From assembly GCA_022478985.1 (NCBI GenBank), contig JAKSZP010009491.1:47781-111780 (forward strand): a stretch of 64,000 nucleotides of DNA, read 5' to 3'. A model generated the notes under the pieces. The model saw nothing but the letters and a program-made list of their open reading frames with translations. It was not told the DNA's origin and did not search any database. Positions 1-64,000 of the stretch are shown here, one piece after another. The stretch's first letter is position 1. The number at the start of each line of letters is the position of its first letter. A program made the position numbers and the translations under genes. This DNA comes from Massospora cicadina. Its lineage: Eukaryota > Entomophthoromycota > Entomophthoromycetes > Entomophthorales > Entomophthoraceae.

Positions 1-3000
1 CGATTCTTTCCTAATTGGTGACATGAACTGTTGGCTAACCTCACCAACAGACCGGTGGCCACCCTCACCCCACACCCCACAGGGTCATGTAGAACTACGC
101 GTTCTAAAAGCCACCCTTGGGTTAATGGATGCACTGCCATGACATACCCCACTGCTCGAAAACATGATGCGTCCCCACATCCACAACGGCCAATTAAGGT
201 CCATGACCCGCATTGACCTTATTCTAGCACCAGCGAAATTCCAACCCCACATCTCCCACTTCAAAACATCGAAAATGGAATTCTCCAACCACCGACTGGT
301 CTCGATAACATACCACTTACCCGTCACAGTTGCAAAGGCTCCACATTGGTGCAAAATCCGCCCCCCAGAGCTTGCGTCGCCAGGATTTTCCATGTGGGTG
401 GAAGAGGCAACTTTGGCAAAATCGTTTGTTGCACCATTTTGCGCGGACCCCATTTCCACATGGGCAACTTTCAAAAAAGACACCATCCGCCACTATCACC
501 ATCTCTCATCCAGACGCTCATGAGCCACATCAGCAGTTATATCACACACGCTGGCAGAATTGGCCCACTTGGAGTCCAACATTCCAGCCTCAGGATATAG
601 CCCTGCATGGGGCCAGAAGTGGGCAGAGGCAGCAGCCCACCTCAACGCACTTGAAAGGCAACACAAACATCAGGTTTGTGTCCAATACAGGGCCACATGC
701 ATCACTAAAGGCGACAAGTGCACTGCATACTTCTTCAAAAAAATTTTGCACCACGCCAGAGCGTGGCCTGCACACAGGTGTGAAGATCAGATAATTCTAT
801 TGTGGACACACCGGCCAAAGTGGCAATCAAAATGCAAAGATATTACTCCGAGTTATACTGAGCTGAACCAATTCAGCCAGCCGAAATGGCGGAATTTCTC
901 GACAGAGCTCATATCCGCACCATTTTCTGATACCCGAAATAATGAATTAATTACTCCAAACGAATTATGGACTACCATTCGTGGTGCGCCAAACCAAAAA
1001 TGCCCAGGCCCAGATGGCATTCCATATGAGTTCTACAAAAAATATTTTAAATACATATCCCCATTGCTGCTAGCCTCACTCAACCAAAGCCTGTTGGAAA
1101 TGCGCCTCCTACCAGGAGGACATGAGGCTTTTACAGTCACACTCTTCAAGAAAGGGGATAGGCTAGACTTAGCCAACTGACGCCCCATTTCTCTAACAAA
1201 CACAGACACCAAAATTTTAACAAAAATCATGGCTAACCGTTTAGGGACTGTAGCATCTGCCACCATCTCTCCAGAACAATTCAGTTTCATCCCCAGAAGG
1301 TCGATTTGGGATAACGTGCACTCTGTGGCTAATGTGTGCCAGTCCACAGCCTCTGGGGCACTTGTACACTTGGACCAACAAAAGGCCTATGATAGAGTAA
1401 ACTGGGAATACCTTAGGGCCTGCCTCCAACAATTCCGCCTACCTCCCCGCTTCATTAACTGGGTGATGCTGCTCACGGAATCTGCAACAATGGCTGTGCG
1501 CGGCCCAGGTTTCCTAACGAATGTAGTCCATCCTCAAAGGGGCCTGCGACAAGGGGACCCCCTGAGCCCACTCTTATACAACTTCAGCCTTGACCCACTA
1601 CTGCGAAATGTGAATGCCCAACTCACTGGGGTCCATGTGCCAGGCCAAACCCCAGTCAAGATGATGGCATTTGCAGATGATTGTGTGGTGGGGGTGTCTA
1701 ATAATAAAGATGCACGCGCGCTTGAAGCCCTCATCCAGGAATATTCCCGGGTAAGCAACGCGGCACTGAACGCCTCCAAAACCGAAATCATCCTCCTTGG
1801 TCAGTTTCAGAACTGCTGGGCCCCAGCAAGTAGTTCCCAACCCAGCCCAGCTGCTCACCCATGTCCACGCCTTACTAACTCAAAACACACCGCTCCACTG
1901 GTGCTCCCCTTTGTGCCGCGACCTACCATAGGACCGGTACGCCATCTGGGCGTGTGGTTGGAGGCAGGAGGATACGCGTCAGCAGTAATGGAGGGCCATA
2001 TACTGGACAACGTGACGAAGCGAATCGCCTCTCTCAGAGCCCACCCTACTACTCTCACTGGCAGGGTTGTTCTTGCCAACTCTATGCTCCTATCCAAAGT
2101 CTGGTTTGGAGCCCACGCCATCCCCTTCTCCCCAAGCTTCTTCAAATCCCTGTATGCTTTGCTACAAGGTTGGCTTTGGTCAGGCCGCCCTCCACCAGTA
2201 CGGCTAGAGGTCATGTTTGGCCCTCATCATCATGGTGGCATGGGCCTACTTGACTTCAAAGCCCATGCCGCCAAGATCCTAGGCACCTGGATTGTGGCCG
2301 TCACTGCTCCTACACTCCCATCCCAACACTGGTCCCGCGCGGCCCGCTCCAACTTCTCCTGAGCCTTGGGCCTCAATAATCCATCAAACCCCCACTCCCT
2401 GATGAAATACCTCGCATCACACACATCAGCCACAGGTCCTCACGGGACCAAAACCCATTACAAACGAATACTACTCTCCATGCGAAGCGCAGAATGGAGA
2501 ATTCGTATTAGTGGACATACAACCCAAAGAGGCCGCCCCTCTCCTCAGTTCACACAAGAGGTACAGGGGCTACCCATCCATGATGGCGTGATCCCCACTC
2601 GACCCCAAGTCCTATCCAGGGTGGACTACCTTGACATGATGGACATCCCTTATTCCACTGAGACCCAAAAGACTATCTGGAAATACGCACACCATCCTCT
2701 GTTGCAGCCTCAAGTCTGTTCCCATGTGTGGCGCTGCCTGAGGCGGGTGTATCGTACAGCTGAGCGCTCTAATGCTTTACACTCATCCTGTGTCGTGTGT
2801 GGCCAGTATGGAACGCTGTTTCACCGCCTGGAGAAGTGCCCCACCTCTAAAGTAATATGGCGCGAAGTCCAACGTCTGCTAGGCCAGGATCAAACACATC
2901 CCTTCAGTCTGTCAAGAGATATGTTTGCTTCATCAATGGCCTCCCCCCTCCCACCCTCCCTTTGTGCTCTGGTGGTTGCAATCGCCATGTGGACTATCCA

Positions 3001-3372
3001 CACGATTGTCTTGGATGCCATCACCGGATCCATCCCCACCCTCCCTGAAGCTGTCCACAGATTCTGGTCTCATTTGGTGGATCACTTTCAAGCGTGGATG
3101 TTTGGATATCTTCCACCACGTCGCCGGCAGCTGGTCTCCTCCTGGTTCCCAGTCTGGTTCATCAAATCAGACCCCTTCCTCCACACGTGCTCAATAGTGG
3201 CTACGCCCCCTACACACGTTCCCTCCCCTTCCCATAAGTGGCGTTCCCGCTGGCAACAAGAGATAGCATCGCTTCTCTGGGGTGCCTCACCTGGTACTGA
3301 GTTTTGTCTCGTCTGAGTCATATTCGGAAGTGTCCATCCCATGGTCGGCCTTCCCCGCAATAAATTTAAATT
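1..3372 (+). mobile_element. LINE copy A, 5' part cut off by the window edge
   Basis: Non-LTR retrotransposon of the APE-endonuclease type. It enters the window inside the endonuclease domain and ends at 3372 after a short 3' UTR whose last bases are an AATAAATTTAAA run. It is nearly identical, in inverted orientation, to the full-length copy at 22931-28208, which defines its end. No target-site duplication can be read because the 5' end is outside the window. The 3' terminal 40 bases resemble the tail of the SINE at 33838-34129 and of the X element at 40593-42513. Confidence 0.93.
2..3316 (+). pseudogene. LINE ORF2 (endonuclease - reverse transcriptase - zinc finger), partial and broken
   Basis: Encodes the LINE enzyme that nicks target DNA and reverse-transcribes element RNA at the nick. 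The window opens at the APE motif around LIGDMNCW (11-34), followed by the NHRLV form of the SDH motif near 285-303. The reverse transcriptase follows, with the block QQKAYDRVNWEYL near 1375-1413, RGLRQGDPLSPLLYN near 1537-1581 and the catalytic FADD at 1670-1681. A C-terminal zinc finger of the C-X2-C-X7-H-X4-C kind lies near 2785-2845. The whole region stays in one frame, interrupted by TGA stops at 140, 521, 1178 and 2360. The stops at 521 and 2360 are shared with the second copy; the stop at 140 is CGA there and the one at 1178 is TAG there. The clade is L1- or Tad1-like; I cannot decide which. Confidence 0.9.
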
Positions 3373-4109
3373 TATGTTTGCCAGTAACCGATGCTGAGGC
3401 TTTCCTTTAAGTTTTGCATTACAGATTTCAGTGGGTTTAGCCAATAATTAGTAGGTGAGCATAGGTTGCCAGATCATACCTTATTATACATAGCTGACTG
3501 ATAATATTGAAAGAAAGTATCTTTTGTTTGCGTTTCTTTCTTATTAATAAAGAGTATGCCTCTGGGGACCATCTAGTACTAAAAAAAAAGAGTATGCCTC
3601 TGGATATTTTAAAGTATAGTTTTAAAGATCCCAAGAATAGATGCTGAGTGAGTGCATCTAGATCTTTTGCACGCATATCTTCTTATTGTAGAAGCAGTGA
3701 GACACTGGATAATTAGAAGATACGACTTAAAGACTTAGGGAGTGGTTGGTGCTACCTCCCCCAACTAGAGCTACTTGGAAGCACAGCAAGGATTCATAAC
3801 TAACTGCTAACAACTTGTCAACGAGGGTTAAAGCTGTTACGTGCAGATTGAGTTGCAGGGGCTGATATCTAATATTGGTATGCCTCCCAGAAAAGTTGTT
3901 GATAGTTAGTTGGGAAGTTTCTACCACAAACTTGTAGCAAAAGGTTGCCAATGACAGTGAAAGAGCAAGGGTCAAAAGTCATCGTACCATTGTCCTGGCA
4001 CATTTTCAAAGAACCCAATGAAGTAAATTGCAAAATTCACAACATACAGTCTTATCTGGGCCAGGCCAACAAGCTGGCGCACATTTCATAATAAATAATG
4101 ACTGCTACT
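3373..4109. other. Non-coding gap between LINE copy A and a Ty3 relic
   Basis: I see no gene. The stretch has short open frames only and contains the phrase AGAGTATGCCTCTGG twice about 40 bases apart (near 3550 and 3588). It may include the ruined gag region or 5' LTR of the Ty3 relic that follows, but I cannot align it to anything else in the window. Confidence 0.5.
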
Positions 4110-4116
4110 ATTCTAA

Positions 4117-4311
4117 GTGTACTTACTGAGATACTTGTGTAGCAAATTTCAAATCAGAGCTATATTAGATAAAGGAGCTCTCATATACATTGGTTCAACT
4201 AAATTTGTCAAAACTGGGATTATTTTCAAATATAGACCATTGCAAAAAATATGGAATTGCAGGGCCCAACTCACCCACCTCACTAGGTGCCTACACCACG
4301 CTTCCCCTTAG
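4117..4311 (+). pseudogene. Protease fragment of E1
   Basis: The translation FQIRAILDKGALIYIG followed by STKFVK aligns with the protease of the element at 52157-57767 (IINRGTPINIVFTKLVK) and with the DSGSPMNVI active-site block of the element at 43989-52151. The aspartate is retained as LDKGA, but the canonical D-T/S-G is altered. Remnant only. Confidence 0.55.
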
Positions 4312-5099
4312 GTTTGTTTGTATTGTCACATTGGCCCCATCAATTTTCCTACTAAACACCCATTATAACATCCTCATTAGAATCTCCTTAATAAAGATGT
4401 ATGGAGTCAAAACTAATTTTGTAGTAAAAATCTGGCAATTTTCAGCTAGAACCTTCCAATGTACTTATCGGCATGGAGACCAGAGGACAGAGAAAAGAGC
4501 TCTGCTGTTTGTAAATCTGGCCTTTGAAACGGAGTCATACCCATTTGGTATTAAAAAGGGTGTTCATACTTGATATCTACTGCAACAAATTTTTAAATTA
4601 TGAGGCATTCTTCCGAAAGCTTTCTGATAATTGACTAATCTGCCTGGCCATCATACATGGCAAACATGGACAACGACCTGAAGATCCTATCAGGTTTATA
4701 TAGCAAAGTTTTGGCCTCCTTTAATTTCTCCCAATTGAATCAATCATAGAGTAGGGGCTCATTCTCATATATCATGGGGAGATTAGCATATTATTAGCTA
4801 GCCTCCACCAGCATCTGATTTCATGTGAGATGTCACCAAATTTTCGCCTTCATACACATCCTACTGACAGAAGAGATGAATGAAGTACAAGAGTTTGGGT
4901 AAATGGAGGAGCTTGGGTTGGAATAATAATTTGCAAGGCCATTTGCTCAATCATACCTCACAACTCCCTTGTTAGCCTGTTGGAGATTGAAAATATCAAG
5001 CAATGGCTCTATAACAAAAACCACAAACAATTTTACAACAGATAACTTTGAATTAAGATGTGATGAGGACATGTTGCACCACATCAACATTGAAAACCA

Positions 5100-5832
5100 C
5101 CCACTGATCCAACTTCTCCCCATCTGTCAGTCCAAGATGGCAGATGAAGTTTTCAACAAAGAGATCAACCAGCTGGTGCAGAGATGAATGCTAGTACCAT
5201 CAAAGAGTCTATGGGCGTCACCACTCTTTTAAGTAAAAAAAGCTGATAGATCCAGTTGAGTGATAATTAATTATGGCGTCTCAACAAAATAACAAAAAAG
5301 GATTACTATCCCCTTCTGCAGATCAATGACGTGCAAGATCAGCTTAGCGGAGCTAAATATTCCTCCGCCATGGAAGTGATCTCTGGCTATTTGCAGATAG
5401 AGCTGACTCAAAGAGATCAAGAATAATGCGCTATTATAATGATGCAAGGGCTGTTCCAACCCACGAAAATGCCATAAGGTCTATGAAATTCCCCTGAAAC
5501 ATGCCAACAGTCCTGGACAGAATACTGGGCGATCTTAAGTTTTTGTGTGTATTGGTTTATCTAGATAATACAATAGCTCTTGAGGATGTATTGCGAACAT
5601 TTGCAGCACTTAAAGGAAGTTTTTGCCAGCTTTCCACAACAATTTGAATATAAAGCCCAGAAAATACAACTCCTTCAGAGAACAGCTCAAGTACTTGAGC
5701 TTTGTTATTGATAAAAGGGACATATGGCCCCAGCCGGCTAAAGTGGAGGCCATCAAGAATATGAGGACGCTGGCCAGAAAGCGGGACATCCTGGGTTTCT
5801 TTGGGATGGTCAGCTACTATGGCAGTTCATAG
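5100..5832 (+). pseudogene. Reverse transcriptase fragments of E1
   Basis: The frame around 5140-5210 reads NKEINQLVQR then MLVPSKSLWASP, the conserved block just before the Ty3 reverse transcriptase. The next block (about 5270-5430) reads NKITKKDYYPLLQINDV and then AKYSSAMEVISGYLQIEL, where the catalytic aspartate of the usual DLxSGYxQ motif has become glutamate. A connector block with WPQPAKVEAIKNM and FFGMVSYYGS lies at 5720-5830. Several stops and frameshifts separate them. Confidence 0.75.
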
Positions 5833-6142
5833 AGAATTTTAGTAAGATAGGGGAGCCGCTTTGCCATCTATTGAAGAATTATACCCAACTCAAATGGACA
5901 CCAAATTTTCAGCTGACGTTCAACTGACTCTGCAACTGACTCTCTTTGGCACCAATATTAACTTATCCAAATTTTAATAAACCATTTGTGATCCAGATGA
6001 ACGCATCCCTTACCACAGTAGGGGCAAGTTATCCCAGCTTGACAATGAAAGGGTGTAACATCCTGTAGCATAATGCAGTCAAATGATAGATGTAGAAAAT
6101 TGGAATTAACCGTCAATAATAAAGAATGTCTAGTGGTGATTT

Positions 6143-6370
6143 ATGCCTGAAAGCAGATTAAGGGTCTACGTCCACGGAGTGCCCTTCAAGGCGGTAATTG
6201 ACCATTCCTCGCTTAGATGGCAGAAGAACCTCAAGGAGCCGGAGGGGCGCCTAGCTTACTGGGCACTGGAGTTTCAGGCATACAACTTTAAGATTCAACA
6301 TTGGCCTGGAGTCAAACATCAAAACGCCAAAGGACTATCTAGGCTACCTGCCATCATATTGACCCATTAA
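6143..6370 (+). pseudogene. RNase H end fragment of E1
   Basis: A 75-codon open stretch reads VDHSSL-type sequence (AVIDHSSLRWQ), then LAYWALEFQAYNF and HWPGVKHQNAKGLSRLP. This is the conserved last part of Ty3 RNase H, including the final aspartate position (usually NxxADxLSR), here N-A-K-G, so the active-site residue is lost. It is followed by about 1.2 kb with only short open frames before the integrase remnant. Confidence 0.75.
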
Positions 6371-7649
6371 TTAGTGGAAGTCCTTTATACAAAATGTTGA
6401 GAAAGGACTATGTTAATGAACCTGAAGAAGTATAGTGCTCCCTAGACTGACTGATGAGGAACACCGCCATCAGAGACGGGAAACTTCTTAAATTAATAAG
6501 AGACCATGTGTGAAGTTCCAAGGATAGCTCTCTGATAATTAAAATCCTGCATGCTAAACCAGGAAGATGTTCAGCCAATAAATCCTCAATTTTGCCAGTG
6601 GCTTACAGTACTCTGATCGTTCAGAAACTCACTAGGCTTATTGAAGATGCCCTGACTCTTCTGGTTGACTTCAGGCTCAATATTTTCCTCATAATTGGGA
6701 ACAACTTCCAAGGTAGGGATAGATACAAGCTGGGGATTTAATACTTACATCTTGTCAACACTTCTCCAAAGAAAAGATTCAGATGAGAAAACTGGGAAAG
6801 AGATGAAATAAAATATCTTTTATTAGAAGGTATTTATTTGATAATCAGTCACTAGGCCAGGAGCTGGTAGTTGTACCTCTAGGGCATCTTCTGGCCACAT
6901 TCGAGCACAAAATTTCAACAGATATTTTACCATCTCAGTTTGGCCCTTGAACTGATCTGACAGAGTGCTATTATTAGGTTTATTGGTGGCAAAATACTCT
7001 CAAAATTGAGAGAATTTCAGGGACAAAAATTTCAATAAAAACATTCAAAATTATACTAGGATCTTCTGGATTTGAGTTTCAACATACTGCTTAAAAAATA
7101 CACCTTCTTTGAAATTATTGCATCAATTATAGTAGACGTACCCCTAATCATAAAGTTGGAAGGCCTCTCTCTCAATAGCACTAGGTACTTCCTTTTTGGC
7201 TGTACATGTGCAAGTGCTATCATGCCAATTTTGCGGATCAGCATACAAATTTCGCCCTATGGCGGAAAGATGATTAAGTTATCATTTGTCTGATTGTCCA
7301 TGGTACTTTTAAACGTTAACTTTGGATCAGTCCTGAACAATTTTGTATACTTGATGTTAGATATTGTTTCTGATAATTGGGACCAATTGCTGATACTTGA
7401 TGCAGTGATAATCAGCCATAATGTTCAAGCATCTTCAGCCCAGGCTTTTTGATAAAGTATTTGATTGAATTGTTGTTGAGATATTTGGCCTAAGCCGTGT
7501 AATTGCAATAGGCTTTGAGGTGAGAGTCAAGGTATTAGCTCGAGCATTGGGAGGATAATTGGCCCAATCTGATGGTTGTTAAAAAGTTTATATTAAGTCA
7601 ACCACCAGAATCTGACACCGTGAGTATATTATATTGTGACCTTCCAAAC

Positions 7650-8360
7650 ATATGGATCTGATCATCAAGTCTCACAAAGCCATGTCCCATGGAGGATTCA
7701 GAAAGACGTACAAGCAACTAAAACAGCACTTCTACTGGGATTCAATGCATATAAATATCCATGAAGCTCTCAACTGCTTCAGAGAATGTCAAGTGGAAGT
7801 TCTGTATTAGAAAATCTCCTTGTATTAACTGTTCAAACTGATTTTTGTATTCCACCCTGTGTTGATCAACGTTATAAACCACTAACTGCCAGCAGAGGTA
7901 ATATAAGTACTTTGCGGTATCCATTGACCATCTTACAAAATGGGTGAAGGCAAGCTGATTAAAGACCTGGGGCAGTGACAATCGCCAAATTTATTTTATA
8001 GAACATCATTTACAAACACGTGTGTCCTAAATTTCTTATGATGGACAATGGAACTATCTTCATTTCCATTTAGTTGCCAAGCTTAATGATTTAATGAGGA
8101 TCTGAGGGGTTATTTCAACGCCAGATCACCCCAAACCCAAGGGTATGGTGGAATGGGTCAATATTATCTAAGTTGTTATCATATAGAAATTGGCGTCAGG
8201 AAAACTGTTCAGTAAGAACCTCAGTTTGCCTTCCACTGTGTTTGCTTACAACATCACAATCCACTTATCCACAGGAAGATCACCATTTAATCTCTTATAA
8301 TGGTGGCAACCTGCATTACCTTCAACCTTATACTCCTGTGTCCATGGGAAAGGAATGAAC
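7650..8360 (+). pseudogene. Integrase remnant of E1
   Basis: Fragments in shifting frames match Ty3 integrase. Near 7675-7780 HKAMSHGGFRKTYKQLKQHF resembles the H-H half of the HHCC zinc domain, followed by FRECQ. Near 8115-8160 a block equivalent to TPDHPKPKGMVEWVN holds the last catalytic glutamate region. The core between them is full of stops. Confidence 0.65.
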
Positions 8361-8795
8361 CCCAGTTGATATTTTTGCAAACCTTGTTTAAACGTTGATC
8401 AACCTCCAAACTGAGGCCTACTCAAGCGTGATGGCCTGGAAAATGAGATACAGAGAGTGCAACAACCAAAACTGCCATCCCATGCCCTGCTTCAGCATAG
8501 GGGAGTGAGTTCTTAACTATGACAACTATGGGTTTGGCAGGACAAATAAGATTGAAACTCTCTGGAAAAGACTTTTTGAGGTCATAACAATTTTGACCAA
8601 TATGTAAATAATCAAAACCCCGCCAAAGGGCATGTTGTCAACTGAGTTCATGCTAAATTCCTGAACAAATTAAAACAGGGCATTGAACCATCAGCTCATG
8701 CTAACCAATAATTTTACCACTAGCTGTAGAAATTAGTCAATCCCCTATTATAGGTCAATTGGGGAAATGTTGTGATTAGGGGTTTTGACCAACCA

Positions 8796-10017
8796 TGTCA
8801 GGGTGGCGGCAAGCTGAGTTTAGACTGGCCTGAAAGTCTGGATGTCGGAACACCCAAATGGCAAGACCAAATGCCAGAGGTACTGCTGCTTGGATGACGT
8901 TTATTTAAGCAGAAAGATATTTTGCCATCAAGCGCCAATGTGTCACAAATATGAATATAAACCTGGTAACAAACCAGGCTATCATGGCCCCTGGGCCTGC
9001 GGGTTTGGGAGCTGGGAAAATAGGATTGGTTTGGGGTTTTGAACTCTATCATAGTAAAATGATGAATTTTCGAAATAAGATTTTATTGGAATATAAAGTA
9101 GAAAGTCAACCATCACTTTCTTCATTGTTATGACTGCTTAAATAGACTATTGATTCGGGCAATAGCTTAGAAAGACTTGGGATCAGGGCCCTCAAAATTC
9201 AACCTAGTTTGGTGAACTTTGAGTGAGGGGAAAAAATTAAATTAATCTGAATGACTTCAAAAGAGTTGGCGGTGGGCTGAGTCATTGTCAGTTTAACCTC
9301 AGATGCTTTAATTGCAGTTTCACCACATTTTAATGGTTAGTGTTACAGCGTCTACCCCCAACGGGCAACAGGAACCTCCCAAGGCCACCCCACATAGGGC
9401 AGTCTTAAGAGTTCAGGAACGGGTTTGGGATACCCAACCCACCCACATCCAGTCACTTTGGTGTCTGTTCATCCAAGAAAGATGCAATAAATGATAATCC
9501 TAATTTTGAGGGGAGAGTTCTAGGCTAACAGCAACATTTGACAATGGAGGTACATGCCTGTTGGGCTTTGTCCCCAATGTTTTTGAAGCAGGTTTTGAAC
9601 TGATGACATTTCTTAATGGGCCAAAGCCACTGGTGAGTTTTGCCAAGAATTTGACACTTGATTCCCCATTTACTGAATGTGCAAGACCATCGGGCTTTGT
9701 TTCTGAGGGTTTAAGGCTTCCAACCTTTATTTTATATATCAGTGCTGTTGACTTCATAAGATCCTTTTGGACCATGGGGTGGTGGCTTCCAATTATTTTG
9801 GTGCATATTTCTCAATTTTCTATAATAATTTGATGGAGGCAATTGTGGGGACAGGTGGCATAATCTTCAAGGAGAGAGCTGTTACCCATTGCTCATCTAC
9901 CACATGGGTAAGATCACCCTGTGAGACAAGAGAGACAGCTGCCCTTTTTGGACCCTTTTTGTTGGGAACGGAAACACCACCTGGTCCAGGCATAGGGGAT
10001 GCTCCCCCAGACTTACA
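8796..10017 (-). mobile_element. Solo LTR S1 of the chromodomain-Ty3 LTR superfamily
   Basis: A 1222-bp LTR without internal region. Read on the minus strand it starts TGTAAGTC and ends TGACA. It is flanked by a perfect 5-bp duplication AACCA (8791-8795 and 10018-10022), which proves insertion followed by LTR-LTR recombination. It contains the conserved LTR reading frame described separately. Confidence 0.93.
9500..10017 (-). pseudogene. LTR-encoded reading frame in S1
   Basis: The minus strand first reads PNKKGPKRAAVSLVSQG, then DLTHVVDEQWVTALSL (about 9840-9960), and after a stop continues in a 91-codon open stretch (9500-9775) with TSGFGPLRNVISSKPASK. The first block is shared by the LTRs at 14528, 20419, 35484, 57768 and 62625. 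The second block is shared at protein level with the solo LTR at 21901-22550 (TSGIEPLRND). Function unknown; no domain recognised. Confidence 0.6.
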
Positions 10018-12095
10018 AACCATCTGAGATTAACTACAGCACTTATATCCAAAATGACCTATAGACCTCACCATGAACCTTTTCCCACTTCTTTTATCCC
10101 TCAGCAGATTGATTCATTGGTCCGCCATCATAATTTGCTATCATTTTCTGACCCCAAATTTAAGCATTTACAAATTAATAACATATGATCTTGTCTTCTG
10201 ATGGATCTGATACTATCAAATTGTTTCCTGAATGCCCCATCTCCCATCCCCATTTATATTCTCATCAAACGATAGTTATCATAATCATCCAGTAAAACCT
10301 GCTATTAACATTCCAGCTGATTATGAAGAGTTACAAGAATTATCAAGCTGATTCTGCCACAAATGATCCTACCAACCAATATCCATCCTTCTCTATAGAT
10401 GTATCCAACCTCAGTACATACCCTTAAAATGATGATAGCAGCCTATGAGTGGACCAAAAATGGGAAATGTAGGAAAATTTGGGTATCGTAGAGAAGGCTG
10501 ACACACGGACTATCTCCCAGGAGGCCTTAGTGTATATATTGAAAGGGCCACAGATTAGAATTAGGAGTAACTTTCCAGTACACATTCTGATATTAATTTC
10601 AATCAGCAAACTTTTAGTTTACGCTCATGACAATGGATCTCCATCACTGGAAGTACACACCAAGACTATGGAGGATTTGGAAAGTTAAAATTAAAAAGGC
10701 GTACTTTTATATCAAGTCTTACACACATTTTAGGTTATACTGTCTTCATACAATCATACCTACTTGAGTGCAACAATACCTGTGCAGATTTTAGCCAGTT
10801 GTAATACCAATTGCAACACCTCATTTTAACATGGCTCTCATCGTGGGTCAAGGTAGAAGCTGTTGTGGACTTTTCCAAGTTCATCAAGAAATTACACCAG
10901 GAGGCCAATATCAATTAGGTGCCACCATGAAGACTTACAAGGATAATTCTGTAGGAAAGTGAAGGGTAGGTCCTGGTTATAAGAATGGGAATCTTGTGAT
11001 GCCTGACCCCAAAAATATCTTGATAAAAAGATATGCAAAAACTGGGACCCCAAAGGATAGGACTCTACTGAAATGTCAGAAGATTGGGTCATGCTTCCTA
11101 CTAATTGAATCTTATGCCAAAGTTATGGAACTTTGCTACATTATAAAAGAAGTACGTTGATCTTATTTGTGGTCCCTCGCCTGAAACCATGTAGTCATGC
11201 CTGGTTGATGAGCACCTGAATGATAAAGTAGAGGCTATCATAGCTTTCCATTATGTAAAAGAAGGCTTATGTATTTTGTATCATGGAAAGGTTTTACACC
11301 TTGGAGAATAACTGGGTTCCAGAACATAACTGTAATCATGCGCATAACCTCATTGATACCTTCCACAAGTCCTTTTCTTCCACTGACGGCTTTAAGGCAA
11401 TTTCAGCTATTGTCACCATAAATTTACCTCCTTCCCGCAAGAAATGTCTTTAGCTAATGCCTCTGAAGGAAGGGTATTCCTTCAGAAGCTGGAGGGTAAT
11501 GTCATGACCTATAGCATAATTACTGGAGTATATTGCAAGGATAAGGAAGTAATAATAAAGGCTAAGGATGGCACTAGCTTTCCTGACTTGAAACGTAACT
11601 TAAAACAATTCTGGGTAGAAGCCAAATATACCCATTTTGGTGCCAAGAACTTACTTGATGCAGTAAAAAGTGTCACATTTATAGCCTTCTAGATTATGTG
11701 TTATATTACCCAGAAAATGGTTCATTACTTTTAGTATTATAATGAGAATTGGAACAACATTTTATGCATGATATTATAAAAAGAGATATATGGCTAAAAT
11801 CTAGAACCTAAGTTTGGCCATATGTCAGCTATAGCATTACCATCAATAGTAGTCTCTATTTATTGGTTCATGTGGCTTAGTGCCTCGTCAAAAAACTATG
11901 TATCATCCCCTGAATTCCTTATAGTAATTTCTGATAGAATATTTTTTCCATTAGTCAAATACCTATTTTAATAAAAGTACTATTGAACATTATTTTTTAA
12001 ACCTTTGAGCTGGCCTTGCTGTAACCTTCTCAAGGAGGTCTCCAATTATATAGGCCATATTAAAATCTTAATTATATCTGCATATGATCTTTCTT
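10018..12095. other. Unassigned region without recognisable gene
   Basis: About 2 kb of AT-rich sequence with short open frames. The longest is 11444-11692, plus strand, 82 codons, beginning MSLANASEGRVFLQKLEG; I do not recognise it. No repeat of this stretch was found elsewhere in the window, no LTR termini, and no splice-site pattern that builds a longer frame. It could be the remainder of an old element lying between E1 and X1. Confidence 0.4.
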
Positions 12096-13725
12096 TTCAT
12101 TTGGCGTCACTTTATGAGCATATTTTAGAAAGTAAATTATACAAGCAATTATGAACTCCTGTCATCCAGTTCAACCTCAATATCCTTGTATCCTCTGCCA
12201 GCTGCTCCAGTGTGGTAAATGGTGAAACCCCCTAGGCATTTTCCTTCTGGTAGGATAATTCATTTAAACAGGTCATCCAGCTTTACCAAATCCTTAGGAC
12301 AATTTGTTCCTCTTAAAGATCTTAACCTCCACCATGCGAACTCCCATGTGGTACCTTAAAGCCCCCTGGTGCTCCCTGAAGCAACATGTGTTCTGGATTT
12401 TGGGCTATATATGAGAAATTGTTCTCATGTAAGATAATGTCATAATCAAATTAGTGCAGGCAGTTATGAAACCCTCCTGGTTTATTTACATCTGCCCTTT
12501 CTGGGGTAATTCAATTTAGGCTTTACATGTGAAGCCAATGCCACAACTGCAGCGACTGTACCCCTGGTATTCCATGGCACTCTGCTTCCAAAGAACTTGC
12601 ACTTGGCTACCAGCGGAAACCATTATGTTTAAGTTTTCTGGTTTCCCACCCTCCTCTCAAATGATCCACAAGGAGCTTATGGTTGTATTAGAATTCCATG
12701 GCTCTGATCCCATCCTACAGTCTGTGGTTCCAAATGTGACACATGTCTTGCCGGGCCTTGGGCAATTTGCCTTAATAAGCCCTAATTCTAGTAAAACTTT
12801 TCCTGTAAATTCCACCTTGCACCATCATCCCTTATGCCCCGCCCCCATTATGGGTCTATATGGAGGGTGGGCGGAATATCTGTCCAACCTGTTTTAAGTC
12901 AGATCATCCAAAATGCAAATGCCCCTCCTTTATTGCTTCCACTGCTCTGATACCAACTCCACTGGTAACCAAACTGCTGCTAATACCTCAATGTTTTCTG
13001 TCAGGGGTGCAATCCTAACCCTATATCCTAAAATCTTGTTATTGCAATGGTTACTGCGCCAGCTAACCAATCTATTATTCAGCTATAACTGCATACTCAC
13101 CAGCTAATTAGAAATTAGCTTGGGCTCAGTTCAATCCCAAGATTTCTCTAATTTGTAAGCCAAGTCTCAATCTTACGCTGATGCCCAATCCTGGTCAACC
13201 AGAACCCTTGGGGCTTATTGGCGGTGGGTGATGAATTGGGTAATCTTATTGAACCATCCAATCTCCACATTGAGCAGCTCATCAGTTTAGAATATGCTGC
13301 TCAGTTCACACCTTACTTCTACGCCCCCCAGACATTTGCTAATCCAATTCAAGGTGATACTAGCTCATAGTTGAAGTTTCCATGCCAGATTGTTGTCCCC
13401 TTCACAAACCTGTCGCCAAGTAAGTCTTGATGCTCACATGAGGTATCCCTCATCCCATTATCCCCTTCAACCATCACCCACTAGGAAGGTTTTCCATCAA
13501 TAATATTCTATAAAGCAACCAATGATGCTATCTAGAATATTGCAGTGATAGCAGAATCTCAATTCCAAAATTACCTGCACCAATATTGCCACTTTCACCA
13601 AGCTCCACACACTCACTCATTCAAGCATAGGAATCCTTTTCCCTTTATATTGCCACAATTTGTAAAGCTGGCTTTTTTATGAGCATCCACTAATCAGCAC
13701 CCTCAAACTGCATACAGCCAATGCC
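12096..13725 (+). mobile_element. ORF1-only LINE-like element X1, 5' part
   Basis: First half of an element whose second half lies at 22551-22835, on the far side of two nested insertions. It aligns along its length with the better-preserved minus-strand copy X2 (40593-42513): the 5' start (ACTTTATGAGCA), the GTGCTCCCTGAAGCAACATGTG block, the zinc-knuckle block near 12880, and the 3' part beyond the insertion. The exact 5' end is uncertain by tens of bases. Confidence 0.75.
12529..12950 (+). pseudogene. Zinc-knuckle protein fragment of X1
   Basis: The frame beginning MKPMPQLQRLYPWYS holds DPILQSVVPN and ALISPNSSKTF, matching NPILQFVVPN and AMISPEFTKIS in X2. After a one-base frame change the same gene continues as CPTCFKSDHPKCKCPS (about 12886-12930), a canonical C-X2-C-X4-H-X4-C knuckle of the nucleic-acid-binding type found in LINE ORF1 and retroviral Gag proteins. 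Multiple stops follow. Role inferred as RNA binding. Confidence 0.65.
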
Positions 13726-14527
<802 letters not shown>

Positions 14528-15953
14528 TGTCATGGAAATGGCAGAAGAAGTTTAGACCGGCCTGCCAGTCAGGATGCGTGAACACCCAAAAAGCAAGCCA
14601 GAATGTCATAGGCATTGCCGACCAATTGACGTTGTATGGAGCTGGGCATTGCAAAATGACAAATTGTTGGTGTAGGGCAACAGTGAGTATGATCCTGACG
14701 ATGAACCAGATTGAGCTCACCCCAGACCCTGAGGGTCTTGCTGCAGGGGGCGGGATCGCATAAATAGTTTCAATGAGTTCATTGGCATATGGGGTCGTTT
14801 CATCTGGGGAGACAAGGAGACAGATTCTCACTTGTAGATGGTGGATGTAAGGTCACAAAATCCCCATATATTGTTGTTGGAAGTTCATGATAGCAGGGTT
14901 AAAGTGCCAGAAGTATCTGACTCACTGAATCAATCGATGATGGTGGGGGCCATAGTGACCATGAGTACTGGTAGAGCCCATCCAGTATACAGACTAATGG
15001 GCCACCAGGGGAAAGCTATTAGGGATGTGGCTGAGAATAAAATTAACACAATAAATATTGATTGGTTTTTTGGCAAAATTTTATTGCAAAGGAAAAGAAA
15101 GAAAATTGACCAACAATTTTAGTGCAATGCAACTGATTAAATAGTGATCAATTGGGGCAGTAACAAGCTGGTATTGGGACCCTCAATTTTGGCCTAACCG
15201 GCAAATTGTTTGGTAATGGAAATTTAGTTCACTGAGAACTGACATCAAAGAATTTTGTGGCAGGCCAAGCCACTGTCAGTTTGACCTTGAATGTCTGAAC
15301 TGAGGCTCAGCTACGTTTCTGATGGTTGGCGTGATGGTGTTTGGCCCAACGAGCAGTGGGAATCCCCCAAGGCCACCCCATGTAGGGGTGGGCCCATTTG
15401 GTTGGGAACAGGTTTGGGATGCCCAACCCACCCATGCTCAGTCGCTGGGCCATTCAGTCAGTCAGTGACATTGCATTGGGCGCAATGCCCAATTTGCCAA
15501 CAGGGGACTTTGAACCCTTGTCAGTGGTGTCTGATGCTGTTGCCTGCCCATTGGGGATGATCCCCAATGATTTTGGGAGGGGGTGATTTCTTAATTGTCA
15601 TGTTAACCAAATCAAAACTATGAGGCATTTCAGCTGATAGATCAATCTTCATACCTTTTTGACCATTTAAAATCTGAACATTGGGCTGATTGCCAATTGA
15701 ATTAGTTCCAATTGATTTCATTTTGATGATCTTGGCGCAGTTTTCACTGATTCCCTGTAACAGCTCTGCCAAGGTGAATGTGGGTATTGGAGGCGGAATC
15801 CGAAGCAGAAGAGCTGTTACCTAGCGCTCATCTACCATGTGAGCGAGATCGCCCTGAGTAACGAGGGGTACAGCCATCCTCTTTGGTGCCTTCTTTCTTG
15901 GGAATGGGAAAAGGGCCTGATCAACGCCCAGAGGACGTTCCCCAGGACTTACA
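14528..15953 (-). repeat. 3' LTR of E2
   Basis: 1426 bp; on the minus strand it begins TGTAAGTCC at 15953 and ends TGACA at 14528. It differs from the LTRs of the element at 57768-63781 by extra internal sequence, including a stretch of roughly 270 bp around 14760-15030 shared with the other LTR of E2. The pol frame enters it without a stop (see the reading frame at 15821-16051). Confidence 0.92.
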
Positions 15954-16051
15954 TTACCCAATCCTTTTTCCAATGGAAAGGCCCCACCACAGGGAAACTG
16001 CATGAGAGCCACATTCTTGTGCACCTTGGGTAACTTGATCACCATAATCAT
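15821..16051 (-). pseudogene. Pol tail running into the 3' LTR of E2
   Basis: An open frame of 76 codons crosses the internal/LTR boundary at 15953. It reads LPKVHKNVALMQFPCGG before the boundary, then NVSPGERPLGVDQALFPF and KKAPKRMAVPLVTQGD, ending in LAHMVDER and a stop where relatives read DERWVTALP. Beyond the stop the frame resumes with PIPTFTLAELLQGISENC (about 15740-15800), and a further open stretch at 15521-15772 reads NGQKGMKIDLSAEMPH. Present in the same arrangement in the element at 57768-63781. Confidence 0.7.
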
Positions 16052-16200
16052 CGCGACTTTTTGGGGGGCAGGGAGCTTTGGGGTGGGATATATGGAACAC
16101 TTTGACTAGTTCCATACAGTTTGCACAATTGCGCGCCTTGACCCAACTGTTTTCATATGCCAGATACCCTTTCCAGGCCATGAGGTATTTTACAGATCGT
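16000..16200 (-). pseudogene. Chromodomain of E2
   Basis: The minus strand reads AWKGYLAYENSWVKARNC followed by ANCMELVKVFHISHP, the aromatic-cage and last-helix part of a chromodomain (WxGY...NSWV). Chromodomains at the end of Pol steer chromovirus integration to marked chromatin in the families studied; that role here is inference. The upstream half is separated by a stop. Confidence 0.8.
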
Positions 16201-16350
16201 CAGGATTTCTGGGATGCCAGGATATTCTTTACCTCAGCCTCTTCCCCATTATCAACAATGATCGGTTCCAGTTTCATGGGGATTGCACCCTTGAAGGGTG
16301 ATAGCTGGGAAACATGGAAGATGGGATGCTGTTTCCAATGAACAGGAGCT

Positions 16351-17630
16351 TCAACTGGAACGCCCCATTACCCAATACCTCCTCCACCAAATGGGGACCT
16401 GAGCATTTACTAGCAAACTTACAGGAAGGAGCCTGAATTCTTGAATGACGGTATCAAGCATAACATAGGAGCCCACCATTAAATTGTGACCCAGGAGCCA
16501 CTTGCAATCCGCAAACCACTTGTAGTCATCTATGGCTTTGGTGAGGTGTTCCTTCACTAGGGATTGAGTCAATCTGATATGTTCAGCATGGTCCGCGGCA
16601 GCTTGAACCTCGGGCCACAAGCAAGGTCCAACCAAAAATGAAGGATTATAACCCAACGTTGCTTCATAGGGAGAAAACCCCATGGACGCATGGGTCCCAT
16701 TATTATAAGCTAATTGAGCGAGGGAAAGGTCATTAGCCCAGGTGTCATGTGTGGCTGCAGCATAGCAACGCAGGTACTGTTCAAGAACTTGGTTAACACA
16801 CTTGGTCTGCTCATCAGACTGGAGGTGATATGCAGTGGAGCAACAGGGGGCTATTATTAGGATCAATAATAGTTCACTACAGAACCGTGCGGTGAACTGT
16901 GAGCCCTGGTCACTGATGATCTCCTGGGGAGACCAAACATTGAAAACACATGACGTATGAAAAGGTGGGTGGTTTCTTCCAACGTAATTGTGGAAGTACA
17001 AGGTATAAGGAGGGAAATTTCATGAAGCGATCCACCACCACCATCACCGCTGAGAACCCATTGGAGCAAGTAAGTTTGATGAGAAAGTCCACAGAAACTG
17101 ATGTCCATGAACCCTCCGCCTGCTGTAAGGGGTACAAAAGGCCATTTTTACTGAAGCGGTCTGACTTAGCCCTGGCACAATTAATGCAATTGGTGATCCA
17201 GACCAGAACTTCATTTGTCAGACCCACCCAATTACTTGTTCACTTGATCAAGTCAATGCATTTTTTGTTGCCAGGATGACTGACCATGGGGGATTGTGAT
17301 GTGCATGGAATACCTCCATTCGTAATGAGGGGGAACCCAGATTTGAGACTGAAAATAAATGAGTCCCTCCTCCAAGGAGTATAGGGAAAGTTTATAACTC
17401 GGGTGGACCAACTGCTTGACCAACTCCACGCCCTCAGGGCAGGCCATTTGATTGGCTAAGACCTGAGCCACTGGCGGGGCATCAGGAGCCAAAGCAACGG
17501 ATGAAATGATGGGGGGGACAATTGACAGGATTTGGGTGGCAGGAATCATGGTAATGATATACTTCCTCTGGGTCCAAGGAACAGTGGGTGGGGCTGCAGC
17601 TTGGAAAATTGGGAAGTACGTTGAGCGCAC
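16351..17630 (-). pseudogene. Integrase of E2, broken
   Basis: Fragments in two frames give the complete order of a Ty3 integrase: TNEVLVWITNCINCARAKSD (the C-C part of the HHCC domain, about 17155-17220), WTSVSVDFLIKLTCSNGF with the first catalytic D (about 17090), IISDQGSQFTARF with the second D (about 16900), and YHLQSDEQTKCVNQVLEQY (about 16800). At the last site the usual glutamate of the QTERVN motif is lysine. Downstream AYNNGTHASMGFSPYEATLGYNP is the standard C-terminal block. Confidence 0.88.
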
Positions 17631-17784
17631 CTTTTATGAATTTGTATTTTAAGTTAAAACTGCACAGGTCCCAATAGGTTTAGGCTTATCAATGCACCAA
17701 TTTCTGGGGTTTACAAAAGTACAAAAGGGCCTGGTGATCCGTGCAGACCATTAATACATGTTGAGCACCCTGTAACAGGTACCA

Positions 17785-18045
17785 TCAATGAGTTAATGCC
17801 CATGCAACGGCTGCCAATTCCTTGTCATACATGCCCCAAGCCTGCTCCATGGCGGTAAACTTCCAGGAAAAATAGGTGACCAGATGTTCCAAACCATCGT
17901 GCTCCTGAAGCAACACCGCTTCCACTGCTACTGATGAGGCATCACATGCTACAATATACAGCTTGGTGGGATCAGCGTGCTTCAAAATGGGCGGGGACAT
18001 GAACACCTCTTTAATTGATTTGAACGCCTGTTGGCATTTGGGCAT
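17785..18045 (-). pseudogene. RNase H of E2, broken
   Basis: The minus strand reads MPKCQQAFKSIKEVF, then KLYIVACDASSVAVEAVLLQ with the first catalytic aspartate, and YDKELAAVAWALTH with the catalytic glutamate. The rest of the domain (17700-17785) is broken by stops. Together with the overlapping reverse transcriptase it forms the polymerase module of Pol. Confidence 0.88.
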
Positions 18046-18780
18046 CCAATGAAACGGTATGTTTTTCCCTGTAAGGGCGTGGAGTGGAGCAGCCAGCTGG
18101 GTAAGTTCTGGAAAAATTTTTTAGGAAAATGATGGTTCCTGAGAAACTCCAAAGTTGTTTCTGGGTAGTCAGTGTTGGCCATTCTTGGATTACATCCAAC
18201 TTATTGGGAGGGATTGCATAACCATCTTTAAAGATGAGGTTCCCAAGAAAGGTAACCTCCTCCTTATAAAACTCGAACTTGGAAGGCTTGACAAACAAGT
18301 CTGCCTTATGCAAGGCGGCCACAACTGCTTCCAAGTCAGTAGCATGTTGTTCAGGAGTTGAGGAGCGGACCAGAATATCATCGATGTATACAACTGCACA
18401 GGTAAACTGGGGGTCACCCAGTACATTGTCAATCATATGTTGGAACATAGCGGGAGCATTCTTCAGCCCAAAGGGCATTACACGGAATTGGAAAATGCCG
18501 CGCTTTGTCCAGATCGCTGTTAACCATTCTTGCCCTTTCATTACTCAAATTTTGTTAAAGGCATTCACCATATCCAGCTTAGAGAACACATGGTATTTAG
18601 TGATTGCCTGGCTGATCGTCTGCTCCAGGAGCAAGGGGTAGGGATCAGAAACTGTTATTTTTATTTAAGTGGCCATAATCTACGCAGGGACAAAGAGAAT
18701 CATCCACTTTTTTGGCAAAGATGATGGGGGAGGCGACGGGCAATTTCTCCTTAAACAACCACCCTTTTTTCAGCATATTG
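18011..18780 (-). pseudogene. Reverse transcriptase of E2, broken
   Basis: The main open stretch (18011-18541) reads GQEWLTAIWTKRGIFQFRV, MPFGLKNAPAMFQHMIDNVL and the catalytic VVYIDDILVRS (about 18370-18400), then FEFYKEEVTFLGNLIF. Upstream (18545-18780) the DMVNAFN and PSIIFAKKVD blocks are present but interrupted by stops. The catalytic Y-I-D-D is intact. Same family as the element at 57768-63781. Confidence 0.9.
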
Positions 18781-18911
18781 TCCAATCAGGTGTTTAGGGA
18801 AATTTCTTTCTCCACTGTATGGGGATACAATGGACAGTTGATGTTCACCAACTCCACAGTTGTTTGAAATCCACAATTGAACCTAGTGTGTGGAGGCAGA
18901 CGATCCACCTT

Positions 18912-19673
18912 TTATGAGTCAAAGATACTTTGATAACACATTAAACTCTCTGGAAAATTGTCTGGTATGCCCATAGAAGTGACAAGGGAAGTGATAGAGC
19001 TAGTTCCTTGTACCTTCTTATAGGTGTCAATCAGAGGGAATTCATCATCCAGATGGTCATTGGTAAATGACAACATATTAGACTCCAAGTGAATCTTGAC
19101 ATGTTGGCGCCACCACCCCACACCTAAGATCACCAGGAACACCAAGTTTGGCATAGCAGAAAAATGATCACAGAAGCTAAACTGGTGGATTGAAAAAGGT
19201 ACTGGTCGACAGATGACATATGAGGTCTGGGAGGCAGATGAAGCCACCATCACTGAGGGGCCCACATCCATTTCCAGTTCTAATTGTTGGGCCAACTCAA
19301 CACTCATGAAGTTCCCCATGGCTCCGGTATCCACCAGGGCCTCAAAGGATACATGATGCAAGCTGACACTAATCTTGTTAGGTAATAGAAAATAAACAAA
19401 GTTTTGTTTATTGGAAGATTTGACCAACTCTTTTGCTACTGAAGAAATACCTGGCAAATTGGGGGTAAGGTTGGGGGCTTTTGTCAGAGCAAAAATTAAA
19501 AGTATGAGAGTGAGGAAACTGACTTTCTCCATCTGGGCTTTCACAGATTCATTTATAGGTGACTCTGCATCAGCCAACTCGGACATGGGGGTTATGGCAG
19601 GATCAGCACTCAGATCTACTGCTGGTTTGGAGGTAGATGTGTCATCCGCGTTTTTGTTGGGTAAAACTATCAT
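18912..19673 (-). pseudogene. Protease region of E2
   Basis: A 253-codon open stretch. The N-terminal part is acidic and low in similarity to anything I know. The middle reads HHVSFEALVDTGAMGNFMSVELAQQ, where DTGA is the retropepsin active site (about residues 118-121), followed by IHQFSFCDHFSAMPNLVFLVILG, which resembles the FxVxD/ILG block of retropepsins. The enzyme would cut the Gag-Pol polyprotein. It is the longest intact piece of the element. Confidence 0.85.
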
Positions 19674-19689
19674 AAAATTCCCCTTCTGA

Positions 19690-20415
19690 TAACGGGTAAC
19701 ATGGCAAGGTAAGGCGTTAATAGTGGTCGCGGTGGCACATATTTGATCTACTGTTCCTTGGATGGTGAACCAGACCTTGTGATGAGTGGAAGCCTAATAC
19801 AAGCCTGATCTAAAGACTCCCTGAAGCATATTGATAGAGAGACTTAACGCAGGAGCCAGTTCACAGAAGGTAGAAATCAAAGAAACCAGGCTAGGGGCTT
19901 CAGTTATGGCATAAAGCAGTCTGAATAGGTGGTCCAATTGTGACACAGGGGTTTTGAGGCAGCTGACACAACTGCCATCAGTGGAGTGGGGCCTCCTGTT
20001 TGTGAGGAAGAGCGCAAAAGGCCTCTAACCAAGCGGAGGGCATCTCCATCCACAGCGTCTAACAACGCGAGCCTTGCTGGACATAATATAATGTGGAAGC
20101 ATTATTAAGCACAATTGCTGTACGCATTTGCACCTCAGCAATAGCGTCAAGAACTTGATTGGCTATCTCCCAGAAAGGAACACTTGAGCTTTCTTCCAGG
20201 ATAGTGGGAGAAAGGGAAGCAGCAATCCGCGCAGCTTGGGCAGTTTGAAGAAGATTCTCCAAGGTATAGCGAATACTTCTTCCAAAGTCAGAAAGTGACC
20301 AAACAACTAACAAACACCAAACTACTGATTGCACATTCATTTGGTAAAGAGTAACCACTGCAGCTCCCAGTTTGAAGATCAGGGCGAAAGTGGCTGGAAA
20401 CAATGGTTGGGTCAA
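19690..20415 (-). pseudogene. Gag remnant of E2
   Basis: The region between the 5' LTR and the protease begins MTQPLFPATFALIFKLGAAV (from 20415) and keeps an open frame of 118 codons; stops follow, but the text WLEAFCALPHKQEAPLH and FCELAPALSLSINMLQGVFRSG resembles a Ty3 capsid helix region. No zinc knuckle is visible. The element at 57768-63781 lacks nearly all of this region. Confidence 0.6.
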
Positions 20416-20418
20416 TTA

Positions 20419-21900
20419 TGTCATGGAAATGGCAGAAGAAGTTTAGACCAACCTGCCAGTCAGGATGCGTAAGCACCCAAAAAGCAAGCCAGAATGCCAG
20501 AGGCATTGCCAACCAAACAACGTTTTATGGAGCCAGGCATTGCAAAATGATGAATTGTTGGTGTAGGGCAACAGTGAGTATGATCCCAACAATGAACCAT
20601 ATCAAGCTCATCCCAGACCCTGAGGGTCTTTCTGCAGGGGGCAGGATTGCAGAAATAGTTTCAATGAGTTCATTAGCATATGGGATCATTTCATCTGGGG
20701 AGACAAGGAGACAGATTCTCACTTGTAGATGGTGGATGTAAGGTCACAAAATCCCCATATATTGTTGTTGGAAGTTCATGATAGCAGGGTTAAAGTGCCA
20801 GAAGTATCTGACTCACTGAATCAATTGATGATGGTGGGGGCCATAGTGACCATGAGTACTGGTAGAGCCCATCCAGTATACAGACTGATGGGCCACCAGG
20901 GGAAAGCTATTGGAGATGTGGCCAGAATAAAATTAACACAATAAAAATTGATTGGTTTTTTGGCAAAATTTTATTGCAAAGGAAAAGAAAGAAAATTGAC
21001 CAACAATTTTAGTGCAATGCAACTGATTAAATAGTGATCAATTGTGGCAGTAACAAGCTGGTATTGGGACCCTCAATTTTGGCCTAACCGGCAAATTGTT
21101 TGGGAATGGAAATTTAGTTCACTGAGAACTGACATCAAAGAATTTGGTGGCAGGCCAAGTCACTGTCAGTTTGACCTTGAATGTCTGAACTGAGGCTCAG
21201 CTACGTTTCTGATAGTTGGCACAACAGTGTTTGGCCCGATGAGTGACAGGAATCCCCCAAGACCACCCCACATAGGGGTGGGTCCATTTGGTTGGGAACA
21301 GGTTCAGGACACCCAGCCCACCTGTGCTCAGTCGCTGGGCCATTTGTTCAGTCAGTGGCATCTCATTGGCCACAACACCCAAATTGTCAACAGGAGACTT
21401 TGAACCCTTATCAATGACATCTGATGCTATAGCCTGCCCATTGAGGATGATCCCTGATGACTTTAGTAGGGAGGTGATTTGTTCAATTGACATGTTAATC
21501 AAATTAAAACTGATCAGAAATTCTGGCCAATAAATCAGTCTTCATACCTTTCCAGCCATTTGAGATCTAAACATTGGGCAGATTACCAATTAAATTAATT
21601 CTGATTGATTTTAATTTGACAATCTTGGTGCAGATTTCACTGATTCCCCATAACAGTTCTGCCAAGGTGAGTGTGGGTACTGTGGGTGTAATTCAAAGTG
21701 GAAGAGCTGTTACCCAGCGCTCATCTACTATGTGAGCAAGATTGCCCTTAGTAACGAGGGGTGCCACCATCCTCTTCAGTGCCTTCTTGCTTGGGAACAG
21801 AAAAATAGATTGATCAACACCCGGGGGACATTCCTCTGGACTTACAGGGAATGGGAAAAGGGCCCAATCAACGCCCAGAGGATGTTCCCTGGGATTTACA
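20419..21900 (-). repeat. 5' LTR of E2
   Basis: 1482 bp on the minus strand, from 21900 (TGTAAATCC) to 20419 (TGACA). It matches the other LTR over its length. Its outer edge carries about 54 bp more, because the terminal block ending CTTACA occurs twice on the plus strand, at 21841-21846 and in mutated form (TTTACA) at 21895-21900. Confidence 0.9.
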
Positions 21901-22550
21901 GATAATTCTGATATGAGAGGGGAGGGTTCCAAGTTGATGACAACTTTCAATGGTGACCTGATGCCATCAGTAAATTTGCCACAGTTCTGACATCAAGTAT
22001 ACTCATCTTAGTAGGTACAAGCCCATCACACATTTGTTTCCAAAGTTTTGAAGACAGATATCAAATTGACAACAACAGTTTCCAATTCCCTGATGCCATT
22101 GATGAGCTTTACTGGGGATTTGATCCTGAATACAATCTTTTTGGCAAGTATATGCCCATTGAGCTCTGTTTCCAATGGTTTTAAAGCTGATTTCAAAATG
22201 ACCACATCATTTCTCAGTGGCTCAATGCCACTGGTAATTGTGACTGAGAATTCAACCCCTGATACTCTATTTTCTGAATGTGTGCAGCTGTTGGGCTTTG
22301 TTACCATGGGTGTAAGTTTTTCATATATCTTAACACAAATTTCTTCAATTTGCCATACTAATTTAACAGAAAAAATTGTGGGGACAGGTGGGGAAATCAT
22401 CAGAGGGATGGCTGTTACCCAACTTTCATCTACCATATGGGAAAGATCACCCTGTATGACAAGCAGGACAGCTTCCCACTTAGAACCTTTCTTAGTGGGG
22501 AATGGGAATACTGTCCAATCTAGGCAGATGGGTCACTCCTTGGACTTACA
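21901..22550 (-). mobile_element. Solo LTR S2, second part
   Basis: Continuation of the LTR begun at 13726. On the minus strand it starts TGTAAGTCC at 22550 and carries an open frame of 136 codons at 22026-22436 beginning MVDESWVTAIPL. The ATGCC duplication follows at 22551. Confidence 0.92.
22026..22436 (-). pseudogene. LTR-encoded reading frame in S2
   Basis: 136 codons without a stop. The first residues MVDESWVTAIP match the conserved LTR peptide (VDERWVTALP). Further on, GVEFSVTITSGIEPLRND and KSALKPLETELNGH match the S1 frame (KFLAKLTSGFGPLRN, KPASKTLGTKPNRH) with substitutions that preserve the frame. That two diverged solo LTRs keep a related frame suggests past coding function. No known domain recognised. 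Confidence 0.6.
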
Positions 22551-22835
22551 ATGCCCCTATGCCCTTGCTCTCTGCCTTGGCCTGAGCTATGCTCTGGGAG
22601 GAGGAAGCCACCGCTGAAGTTGAGCCCCCAATTCTATCTCCCCTTCTGCCATTGTCAGATAAGCATTTCTCCAATTCCACCTTGGTTACATTATTTTTAG
22701 CTTATAATTTTTGTGCCAGTTCTAGTGATCCATCCATCTTTTTTGACCATTTTTTAATTTTGGTTTAGTTTGCTCCTATGATCTTTGGTAATTTACATCT
22801 CCTGGTTTGGATTACCCTATATAAACATAAAATAA
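22551..22835 (+). mobile_element. ORF1-only element X1, 3' part
   Basis: Continues X1 after the S2/E2 insertions. CTTGCTCTCTGCCTTGG and GCTCTGGGAGGAGG match the end of the X2 coding region (CTTACTATCTGCCTTAA, ACTCTGGGATGAGA). The tail near 22792-22830 (GGTAATTTACATCTCCTGG then TTTGGATTACCC) matches the X2 tail (GGTAATTTCTGTCCCCTGG then TTGGCTTACCT). Confidence 0.75.
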
Positions 22836-22985
22836 TTGATGTACACATTGGGAGCTCTGTATACTATTAAAAGTTACAGCTTACATACCTTTGTATAGTT
22901 GGGTATCAGTAAAGTCTCCTATTGATTAGATTTTAAATTTATTGCGGGGAAGGCCAACCATGGGACGGACACTTCTGAATATGAC

Positions 22986-25900
22986 TCAGACGAGACAAAA
23001 CTCAGTACCAGGTGAGGCACCCCAGAGAAGAGATGCTATCTCTTGTTGCCAGCGGGAACGCCACTTATGGGAAGGGGAGGGAACGTGTGTAGGGGGCGTA
23101 GCCACTATTGAGCACGTGTGGAGGAAGGGGTCTGATTTGATGAACCAGACTGGGAACCAGGAGGAGACCAGCTGCCGGCGACGTGGTGGGAGATATCCAA
23201 ACATCCACGCTTGAAAGTGATCCACCAAATGAGACCGGAATCTGTGGACAGCTTCAGGGAGGGTGGGGATGGATCCGGCGATGGCATCCAAGACAATCGT
23301 GTGGATAGTCCACATGGCGATTGCAACCACCAGAGCATGAAGGGAGGGTGGGAGGGGGAGGCCATTGATGAAGCAAACATATCTCTTGACAGACTGAAGG
23401 GATGTGTTTGATCCTGGCCTAGCAGACGTTGGACTTCGCGCCATATTACTTTAGAGGTGGGGCACTTCTCCAGGCGGTGAAACAGCGTTCCATACTGGCC
23501 ACACACGACATAGGATGAGTGTAAAGCATTAGAGCGCTCAGCTGTATGATACACCCACCTCAGGCAGCGCCACACATGGGAACGGACTTGAGGCTGCAAC
23601 AGAGGATGGTGTGCATATTTCCAGATAGTCTTTTGGGTCTCAGTGGAATAAGGGATGTCCATCATGTCCAGGTAGTCCACCCTGGATAGGACTTGGGGTC
23701 GAATGGGGATCACGCCATCATGGATGGGTAGCCCCTGTACCTCTTGTGTGAACTGAGGAGAGGGGCGGCCTCTTTGGGTTGTATGTCCACTAATACAAAT
23801 TCTCCACTCTGCGCTTCGCATGGAGAGTAGTATTTGTTTGTAGTGGGTTTTGGTCCCGTGAGGACCTGTGGCTGATGTGTGTGATGCGAGGTATTTCATC
23901 AGGGAGTGGGGGTTTGATGGATTGTTGAGGCCCAAGGCTCAGGAGAAGTTGGAGCGGGCCACGCGGGACCAGTGTTGGGATGGGAGTGTAGGAGCAGTGA
24001 CGGCCGCAATCCAGGTGCCTAGGATCTTGGCGGCATGGGCTTTGAAGTCAAGTAGGCCCATGCCACCATGATGATGAGGGCCAAACATGACCTCTAGCTG
24101 TACTGGTGGAGGGCAGCCTGACCAAAGCCAACCTTGTAGCAAAGCATACAGGGATTTGAAGAAGCTTGGGGAGAAGGGGATGGCGTGGGCTCCAAACCAG
24201 ACTTTGGATAGGAGCATAGAGTTGGCAAGAATAACCCTGCCAGTGAGAGTAGTAGGGTGGGCTCTGAGAGAGGCGATTCGCTTCGTCACATTGTCCAGTA
24301 TATGGCCCTCCATTACTGCTGACGCGTATCCTCCTGCCTCCAACCACACTCCCAGATGGCGTACCGGTCCTATAGTAGGTCGCGGCACAAAGGGGAGCAC
24401 CAGTGGAGCGGTGTGTTTTGAGTTAGTAAGGTGTGGACATGGGCGAGCAGCTGGGCTGGGTTGGGAACTACTTGCTGGGGCCCAGCAGTTCTGAAACTGA
24501 CCAAGGAGGATGATTTCAGTTTTGGAGGCGTTCAGTGCCGCGTTGCTTACCCAGGAATATTCCTGGATGAGGGCTTCAAGCGCGCGTGCATCTTTATTAT
24601 TAGATACCCCCACCACACAATCATCTGCAAATGCCATCATCTTGACTGGGGTTTGGCCTGGCACATGGACCCCAGTGAGTTGGGCATTCACATTTCGCAG
24701 TAGTGGGTCAAGGCTGAAGTTGTATAAGAGTGGGCTCAGGGGGTCCCCTTGTCGCAGGCCCCTTTGAGGATGGACTACATTCGTTAGGAAACCTGGGCCA
24801 CGCACAGCCATTGTTGCAGATTCTGTGAGCAGCATCACCCAGTTAATGAAGCGGGGAGGTAGGCGGAATTGTTGGAGGCAGGCCCTAAGGTATTCCCAGT
24901 TTACTCTATCATAGGCCTTTTGTTGGTCCAAGTGTACAAGTGCCCCAGAGGCTGTGGACTGACACACATTAGCCACAGAGTGCACGTTATCCCAAATTGA
25001 CCTTCTGGGGATGAAACCAAATTGTTCTGGAGAGATGGTGGCAGATGCTACAGTCCCTAAACAGTTAGCCATGATTTTTGTTAAAATTTTGGTGTCTGTG
25101 TTTGTTAAAGAAATGGGGCGCTAGTTGGCTAAGTCTAGCCTATCCCCTTTCTTGAAGAGTGTGACTGTAAAAGCCTCATATCCTCCTGGTAGGAGGCGCA
25201 TTTCCAACATGCTTTGGTTGAGTGAGGCTAGCAGCAATGGGGATATGTATTTAAAATATTTTTTGTAGAATGCATATGGAATGCCATCTGGGCCTGGGCA
25301 TTTTCGGTTTGGTGCACCGCGAATGGTAGTCCATAATTTGTTCGGAGTAATTAAATTCATTATTTCCGGGTATCAGAAAATGGTGCGGATATGAGCTCTG
25401 TCAAGAAATTCTGCCATTTTGGCTGGCTGAATTGGTTCAGCTTGGTATAACTCGGAGTAATATCTTTGCATTTCGATTGCCACTTTGGCCGGTGTATCCA
25501 CGATAGAATTATCCAATCTTTGCACCTGTATGCAGGCCACGCTCTGGCATGGTGCAAAAAATTTTTGAAGAAGTATGCGGTGCACTTGTTGCCTTTAGTG
25601 ATGCGTGTGGCCCTGTATTGGACACAAACCTGATGTTTGTGTTGCCTTTCAAGTGCATTGAGGTGGGCTGCTGCCTCCACCCACTTCTGGCCCCATGCAG
25701 GGCTATATCCTGAGGCTGGAATGTTGGACTCCAAGTGGGCCAATTCTACCAGCGCGTGCGATATAACTGGCAATGTGGCTCATGAGCATCTGGATGAGAG
25801 ATGGCGATAGTGGCGGATGGTATCTTTTTTGAAAGTTGCCCATGTGGAAATGGGGTCCGCACAAAACGGTGCAACAAACAATTTTGCCAAAGTTGCCTCT

Positions 25901-26690
25901 TCCACCCACATGGAAAATCCTGGCGACGCAAGCTCTGGGGGTGGATTTTGCACCAATGTGGAGCCTTTGCAACTGTGACGGGTAAGTGGTATGTTATCGA
26001 GACCAGTCGGTGGTCGGAGAATTCTATTTTCGATGTTTTGAAGTGGGAGATGTGGGGTTGGAATTTCACCGGCGCTAGAATAAGGTCAATGCGGGTCATG
26101 GACCTTAATTGGCCTTTGTGGATGTGGGGACGCGTCATGTTTTTGAGCAGTGGGGCATGTCGTGGCAGCGCATCCATTAACCCAAGGGTAGCTTTTAGAA
26201 TGCGTAGTTCTATGTGACCCTGTGGGGCGTGGGGTGAGGGTGGCCACCGGTCTGTTGGTGAGGTTAGCCAACAGTTCATTTTACTGATTAGGAAAGAATT
26301 GGGGGGTAGCGGGAGGGATTTGACCAACGAGAAAAATTCCTGACGCTCTTGTGCACTGTTTGGGGCATAAATGTTGACAATTGTGTGTGCAACATCGGCC
26401 CATGAGAAGGTGACAATGAGCACTCAGTCATTTAGGAATGTTTCTGAAGATGTAAATTTGAAAAAATTGTTTTTTCGAATTAGCACCCCACAGTGCTTCA
26501 ACCAAAAGGATAGGGATGGCAGGAGCATTGTTTTCCAAGCATCCTCGGAACCTCGTGGACAGTGGGTTTCCTGGATGGCCAGGATATCCACGGGTGAATT
26601 ATTTTATAAAAAACTCAGTTTCCTAGCCCGGGATAGGGAGGCCTTGAGTCCAGTGATATTCAGCATCCCTAGAGTGAAGGTTTCCCCCAT
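22986..26690 (-). pseudogene. LINE ORF2 of copy B, broken
   Basis: About 1235 codons. It opens MGETFTLGMLNITGLKAS with the endonuclease motif IQETH near 26580, NIYAPN near 26350 and SDHRLV near 26010. The catalytic aspartate block seen in copy A as LIGDMN is LISKMN here, so this copy has lost that residue. Reverse transcriptase motifs match copy A (FADD near 24630), and the C-terminal zinc finger lies near 23490. Frame changes occur near 25935, 25375 and 23345; stops include a TAG at the Trp-like position where copy A has TGA. Dead copy. Confidence 0.92.
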
Positions 26691-26696
26691 CGCACC

Positions 26697-28112
26697 TTAG
26701 GTGCGAGGGGGTAGGCCCCCTGGCCCACCAGCCTCTTCCAGGTCCCCACGGGCTTTCACAGCAGTGCGGGTATTAGCAGCACCGCTATCGGGGTTTTTAT
26801 TAATTTTTGCGGAAAGAGTCATATTGGCTTTGGCCTTTGCTTTTTGTTTTCCCGACGTCGGATGAATTTTTTGCAGTGCGGATAAGTTTGGTGCACCGTC
26901 GAGTGGGGCAAAAAAAAATTTTTTTGGTTGGGATAGGTCCCAAGTCAGTTTCAACTGGGGCTTGGGTGCAGTGATTGGGTGAGATCGAATCTCCCATCGG
27001 ATCCTCAGATTGATTGGCCCGTTCAGCTTGGGCCTCCCAATCTGATTGGGTGATGGATTCCCAAGTTGCTTCTGCCGTGAAGGTCTCCATGTCCTCCTGG
27101 CGTTGTGAGTGTGGGATGGTGGTGGTGACCTTGGCCACTTCCTTGGCTGTGGCCCTACGGGCCTGCTTGGCCTTCTTCTGCTCCTGCGGGGAGATGGGCT
27201 TTACCAATAGGTAGCAGCCTTGTGCTCCCCACGGGAAAGCCTCTTTGGTGCTTGCGGTTGGTTCGTAGTGCGCCTCTCCGCTGGCCATAGCCGCTGAGGG
27301 GTGCTCTTGGAATGTAACGCCCTCTTTAATAGGGCACGCGTGTGCCTTATAGCCGAACGCATCACAGTGGGTGCAAATGGGGGGCGCGCTGTCCACGGTT
27401 ACCCGGAATAGGTGGGTGGTGTGCCCTGCAATATCAATAAAGGTGGAGTGCGGGATCTGGGTTAGGTCCTTCACAATCTCCTCAGTTGGGGTCAGAACTG
27501 TGATGGCTTTGCCGGTGCACAGGTATGGCATCAGCGTGAAATGTTGCATTTTGAAAGATTGTATTTCACCATATATGGTGAGACCATCTTTCAGGTGTTG
27601 CTCCAAAATATCACGTTTTACTGTAATAGGCAAAAGTCAAACGTGAGGAAAATTTGGTTTGATTTTGTCCATCTGGTGCATCTAGTTTCAATGACCCGTT
27701 GCCCTTCGGGGAGGTCGACCACTATGCGCACCGCTGCAGCCTCATCTGCTGCTATTTTGCTTTCAAAACCTAGGTCCAGCCAACCGCGCGACATGGAGTG
27801 AGATGCAACGTACACCGCGGTCAGGAAAATTTTGTGTACATCTTCACAAAATTTTTCCTATAGGGCTATTTTTTGGATATCCAGATACACACGGACTCCG
27901 AATTCCACCGATGAAAGTGGCTGGGAATATGGCGTATTGATGTACTGGTTGCATCGTGTGTGCCACGCGAGTATCTCCGGGGAAATTGTGACCGCCAGTT
28001 TTTTTAGATTTTTTTCTATTCTGCCGGATTCTCCGGGGCGTTTTCGAACGTTAGAGGCTGTGGGCCTTCCGCCTGCTCCTCTTGCCTTGCTTGCCCAACT
28101 GCTCCCAGACAT
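26697..28112 (-). pseudogene. LINE ORF1 of copy B, broken
   Basis: Nucleic-acid-binding partner of ORF2. Starts MSGSSWASKARGAGGR at 28112 in a basic region, continues after a frame change near 27830 (GWLDLGFESKIAADEAAAV) and again from 27633 (DILEQHLKDGLTIYG). A zinc-knuckle-like block CTHCDAFGYKAHACP lies near 27320-27370; its histidine sits three residues later than in the canonical C-X2-C-X4-H-X4-C spacing. The C-terminal part is rich in Q, E and T and ends RTAVKARGDLEEAGG before the stop. Three frames are needed, so it is inactivated. Confidence 0.8.
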
Positions 28113-28221
28113 GGGTGCAGACTAATCCCCTCTATGAGATTATCAAACTAGATTTAGTCTTGAATTGAATAGGTTGCAAAAGTGTTTGCAATGAGAAAGA
28201 AAAGTTCCCTATTGATTAGAG

Positions 28222-29101
28222 ATTATGCAAAATAAGGAAAGATGTTAGTAGTTTGTAAACCATCTAAGAAACTCATAAACTATATGGGCCTAGACAACAA
28301 ATGTCTGATTACGCTTAGTTCAACAGAAATTTAACTTAGTTAATAGCTGTTATAGAATTTATCATATTTGGTAATTTTTAAAGCTGACCTACATTAGTTA
28401 AAGTAAATATCATATCACCCTGTTTAGATAGATTATACTACCTATCTACTTGGGTATAACCTCAGAGATAACATGTTGATCTTAGACAAATTTTCTGTAA
28501 ACTGTAGCATAAATTGTGGTATATACTATATATGATCTCATAAAGAGGGACAGGAGCAGAACCATGGTTTGTTATATAGATACATTTAGATAAAGATTTT
28601 GTGGGTAAAATTAGACTAATAATACTTAAATCTAAACTTTACACTTATATATGGTCATCAAAGCCTACTCCTTACTACTATTATTAGTGAGTTGATTCAT
28701 TGAAAGGCTACAAATTATCAATAGCAATGTCAAAATTTGTTACTAGATGTGATTTGAGATGGATCAAGTAGGTAAAAAAATCAAAAAATGTATAATAAAG
28801 GTCAACCTTGAAAAAAATTTCATGTAAAAAAAAGGGGGATAAGGTTAACTTAAACTTTTGAATTATGATAGCCCAAAAAGTTTATATAATGCTCCTATAG
28901 ACCAAACCGAATCTAACTGGCTTTGTACAAAATTATCTGAATCAAAGACTGTTACAGATTTTATATTAAAGTTTATATAGCTGTAAACAAGAAATTAAAT
29001 CAATTCAATCTACTATAAAGATTCTTTTGGAAAATTAAAACTACACCTTATGGGCTGGAGAGGCAGATGGTCTAGCTAAATATACTCATTAGCTACCTCT
29101 T
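28222..29101. other. AT-rich sequence without gene
   Basis: No open frame, repeat or LTR terminus that I can support. Base composition is strongly AT, in contrast to the chitin synthase gene that follows. It lies just outside the LINE target site. Confidence 0.6.
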
Positions 29102-29109
29102 CTCATATA

Positions 29110-29234
29110 CTTACTGAGATAGGGTGACCTTGGGACCGATCTACCTCAATAGAAAATTCCTCCGTGTACAGAGTTCAACCCCTAACCATCTGGGTGGTAG
29201 TAGGGCATTTTACCACCCGCTAACCAACCTTCCC
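29110..29234 (-). mobile_element. Short tRNA-headed SINE (family 2, copy b)
   Basis: 125 bp, flanked by CTCATATA at 29102-29109 and 29235-29242. On the minus strand the head reads GTTGGTTAGCGGGTGGTAA (A-box-like) and, 45 bases on, GGGGTTGAACTCTG (B-box-like, compare GGTTCGANTCC). The tail GGTCCCAAGGTCACCCTATC matches the SINE at 36278-36408. Pol III transcription is inferred from these boxes. Confidence 0.75.
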
Positions 29235-29242
29235 CTCATATA

Positions 29243-29969
29243 TGACTAAATCGAGTTAAGCAGTTGCCAATATTCTTGTTATACTAGGGTTTGAAACTTT
29301 GGATCAAACCAAATATTCCATGAAGGCTCGCTGTGCTCTAATAAATCCGAAGTCAAACATGTTACAACTAATAAAATTCATACTACAATACTTTTATATA
29401 TAGAAGGGTAACTAGCTGGCAATGGCAGCGGGTAACATTCTTATTAGCGAAGGTTATAGTAAGGCTTAGGAGGAGATGAAGTTAATGAAGGGGTAAAAAG
29501 ATTAAGCCCAAGCCCTACTAGAAATTTGGGCGGACCATTTAGCCAAGCAGATACCTAACGCATGCCTAAAATATTATAAGCTCTAATAGGCTACTCGCAA
29601 TAAATATGTTATATCAAAACATGTCATTTTTTGTATAGTTTGCTTGCCTGAATATTTTTCAGCTAAGCCTTAACTAGGTTTTGTTATTAAGGAAATGATA
29701 ATCTGTTCATTATACTAGCAGATCTAAGTAGCTTTGCGTTCATTTAATATTATGAGTTTAAGCTTCACTAAAGCTAGTATGTGTAAATTAGAACAAGATA
29801 AGTCTGTAACCCTTATGCGGTACTATAAAAATACTTGGGAGCCTTAAAGTGAGACGGGTAGAAAAGCATACTCGATCCCATAAACGTATTATAGGATCAG
29901 AGCTGATTAAAATGTTTATAGCATCTTATAAGATAAGAATAAATTATCAGCGATAGTACAACAAAAATT
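29243..29969. other. Downstream flank of the chitin synthase gene
   Basis: AT-rich sequence with no supportable gene. It should include the 3' UTR and polyadenylation region of the minus-strand chitin synthase gene immediately left of 29970. Confidence 0.5.
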
Positions 29970-32561
29970 TTAGCCCCAAATCAGGCGGCCGCTGAGGTAG
30001 AACGTGGAACCTATGAAACGTACGAAGGAGATGGCTGCGACTGACCAGAACAGGAAAGTCAAATACGGATTGAAAACGGTGGGGTTTGAGGGGGAGCTCG
30101 GGAACAAGGAGTGCAGCGTCTCGGAAGTCAAACTGATGACCAAGAGCCCGTTCGTCATGACCCAAGCCAAAACGATTCGAGTCCGAAACTGCTTATTTTT
30201 ATCTTCGCGTTTGGCTTTGGCATCCTTTATCCTCTTGGGCTCTGGGGACGGGTTCGCTAGCTCATACAGCACCTTATCGTACTGAGAGTTCAGTTGCACA
30301 CTGTCGGCCTCAACTTCAACTTTGGCCACTTCAACGCCCTGAGCATTCGTCTGAGATTGGACGTGGCCGCCAGCTGATTCGATGCCGGTGTCGCCCTTCG
30401 TCCCCCAACTTACATCGTGGGTATTGCAAAAGGCATAGACCATCAGTATGTTCACAAAGGCTGGAACGAGCAGCAAGTACTGTATAAACGAGGTGAACAT
30501 GTGCCAGGGATCGAGGAACAGGATCGAGGATAGCATGTACATCCCGTAGGTCGAAACCGTAGAGATGACAATATCTCGAAACGGGGCGTTGTGCAGCAAA
30601 CTTTGTCCAAAGTTGCTCGCGGTTACCCCCAGGAACGAGTTCACCACGGTGAAAAATGCCAGGTAGGTCACCAGGACCATTATCAGGGCAAACATGCTCA
30701 CCACCAGGGCGTATGCGATATTGTACCCCTGGGGCCGGTTTCCCAAGCTGAGAACAAAGGTGATCACGATGGCCATAATGTAAAGGTAGCGAACCGTCAC
30801 AAACACCCACGGCCCCGCCGGCCCGAGCGGCGAATATCTCCCCCCGGAGGTTTTGCTGGCCGACAGCGTTAGAAAGTAGAATGTCAGATAGTAGTTGGCC
30901 TAGAAGACGGTCAGGTTAACGTTAATAGGGTGACGTACCAAAGCGAACCAACTAAAAAGCATATTGACGAAATTGTAAAAGAACTCAAACAGTAGGAGAG
31001 CTTTGCGCACTCCAGTGTGGGATGTCGATAATAGCTGATAGAAGTGGAAGATGGCAAAGAAAGCCGCAAAGAATGAGCCGTTCAACCAACGGCGCCGCTG
31101 AGAAATCAATTCGGGTAGCGTATCGGGGACGTCAGTTTCAGCAGCGGCCGACTACACCCGCCATCAATACACTCTAAGCTCGGGTATCAACAAAGCTTAC
31201 CTTGACGTATTTTAACACCCATCTGCAGTTTCGTTTAGCCACCAACTCAAAGCAGAGGATGCGGTCCTCGGCTAGATACATGTTGGCCTCGAATATTCCA
31301 CTCTTCGAATCTTCCCCGTGCATCTGCTCACCTTTGAAGTAGGACGCCAAAGGTCCCACTCCAGGGCTTATGTTCTGCAATGCAGCGTATCTGTAAGCAG
31401 AGAAGGCGCCCGGGAGAACGGAATGTATCCGAAAGCGGACTCCAGAGGTTTGTCTAGGATATTGCTCATCTTGTACTCAAAGTTTTGCGCAGCCACAAGT
31501 GGGTTTATCAGCTTGACGCCGCCCCTGCCTAGGTCGGCGTAAATTTCACCGCATGCCCCACCGAGGTTGGGGTTTCGATCGAAAGCTTTCCAAAGGTGGT
31601 AAATCGAGGTTGGGGTGGGCTTTGTCCCAACATCGATAAGGACGCACACATTTGGTGATAGAACTGGCCCGAACGCGTTAAAGAACCATCGGTGCGAGTT
31701 GAGCTTCTTGGCGTTCTTCTCTTTGAGACAAAATATTGTCTGGATCGGTACGGTTTCCCCCTGCGAAGCCTTGACTTTAAGGTCAGAATCCATCATAACC
31801 TGGGTCGTGTACTCGTAGATATGGGCTGTAACCGGCTTCCCGTTGACGGAAGTTTGAGAAATATTGTCCTGGTAGATGCCCATAGCAGCGAGTACTTTAA
31901 GAGTCCTGGGATGAATTTTCGTACGGCCATCGGCAACCACGCAGACTACTACCTTCTCCCAACCCCGATCCCCCCAAACCCGCGACCGGTTACGGCTACA
32001 AAGATGGGTGACATTCTTCATCACCGCCCGCATCGTCTTAACAAACAGGTGCTCATCCTCGTTGTACATTGTCATAACAATAAACAGTTCCGTCGGGCGC
32101 GCGTATAGAGCGGGGCGAAGGGTGAACCTCCCTTGAATAAAATCGTCCGGATCCCCGGTTGCGGCTGTATATCGCATATGAGTAAACTCCTCGCCGGTCG
32201 TAAGTAGAGCATTTTCCAGCACCTTATCGGGTACATGGCAGTCTAGAACGAGGTTGCCAGAAGTGAGGGCAACGGTCCGAAGCCCCTTCCGGCGGCGCGC
32301 CTGATATTCTTGAAACTTTCTGGAGTTTGGTGGGGGTGCGTTGGTTACGTCGTACCACATTTCGAGCTGCTCGGCGTCGTGCACCTGGGGGCTGCCGTTA
32401 AAAACTTGGGTTGGGCTGTGTAAGTTATGGTCGGTAGTTGCCGCCCCGGGGGAGATTGAACGGTCAATGTCGCTCATACCTGGAGACCTTGGCGGGTTTA
32501 ATTCTTTCTCTTGCCTGCCGTCATACGATGATCGCAGTGGTATATTCTCTTCATCAGACAT
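29970..32561 (-). CDS. chs: Chitin synthase (class I-III type), two introns, one frameshift
   Basis: Membrane glycosyltransferase that polymerises UDP-N-acetylglucosamine into cell-wall chitin. Exons on the minus strand: 32561-31201, 31151-30939, 30899-29970, about 833 codons, usual for the family. The N-terminus is hydrophilic; then [17 protein letters not shown] and EFTHMRYTA begin the conserved core. Further motifs are [47 protein letters not shown] and QRRRWLNGS, the last two being catalytic blocks. Exon 3 holds several hydrophobic segments (for example [20 protein letters not shown]) and [13 protein letters not shown]. One base is missing near 31411-31416: the text reads PFSRAPSL where the family has [12 protein letters not shown], and the correct frame resumes at once. 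Either a sequencing error in a C/G run or a recent mutation. ATG at 32561 is the first in frame. Confidence 0.92.
30900..30938 (-). other. Intron 2 of chitin synthase
   Basis: 39-bp intron in phase 0: donor GTACGT at 30938, acceptor TTCTAG ending at 30900, with TTAACGTTAAC as a possible branch site. Removing it joins MLFSWFAL to ANYYLTFYF, the expected family sequence. Without splicing the frame hits the TAG of the acceptor. Confidence 0.9.
31152..31200 (-). other. Intron 1 of chitin synthase
   Basis: 49-bp intron in phase 0: donor GTAAGC at 31200, acceptor GTGTAG ending at 31152. Removing it joins CRWVLKYVK to [19 protein letters not shown], matching the conserved text just before the QRRRW catalytic block. 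Confidence 0.92.
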
Positions 32562-33247
32562 AAGTAACCCCTAATATTCAACCCCACTTCAACTATACTC
32601 ACTTTGGCCCTTGGGATCCCGCATTTCAACTGTCGTCACCCATCATCTGCTTACAAAGTTTGTAACCCCAGACTTCAGCTTCAATCTAATTTAAATAGTT
32701 TTGGTTTTATATTTGATTATGCTCACCTCCACTAACCTTTTACCAAATATAATTACTTTATCCATCATTGAATTGATTATCTCAAAATCAATTCTGGGGC
32801 CCATCGCATTTATTAGTCTAATCAACTATATAGTAGCAATCTTAACATCGCTTATTGTGCCAAAATGCCATTAAAATTAACTAGTTACTCCTACTTCGAA
32901 TAAGTAAAAGATTAACTAGTTACCCTCATAGGTTTAGTTTAGATCATTGTGCCAATCAAATCAACCAAAAATCACCAGAAGCTTGGTAAAACCTATGTTT
33001 TTATCAAATTGACTAAATAACTATCCGCATAGTCAAATTATTGTGCCTATCAAATTACCCAAATAACCACCAAACCATTCGGCAAAACTATTGAGCCTAT
33101 CAAATCATCTGAATAAGCCCAAATAGCTCAACCAAAACGATATACTCATTCCCATCAATTATTATATATTTTTATATCCTATACATATATATATTTATAT
33201 TCGATTAGCTTCTAAAAAGAACTACCAGTTTTGATTCTCCTAATTCA
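32562..33247. other. Upstream region of chitin synthase with degenerate short repeats
   Basis: AT-rich promoter-side region. The phrase ATTGTGCC(A/T)ATCAAAT occurs near 32945 and 33041 and, as ATTGAGCCTATCAAAT, near 33091, and TTAACTAGTTAC occurs near 32878 and 32912. No TATA box or known operator can be named with confidence. Confidence 0.5.
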
Positions 33248-33300
33248 TCTATAATAATAAAAGCAAGTGTTTGCGTATGTGTGATGCCCAACCAAAACTA
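33248..33300 (+). mobile_element. Possible Helitron 5' terminus
   Basis: The text TCTATAATAATAAAAGCAAG then TGTTTGCGTATGTGTG, preceded by an A, resembles Helitron 5' ends, which start TC next to a host A and are often followed by a GT-rich stretch. I found no hairpin plus CTRR 3' end within the next 600 bases and no Rep/helicase gene, so this is a weak call. Confidence 0.25.
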
Positions 33301-33829
33301 CGGCATGTAGAGCTTTGAAAGTTTCAACTTGAATTATACCGTTCTCCTTTCCATTGATCTCGATTTCCCATTTCCCCGTTATCGGTGCGATATCCCCCAG
33401 GTCGGCCCGCCTCAAATAAATAAACAAGATAAATATATTGGATCTGTCCAACGCTAGATGGATTCAGGATGAAACTCGAGCGAGGCTTTGGATGGGCTCT
33501 CCGGTCGGGATTTGAGATACTCAATTCATCCCATAGTTCAGGTGGTGTTGAGAATCGAGAATTATCGATTCATTTAATAGATTTAATCAAATTCAACCAT
33601 CGGAAGTTGAATTGAGACTACAGAAATCCAACGAGGGTCCAAGCGAGTTTATCGAAAATGCTTTGCAACCTTGAGCCGATTGCTCTAAGGCCCAATCATT
33701 GAAAGATCCTGTCTCGATGACGTTATTCAAAAAGGAACCAAGTTCATATCAAGCCTTTAAATATCACCCAACTCTGATTACAGTTACCTTCTTCCTTTAC
33801 TAACTAATAGCTTATAGTATTATTTGGTT
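33301..33829. other. Non-coding sequence left of SINE1
   Basis: Moderately GC-rich compared with its flanks, with only short open frames (for example 33324-33524, minus, 66 codons, not recognised). If the putative Helitron end at 33248 is real, this would be its body. Confidence 0.4.
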
Positions 33830-33837
33830 ATTATCTT

Positions 33838-34129
33838 GCTTATTCGAGGCAAGCCGACCAGGGGATGGACACTACCAAAAGTAAGAAAGAAAACATCGAT
33901 ATGAAACCTGAGCAGGGGCAACTCCGTCAAAGAAAGTTTTTCACCTCCGGATAGGGACTCAGATTTTTCTGGTTACATGAGTAAGGTTTTGTGACATTAG
34001 ACCTACTAACCACCAATAGCTTCCTTCGGCTGGTACCCCAATTGATGTGCAAAGGGCGGGAATCAAACCTGCAACCTTCAGGTTGGTAGCCATATGCCTT
34101 ACCGACTCGACTTCCACCCCCATTTGAAA
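33838..34129 (-). mobile_element. tRNA-headed SINE with a LINE-like 3' tail (SINE1)
   Basis: 292 bp flanked by ATTATCTT at 33830-33837 and 34130-34137. On the minus strand the head reads AAGTCGAGTCGGTAAGGC (A-box region, like a type II tRNA) and GCAGGTTTGATTCCCGCC, whose GGTTTGATTCC is a near-perfect B box. The 3' tail AGTGTCCATCCCCTGG then TCGGCTTGCC is almost the LINE tail AGTGTCCATCCCATGG then TCGGCCTTCC. No functional tRNA fold is evident. Confidence 0.82.
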
Positions 34130-34137
34130 ATTATCTT

Positions 34138-34640
34138 AAAGTACAAAAAACATATCTCTTGACAGCAGGTCATTCTATTATCTGAAGAATACCAAACTCA
34201 AGAAGCTTTAAAGGCCTGCAACTTTTGTCTTGCCCTTCACCTCAGGTGCCCAACACTCTCAATTAAAGCTTGGCAATATTACCCTTTGGAGATAAAGGAT
34301 AAATGGCTGCTTACTATCCAAGCCTTATAAAACCAACTGCTGAAGAATAAGGAAGTGTATAGATAAACAAATATTTACAGCCAGCTGATAAGATATTCCT
34401 TTAACATTTTATCACCCAGCATGATTCAGTTGAGTTTCTCACAGGGTCCAGGTGTGACTGTTGACAAGTTATCAAATGCCAGGAAGTGAGAAAAAGTAAA
34501 AAGATTATAATATATTGTCCCAATTGTCTAAAATCACTACAGATATGTTTGGACTAACTTAACAAATACTATAATAAACTGTAATATAATATAAGATTTC
34601 ATTATAAATATAAATAATAAAAAGTATAGTATAATTTGAA
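34138..34640. other. AT-rich sequence without gene
   Basis: No supportable gene. AT content rises steadily toward 34600, where the tandem micro-exon-like repeats begin. Confidence 0.5.
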
Positions 34641-34960
34641 TATGTTTAACTCTTTTATTTTGTATCCCCACTTAAATTGCAGAAGTATAATTTCAAAGCA
34701 AAGGTAAGCACTTTTTAGTTTTTGGCTATCTAGGAGTTAGGAAAAACATTCACTGGATTTTTGTTCATTATCCAAATTTAAATTACAGGTTTATAATTTT
34801 ATTGCATAGGTAAGCACATTAAAAGGGTTTGGTTATTTAAGATTTAGGAAAACTATCACCAGATAAATATTTTTATATTCCTTGCTTAAATTGCAAAAAA
34901 TATATTCAACACAAAGGCTAGCATTTTAATAGTTTTTGGTTATTTAGGAAGATATTTACT
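34640..34960 (+). repeat. Tandem 106-bp units with splice-site-like borders, array A
   Basis: Three units. Donor-like GTAAGC (or GCTAGC) falls at 34704, 34810 and 34917, i.e. spaced 106 and 107 bases. Before the first two lies a 21-base block (AAGTATAATTTCAAAGCAAAG in the first) preceded by TTGCAG or TTACAG; the third has lost its acceptor (TTGCAAA). The spacers contain TTTTTGG(T/C)TAT and CACTGGAT/CACCAGAT phrases in register. Confidence 0.8.
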
Positions 34961-35483
34961 AGATATTTTATTTTTATTAGTTTATCAGTAAAAATTAATT
35001 TTTAGTTAATAGTTTTTTAATTTTTTATCACAGCATGACATTCTTAAATTTGAAGTGTGTTATTAAGCTCATTTTAAAGTAAACTTTTTAATGGTTTTAT
35101 TTATTTTTACTATCTATAGATATTACTTTATTAAATTTATTAGATGTTTGTTCCCATTATGATCATCTGTGATCTAATTTTTTTCAGTGTTATCTTTTCA
35201 AGATAATTTTTTGATGATTATACTTATTTTTACTAGATTTTTGTCACCAATATGATCATTTGTAATCATCTGAAATATTTGCAAACTTTTTAAGGTGAGA
35301 TTTGCTTCTTATTTTAATATGGTTAGTAATTTTATTAGTTTAATTTCAGCACAAACTATTGTAATTTCTATGTTTACTATCATCATCAGGGTAAGGTTTT
35401 AATATTTTTATTTGATCTAGTATAAAGTATTATTTTGCTAGTTTAAAATCTTAAAAACTGTTTTTATCCTAAACATTTGGTAA
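34961..35483 (+). repeat. Second class of intron-like repeat in copy A
   Basis: Acceptor- and donor-like pairs continue at about 90-110-base spacing: ATCACAG then CATGACATTC at 35030, TTTTTTTCAG at 35186, TTTTTAAGGTGAG at 35289, TTAATTTCAG at 35347 and CATCAGGGTAAGG at 35388. The intervening blocks (ATGATCATCTG and ATGATCATTTG near 35158 and 35249) repeat with variation. No long open frame runs through them. Confidence 0.5.
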
Positions 35484-36548
35484 TGTAAGTCTTGGTGAAT
35501 GTCCTCTGGGTGTCGATTAGGCCATCCTTCCATTCCCAAGCAAGAAGGTACCAAAGAGGATAGCCATACCCCTCATTACTCAGGGCAATCTCACTCATGT
35601 GGTAGATGAGTGCTGGGTAATAGCCCTTCTGCTTCAGAACTCACTTCTGGTACCCACACTCTCCTTGGAAGAACTGTTATGAGGAATCAGTAAAATCTGC
35701 ACTGAGATTGCCAAAATGGAATCAATCGCAAATAATTTGAGTGGCAATTAGCCTGATACTCAGATTTCAAATGGTCAAAAAGGTATGAAGACTGAGCTAT
35801 CAGCTGGAATACCTGATGGTTGTGATTCAGTTTACTTGATGATTGAAAAATCCCCCCTCCCAAATCTGTTAGGCATCACCCCCAATGGGCAGCTTTCTGC
35901 CAGCAAATTGGGTGTTGCACCTGATGCAATGATACTGACTGCAACTTAGCCTGCTACTGAATTTTATGATGTTGATCCCCAAGGAACTAACCTGCCTATT
36001 CCCAAATAGTTTACCGCTTAGGTTGAACTGACTGCAACTCAGTCTGCCACCAAATTTTATGATGTTGGTCCCCAGAGAACTAACCTGCCCATTTCTGAAT
36101 AGTTCACCGCTTAGTGCAAACTTGCAGAACCCAATCTCAGCTTGTTTTCCCTCAAAATTGACAACTATTTAATCAGGCGCATTGCACTGAGAAAATTTTT
36201 GGTCAATTCTCCTTCCTTAAATTTTCTAATAAAAATAACTTTTCACTAAAATCCTATTTTTATCTGTTGAGAATTAAAATTATTTGAGGTGGGCTGACCT
36301 TGGGACAAATATACCACACCAAGAATATTTTTTTAGCCAGTACAGGTTTCAAACTCAAAACCTGCACTAGGGGTGGAAGCAATTTTACCCTCTTGGCTAA
36401 CCACCCTTTCTGTTGAGAATTAAGCTTCCTTCCAGTTCCATATCCATCATATCAGCAGCAGTGCCTCTGGCATTCTGGTTTGCCACTTGGATACTCTGGC
36501 ATCCAGGCTGGCAGGCCAGTCTAATTCTTACTTGCTGTTTGCCTAACA
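35484..36548 (+). mobile_element. Solo LTR S3 (chromodomain-Ty3 LTR superfamily)
   Basis: 1065 bp from TGTAAGTC to CCTAACA with a perfect 5-bp duplication GGTAA at 35479-35483 and 36549-36553. It most resembles the LTRs at 57768 and 62625, lacks about 230 bp of their middle part, and carries a SINE insertion at 36278-36408. It retains the conserved LTR peptide frame in decayed form near 35535-35640. Confidence 0.94.
36278..36408 (-). mobile_element. Short tRNA-headed SINE (family 2, copy a) inside LTR S3
   Basis: 131 bp flanked by a perfect 15-bp duplication TCTGTTGAGAATTAA (36263-36277 and 36409-36423). The LTRs at 57768 and 62625 show the empty site as TTTATATGTTAAAAATTAAG. Minus-strand head GGTGGTTAGCCAAGAGGG fits an A box; GAGTTTGAAACCTG is a decayed B box. 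Tail GTCCCAAGGTCAGCCCACC is shared with the copy at 29110-29234. Confidence 0.88.
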
Positions 36549-37250
36549 GGTAATATTATTCTAAGGTTAGTTTTGATCTTTTCTTCTTGATCTGATATAA
36601 TATACTAATATACTAATATACTTATTGCTTATTTTGAGCTGCAATAGATTGGTGAAAAATTAAATTATGCTTAGGATTTTCCAGGCTTTAATATTCTAAA
36701 CAATTTTAGTATCAACAATTATAGGTTTCAAAAAATATTGCCTTTTTCTATTATGACTATATTTAAGTGTTTGCTCTTTTATTGATTGGCTATCCTAATA
36801 TCTAGTATTTATTTTCTACTATACTTCACCTAAATCAAATAACCTTGAATAGCTATACTTTAATTGGTAATAAAGCACTTGTAGATTATTTATTCAGTTT
36901 GTTTAAGTTTGTGAGCTTAATTATATTAGGAGTTTTTATTAGGAGTTATACTATTATTTTCTAGCCATGAGGGCAACAGCAAAGCTTTTAGTCTGAGTGT
37001 CACAAATGATAGTTTTAAGGTATTATACTATCCTATCATAAGTATTTTGAACCTTAGAGCATTGCTCAGAGTTAAATTTATATAGTAATAAATTAGCTCA
37101 CAGGCCATGAGGTCAACATTAAAGCTGTTAGTCCAAGTGGGACAAATAGTTATTAAAGGTAAATAGGGCAAAGAGCATAGCAGAGGCACAACCCTAAGGC
37201 TGTGCTGGTGCAAGCTCATCCTTCAAAACCCCCATATAAGAAGTGACACT
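36549..37250. repeat. Distal part of segmental copy A with paired 48-bp motifs
   Basis: Contains two copies of a block of about 48 bases, GAGGGCAACAGCAAAGC to GTCACAAATGATAG (36968-37014) and GAGGTCAACATTAAAGC to GGGACAAATAG (37109-37150), each preceded by an AG-ending acceptor-like phrase. The same pair recurs at 42816 and 42967 in copy B. No gene recognised. Confidence 0.55.
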
Positions 37251-37894
37251 GCATGCCTTTTCTGAGGGTTACCCTTCTGAGATCAAGGTGCTGTTTTGTA
37301 TGTTTTTTGAGATAATTGATTTGAAACATGATTTTATAATCTGATTTGCTAATATTGATACTAAGTATAATTTATTAAATAATTTTTAGTTTTAAGACAC
37401 TTTAAATTAAATTCTTTTTTAAGGCATGATTCAGTGGTTCAAATAAATGGTGATTAAAGCTTAAACTGATCCCAATCAAATTTGAGATTTTGTTAGTAGG
37501 GCAAAAATCTTTCATGCACATAGATTTTATACCCCCACCCTGCAAAATAACAGCCAATTGGAGGTATTTGGAGCATTCCAAAAGTTAGTAAATTAAATAT
37601 TTTAATTCTCTGGTACAAACCATTTATCTTATAGATGATTTACCATCAAATAAGTCAAATCTAATCTTTAGTATATTTAGCTATATAAACTAGCTACAAA
37701 ATCTAACCAATCAAATTTCATCTAATTTAAGCTCTGCTGATGAGCTTGACATAAAATTTTATTGTAAATTGATTCTTTAAATCTTTTAACAATGGTAAAG
37801 TGTAAATATGTATCATGTTTTTAAGTAAGGTTTACTCAACTAAAGATTTAAACTTAAGTATTTTACTAAAATATAAAGATTTTAAAGTGCTAAT
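37251..37894. other. Spacer between segmental copies
   Basis: AT-rich sequence with no supportable gene; copy B becomes recognisable at about 37790-37900. Confidence 0.4.
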
Positions 37895-38520
37895 TATTTT
37901 AGTGATAATACCTTTACTTAAATTGCAGAAGTATAATTTTTATTAAAAATGTAAGCACTTTATTTATTAGTTTTTAATTAATTAGGAAAACTATTACTAG
38001 ATTGTTGTTTTCATTATCCCCTTTTATTTTGCAAAATTATAATTTTAATGCTAAAGGTAAGCACTTTTTAGTTTTTAGATTATTATGATTTAAAAATTCA
38101 CTAAATAGTTGTTTTCATTATCCTGCTTTAATTACTAAATTATAATTTTAATGAAAAGTTAAGCGCATTAAAAGTTTTTGTTTTTATGATTTAGGAGAAC
38201 ATTTATTAGATAGATGTTTTCAATATTCTTGCTTAAATTCCAGGTTATAATTTCAATACAAGGGTAAGCATATTAATAGTTTTTGGTTATTTTAGGAAAA
38301 ATAATTACTAGATATTTGTTTTTACTACCCCCATTTAAAATTTTCAGAAGTATACTTTCAATGTAAAGATAAGCACATTGGTATTTTTGATTATTTATGA
38401 TCTAAGAAAATTATTCACTAGATAGATGTTTTCAATATCCTTGCTTAAATTGCAGAATTATAAAGTTTAACACAAAGGTAAGCATTTTAATAGTTTTTGG
38501 TATTTTTAAACATTCACAAA
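37895..38520 (+). repeat. Tandem 106-bp units with splice-site-like borders, array B
   Basis: Six units. Donor-like sites fall at 37951, 38057, 38158, 38264, 38368 and 38478 (spacings 106, 101, 106, 104, 110). Four are exact GTAAGC; the others are GTTAAGC and GATAAGC. Acceptor-like TTGCAG, TTCCAG, TTTCAG and TTGCAG precede units one, four, five and six, each 20-22 bases upstream of the donor. Spacer phrases GGAAAA(C/A)TATTA, CTAGAT and TGTTTTCA(T/A)TATCC are in register. Confidence 0.82.
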
Positions 38521-38817
38521 ATATTTATTTTTACTAGATAAGCAGTAAAAAGTAATTTTAATTAATAGTTATATTAATGTTTGATCCCATCATGACATAC
38601 TTAGATTTGAAGAGTGCTGTTGAACTCATTTTAAGGTAAGGTTTTTTGGTTTTACTTATTTTTTTCTATCTGTAGCTATTAATTAAATAAATTCATTAGA
38701 GGTTTTTTTCCAGTATGATCATCTGAGATCTGAGTTTCTCATCAGTACCTTTTTAAATTTTTTCATTGTTATCTTTTCAAGGTAAGTTTTTTTAATGATT
38801 ATAATTATTTTACACTA
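38521..38817 (+). repeat. Second class of intron-like repeat in copy B
   Basis: Donor-like GTAAGG at 38636 and GTAAGT at 38782 follow TTTTAAG and TTTCAAG, matching the copy A positions around 35083 and 35204. The series continues after S4 at 40193, 40287, 40375 and 40481. Confidence 0.55.
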
Positions 38818-40136
38818 TGTTATAATTTTGGCAATATTGTTGAGATACACATAGGGTTTTTGCACACAGTTGACCCACTGAGCAATGGATGGACAATGTG
38901 GAGATTTCCAGTCCCTGAAACAACCAGTAAAAAATTTAACAAAATATTAAGCCACAGCTTTAACCACACTACTTTTTTTGATATCATATAAATATCAGAA
39001 TGCTTCTGTTCCATGCTCTCTTCCTACCAAGAATCCTCTCATTCCAATTGTTGGGATTCTCAACAGTTTAAATGAAGCCTCAACTTGGGGCTTCAAACTT
39101 ATTATGTATTTTGGGAAATATCAACATATATTTACTAAAATTAATCTACCAATTGATGCTTTGTTAGTCTAAAGTCTAAAATCATTATTAACTTCAATTT
39201 ACTTAGCATCATCCAAATTCAATTAATATTGGATGAACTTGAGATAAATCATAATCAAACTTCTCCACTAATTGATAATCCTGGCTGATAAACTATCACA
39301 ACTATTATTTTAACCTGGAGGGGACAAATCCCTTATTTCAATGTTATCATATCTCAAACTTCACCTTATCTTATGAGTACTTTATCTGTTACCTACTTCT
39401 CTTTATTCTCTAAAAGATTTAGGATAATATTACCTAATCTATTTCCAGTTTCAACAGGGCTTGCGCTGATCATTCCTTATATCCCTTAACTTATCCCTTA
39501 TTTTACTAGCACTATTTAAGGTGCAGATGATTTATTTAATAAAATAACTTTAATGCTTTACCTCTTTTGGCTCTTTAGTAGATGTTCATTATCTCTCTTG
39601 GGACCTCTGAACCAGTGTGGTTAAATACCTATCAACTTTTGGGACCTCTGAACCTGCCTAGGTCGAGTCCCTAACTATTTACTATTAGGACCTCTGAAGC
39701 TATTATTAAGGTTAAGTCTTCCTCTCACCTGTCCACCTCAGTAAGCTTTGAAAGACCCACCTTCAGATCTCCCTTAGTCTTGACACCAATCTTCTTATCT
39801 TGCTTGTATATCCATGACTTTTATTAATACCAAACCTTTTGCTTAAACTATTCAGTTTCACCATATTCTCATTGGTCCTGGCAGAGTCTACTATCCATTA
39901 AATTACATTTGCCTTAGTTTGAAGCAATCTACTAATTATTTGTCATAAATTGACATCACCTTATCACCTGATTTGGAGGCGATTCACTAAGTATTTATTT
40001 GAAGCTCAGTATCACCCTATCGCCTTATGTTAAGGCAATCTTCATCCATATTATTAAAAATACTTGATCAGCCAATCTCACTCATTCCACCCTAAATATT
40101 TAGGGCTTATCATCCAGTCATATCAGAATCATGACA
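38818..40136. mobile_element. Solo LTR S4 of a separate family
   Basis: 1319 bp beginning TGTTATAATT and ending CATGACA, flanked by CACTA at 38813-38817 and 40137-40141. Removing it restores the alignment of copy B with copy A. The interior has no large open frame and includes GGGACCTCTGAAC repeats at 39600 and 39641 with a shorter one at 39687. Orientation is unknown. No other copy is in the window. Confidence 0.7.
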
Positions 40137-40592
40137 CACTAGACTTATATCTCCAATATGATCATCTGTAATCATCTAAAATGACTTTCAAGGTAAGCTT
40201 TTTGATGAATATACTTATTTTTAATATATGTTTGTTTTAAGTATAATCATTTAAATCTTTAAAATGATTACAAATATCTTTTTAAGGTGAGTTTTGCTTC
40301 TTATTTGGTAATAACCAAGAATATATTGATTTTGGCATAAACTATTGTTATTTTTTGTATACTAACAATAATAGGTAAGTTTTGATATTTTTACTTGATC
40401 TAATATAAAGTAGTAGTTTTGTTGATTTTGATTTTACCATAAACTGTTACTATTCTAAACACTTGTTAGTATTTTTTCAAGATAAGTTTTGAACTTTTCT
40501 ACTTAAGTGTTAAAATATATTAATATATTTATTGCTTATTTTTAGGTGATAGATTGGTGATCAATTAATTCATTTAGTTTTCTCCATGTTTT
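40137..40592 (+). repeat. Continuation of segmental copy B
   Basis: Intron-like repeats with donor-like sites at 40193 (GTAAGC), 40287 (GTGAGT), 40375 (GTAAGT) and 40481 (ATAAGT). No open frame of useful length. Confidence 0.5.
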
Positions 40593-42513
40593 TTTTATTT
40601 AACTAAGGTAAGCCAACCAGGGGACAGAAATTACCAAACTAAAACTAAATATAATAATAAAAAAATAATTAAAACAAAGCACCAAAAATGGATGCATTGA
40701 TTGAATCCTACCTATCAAAATATCCAACCAGGTGGGCAGCGGATACTGCTATACCTCTATGGTGGATGGGGAGGGGGGATTGGGGGGCTCATCTTTGGCC
40801 GCATCCATCTCATCCCAGAGTAGGGTGCATGTTAAGGCAGATAGTAAGGGTATGGGGGCATTGGCGGTATGGGGTTCAATATTCTTGATGACTGGAACTT
40901 CCAAATAGTTGCCAACCATCAAAATGGCAATGATGTATTTGGTCAAAGCATCTTCAGCTTTGAGGCAGGCGTCTGGGAGTTTAACAAACATGGCAATGTT
41001 GGTTCAGGTTATTTTTGCTTTTGGATTCCATGCTACTGTTACCACGTTCTGAATGGCTTCAGTGACGTTTTTGTGTAATGTTTTAATATTGATCTTACTT
41101 TGTTTAGTAAGAGTATTGGGGATAATGGGGGGTGGAATTCCTCCTGCAAGTGCAGCCACAGATTTGGAAGCAGCTTTGTGGAGCAGACGGCAGTCTGGTG
41201 TGGTGGCTGCTTCTACTGCAAGCTGATGGTCACTGTAGAACAGTTCAGCGTTAGGTTGTGGGGCATATTTTTGAGGCGGGAATTTTGCATCCCATTCTGC
41301 ATTACAGAACCGCTTGACTTGCAGCGATGGTTCCTCAATGAAGTTACCTGATTTGTCAATTTCATCCAAATACTCCCATGGGTTTTGGTTGAATTGGATT
41401 GGGGAATTGGCGTATGGTTGAGGATTGGCTGGTTTTCTGTATTTTGCCTGGGATCAAACCAGGGTCCAATCCTGCACTTGATTGGAAGAATCACGTGTGG
41501 CCCTGGGACAAGGTGGATGCTGATTGGTGGCTGCAGGTGCAGCTGCAGCATCAGGCATTGGAGGAGGGGAAGGTAGGATTGTACCTCATGTCAGAGTTGG
41601 CATGGGGTGGGCGGCAGATTGGAGATCATCAGGTAAACTTTCAGCATCAGCGGAAGTTTCTGAGTATGGGCACTTGCATTTTGAGTGGTCTAACTTGAAG
41701 CAGGATGGACAAATCGTCCATCCGCCCTCAACGCGGGCCCAGAATGGATGGTCAGGGGCAGATGGGATGGTGGCATGAGGTGGAATTGCTAAAGAAATTT
41801 TAGTAAATTCAGGGCTGATCATGGCATATACCTGAGGCCCAGCAAGGCGTGTGGCCCCATTTGGGACCACAAATTGCAAGATGGGGTTGGCGCTGTAGGC
41901 TGCCAAACCTTCCATCAGCCCCTGGTGGAGCACTTCAGGGGGAGGTGGGTGGGCAAAACAGCGAACTAGACCACCAAGGTGGTGTCCGCTGAGAGCTAGG
42001 TCTGAGTTGTTGGAAGGGGAATATTATTAAATATTAATGGCACTGTTTCTGCAGTGGTGGCATCTGCTTCACAGGGAAGCCAAGATCAAAGTACCCCTTA
42101 TAGGGGCGGAAATCAATAAAACAGGCTGGTGTCATCACTGCCTGAGCCATTTTGATAATGTCTTGGTTGTCATAGGGGAAGAGTTTCCCATATTTGACCC
42201 TAAGGCTGAAACACATGTTGCTCCGGGGAGCACCAGGGGGCAGCAGGGCACCACTTGGGTTCAGGCAAGATGGGCATCAAAATCCTTGGGAGGAACGAAT
42301 TGTCACAAGGGTTTGGAATGACTGGGTGGGTCAGTCTGAGTGCGTTTTTTTGTTGGATGGAAAATGGAGGGGGTGTTTTGCCACTGCCCCACACTGGGAC
42401 AGTCAGCGGGGGATCCAATGACATTGGAGCAAGACTTCAGTGGGTGATTGAGTGTTTGCTTTTAATTTATCAAATAAATTGCTCATAAAGTTACGCTGAG
42501 CATAGAGAGTTTA
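40593..42513 (-). mobile_element. ORF1-only LINE-like element X2, complete
   Basis: 1921 bp on the minus strand bounded by a perfect 15-bp duplication TTTTCTCCATGTTTT (40578-40592 and 42514-42528), typical of target-primed reverse transcription. Its 3' end is CTTAGTTAAATAAAAAA. It encodes a single zinc-knuckle protein and no reverse transcriptase or endonuclease, so it must be mobilised in trans. The last 40 bases resemble the tails of the LINE and of SINE1. Confidence 0.85.
40749..42424 (-). pseudogene. Zinc-knuckle protein of X2, with stops
   Basis: From 41933 to 40749 one frame is open except for three TGA codons (41586, 41454, 41004). It contains NPILQFVVPN, AMISPEFTKISLAIPP, a canonical knuckle CPSCFKLDHSKCKCP (about 41690-41735), a Pro/Ala-rich linker and a C-terminal part with VKRFCNAEWDAKFPP and TLHKNVTEAIQNVVTVAW. 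It ends at a TAG at 40749. The N-terminal third (42034-42424) is in two other frames. RNA binding is inferred from the knuckle; it resembles an ORF1-type protein but I do not recognise the family. Confidence 0.7.
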
Positions 42514-42528
42514 TTTTCTCCATGTTTT

Positions 42529-43340
42529 AAAATTTTAAATAATTAACCATTATCAATGATTATTTTTTATTTCAGCTAGTATAACTTTTATTTTAATATA
42601 GCATTGTTAAAGTGTTTGCTCTTTTAAGAATCATCTTATATATAATATATATTTAATTTCTATAAATCTTTAATAAGATCAATAAACCTTGACCAGATAT
42701 GATTTATTTTTACTAAAGCGCTTGATCATATTGATTATGCTAAGCTTGCTTGAGTTATAAGCCTAAATATTTTATAGAGTTTTATATTTTGAGTTATGCT
42801 ACTATTTCCTCAGCCACAAGGGCAACAGCAAAGCTGTTAGTCCAAGTGTCACAAATTATAGGCTTTATGATATTTATACCATAATAAATCATACTATCAT
42901 TAGTATTTTGAACCTTAGAGCATTGCTTAGAGTTATACTTTTAGAGCAATAGTTTGCTTATAGAGAACAAGGGCAACAGCTACGCTTTTAGTCTGAGTGG
43001 CACAAATGGTAGGCTGTATGGTATTTGGGTAGATTTTGGGTTATTTTGGTGCTCGCTGGTGTGTTTTTGCCTAATCTTCAACAATATAACCGCAGGAGAT
43101 GTAATACTCTCTAATGTCAGAATAATTGATTCAGGGCTTTTTTTACTTACCAATTATATTAAAAAAACTTAATAAACTGAAACGTTGGTTTTTATGTGTT
43201 TTCATTATATGTGGCAAAGGTGACAAAAAGCAAACACCCTTGATATCAGGATTTTAGTATTTAAACCGTCTCAAGGCTCTAAGTGAGTCAGACAAAAAAT
43301 ACAGTATAAGCTATTCATGTCCAAATTAGGTAATATGGCT
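42529..43340. repeat. Distal part of segmental copy B
   Basis: Contains the pair of 48-base motifs again, CAAGGGCAACAGCAAAGC (42818) and CAAGGGCAACAGCTACGC (42969), each after an AG-ending phrase and each followed about 30 bases later by CACAAAT. The rest is AT-rich with no supportable gene. Confidence 0.5.
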
Positions 43341-43988
43341 GGTTAATTTATCGGATCATTTTAGACTCACCTCGCTTCAATGCAAGGGCAGATGGGGAAG
43401 TGACAACTGGGAAAATGAACTCATGAGGAAGGGAGTTTATGAATCTAGTCCAATCAGAAGGCGGGAAAATATTTTTACCTTGATAAACCCCTTTTGACCA
43501 TATAAGAGGGGCCAGTCTCCACAGGGTAGACTGTACTAAATTAGATGTGGCCTGGGGAGGAGCCTCCGATGGTCTCTCCAGATTTGGCTGATGATTTGGG
43601 GTAATCCAACCACCTAAACTCGTGGTATTTGGCTGAGTATTATTAATAAATTTATTGCCCCAATTCAAAGGGTTTCACCAAGGATTGGCCAGAGTCTTTT
43701 GGCCGATTTTTGTCCTTAATTTTGTCCTTACTTTGAACTTATACATTTTTCTACACAATTGGACTTGTAATTTTCTGACATTACCCTTCAAGAGTGTTAG
43801 GGTTAGAGTAAAGGTACAAGAATTAGCCATAGAAACGGTCCACAGTAACTCTAATAGCCAGGGATTTGATAGAATACTCATCTCCTCGCTTATAAGTGAT
43901 TACAAATGAGACTTCACAGATAGAACTAAGCTTTTCACTTCTTATAGTGATTTGGTTGTGGTAATACAGTACCAAGTTAGATACTTAG
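43341..43988. other. Unassigned flank left of E3
   Basis: Contains a 106-codon open frame on the minus strand (43348-43668) starting MNWGNKFINNTQPNTTS with SDWTRFINSLPHEFIFP; I do not recognise it. After removing E3, this sequence joins 52157 and may be part of the LTR region of element E4. Confidence 0.35.
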
Positions 43989-44401
43989 TGTCAGAATTTG
44001 AGATAAAAAATGAATCAAATTCCCCACTTCTGGATTGGGCCCTACTAAATTGGTTCCCAAACCTAACCGAGCAAAACTGACTTCAGGATCCTCCTCCCCT
44101 ATTCCTAAGTCACGTGGGGTGGCGTTTCCACCAATTCAGTCAGGTGTGCAGCAGACCCCTTTGAGGATGCCCACAAGATGGCCAATCTGGAAGATCAGGA
44201 AAGACTCTGAATGGATGAGGCCCCGATGATCCCCAAGGCACTGAGTCCCAACTCACCCTATAAATATTGACACTTTTTTGAATTAATAAAGTACTTGGTA
44301 TTCTAATCCAATAAAGTTTCCTTCTTGGCACCTTTTCCAAATTTCCAGCTTTGAGTCACCTTCAAACCTTGGAAACAGTCAAAAGAACTGTAGCACCAAC
44401 A
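43989..44401 (+). repeat. 5' LTR of E3
   Basis: About 413 bp, matching the 3' LTR at 51740-52151 with scattered substitutions. The shared text includes TCACGTGGGGTGGCG, a TATAAATA box near 44259 (CCCTATAAATATTGACA) and the 3' part CAGTCAAAAGAACTGTAGCA. The last bases differ from the 3' LTR (CCAACA instead of TGACA). Just downstream GTGGTGCACTACAGGGGGC is the likely primer-binding region; E4 has a similar block near 53053. Confidence 0.92.
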
Positions 44402-44460
44402 AACGTGGTGCACTACAGGGGGCTTTGAGATGTCCTAGGTGAAAACGGCTATCACAAAAA

Positions 44461-46419
44461 ATGGAAAATACTAGCAGCCCTGAAGACCAATCAGCTGGTC
44501 AGTTGAGAAGCGTTGCTCGATGGGTTAGTACCTTGCAATATGAAACACCACCCTTGCAGCCTGAGAGGTTAGAATTCCAGGCCACATTCCAACTCTCACT
44601 GCCCTCTCTTGATGGGAGCCAATACCAACTTCAGTACAAAAACCTTAACAATGTCATCCAACAAGAAATAAATGGCATCTACTCCATGGGTGCCTGCTCC
44701 AGCTGCTCATGTGCCTCTTTCATACCTTCTACCATGTGGAACCTCTAAGACTCAGCTGTGCTACCAGCAGGGGAACTCGCCCTGTGACCCAAACGCTACC
44801 TTCGCAACTTTGTCCATCCAGCTATCCATCACCTACTCCAGCTAGTTGGGTTACACCATCAAGAAGTCTCCCGGCAACTTGGGCTCACCCAAAATCTACA
44901 CTCATACATCATTGACTTCTACAATGCTGCCTCCTCCTTCATGCATGACAACCGTGAAGCCATTATTAATAACCAACAATTGATCAATGAGGTCCAGGAT
45001 CAAAATTGTAATATTAGACAGGAGAATCTCTAGCTATCTCAAGGATCAGCTGCATCAAAACTCTCAGCTTCTTGAGGCAACTCTGAATCAGCGTCTCCTC
45101 CAAGTCAAAGAACTGGTACAATCCCTGCAACAGCACTACTGGGAGCTGGCCTCTCATGACTACCCTTTTCATGAGTGCAGGGCCAGAAGGACCTAGGGGG
45201 CCCAAGGGCCCCAAAGGCATCAAGGTCCAGAAGGATCAGAGGGACCCCGCGGACCTCAAGGGCCCCCAGGCCCCTCAGCACCTGGCGACCCCAAAGAACC
45301 ATGACAGAGGGATGTGATAACAGCCCTGGCTGCCCTACGTAATCAAATCCAAAATGTAGCGCTGGGATGCAGACTCTGATCAGATGGAGTCCCCTTTGAC
45401 CTTAGGGTCTCTATTGAGGCATTGTCAAATGAAATGGACAACTTCAGTGCCTTTACTAAGCTTACATATGCCCGCATCTCCCACTTGAACAAACTTGTTG
45501 ATGGTTCAAAACCTGTTTGACCACCCTCAAAGGCCAGCTTCACCTTTAGATTACCGAGATCCAATCCCTAAAGGAGCATGTTGCAAATAAGGCTTCTGTT
45601 TCCTCCCTTAGCTGAAATTGGGACTACATCCAGGAAGACCTTGAAGGCCTGCGGCGGCGGCTAGATAAGCAAGCTCCCCATGACTATGCAGAAACTGAGA
45701 TATCAGAGCCGGTGCCCATCCCCAGCATTAACACCCTTTCCACTCCTATCATAACTAACTTTAAACCTAGTTTTAAGGAAAGGTTCATCACCAGATGGGA
45801 AAGCATCGCCTCTATCCTGTATGCCTATAAGAGTTCCATGGAAGAAGCCACCAATCAGCAGATTGTGAAGCATATCCAACCCTGCCTAGACAGCACCTCC
45901 TGGGAGATCATGACCCCCCATTTGAAGGAGTGCAACACCTGGGAACAGGTTCATATGACCTTAATCCAAGAGTTCGGCAGCAATCAAACCCTGGCCAACA
46001 AAAAGCAAGCATTCATGGGCATCTGACTGAATAAAGAAGAAAACCCCATGGAGTTTGCCAACCACTTTTATTCCCAAGCACAACCCTTGATCACTACGAA
46101 TTGTATCACCCTAGACGACGCTATTACTGCTGTCATTTCTGCTTTGGGATCCAATCCTGAGGTTCAAATGCATATGATCGGGAAGAAGAATAGGTTTGCC
46201 TGTATTTGGAAGATCAAGGAAGCACTTAATGAGATACCTGCCTCGAATATACACTATAAGGCTACATCTACAGGCCCCTCTAACCGCCCTAGGGTCCATG
46301 TGGTTGAAAACCAGAAGAACCCAAGACCTCAATGCACCTACTATAATGGTTTCAGACATAGTGCCAAGACCTGCTGGAAGCGACTTGCTGAGGAGGTGGA
46401 AAAAGGGCCGTCAGCATGA
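44461..46419 (+). pseudogene. Gag of E3 with a collagen-like segment, broken
   Basis: Starts MENTSSPEDQSAGQLRSV. An N-terminal Q/L-rich part (44461-45170, several frames) is followed by a Gly-X-Y run at 45180-45290, then a region with ALAALRNQIQNVAL suggestive of a coiled coil. The capsid-like block is open at 45712-46026 (FKERFITRWESIASILYAYK, WEQVHMTLIQEFGSNQ) and 46048-46419 (MEFANHFYSQAQPLIT). The knuckle reads CTYYNGFRHSAKTCW: second cysteine replaced by tyrosine. Structural protein that packages element RNA; dead copy. Confidence 0.82.
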
Positions 46420-46589
46420 AGGATGAGGCGCTCCATGCTGACGTCCCTACCCAGCCTTGAGTAACCTCCTTGAACGAACCTAAAACTGTACATCTGAAGA
46501 ATAAGTTTTGGTATCTAAAGAAAATAAAGAAGTTGATACTTCTCACTCTTCTTCTGATGATTCTCCCATGTTCCTTATGTTACCACCCC

Positions 46590-47021
46590 AATTTGGAAGT
46601 CTGGTTACCCGAGTCGCCATCTGGGTTTACAAGATTCTGGTCCTTGCCATAGTTGACAGTGGCTCCCCCATGAACGTCATATTTACAAGTTGATGAAACG
46701 CGTCAAGATAGATCCAGACTTGCCACACTATATGGAATATGGCACAGCCGGCCCACAGTGTACCCAATCTATAGAGCTTATTCCTCTCTGCCATTGCAGT
46801 TTGAGAAGCTTGCTTTGAACACCCCCGTGGTCACTCTAGATAACCCAAGCTATGACCTGCTCCTTGGGACTCAGTTCCTTCAAGCTTATTTGGCAGTGCT
46901 CCATTACGATGGCAGCCTTCTATCCCTAATAGGGCATCAGGTCCCTCTGATCTTCGAAAATTCTTGTGACTCTAAGATGGAGGTCAAAGCCCAGGCCTGT
47001 CTACTGGAGAATGAGGGATGA
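46590..47021 (+). pseudogene. Protease of E3
   Basis: The retropepsin active site reads VDSGSPMNVIF at about 46652-46684, just after a hydrophobic stretch. A frame change follows, then YGTAGP-like text and LALNTPVVTLDNPSYDLLLGTQFLQ (about 46810-46885), the usual second half of a Ty3 protease. Confidence 0.75.
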
Positions 47022-47439
47022 ATCAATTGGCTTGAGTATCATGTCAGGGGCTCTCAGGTCTGGCTACCCCCTGCTGTTGATGGACAGGAAGGCATGCCAA
47101 TATACTTGCCTAGGGTGACTACAATACCTCTGAAGTCTTAAGTCATTGCCAACACCTGGGTTCATGTCAACGTTCCCTCAGGATACCTGTTGGAAATCCA
47201 ATGCCAAGACAATTCATCCACGAAGGAGGTGCTGAACTGCCCCGGGATCCTTGATCCAGAATATGCCAGATCTATATCTGTGTTGATAGCCAACCTCACT
47301 GACAAACTTAAAATTATAGGTCCAAGAAGTCCCACCGCTTATGTCCGCCTTCTACCAATAGAGGCTGTTGCCAATGTTTGAAGCTTTTGGGAGTTGAGGG
47401 ATTTTGGCTTGAAGTTGCAACCTTTGGTTAGCCTGGTCA

Positions 47440-48420
47440 ACACCAATATTAGGGAAGGACCTCTCAGACGAGCAGCAGCATAAGGTCCAGGAGTTGTTGG
47501 AGGAATACTTGAACCTATTCTCAACCCTGACCTATGACTTTGGAAGAATGAATGGAGTCCTACACCATGTGGAAACTGGGGACGCTCCCTTTTTTGATCC
47601 CAACCTTACCAAAAAAGCAAGGTCAAAGAGGCCCATGTGATGGTGGAACTCAGACAGCTACTCGACGCTGGACTCCTGGTACCATTGTGCAGCCCTTGAG
47701 CCTCACCTTTTCTGCTGGTTTGGAAGAAGGATGGCAGCTACTGGGTGGTGATGGATTATCAATGACTTAAATCCATCACCAATGACAGCTATCATCTGCT
47801 CCAAATTGACGATTCCCTCCATCTACTTGCTGGTTCCCAATACTTTTCAGCCATGGACCTTGCCAGCAGATATCGGCAGGTCGAGCTCGCCCCCTGAAGA
47901 GCGAGCCAAGTGCGCTCTCATTACCAACGAGGGGCTATTTGAGCCCACCAGGATGCTCCAATGCCTCCGTAACGCCCTGGCCACTTTCCAGCGTGCCATG
48001 GACGAGATCCTTGGGGACTTGAAGCTCTCATGCGTCCTCATCTACCTAGATGACATTACCATCTTTTTGCAAACCTTTAATGGACATGTCAAGAATCTCA
48101 GGGAAGTCTTTGAACGACTTCAGAAGGCCTCTATCAAGCTCAAACCCTCGAAGTGCTCTTTCTACCAATCTGAGCTAGAGTTTCTAGGACACAAAGTCTC
48201 CAAGCGTGGCATCCAGCCTATAACAAACAAGGTCAACGCCATAGAGAAGATGTCACACCCCCAAAGCTTAAGAGATATCCAGGTTTTTCTCAGAATGGTG
48301 GGCTATTATCATCAGTTTATCCCCCGGTTTGCCAACCTAGCCAAGCCACTGTTCTACCTCCTCCAGAAGAATGTGTCAACTGAGTGGCGGCCTGACAAGA
48401 ACATGCTTTTAATGTCTTAA
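47440..48420 (+). pseudogene. Reverse transcriptase of E3
   Basis: The N-terminal part (47440-47780) is in several frames (VQELLEEYLNLFSTL, INDLNPS). From 47782 a 212-codon stretch reads LRNALATFQRAMDEIL, the catalytic LIYLDDITIF (48037-48066), SIKLKPSKCSFYQSELEFLG and VFLRMVGYYHQFIPRFANL. The Y-L-D-D site is intact. Enzyme for copying element RNA into DNA; closest to E4 and E1. Confidence 0.88.
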
Positions 48421-48475
48421 AAACTGCTCTATGTACTAACCCATTCTAATTCACCTGCGCTTTGACCAACCCTTT

Positions 48476-49047
48476 TTGTTGTTTACAGATGCGAGTGATG
48501 TTGCCATCAGGGCTATCCTAGCCCAACATGATGAAAACCAGGTTGACCAACCTGTGGCCTACTTTAGTAAGAAGCTAAGTAAAGCTGAGTGGAACTACAG
48601 CGTTACTGAGAGGGAATGTCTAGCCGTCCTACTAGCCATCAAACATTTTTGGCCTTATCTCTACAGTACCCACTTTACTATTATTACAGACCATTCCTCA
48701 CTCTGGTGGCTCCAACAAATGAAAGACCTCTATGGTCAGCTAGTCAGGTGATATTTACGACTATAAAGCTATGACTTCACCATCATCCATTGCGCAGGCA
48801 CAATTCATCAGAATGCTGACGGCCTCTCTCAGATGCCAGTGCTAGCAGTCTTGACCCCTGAGGAAGATCAGCTATATGATCTGATAGGTCAACCTGAGCA
48901 ATGGAAGTTGGAAACTCCCAAAGTCCAGGCTGAACTCCGCAGAATGACTCGAGACATGCAAATCAAGGATGGGCTGCTCTACAAGAAGGTCAACAAGAAG
49001 TGGCTCCCCTATGTTCGCCCCTCTTCTTAAACCAATGTCATTCTAGA
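48476..49047 (+). pseudogene. RNase H and integrase start of E3
   Basis: RNase H reads LFTDASDVAIRAILAQHDE with the first catalytic D, then YSVTERECLAVLLAIKHFW with the catalytic E and ITDHSSLWWLQQ with the third acid. HQNADGLSQMP (about 48810) closes the domain. The following frame (48833-49030) is the spacer and integrase N-terminus, which stops just before solo LTR S5. Confidence 0.88.
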
Positions 49048-50694
49048 TGTCATGGAAGCAGCTTATAAGAATTAGACTGGGCTCCCAGTTGGGGTGGGTG
49101 AGCACCCAGTGGAGAGCCCAGAATTCCAAGGGCACAGCAGTCCATGCGACTAGAAGAAGGGGGATCTAGTGGGGATGCAAGGAAAGCAAATGTTTATAAA
49201 TGTACCAAAGGCCACCAAGGCAAACCAGATGGTTGCAATGGGGGCAACCGCGAGTCTTGTGGGGCAGCCCCCAAGGGCAGGAGAGGCAGGGAGGATGACA
49301 ACTCCTCCAGGGTGCACAGTTGTGGGCCTTCAGTTATGGGTGGGTGAGTCTGTGCGCCAGAGAGGGGCGGCACAGGGCTCACCACGCGAACAGGGGTGCT
49401 GTCGGAGGGGAAAATGGACCCACAATGAGCGTTAGGGCTGAGTCCCTCTTGGTTGGGGTACTCTGGGGTCCTTATGTGGGTGGGATTAGTGGCGGATGAG
49501 CCAGGTGTGGGGGCTGAGCTCATGGGCATTGGGGCGGGGGCGCCCTGAGGATGCTCTGATAGGGGAGCACTCTTGGAAAACTTGACGGTGAAGTGAATGG
49601 ACAGGTTCACATTTGATGGGTGCACGAAAATGGATGGAGAGTCGACTCTGTCATCAAGAATGAGGCGGTTTACTACGGATATGATCCACCGCTGCATGGC
49701 GGGGTTGAGCAACTAGATGGCCCATTTGGCAATCATCAGGATGACTATTTGGGTGGCAGTGCACTTTGCTGGATTGATTGGTGGAATTTTGAACAATAAA
49801 CAAACAGGCGGAGTCCGCAACAAGGCATTCAGGGTATTTGGCTTTATTCTAGCGCAATGTGCAGGGAGAATAAAGAATGAACTGACAACTGCCCATCAAC
49901 AGGTCAGTTGCTTTAAGTATTGGGCAAATCACATAGTGAGGGTGCTGAGCTATTGGGTGGTTGGGGATTGGCGATGGGGTTTGGTTGGCTGGTGGGTGGG
50001 GGCTGGAGGGATGTCCAAAATCTTGGCAAAAATCAAAAAAAAACTTTTGCAGATTTTCCCAAATTTTTGGGGCCAGACCAGGTCAATGGTACCGATCTGG
50101 GCCTTGACCATTTGAGTCGGGCTGCTCACACAGTTTGGAATTCCCAGATTCATCCTGGGGAGCTGTGGCCTTGGTTCTCGGTTGTCTGCAACCCAGTCTG
50201 AACTCTCAATTTGATTGTCCATGTGATCCAAACTTCCTGGATCTGTTCCAGGGGGTAGTGGCAACTGGTCCAATTCACTTGTAGCCTGGTTCAAAACCCA
50301 AATTGAGTTCCAATCTGATTTTCAGACCTGACCAGTCCAGAGCAGCTCCATTAGCCTGGAATTTGCAGACTGGGCTTCAATACTTGCACTGGCTGTTTCT
50401 TCAAAATTTTGATTAGTTTCCCCTAGTGAGTGAGGGGTCCCAGGGCCCGCCCATGGCCCCTGGCCTGCATAATCTCCTGGCAGGTCCCCTCTATTAATTT
50501 TACCAGGGTTGGGGAAGGGGGAGGGGAGATATCTGAATATTTCTATGCGGAAGGGCAGTCACCCAGCGCTCATCAACCACGTGCACCAGGTCGCTCAACT
50601 GCAACAGGGGGTCCACATGGGCCTTTGGCCCCCTTTTGGTCCAAAAGGATGCTGCTCCCTATCCAGTTGTAGGGGCTGGTCCCCAAGACTTACA
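49048..50694 (-). mobile_element. Solo LTR S5 inside the E3 integrase
   Basis: 1647 bp; on the minus strand from TGTAAGTCTTGGGG to TGACA, flanked by a perfect CTAGA duplication (49043-49047 and 50695-50699). It is the longest and most diverged member of the chromodomain-Ty3 LTR superfamily here. The conserved peptide is recognisable as DLVHVVDERWVTALP (about 50545-50590). It has two further open frames on the minus strand (49194-49712, 172 codons, Pro/Ser-rich; 49950-50294, 114 codons). Confidence 0.93.
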
Positions 50695-51500
50695 CTAGAG
50701 GGCCATTCAACTGTGGGACACAGGGAAGTTAAGAAGACTTATGAATGGCTGAAGTCACAATGTTACTGGGAAAAATGGTAGAAACCATCCAAGAGGTCTT
50801 GGAGCCATGTATGACTTGCCGAACCTATGACCAAGCCAACCCTTGATTTCAACACTCAGTTGTCACCCTGACCGGGCCCTTAAATGTCATTAGCATTGAT
50901 GTGGTGGGTCCCCTTCCCACCGGACTGCATGGCCATGTATATTATCTTGGCGGTGGACCACTTAACTAAGTGGGTTGAAGCAATTTTGGTTCCTGCTGCC
51001 ACTGCCAAGGCCACAGCTCTTTTCCTTGTTTGATCCGTTTTCACCCAGCATGGGTGCCCCCAGACCTTATTTTTGGACAATGGATTGAATTTTACTTCAC
51101 AGATAGTACAATAACTAACTTCACTATCTGGCACTACCCAGAGTTTCGCTGCCCCTTACTACCCATCTACTAATGGGGTGGTAGAACGCGCTAATTTGCT
51201 CTTATTTTCATCCTATAGAAGTTGGCCGCCTCTGATCCTGCTCGTTAGAACCATTACCTACCCAGCGCCTTGCTTGACTACAGGGTGAGCTACCACCAAG
51301 TCATCAAAATGTCCCCGTTTGAAGCCCTATACAGGCGTGCAACTCAGCTACCAAGTAGCGTCCAGCCATTGCTCAAAGCCTCTATACCTGAGAACTCCAA
51401 ATTAACTATGAGGGCCTTCACCAAAAAAATTGTCCAGCTTTGTAACCAAGCCACCCAAGGCATTATCACCACCACTGGAAGAGAGACATCCTGATTTAAT
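50695..51500 (+). pseudogene. Integrase of E3, main part
   Basis: The HHCC domain is readable as EGHSTVGHREVKKTYEWLK and CMTCRTYDQ. The catalytic core follows in fragments: NVISIDVVGPLP with the first D (about 50887-50920), LFLDNGLNFTS with the second D (about 51067-51100), and YYPSTNGVVERANLL with the catalytic E (about 51157-51200). C-terminal text YHQVIKMSPFEALYRR lies at 51295. Stops in every segment. No chromodomain seen after it. Confidence 0.85.
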
Positions 51501-51739
51501 CTTGGACGACCCTCCTTACCAATTTTTTCAATTAGGTGACCTTGTTCTCTTTTATCACTATTGGCCTGGAGGCTGACAAAATAAGCTAGACGTTCTTTGG
51601 TATGGACCCTATAAAGTCATTCATAGGGTAAAGTCTGAGTACTCCATTGCTGAAGTCAACCAAGGGACCATAATAAATCAGGTGCATGGTTAATTCCTTT
51701 GGCCGTATTCCCCCTCCAACAGGATCTTGAGGGGGGCGT

Positions 51740-52151
51740 TGTCAGAATTTGAGATAACAAATGAATCAAATTCCCCACTTCTGGATCAGACTGTACCAAA
51801 TTGGTTCCCAAACCTAACCAAGCAAAACTGACTTCAGGATCCTCCTCCCCTATTCCTAAGTCACGTGGGGTGGCGTTTCCACCAATTCAGTCAGGTGGGC
51901 GGCAAATCCCTTTAAGGATGCCCACAAGATGGCCAATCCATAAGATAAAGAAAGATCCTGAATGGATGGGACCCAACGATTCTCAAGGCACCAAGTCCCA
52001 ACTCGCCCTATAAATATAGACACCTTTTATATTAATAAGGCACTCAGTATTCTAATTCAATTTTCCGTTTTCTTCTCAGCGCCTTTTCCAAATTTCCAGC
52101 TTCAAGCCACCTTTGAACCTTGGCAACAGTCAAAAGAACTGTAGCATGACA
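51740..52151 (+). repeat. 3' LTR of E3
   Basis: 412 bp from TGTCAGAATTTGAG to CATGACA, so both termini form the inverted repeat TGTCA/TGACA. A TATA-like CCCTATAAATATAGACA lies near 52007. The CTTAG duplication follows. Confidence 0.94.
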
Positions 52152-52156
52152 CTTAG

Positions 52157-53052
52157 AATGAAGGAAGAGGGGCCCAGAGCCCATTTACGGCTTGTACTTC
52201 TGTTGGAATTTCAGTTGACCAAATTAAACAACCTATTTACTGATTAATGAATTTAATAATTAGTTACAATCATATATCTCAGCAGCGGTTGCTGACTAGT
52301 GAGATTCTCATTAGTAATCATCCCCAATGATATTAGTATAAATTTGATGAGGGAACAACACTCAAAAGTAAAGTATTGGTAATCATTCAGAGTGAATGAA
52401 TGGGGAGTTTCCAGAAACTATCTAAGCGTTCTAACGCTGGAGGTAAATGGTAGGATTGTCATCGGCCAACACAATTGGTTTCAAGTTCCTAAAACCAATA
52501 AATGGGTCGCCAAGCAGCCAAGGATTAAGCTGCTTAAGAAAATCAACTCAAAGATACCCAACGAGATTTGGTGCCTAAAACTTGAGGGTCAACTAGTATA
52601 GGAGGGCAAATAATTCTCAGCGGACAGCTGAAAAGTTGTGTGTCAATTTTTACTATAAAACCCCCAAATATTGTTTAATAAAATTAGATTAATACTTGAT
52701 AACAACTGAGTTGTTTTACATTGGTTGCATAATAATACTCTTGGTATAAGAGTGCAAGGATCAGACATCCTTAGGTTGTTGTTATCAAGTCTCCGCTTGG
52801 CTCTACAAGATAGAATAGGGAAAGTGCTCCCTACCAGTACCAAAGTATCTTCAAGACGAAGAAGCACCTGTCTAGAGTTGGACAATTTACTCAACGTGGA
52901 TTTTAGGCAATCAACCATATTAATAGTCTTCATACTATTATTGCCCCAGTCTATCAAGTTAAATAAAATCAACGCAAATATTCAATAATATGTGCAGTTG
53001 AAATCAGGGTGCAGAAGCTAGCAACCATCCAGCGGCCCAAATTTAACAACTA
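52157..53052 (+). other. Probable 5' LTR / leader region of E4
   Basis: Non-coding sequence directly upstream of CTAGTGCTCACTACAGGGGG, which matches the post-LTR block of E3 (GTGGTGCACTACAGGGGG). It contains the compound inverted repeat at 52695-52789. An open frame of 69 codons (52392-52601) has no recognisable product. E3 inserted at its left end. Confidence 0.4.
52695..52789. repeat. Compound inverted repeat able to fold into a T shape
   Basis: A perfect 12-bp outer stem CTTGATAACAAC (52695-52706) and GTTGTTATCAAG (52778-52789) encloses two adjacent 6-bp hairpins: ACTCTT/AAGAGT (52737-52742 and 52748-52753) and AAGGAT/ATCCTT (52756-52761 and 52767-52772). It lies in the presumed LTR/leader of E4. 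Confidence 0.7.
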
Positions 53053-53102
53053 GTGCTCACTACAGGGGGTAGTTGAGTTGTCAAAAACCAATTTATATAA
53101 CG

Positions 53103-54530
53103 ATGTCTTATAAGGAAGAGCTTCAGAAGCTCTGGGCGGAACTACAGGACGTCAATCAAAATGTGCTTAGCTTATCATCTCAAGCTGACGTTAATACCTT
53201 GGAGAAGCATGTAATCAAGGCATAAGAGATGATCAAACAAGTTGAAACTGTTAATAATGACCTGCGTGGGAAAGTTATCTCTTTGAAGTGGAAAGAGGGC
53301 GAACTTATTAAAGAAATTTTATTCCAAAAAACCACATGGGAAGTGGATTGAGAACGCATCTGGAGGTTTCATGAGAAAATGGAGAAAATGTTAAAGTGTA
53401 TTAAGGAGTTGGAAAATCACAAATGTGATTGTGCACAATTTGAGGTGAACATGGATGATGAAAATGCATGCAAAACTCCCTTTGGGAAGACCTCTCTGCC
53501 TCAAAATATGCCTAAATCATTTGCTGGTGTGTCAGAAATATCTCCCAAAGCCACTCCTATGGCTACTTGAGTTGTTGGACAAGAATCTCTGATAAGTGGA
53601 GCGACCAAGGATTTTTGAAATACGCCAAAGTTGTTCACCTTTCACCAAGATAACGCCCCATCATTTTCCCACCTCTTTGAGATGACCATGTTTGGATATG
53701 CAGACCATCAGAAAGTTGTGACCGTAATGAACTGTCTTAACACTGATTGTCTGGATCTGATGCTACCTCACTTCAATGGGGAAAACTGTTCATACGCTGA
53801 AGCAAAATCAGTGATCATGTTGGAATTTGGAAGTCCTATATGGAGATGAATCGCAAATAGGAGTTTATGAGTATACAATTATGTAAGGATAAGACCTTGG
53901 CTAGTTTCACCAACCAGTTTTACCAAGAATCCCAGACCTTGACAGGGGCGAATGTGCTGACTGACTTTGATGCACGCATAGCCATGCAGACGGCACTTTG
54001 GCCCTACCAAGAACTGCATCAGATTATGGTGGCAGCTCTAGTAACTCAAACAATGACCTAACATATGGTGGACCATCTGAAGATGCTTGGAGTCATGGTT
54101 AATCTCCCAATCACACTTTTAAGATAATCAAGCAAAGGCTCAAAATATTGTCAAATTTGCTGAACCATCTAAAGAATCAGAGAGTTATTTTGTGATAGGA
54201 AGTAAGCCTGAAGTTCAAAAACGAGTGGACAAATCATCAATCTTCTGTTTCCAATGCAGAAAATCTGGCCATGTAATTTCCCAGTGTTGGAATATAAGCT
54301 GAAGGATCAGATCAATCTCGTTCAGACCAAAGAAATTGGCTCAGATTCGTGAAAAGGCTAGCAGTCTAGATCAGGGACGTTCTAGTGCTGCTGATAAACC
54401 TGTCTTGCCTGATATAATGAATGATGAGATTGATATCTCTGACCTCTTTGAGGATGATGACTTTCCTGATCCACTCCATCATGTGGTTTACATGGATGTT
54501 AACATGATAACTTGAGCCAAAGAAAAGGTC
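53103..54530 (+). pseudogene. Gag of E4, broken
   Basis: Starts MSYKEELQKLWAELQDV, a heptad-like coiled-coil region with several stops to about 53450. The capsid-like part follows (SFSHLFEMTMFGYADHQK, 53655-53710). A canonical knuckle CFQCRKSGHVISQCW lies at about 54246-54290, and an acidic tail with EIDISDLFEDDDFPDP after it. No Gly-X-Y run, unlike E3. Confidence 0.8.
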
Positions 54531-54580
54531 TCAACCTCATAATTGTTGTTGAGGTTGCTTGACCCTATGCAAGACAGTTA

Positions 54581-54907
54581 GTGGAGAAAATCAAATCTTC
54601 TGAGAGCCCTGAAGACTTATTCAAAATGAGGTTGGATGAGGCGAACACTTCTTTGCTTATCAGAACAATCAAGGAGTCATTTCCTGATCTATCCACTCAA
54701 TTAATTCACACACTTGATTTGACAAATAAAGCTGCTATCCATTCAGTAAATATTTTATTGCGGTACTCAGAGTGTACCTATGTCAATATTCTAGTCAATA
54801 GGATAAGGGTACAAGCAATAATTAATAGAGGAACACCAATCAACATCGTTTTCACCAAATTAGTAAAATGTATAAATATCTCACCAGATTTGGAGCATTT
54901 AAAATAG
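54581..54907 (+). pseudogene. Protease region of E4
   Basis: 108 codons open. The retropepsin block reads IINRGTPINIVFTKLVK, with asparagine where the catalytic aspartate belongs (compare DSGSPMNVI in E3), so the enzyme would be inactive. The following text YGTAGPDITI and NPNYDIL (to about 55035) continues the domain in broken frames. Confidence 0.7.
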
Positions 54908-55476
54908 TATGGAACGGCTGGCCCAGATATTACCATCTCATGTGGAGCCTACAGTGAGCTACCACTTTGGTTTGGATCGCTGATGGTGTCATTTCCCGCC
55001 ATAGTGCTGGCCAATCCAAATTATGATATACTTGTTGAATGGAGTTCCTGAGGAAGTATGGGGTAAAATGTGATTTTGAAGAAAACACTATGACAATATT
55101 GGGGCAGATGTTGCCTTTGGTATACCAGCAGAAGGGAGATATTCCACCGACAAAGAGGAATAATTTTTTCAGCTTGATTATAATGATGGTATTATACCCG
55201 TTTGCTATAAATTAGTTGCATGAAAATGGAAAGCAATACCAATGGAAATTATAAGAAATGTGGAATACCCATAACGACAAACGCAATGAACACTATTCCT
55301 CTGGGAGCCCAAATCATAGTTAACACCAGGTTAGCAATGTAACTCCCAGAACAGCTATATGGGGAAATTGTCAATCCATGGGAAAATTGAGGATTGAACT
55401 GTGGGTGGTGCCAAGGATCTTAATGCCAGGTCATGGAGAGATATGAGTACTCTTAGTTAATCTGGGAGAGAAGCTG

Positions 55477-56520
55477 ATGAAAATTGAAAAGAATAAGATC
55501 ATTGCATTTCTACACTTGCTAACAATGGTGGAATTTTGTGCCTTTAATGAATTTAGATCATTTTCTGAAATGGGATTACCAGCAGAAGCTGCCAAAAGCA
55601 TCAACATATTAGTGGATCATGAGCAGCTAGCTGATCTGACCAAGAATCAGCAAGAGGATGCACTCCAATTATTCAAAAAATATCAGAAGATATTCTCTCA
55701 GAACAATTATGGCTTGGAATGTGTAAAATGTATCACAAAGTTAATACTGGGGAATATCCACCAATAAGAATGAGTACAAAGAAAGGTCAAGAGCATCAGA
55801 AGCAGAGGTCAGCAATGAAATTAGCAAGTTAGTGAAACAAGGATTACTTTTTCCATCATTGAGCCCATAGGCAAGTATGATCCTTTTGGTAAAAAAAGGA
55901 TGGATCAAATTGAGTAGTGATCATATATTGCTGACTAAATAAGATCACTAAGAAAGACTCCTATCTGATGCCTTGAATTGATGATGCACTTGATCATCTG
56001 GGGGAGGCAAAATATTTTTTGGCTATGGGCCTGATTTTTGGGTTATTAGAAAATTTGTTTACCAAAAGATCAGGAAAAATGTATGATAATTACCACTAAA
56101 GGACATTACAACTGACCAGAATGCCCCAAAGTTTATTCAATGCGCCAGTGACTTTCCAGCATACCAAGGATTCAATACTCAGCGACTTAAAGCTATCCTG
56201 CATGCTAGTATATTTAGACAATAGCAACTTCTTCAGCAGAACCTTCACAGACTTTGAAACATCTGGAGGAAGTTTTAAGCGGTTGGCAATGGAAAATCTA
56301 AAAATCAAGCTTAGAAAATGCCATTATTTAAAAAAAGAGTTCGAATACTTAAGGGTTTGTCATAAACTTTAATGGATTACAACTGCAACCCATGAAAATA
56401 GAAGCTATTGAGTAGATGTCACTTTCAAAAAGTGTTCAGGACATACAAGTTTTTTGGGGATGGTTGGGTACTATTGTCAATTCATCAAAGACTTTGCTGG
56501 AATCACTGAGATTTTATTCC
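55477..56520 (+). pseudogene. Reverse transcriptase of E4, fragments
   Basis: The leading block ADLTKNQQEDALQLFKKYQKIFS (55628-55696) is the standard sequence before Ty3 reverse transcriptase. Further fragments are RMPQSLFNAPVTFQHTKDSI (about 56117-56175) and LVYLDNSNFFSRTF (about 56206-56245), where the catalytic Y-L-D-D is Y-L-D-N. WGWLGTIVNSSK-type text near 56455 corresponds to the MVGYYHQFI block. Inactive. Confidence 0.8.
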
Positions 56521-56635
56521 ACCTACTCAATGATCCAAAAAAAGGATTTTATAGAACGATGAGGCACAAAAGTTGTTTAATGAGCTCCAAAAATATCTCA
56601 TAAGCAGTCCAGTGTTGAAATAAATGAATTTTAAT

Positions 56636-57020
56636 CAGTCATTAATAATTCAAGCGGATGCCTCATTAATGGCGATTGGAGCAATCCTAAGTCAAGAGGA
56701 TGATAACAGGGATGAACATCCAGTAGCCTATGTGAGCAGAATCCTGTCACCAGTGGAAAGAAACTATACTGTAACAGAGTGAGAGTGTTTGGCGGTAATC
56801 CATGCCTGTAAACACTTTTGAGTCTACATACTTGGGATGCACTCAAAAGTCATACCCAACCACTCATCCCTGCACTGGCTTCATAATCTGATGGAGCCAT
56901 AGGGCCTATTGGCATGCTGAGCATTAAAGCTGCAAGCATACAATTTTGAAATTATTTACAGGGCTGGAGCGGTACATCAGAATACTGACGGATTGTCTCA
57001 ATTGCCAGTTGTCAATGTAA
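56636..57020 (+). pseudogene. RNase H of E4
   Basis: Reads SLIIQADASLMAIGAILSQ with the first catalytic D, ERNYTVTE followed by a stop and ECLAVIHACKHF, NHSSLHWLHNLMEP, and finally AGAVHQNTDGLSQLPV. Stops at two places where relatives have Trp or Arg codons. Confidence 0.82.
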
Positions 57021-57199
57021 TCTATCATCAGGCTGATGTGCTATTTCAGTGGATGATCAAAGGAGATATTGAGTATGAACCCTAAGAAATTTGAAATTCA
57101 CTACAAAAGGTCAAGGAAAATACAAAATTTAAGAACAGTCAATTATACAAAATGATTAAAGGAAAATTGGGTTTTATTTCCTAAACCATTGGAATGAGC

Positions 57200-57767
57200 A
57201 GAGATCATTTGAGCCACTCATAAGGATATTGGTCATGGTGGCCTAAAGAAGACAGTGGATCATTAATGCCAGTATTATTATTGGGAATTGATCAACTATG
57301 ATGTCACGGATTACCTAGCCTGTTGTGTGGAGTGTCAAATTTACAAGCTGCACAAGAACGTCATGGGGTACCAGCTGGTACGCCTTGGTTTTGCATGGCA
57401 CACAATGTCCATAGACGTCATAAGACCATTGAGTGTCAGCACTGGAGGTGTGAATTATATAATTGTCACAATAGACCATCTAACTCAATGGGTCAAAAAA
57501 AGCCCTCAGTAGAGTAGATGCAATGAGTATGGAGAAGTTTATACTGGACAAGTGATCTATCAGCATGGATGCCCCCAAGTTATCCTCGGTAACAACATAA
57601 CCAATTTTACTTCATATGTGATTCCCAGGCTAAATGAATTAATGGACAGACAAGGTGTGTATCGCCCCTATCATCCAGAAAAGAATATAATGGTGGAAAG
57701 AGTGAATGTAACTCTAGCCTCAACATTACAAAAGTTGGTCATGGAAAACTTCCGCTTGGGGAGCATA
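57200..57767 (+). pseudogene. Integrase of E4, left part
   Basis: HHCC domain HKDIGHGGLKKTVDH and CCVECQIYKLHKN, then TMSIDVIRPLSVSTGGVNYI with the first catalytic D, LGNNITNFTSYVI where the second D is N, and YHPEKNIMVERVNVTLAST with the catalytic E. The frame runs to ENFRLGSI at the E5 insertion point. Confidence 0.85.
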
Positions 57768-58921
57768 TGTAAGTCCTGGGGAACGTCCCTGGCAGTTGAT
57801 CAGGCCATTTTTCCATTTCCAAGTAAGAAGGTACCAAAGAGGATTGCTGTACCCCTCGTTACTCAGGGCGATCTCGCTCACATGGTAGACGATCATTGGG
57901 TAACAGCCCTCCCATTTCAGATACCACTTCCGATACCCACACTCTCCTTGGCAGACTTGCTATGAGGAATCAGTGAAATCTGTGCCAAGATTGCTGAAAC
58001 GAGATCAATTATAACCAATTTGAGCGGCAATCAGCCCAATGCTCAGATTTTAAATGGTCAAAAAGGTATAAAGACTGAGCTATCGGCTGGAATGCCTGAT
58101 GGTTGCAATTCAGTTAACATGATGATCAAAAAAATCTCCCCTCTCCCAAATCTTTTAGGCATCACCCCCAATGGGCAGGTAATAGTACCAGACACCATTG
58201 ATGAGGTTTCAGAGCTTCCTGTTAATAAATTGGGTGTTGCGCCTGATGCAATGCTACTGACTGAACGAATGACCCAGCGACCAAGCATGAGTGGGTTGGG
58301 CATCCCAAACCCGTTCCCAACCAAATGGGCCCACCCCTATGTGGAGTGGCCTTGGGGGATTCCCACTGTTTGTTGGGCTAAACGCCATCGCGCCAACCAT
58401 CAGAAATGTAGTAGAGCCTTGGTTCAGATGTTTGAGGCCAAACTGGCAGCGACTTGGCCCACCATCAAATTTTGTGATGTCAGTTCCTAAGGAACAAACC
58501 TGCCCATTCCCAAATAATTTGCCGATTAGGGTGAATTTGTGGGACCTGATCCCAGCTTAGTTTCCACAAATTGACTACTATTTAATCAGTTGCATTGCAC
58601 TGAGAAAATTGTTGGTCAATTTTTCTTTCCTAAATTCCAAAAAAAAACCTTTCCAAAAAATTAGTTTTTATATGTTAAAAATTAAGCCGCCTTATCTGAT
58701 GATGTTCTTGTGCCCCTTGGGGTTAATGGCCATGTGCATCTGGTACTTTATTTTGTGCCTATATGAAGTTCTGGCTCACCGGCAGATATTGGTGGAATTC
58801 CTTTCTGGTTCCATATTTGTTGTATCAGCAGCAGTGCCCCAGGAATTCTGGTTTGCTGTTTGGATGCTCTGGCATCCGGGCTGGTAGGCCAGTCTAATTC
58901 TTACTTGCTGTTCACCTGACA
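57768..58921 (+). repeat. 5' LTR of E5
   Basis: 1154 bp, TGTAAGTCCTGGGG to CACCTGACA. It keeps two long open frames in the pol-tail register: through 57965 (KKVPKRIAVPLVTQGDL, AHMVDDHWVTALP) and 58020-58490 (156 codons, NGQKGIKTELSAGMPDG). Highly similar to the 3' LTR over its whole length. Confidence 0.94.
58020..58490 (+). pseudogene. LTR-encoded reading frame in E5 5' LTR
   Basis: 156 codons in the register that follows the chromodomain and pol tail. It reads MSGNQPNAQILNGQKGIKT, MPDGCNSVNMMIKKISP, then LPVNKLGVAPDAMLLTER and GLGIPNPFPTKWAHP. A stop at 57963 separates it from the upstream block ending PIPTLSLADLL. The same words occur in the 3' LTR and in E2 and S3. No known domain; rich in N, P and small residues. 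Confidence 0.6.
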
Positions 58922-58999
58922 TAATTGACCAACCATTATTCTTAGCCATTTCTGCCTTTCTCACATGTGTAGGCGCAGCAATGGTTCCTTCTTTCCAAC

Positions 59000-59640
59000 T
59001 GAGACAGGTTATAAAGAAGATTATCTCTGACCACATTAGACCAGCCACACTCAAACCTCCAAAACCATACTCCATAGTTGCCACGGCTATTTGCCCATCG
59101 GTTTCCCCAAATCCAACCACCATCTCTTTGGTATTTCTGGATTCATCCACAACTACCAATAAGGAGAACTACGCTTACTTTTTAGTATCCATGAAGATTA
59201 GCGTTGGTTCTCATCGCATCTCCTTTGAGGCCCTGATGGACACTGGAGCTGCGGGAAATTTTATGAGTGTTGAATTTGTGCGACATTTAAAGCTGGAAAT
59301 GGATGCGGGCTCCTCAGTGATGGTGGCCTCATCTGCTTATCAGCCCACATATGTTGTTCGCTGACTGATACCTTTTTCAATCCACCAGTTCAGCTTTTGC
59401 GATCACTTTTTGGCTATGCCAGACTTGGTATTTCCGGTGATCTTAGGTGTGGGGTGGTGGCGTTGACAACATGTGAAGATTCATTTAGAGTCTAATACAT
59501 TGTCATTTACCAATGATCATTTGGAGGGAGAATTCCCTTTTATTGACACCCTCAAGAAGGTACAAGGAACTAGCTCTATCACTACCCTAGTCACTTCTGT
59601 GGGCATTCTGGCCAATTCCCTGAAAACTTAATGTGCTATT
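59000..59640 (+). pseudogene. Protease of E5
   Basis: Open from 58981 to 59364: SHRISFEALMDTGAAGNFMSVEFVRH carries the DTGA active site at about 59239-59250. A TGA (CGA in E2) interrupts the frame after TYVVR at 59362; the text then resumes IPFSIHQFSFCDHFLAMPD and VILGVGWWR to about 59460. The gag region that precedes protease in E2 is absent. Confidence 0.85.
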
Positions 59641-59719
59641 GGAGAATCTTCAATATGGAAAAGGCAGATCGCCTGCCTAAACACACCAGGTATGATTGTG
59701 GGTTTCGAACAACCTTGGA

Positions 59720-60440
59720 GTTGGTGAACATCAACTGTTGTTGTATCCCCATACAGCGAAGGAAGAAGTTGTACTCAATACCTGGTTGGACGATATGTTG
59801 AAAAAAGGTTGGCTGTTCAAGGAGACCTCACCCGTTGCCTCCCCCATCATCTTTGCCAAAAAAGTGGATGGTTCTCTCTGTCCCAGCATGGATCATGGCC
59901 ATTTGAATAAAATAGCAGTTACTGATCCCTAACCATTGCCTCTGGAGCAGACAATCAGTCAGGCAATCACCTAATCCCATATGTTCTCTAAGCTGGATAT
60001 GGTGAACGCCTTCAACTAATTCCGGGTAATGGAAGGGCAGGAATGGTTAACAGCAATTTGGACAAAGCGCGGCATTTTCCAATTTTGTGTAATGCCTTTC
60101 AGGCTGAAGAATGCTCCCGCTACATTTCAATGGATGATCAATAATGTACTGGGTAACCTCTGGTTCACCTGTGCTGTTGCATACATTGATGATATTCTGG
60201 TTCACTCCCTGACTCCCAAACAACACACAATTGACATGGAAGCGGTGGTGGTCGCCTTGCATAAGGCAGGGTTGTTCCTCAAACCGTCCAAGTGTGAGTT
60301 TTATAAGGAGGAGGTTACTTTCCTTGGTAATCTGGCTCTTAAAGATGGTGCTGCAATCTCCCAATAAGTTGGATGATATTCGGGAGTGGCCAACCCTGAC
60401 TACCCAGAAACAACTACAGAGTTTCTTGGGAACCATCATT
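59720..60440 (+). pseudogene. Reverse transcriptase of E5
   Basis: Blocks in order: VLNTWLDDMLKKGWLFKE, SPVASPIIFAKKVDGSLCP, SKLDMVNAFN with a stop after it, EWLTAIWTKRGIFQFCVM, LKNAPATFQWMINNVLG, VAYIDDILVHS (catalytic, about 60175-60207), CEFYKEEVTFLGNLALKDG and LQSFLGTIIFLKKLSP. Several stops. Same family as E2. Confidence 0.92.
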
Positions 60441-60525
60441 TTCTTAAAAAAGCTCTCCCCCGCACTCTCTCAGCTCGCCACCCCACTCCACCCACTCACA
60501 GGGAAAAACGTACCTTTTTTGTTGG

Positions 60526-60960
60526 ATGGATGAATGCCAACAGGCATTTGAATCAATTAAAGAGGTGTTTGTATCCCCTCCCATTTTAAAACACACTGAT
60601 CCCACCAAGCTGTATATTGTTGCATGTGATGCATCATCAGTAGCTGTTGGAGCAGTGTTGCTCCAGGAGCACAATGGCTTGGAACACCCAGTCGCCTACT
60701 TTTCCCGAAATTTTACCTCTAGGGAGCAGTATTGGGCTATTTATGACAAGGAGTTGGCAGCTGTTGCATGGGCCCTAACTCATTGGAGGTACCTGTTACA
60801 GGGTGCCTGACATGAATTAATGGTTTACACAGATAACCAGGCCTTGTCGTACTTTTATAAACCCCAAAACTTGGCACACTGACAAGCCTGAACCTATTGG
60901 GACCTGTGCAGTTTCAACTTCGAATATGAATTTGTAAAAGGTGCATTAAATGTACTTCCC
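60526..60960 (+). pseudogene. RNase H of E5
   Basis: A 94-codon open stretch reads KLYIVACDASSVAVGAVLLQ, NGLEHPVAYFSRNFTSREQY and AIYDKELAAVAWALTHWRYL, with catalytic D and E present. After a stop, YTDNQALSYFYKP gives the third acid and NFEYEFVKGALNVLPN the end of the domain, where the usual NxxADxLSR is decayed. Confidence 0.9.
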
Positions 60961-62310
60961 AATTTTTCTCAGCCACATCCCTGCCCACAGTTCCGCAGAT
61001 TCAGAGGAAGTGGATCTCGTTACTGTGATTCTTACCACCCAAATCTTGTCAATTGTTCCCCCTGTCATTTCTTCTGTCGCTCTGGCCCCTGACGCTTCAT
61101 TAGTTTCTCAGGTCTTATCCAGTCAAATGGCCTGCCCTGAGGGCATGGAGTTGGTCGAGCAGTTATCCCACCAGAAGCCTAAACACTCTCTATACTCAGT
61201 AAAGGAGGGTCTTATATATTTTAGATCTCGCGTTTGGGTTCCCCCCTCCTTCCAAACTGAGGTTTTTCTCACACATCACGATCCCCCACAGTTGGTCACC
61301 CTATTTCTAAGTAATGCATCGATTTGATCAAATAGACCTACAATTGGGCAGGTTTGACAAAAGAAGTCCCAGCCTGGATCGCCGATTATGTTACTTGCGC
61401 TAGGGCAAAGTCATATTGTTCTGGCAAAAATGGCCTCCTGCACCCCTTACAACAGGCAGAGGTCCCATGGACATTTATGTCCGTGGACTTTATTGTTGAG
61501 CTCCCCTGTTCAAACAGGTTCACAGTGGTGATGGTAGTGGTGGATCACTTCACAAAAGTTCCCATTTTATACTTTGCACTTCCACGATTACGTCCAAAGA
61601 AACTCCCCGCCTTTTCATATGCCATGCGTTTTTGATGTTTGGTCTCCCCCAGGAGATCATCAGTGACCGTGGTTCTCAGTTCACCGCGTGGTTTTGGAGT
61701 GAGCTCCTATCAATCCTGAAATATACCCCTGTCACTCCATGGCATATCATCCTCAGTCTGATGGCCAGACCAGGCGGGTCAATCAAGTTCTTGAGCAGTA
61801 CTGCGTTGCTATGCTGCAGCCGCACAGGATACTTGGGCTGATGACCTCCCTCTCGACTAATTTGCGTACAATAATGGAACCCACACGTCCATGGGGTTTT
61901 CCCCCTATGAAGCAACGTTGGGTTATAATCCTTCATTTTCAGTCAGACCATGCTTGCAGCCAGAGGTTCAAGCTGCCACAGACCATGCTGTTCATATTAG
62001 ATTGACTCAAGTCTTAGTGCAGGAACACCTCACCAAAGCTATAGACGACTACAAGAGGTTCAGGGGTCAAAAACGCCTTCCAGGTCATGAGTTTACAAAG
62101 GGTTCTTACATTATGCTCAACACCTGTCATTTAAAAATCCAGGCCCCTTTCCGCAAATTTGCCAGTAAACTCTTGGGTCCCCATCTGGTGGAAGAGGTAT
62201 TGAGTAATGGGGAGTTCTGGTTGAAGCTTCTCACGCATTGGAAGCAGCATCCCGTTTTCCATGTCTCCCAGCTGTCACCCTTCAAGGATGCAATACACAC
62301 AGAACAATAA
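60950..62310 (+). pseudogene. Integrase of E5
   Basis: Starts with a spacer (VVPPVISSVALAPDASLVS-like), then WIADYVTCARAKSYC (C-C of the zinc domain), WTFMSVDFIVELPCSN with the first catalytic D, EIISDRGSQFTAWF with the second D (about 61652-61693), and YHPQSDGQTRRVNQVLEQ, where arginine replaces the usual glutamate. The C-terminal domain reads MGFSPYEATLGYNPSFS and FRKFASKLLGPHLVEEVLS. Frame changes occur near 61635 and 61880. Confidence 0.9.
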
Positions 62311-62329
62311 CTAATCATCATTGAAAATG

Positions 62330-62515
62330 AAGAGGAGGTTGAGGTAGAAGCTATCCTGGCTTCCCAGAAATCCTGACGTTCTGTACAATACCTCATGTCT
62401 TGGAAAGGGTATCCAGCTTACAAAAACAGTTGGGTCAAGGCGCGTGATTGCGCGAATTTCATGGACCTGGTTGATGCGTTCCACATCTTCCACCCCAAAG
62501 CTCCCCGCCCTTCCC
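62330..62515 (+). pseudogene. Chromodomain of E5
   Basis: Reads VEVEAILASQKS, a stop, RSVQYLMSWKGYPAYKNSW and VKARDCANFMDLVDAFHIF. The aromatic and WKGY-NSW signature of chromodomains is clear. Expected to bind modified chromatin at integration; inference from the chromovirus family. Confidence 0.88.
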
Positions 62516-62661
62516 AAAAAGTAGCGTCTCTTATGGCAATCAAGTTACCCAAGGCGCACAAGAATGTGGCTCTCGTGCAGTTCCCCAGTGGTGGGCTCCT
62601 TCCCTTGGGAAAAGGAAAGGGTAATGTAAGTCCTGGGGAACGTCCCCTAGCAGTTGACTAG
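62395..62661 (+). pseudogene. Pol tail of E5 crossing into the 3' LTR
   Basis: One open frame of 88 codons runs from the chromodomain through KLPKAHKNVALVQFPSGG, the polypurine tract (translated LPLGKGKG) and across the LTR start at 62625 as NVSPGERPLAVD before a TAG. E2 has the same junction, without that stop. Beyond it the LTR continues in the same register with KRMAVPLVTQGNLAHVVDK. Confidence 0.75.
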
Positions 62662-63781
62662 GCTATTTTTCCATTCTCAAGTAATAAGGTACTGAAGAGG
62701 ATGGCTGTACCCCTTGTTACTCAGGGAAATCTCGCTCACGTGGTAGACAAGCGTTGGGTAACAGTACTCCCACCTCAGATAGTACTCCCAATACCCACAC
62801 TCTCCTCAGCAGAATTGTTATGAGGAATCAGTGAATTCTGCGCTGAGATCACCAAAATGAAATTGATCATAACCAATTTGAGCGGCAATCAGCCCAACTC
62901 TTGGATTTTATTTGGTCAAAGAGGTATGAAGACTGAGCTATCAGCCAGAATGCCTGACGGTTGCAATTTGGTTAACATGATGATCAAAAAGAATCTCCCC
63001 TCTCCCAAATCTTTTAGGCATCACCCCCAATGGGCAGGTAATAGCACCAGACACCATCGATGAGGTTTCAAAGCTTCCTGTTAACAAATTGGGTGTTGCA
63101 CCTGATGCAATGCTACCAACCAAACAAATAGCCCAGCGACCAAGCACGAGCGGGTTGGGCGTCCTGAACCTGTTCCCAACCAAAATGGGCCCACCCCTAT
63201 GTGGGGTGGCCTTGGGGGATTCTGGACACTAATCAGGCTAAACGCTGTCATGCCAACCATTGGAAACGTAGTAGAGCCTTGGTTCAGACGTTCAAGGTCA
63301 AACTGGCAGTGACTCAGCCCACCGCCAAATTTTGTGATGTCAGTTCCCAAGGAACAAACCCGCCCATGACCAAATAATTCGCCAGCTAGGCTGAATTTGT
63401 GGGACCCAATCCCAGCTTAGTTTCCACAAGTTGCCTACTATTTAATCAGTTGCATTGCACTGAGAAAATGTTGGTCAATTTTTCTTTCCTAAATTCCTAT
63501 TAAAAACCTTTCCAAAAAATTAGTTTTTATATGTTAAAAATTAAGCCGCCTTATCTGCTGATGTTCTCGTGCCCCTTGGGGGTTAACGGCCATGTGCATC
63601 TGGTACTTTATTTTGTGCCTATATGAAATTCTGGCTCACTGGCAGATATTGGTGGAACTCAATTCTGGTTCCATATTTGTTGTATCAGCAGCAGTGCCCC
63701 AGGCATTCTGGTTTGCTGTTTGGATGCTCTGGCATCCAGGCTGGAAGGCCAGTCTAATTCTTACTTGCTGTTCGCCTGACA
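62625..63781 (+). repeat. 3' LTR of E5
   Basis: 1157 bp, TGTAAGTCCTGGGG to CGCCTGACA, followed by GCATA. Contains the LTR peptide register with a few more stops than the 5' LTR (open piece 62857-63063). Confidence 0.94.
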
Positions 63782-64000
63782 GCATATCTGAGTTTGGTCA
63801 CATTCACTTATAATATCAGTTACCACTTGGTGACAGAGAAAATACCATTTGAACTTTTATATGGGCGGAAAGCTGAATTTCTGCCAATATTGTATTCAGC
63901 AGTGAGGCATCTTTGGGGATGAGTGCCAAACAATGTCTATCTTGACTGGCCAATATCCTGATTGAATTAAAATCTTGAGCATATGAAACAACAATGAAAA
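63782..64000 (+). pseudogene. Integrase of E4, right part
   Basis: Continues the E4 integrase after E5: AYLSLVTFTYNISYHLVTE then KIPFELLYGRKAEFLPI, the standard AYNxSxHxSTGxSPFELLYGR block of Ty3 integrases. The remaining E4 sequence is beyond the window. Confidence 0.85.

Follow-up and report, generated by a model that had tools for sequence, protein, structure and literature searches.

A Ty3 chromovirus family of the fungus Massospora cicadina carries its pol reading frame into the LTR, where 66 codons are under protein-level constraint

The U3 region of a chromodomain-containing Ty3 family from the fungus Massospora cicadina appears to encode a C-terminal tail of Pol (integrase), which would be translated from the LTR at the 3' end of the genomic RNA (probability roughly 0.8). 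Sequence statistics demonstrate that the frame exists, that it is continuous with pol and that LTR codons 1-66 are under purifying selection. In the proposed mechanism, translation of Pol on the genomic RNA would continue beyond the chromodomain, cross the polypurine tract and enter the 3' LTR, adding a tail whose first ~66 LTR codons form a conserved core; the frame would then stay open to about codon 249 and end just before the core promoter. The 5' LTR copy, located ahead of the likely transcription start, would serve as DNA only. We infer that Pol is synthesised with this tail attached, and the tail may help integrase to reach its target or the nucleus, by analogy with the LTR-encoded CR motif of plant CRM elements.

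According to PMC10515909, Ty3 elements account for 56.8% of the genome of M. cicadina and for 38.0-56.8% across four Entomophthoraceae. The analysed window (the whole stretch of M. cicadina DNA under study, 64 kb) contains the Ty3 elements E5 and E2 and the LTRs S1, S2, S3 and S5 (Table 1). In the 1.47-Gb source genome (16,968 contigs), 11,692, 5,163 and 15,844 candidate copies were listed and 40 of each were scored. Further copies from the same genome comprised 29 E5-type, 29 S1-type and 20 E2-type loci (20 of the 40 E2-type matches taken), L001 and L031 being dropped as duplicates of window copies. The features of chromoviruses were found in this family, with a Pfam Chromo domain after SH3_Tf2-1 in L011, and TG..CA LTRs, a target-site repeat, a polypurine tract and a primer-binding site in E5. 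The E5 polypurine tract abuts the 3' LTR at 62625 and is preceded by SH3_Tf2-1, the chromodomain and a linker, in this order. Elsewhere in the window, positions 3-3370 and 22932-26299 are inverted copies (94-98% match) with reverse-transcriptase-like open frames, probably a LINE as judged by eye, and 31368-32570 is a chitin synthase, a host gene (Pfam 3.1e-79).

Table 1. Positions of the E5 element, its parts and the other LTRs in the window
Feature	Position	Strand	Remarks
E5, Ty3 element	57768-63781		TG..CA LTRs of 1154 bp (5') and 1157 bp (3')
Target-site repeat gcata, 5 bp, left of E5	57763..57767	.	
Target-site repeat gcata, 5 bp, right of E5	63782..63786	.	
E5 5' LTR, TG..CA, 1154 bp	57768..58921	+	
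E5 3' LTR, TG..CA, 1157 bp	62625..63781	+	
Integrase C-terminal SH3 domain	62101..62283	+	Pfam SH3_Tf2-1, E 3e-7 (E5); 1.6e-10 in L011
Chromodomain	62377..62502	+	Pfam Chromo, E5 3.3e-5, just short of the curated cut-off; L011 6.1e-11
Coding linker and polypurine tract, pol frame	62503..62624	+	tract ~62607-62621; net dN/dS 0.22 (0.07-0.60)
Block 1, LTR codons 1-66, 3' LTR (copy expected to be translated)	62626..62823	+	strong constraint; stop at 62659-62661 in E5
Block 1, E5 5' LTR	57769..57965	+	shorter by one base; TGA at 57963-57965
Remaining U3 frame, E5 3' LTR	62824..63374	+	E5 frame changes near 62990 and 63185
Remaining U3 frame, E5 5' LTR	57966..58514	+	stop 58488-58490, present in 3/31 copies
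Terminal stop of LTR frame	63375..63377 (3' LTR); 58515-58517 (5' LTR)	+	common to 23/31 E5-type copies
TATA-like TATTTAA	58579..58585	+	61 bp past terminal stop; in 25/31 E5-type copies
Putative 5' end of R	58607..58621	+	complements primer-binding site, 14/15; matched by 0/200 shuffles
Primer-binding site adjoining E5 5' LTR	58923..58937	+	complementary to the putative 5' end of R in the LTR
E2 3' LTR	14528..15953	-	block 1 at 15755-15952
E2 5' LTR	20419..21846	-	
S1 LTR start with block 1	9863..10017	-	
S2 LTR start	22026..22550	-	open frame 22026-22532, 168 codons
S3 LTR, block 1 and part of remaining frame	35484..35940	+	
S5 LTR start, most diverged	50512..50694	-	retains SDLVHVVDERWVTALPH

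As the original prediction had it, the pol frame passes the internal/LTR junction in both chromodomain elements. In E5 it is uninterrupted from 62377 across the junction (62624/62625) and meets a stop 11 codons inside its own 3' LTR; in E2 it also passes the junction, with a frame change near the chromodomain end and a stop within the peptide. Locus L011 has a single unbroken frame of 344 codons that leads from integrase across the junction and includes 94 LTR codons, and L006 is open across the junction for 83 + 166 codons. In 14 of the 29 E5-type loci the frame is open over at least 80 codons ahead of the LTR, and the open run into the LTR has a median of 65 codons, reaching at least 39 codons in 24 of the 29. 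In ten of the 29 loci and E5, the first upstream stop falls within the chromodomain region, at a distance of exactly 83 codons from the LTR; the distance is 74 codons in three loci and 42 codons in three. Many single copies have private frame shifts or stops, and the chromodomain and LTR texts are in different frames in 10/29 E5-type loci.

A common stop or frame shift between chromodomain and LTR was considered and ruled out. Over the linker and polypurine tract there are 7 stops in 1456 codons (36 copies), and the frame-changing indels are scattered, each common to at most two of the 29 loci. Frame-changing indels are absent from the chromodomain to LTR codon 66 in 12/29 loci, from the linker and polypurine tract in 19/29 and from LTR codons 1-66 in 24/29. 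The expectation that intact young copies would have no stop right after the chromodomain was borne out as far as the rarity of stops and shared indels goes, though none of the copies was recognised as young.

A DLAHMVDERWVTALP-like text is legible in the LTRs of E5, E2, S1, S2, S3 and S5, and its proposed sharing by the S1, S2, S3 and S5 LTRs goes beyond chance, as judged across the further copies from the third-position differences between subfamilies and the rarity of stops in that frame. Selection was analysed using net divergence (between groups minus the mean within groups), which strips most of the post-insertion decay. In the comparison of E5-type (34 copies, including E2 and S3) with S1-type (31, including S2), the first 300 LTR bases of 29 + 29 loci plus window copies were aligned, with S5 in neither group and a stop codon scored as one more residue. 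Over codons 1-66 the net dN/dS was 0.11 (bootstrap 0.05-0.24; net dS 1.53, dN 0.16), a ratio that is approximate because dS is near saturation, whereas the shifted frames gave 1.65 and 2.38; split by codon position, net divergence was 0.23/0.10/0.83. E5-type (30) and E2-type (21) copies, the former mostly the same set as in the S1-type comparison, showed a net dN/dS of 0.12 (0.05-0.28) at an unsaturated net dS of 0.27, with 0.043/0.043/0.166 by codon position and 1.05 and 1.44 in the shifted frames. The diverged S5 differed from 65 copies by 0.20/0.16/0.63 over the 17 core codons 34-50, with no clear codon pattern in codons 1-33 (0.37/0.48/0.58) or 51-66 (0.71/0.44/0.61). With net dN/dS far below 1 in the codon alignment, LTR codons 1-66 evolve under purifying selection as protein, and the predicted excess of protein-level over DNA conservation is borne out by both ratios and by the S5 core. 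Thus, by these statistics, the LTR encodes a conserved peptide.

The chromodomain, used as a control, gave a net dN/dS of 0.10 (0.04-0.37) and the linker with the polypurine tract 0.22 (0.07-0.60), both from 30 x 6 copies (six of the eight S1-type loci with a chromodomain match, L039 and L044 being excluded as partial or split); the constraint therefore continues from pol into the LTR. The final 66 codons before the LTR showed 0.28 (0.08-0.84) between E5-type and E2-type copies. Alternatively, the block could be a non-coding DNA or RNA control element carrying promoter, packaging or integration signals, since subfamilies share DNA-level conservation of the LTR ends and of a C-terminal second block (LTR index ~520-740), both without third-position excess (for the second block, between E5-type and S1-type copies, 25 S1-type loci with a blastn match). 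For codons 1-66, however, this reading is contradicted by the codon statistics, as changes concentrate on third positions there when subfamilies are compared (two pairs), and likewise over codons 34-50 of S5, and stop depletion is confined to the pol frame. The final 124 bp of the LTR, examined by the same net-divergence method (18 S1-type loci with a blastn match), gave no codon pattern (0.30/0.27/0.32). We regard a control element as a very improbable explanation of block 1; the rest of U3 may contain one.

Downstream of block 1 the frame is also poor in stops. Within LTR index 27-723 of 31 E5-type copies, the pol frame has 74/7147 stops versus 467/7114 and 543/7115 in the other two frames, and the reverse frames have 3.5-5.2%. 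A chance open frame was ruled out by the stop counts against the other frames, and antisense coding because the reverse frames are not stop-poor. In S1-type copies (25 of the 29 loci and S1), one frame is stop-poor to ~660 bp, or to ~900 with column-grid shifts. When substitutions past block 1 were redistributed, S2 versus 30 S1-type copies had 40 stops compared to 88 ± 9 expected, and E5-type versus E2 copies gave seen/expected counts of 8/37, 7/20 and 35/90. The first 60 codons showed no depletion between E5-type and E2 (26 stops against 26.4 expected), which is due to the TGA at LTR codon 66. The terminal stop lies at index 747 (~codon 249) in 23/31 E5-type copies, and both E2 LTRs end the frame earlier, at index 723. 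Codons 67-240 showed a net dN/dS of 0.44 (0.23-0.89) between E5-type and E2-type copies, no lower than the 0.37 of the -1 frame. Past codon 66 the U3 frame appears to have been kept open, and the amino-acid signal there is weak.

C>T changes in L002-L030 occurred at a rate of 0.234 at CpG sites versus 0.058 at other C sites, about fourfold, which suggests cytosine methylation of repeats. In-frame stops recurring in the same column were considered as the true end of the frame; this was not adopted, as CpG decay could account for most such columns, codon 66 being ambiguous. Of the 74 pol-frame stops, 38 fall in three columns, and other copies have CpG codons at all three, as they do at 7 of the 11 columns with at least two stops. 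At codon 66, TGA is present in 20/31 E5-type copies and exceeds the other CpG decay product, unlike in the two other most affected columns. This TGA may be inherited in the E5 lineage, in which case the tail would have 65 codons. The excess, together with the weak downstream constraint, is consistent with a coding part limited to a tail of 65-66 codons, followed by a frame that is old and drifting or was never selected. We consider this possible but doubtful, as downstream stops are depleted in separate lineages, including the S1-type versus S2 comparison, and the terminal stop is shared by most E5-type copies. Moreover, codon 66 in the S1-type alignment is often TGG, followed by EICAKI-like text as in E5-type copies (read by eye).

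The TSGxxPLRN text, noted earlier as common to S1 and S2, is present in both and in no other of the 80 loci searched with a strict pattern, the single match, L031, being S1 itself. It forms part of the 44-codon unit that is repeated in S1-type LTRs. Three S1-type loci (L050, L056 and L038) have a 132-bp (44-codon) tandem repeat within the LTR frame with units ~64% alike, and S1-type units compared to each other show little phase signal (0.32/0.37/0.39 by codon position). The two LTRs of E2 are near-identical beyond index ~657 and diverged by ~13-28% per codon position before ~477; the E2 U3 looks chimeric. A second LTR start lies at ~21847-21899.

On a tentative and broader reading, nearly all of U3 (~249 of ~280 codons' worth, up to ~300 in the longer S1-type LTRs) might be a protein module that evolves fast and belongs to a radiation of fungal chromoviruses in the giant genomes of Entomophthorales. 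Such a module would comprise the conserved core and a helix, with the 44-codon repeat in one lineage, would have been kept open while the LTR subfamilies diverged, and may provide a second targeting domain in addition to the chromodomain.

The site following the E5 5' LTR is complementary at 14 of 15 positions to LTR index 839-853, just past the TATA-like box (0/200 shuffles); the complementarity at the E2 primer-binding site is 9/10 only. The E5 form of this motif follows TATTTAA in 12/23 E5-type versus 0/20 S1-type copies having TATTTAA (29 examined per group). Judging from the complementarity in E5, this element may be self-priming like Tf1. If index 839-853 is the RNA 5' end, U3 would measure ~839 bp, and ~89% of it would be Pol frame. 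At the other end of the LTR, a stop-poor frame at 58693-59364, with one stop in E5, spans the 5' LTR end into the internal region toward the protease. This candidate Gag frame has 20/2234 stops in the LTR end versus 67/2237 and 82/2235 in the other frames, third-position excess being absent, and Gag possibly starts inside the LTR end.

Retroviral nef and sag, encoded in U3 of the 3' LTR, are distinct proteins that each have an RNA of their own. The original prediction proposed an LTR-encoded domain or an accessory protein of this kind, and the U3 location is indeed alike. Such a protein would have its own start, perhaps the linker ATG ~31 codons before the LTR, and a subgenomic or spliced RNA. 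A Met beginning MAIKLPKAHKN occurs in the linker of E5, several E5-type copies and L050, and L035 has a Met at the same place, but L027 lacks it. In contrast to nef and sag, the fungal LTR frame is continuous with pol and its chromodomain, and the part upstream of the LTR is under equal constraint. Given the unbroken 344 codons of L011, a tail of Pol is the simpler explanation, and we consider the accessory protein improbable.

Among 1239 candidates from a search of 5.8 billion proteins, a profile of the LTR-encoded part found one match, a partial hypothetical protein of M. cicadina (E 1.7e-12), whose last 42 residues match block 1 by at most 76% among the ten best listed loci. Two other searches of the 5.8 billion proteins gave zero matches, the viral contigs searched contained no relatives, and the LTR-encoded part had no Pfam match at or above the curated cut-off. 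A PDB profile search, of the kind envisaged for the peptide, returned 0 matches with an E cut-off of 1. The structure models were of low confidence overall (mean pLDDT 47.6 and 59.5); they predict one confident helix at tail residues 61-86 (mean pLDDT 93 over 61-80) and no other recognisable fold. The tail core contains a basic, SKKVPKRM-like stretch, which could serve nuclear entry.

The proposed Pol tail resembles several known systems. In plant CRM group A elements the polyprotein likewise reaches into the 3' LTR, which encodes the conserved integrase C-terminal CR motif, and according to the available text this motif replaces the chromodomain (PMC3059260). The extension into the 3' LTR is seen here at the level of sequence, whereas the chromodomain is retained upstream of the polypurine tract, as in the Pfam match of L011, and the LTR adds a further tail. 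Bingo 1-4 and 7 of Beta vulgaris share with the fungal family a chromodomain upstream of the polypurine tract and a gag-pol frame entering the flanking LTR; the described parts of that study report neither a conserved LTR-encoded domain nor a selection test, and the fungal family adds the conserved tail (PMC3605345). E5 may also resemble the self-priming Ty3 elements Tf1 and Tj1 of fission yeasts, whose primer-binding site complements their own RNA start, as described in the accessible part of PMC4600332, and the Tf2-1-like integrase SH3 domain of the E5 family is a further likeness to this type. The LTRs of Tj1 have 244 bp compared to 1154/1157 in E5, and the same part of that source mentions no LTR-encoded protein for Tj1 (PMC4600332). 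No fungal report of an LTR-encoded Pol tail was found in the open-licence papers searched, in agreement with the original prediction. The plan of a Pol frame entering the LTR is known from plant chromoviruses; within the literature searched, the fungal host and the added conserved tail appear to be the new part.

It is common to regard LTRs as non-coding, to date insertions with them as neutral clocks and to remove them from polyprotein annotation. In this family the 5' part of the LTR evolved under protein-level selection, and LTR-based classification and domain surveys could miss a Pol tail. A targeting-type tail, described in plants, would thereby come within range of testing in fungi with more than one third Ty3 DNA, by the figures in the available text of PMC10515909.
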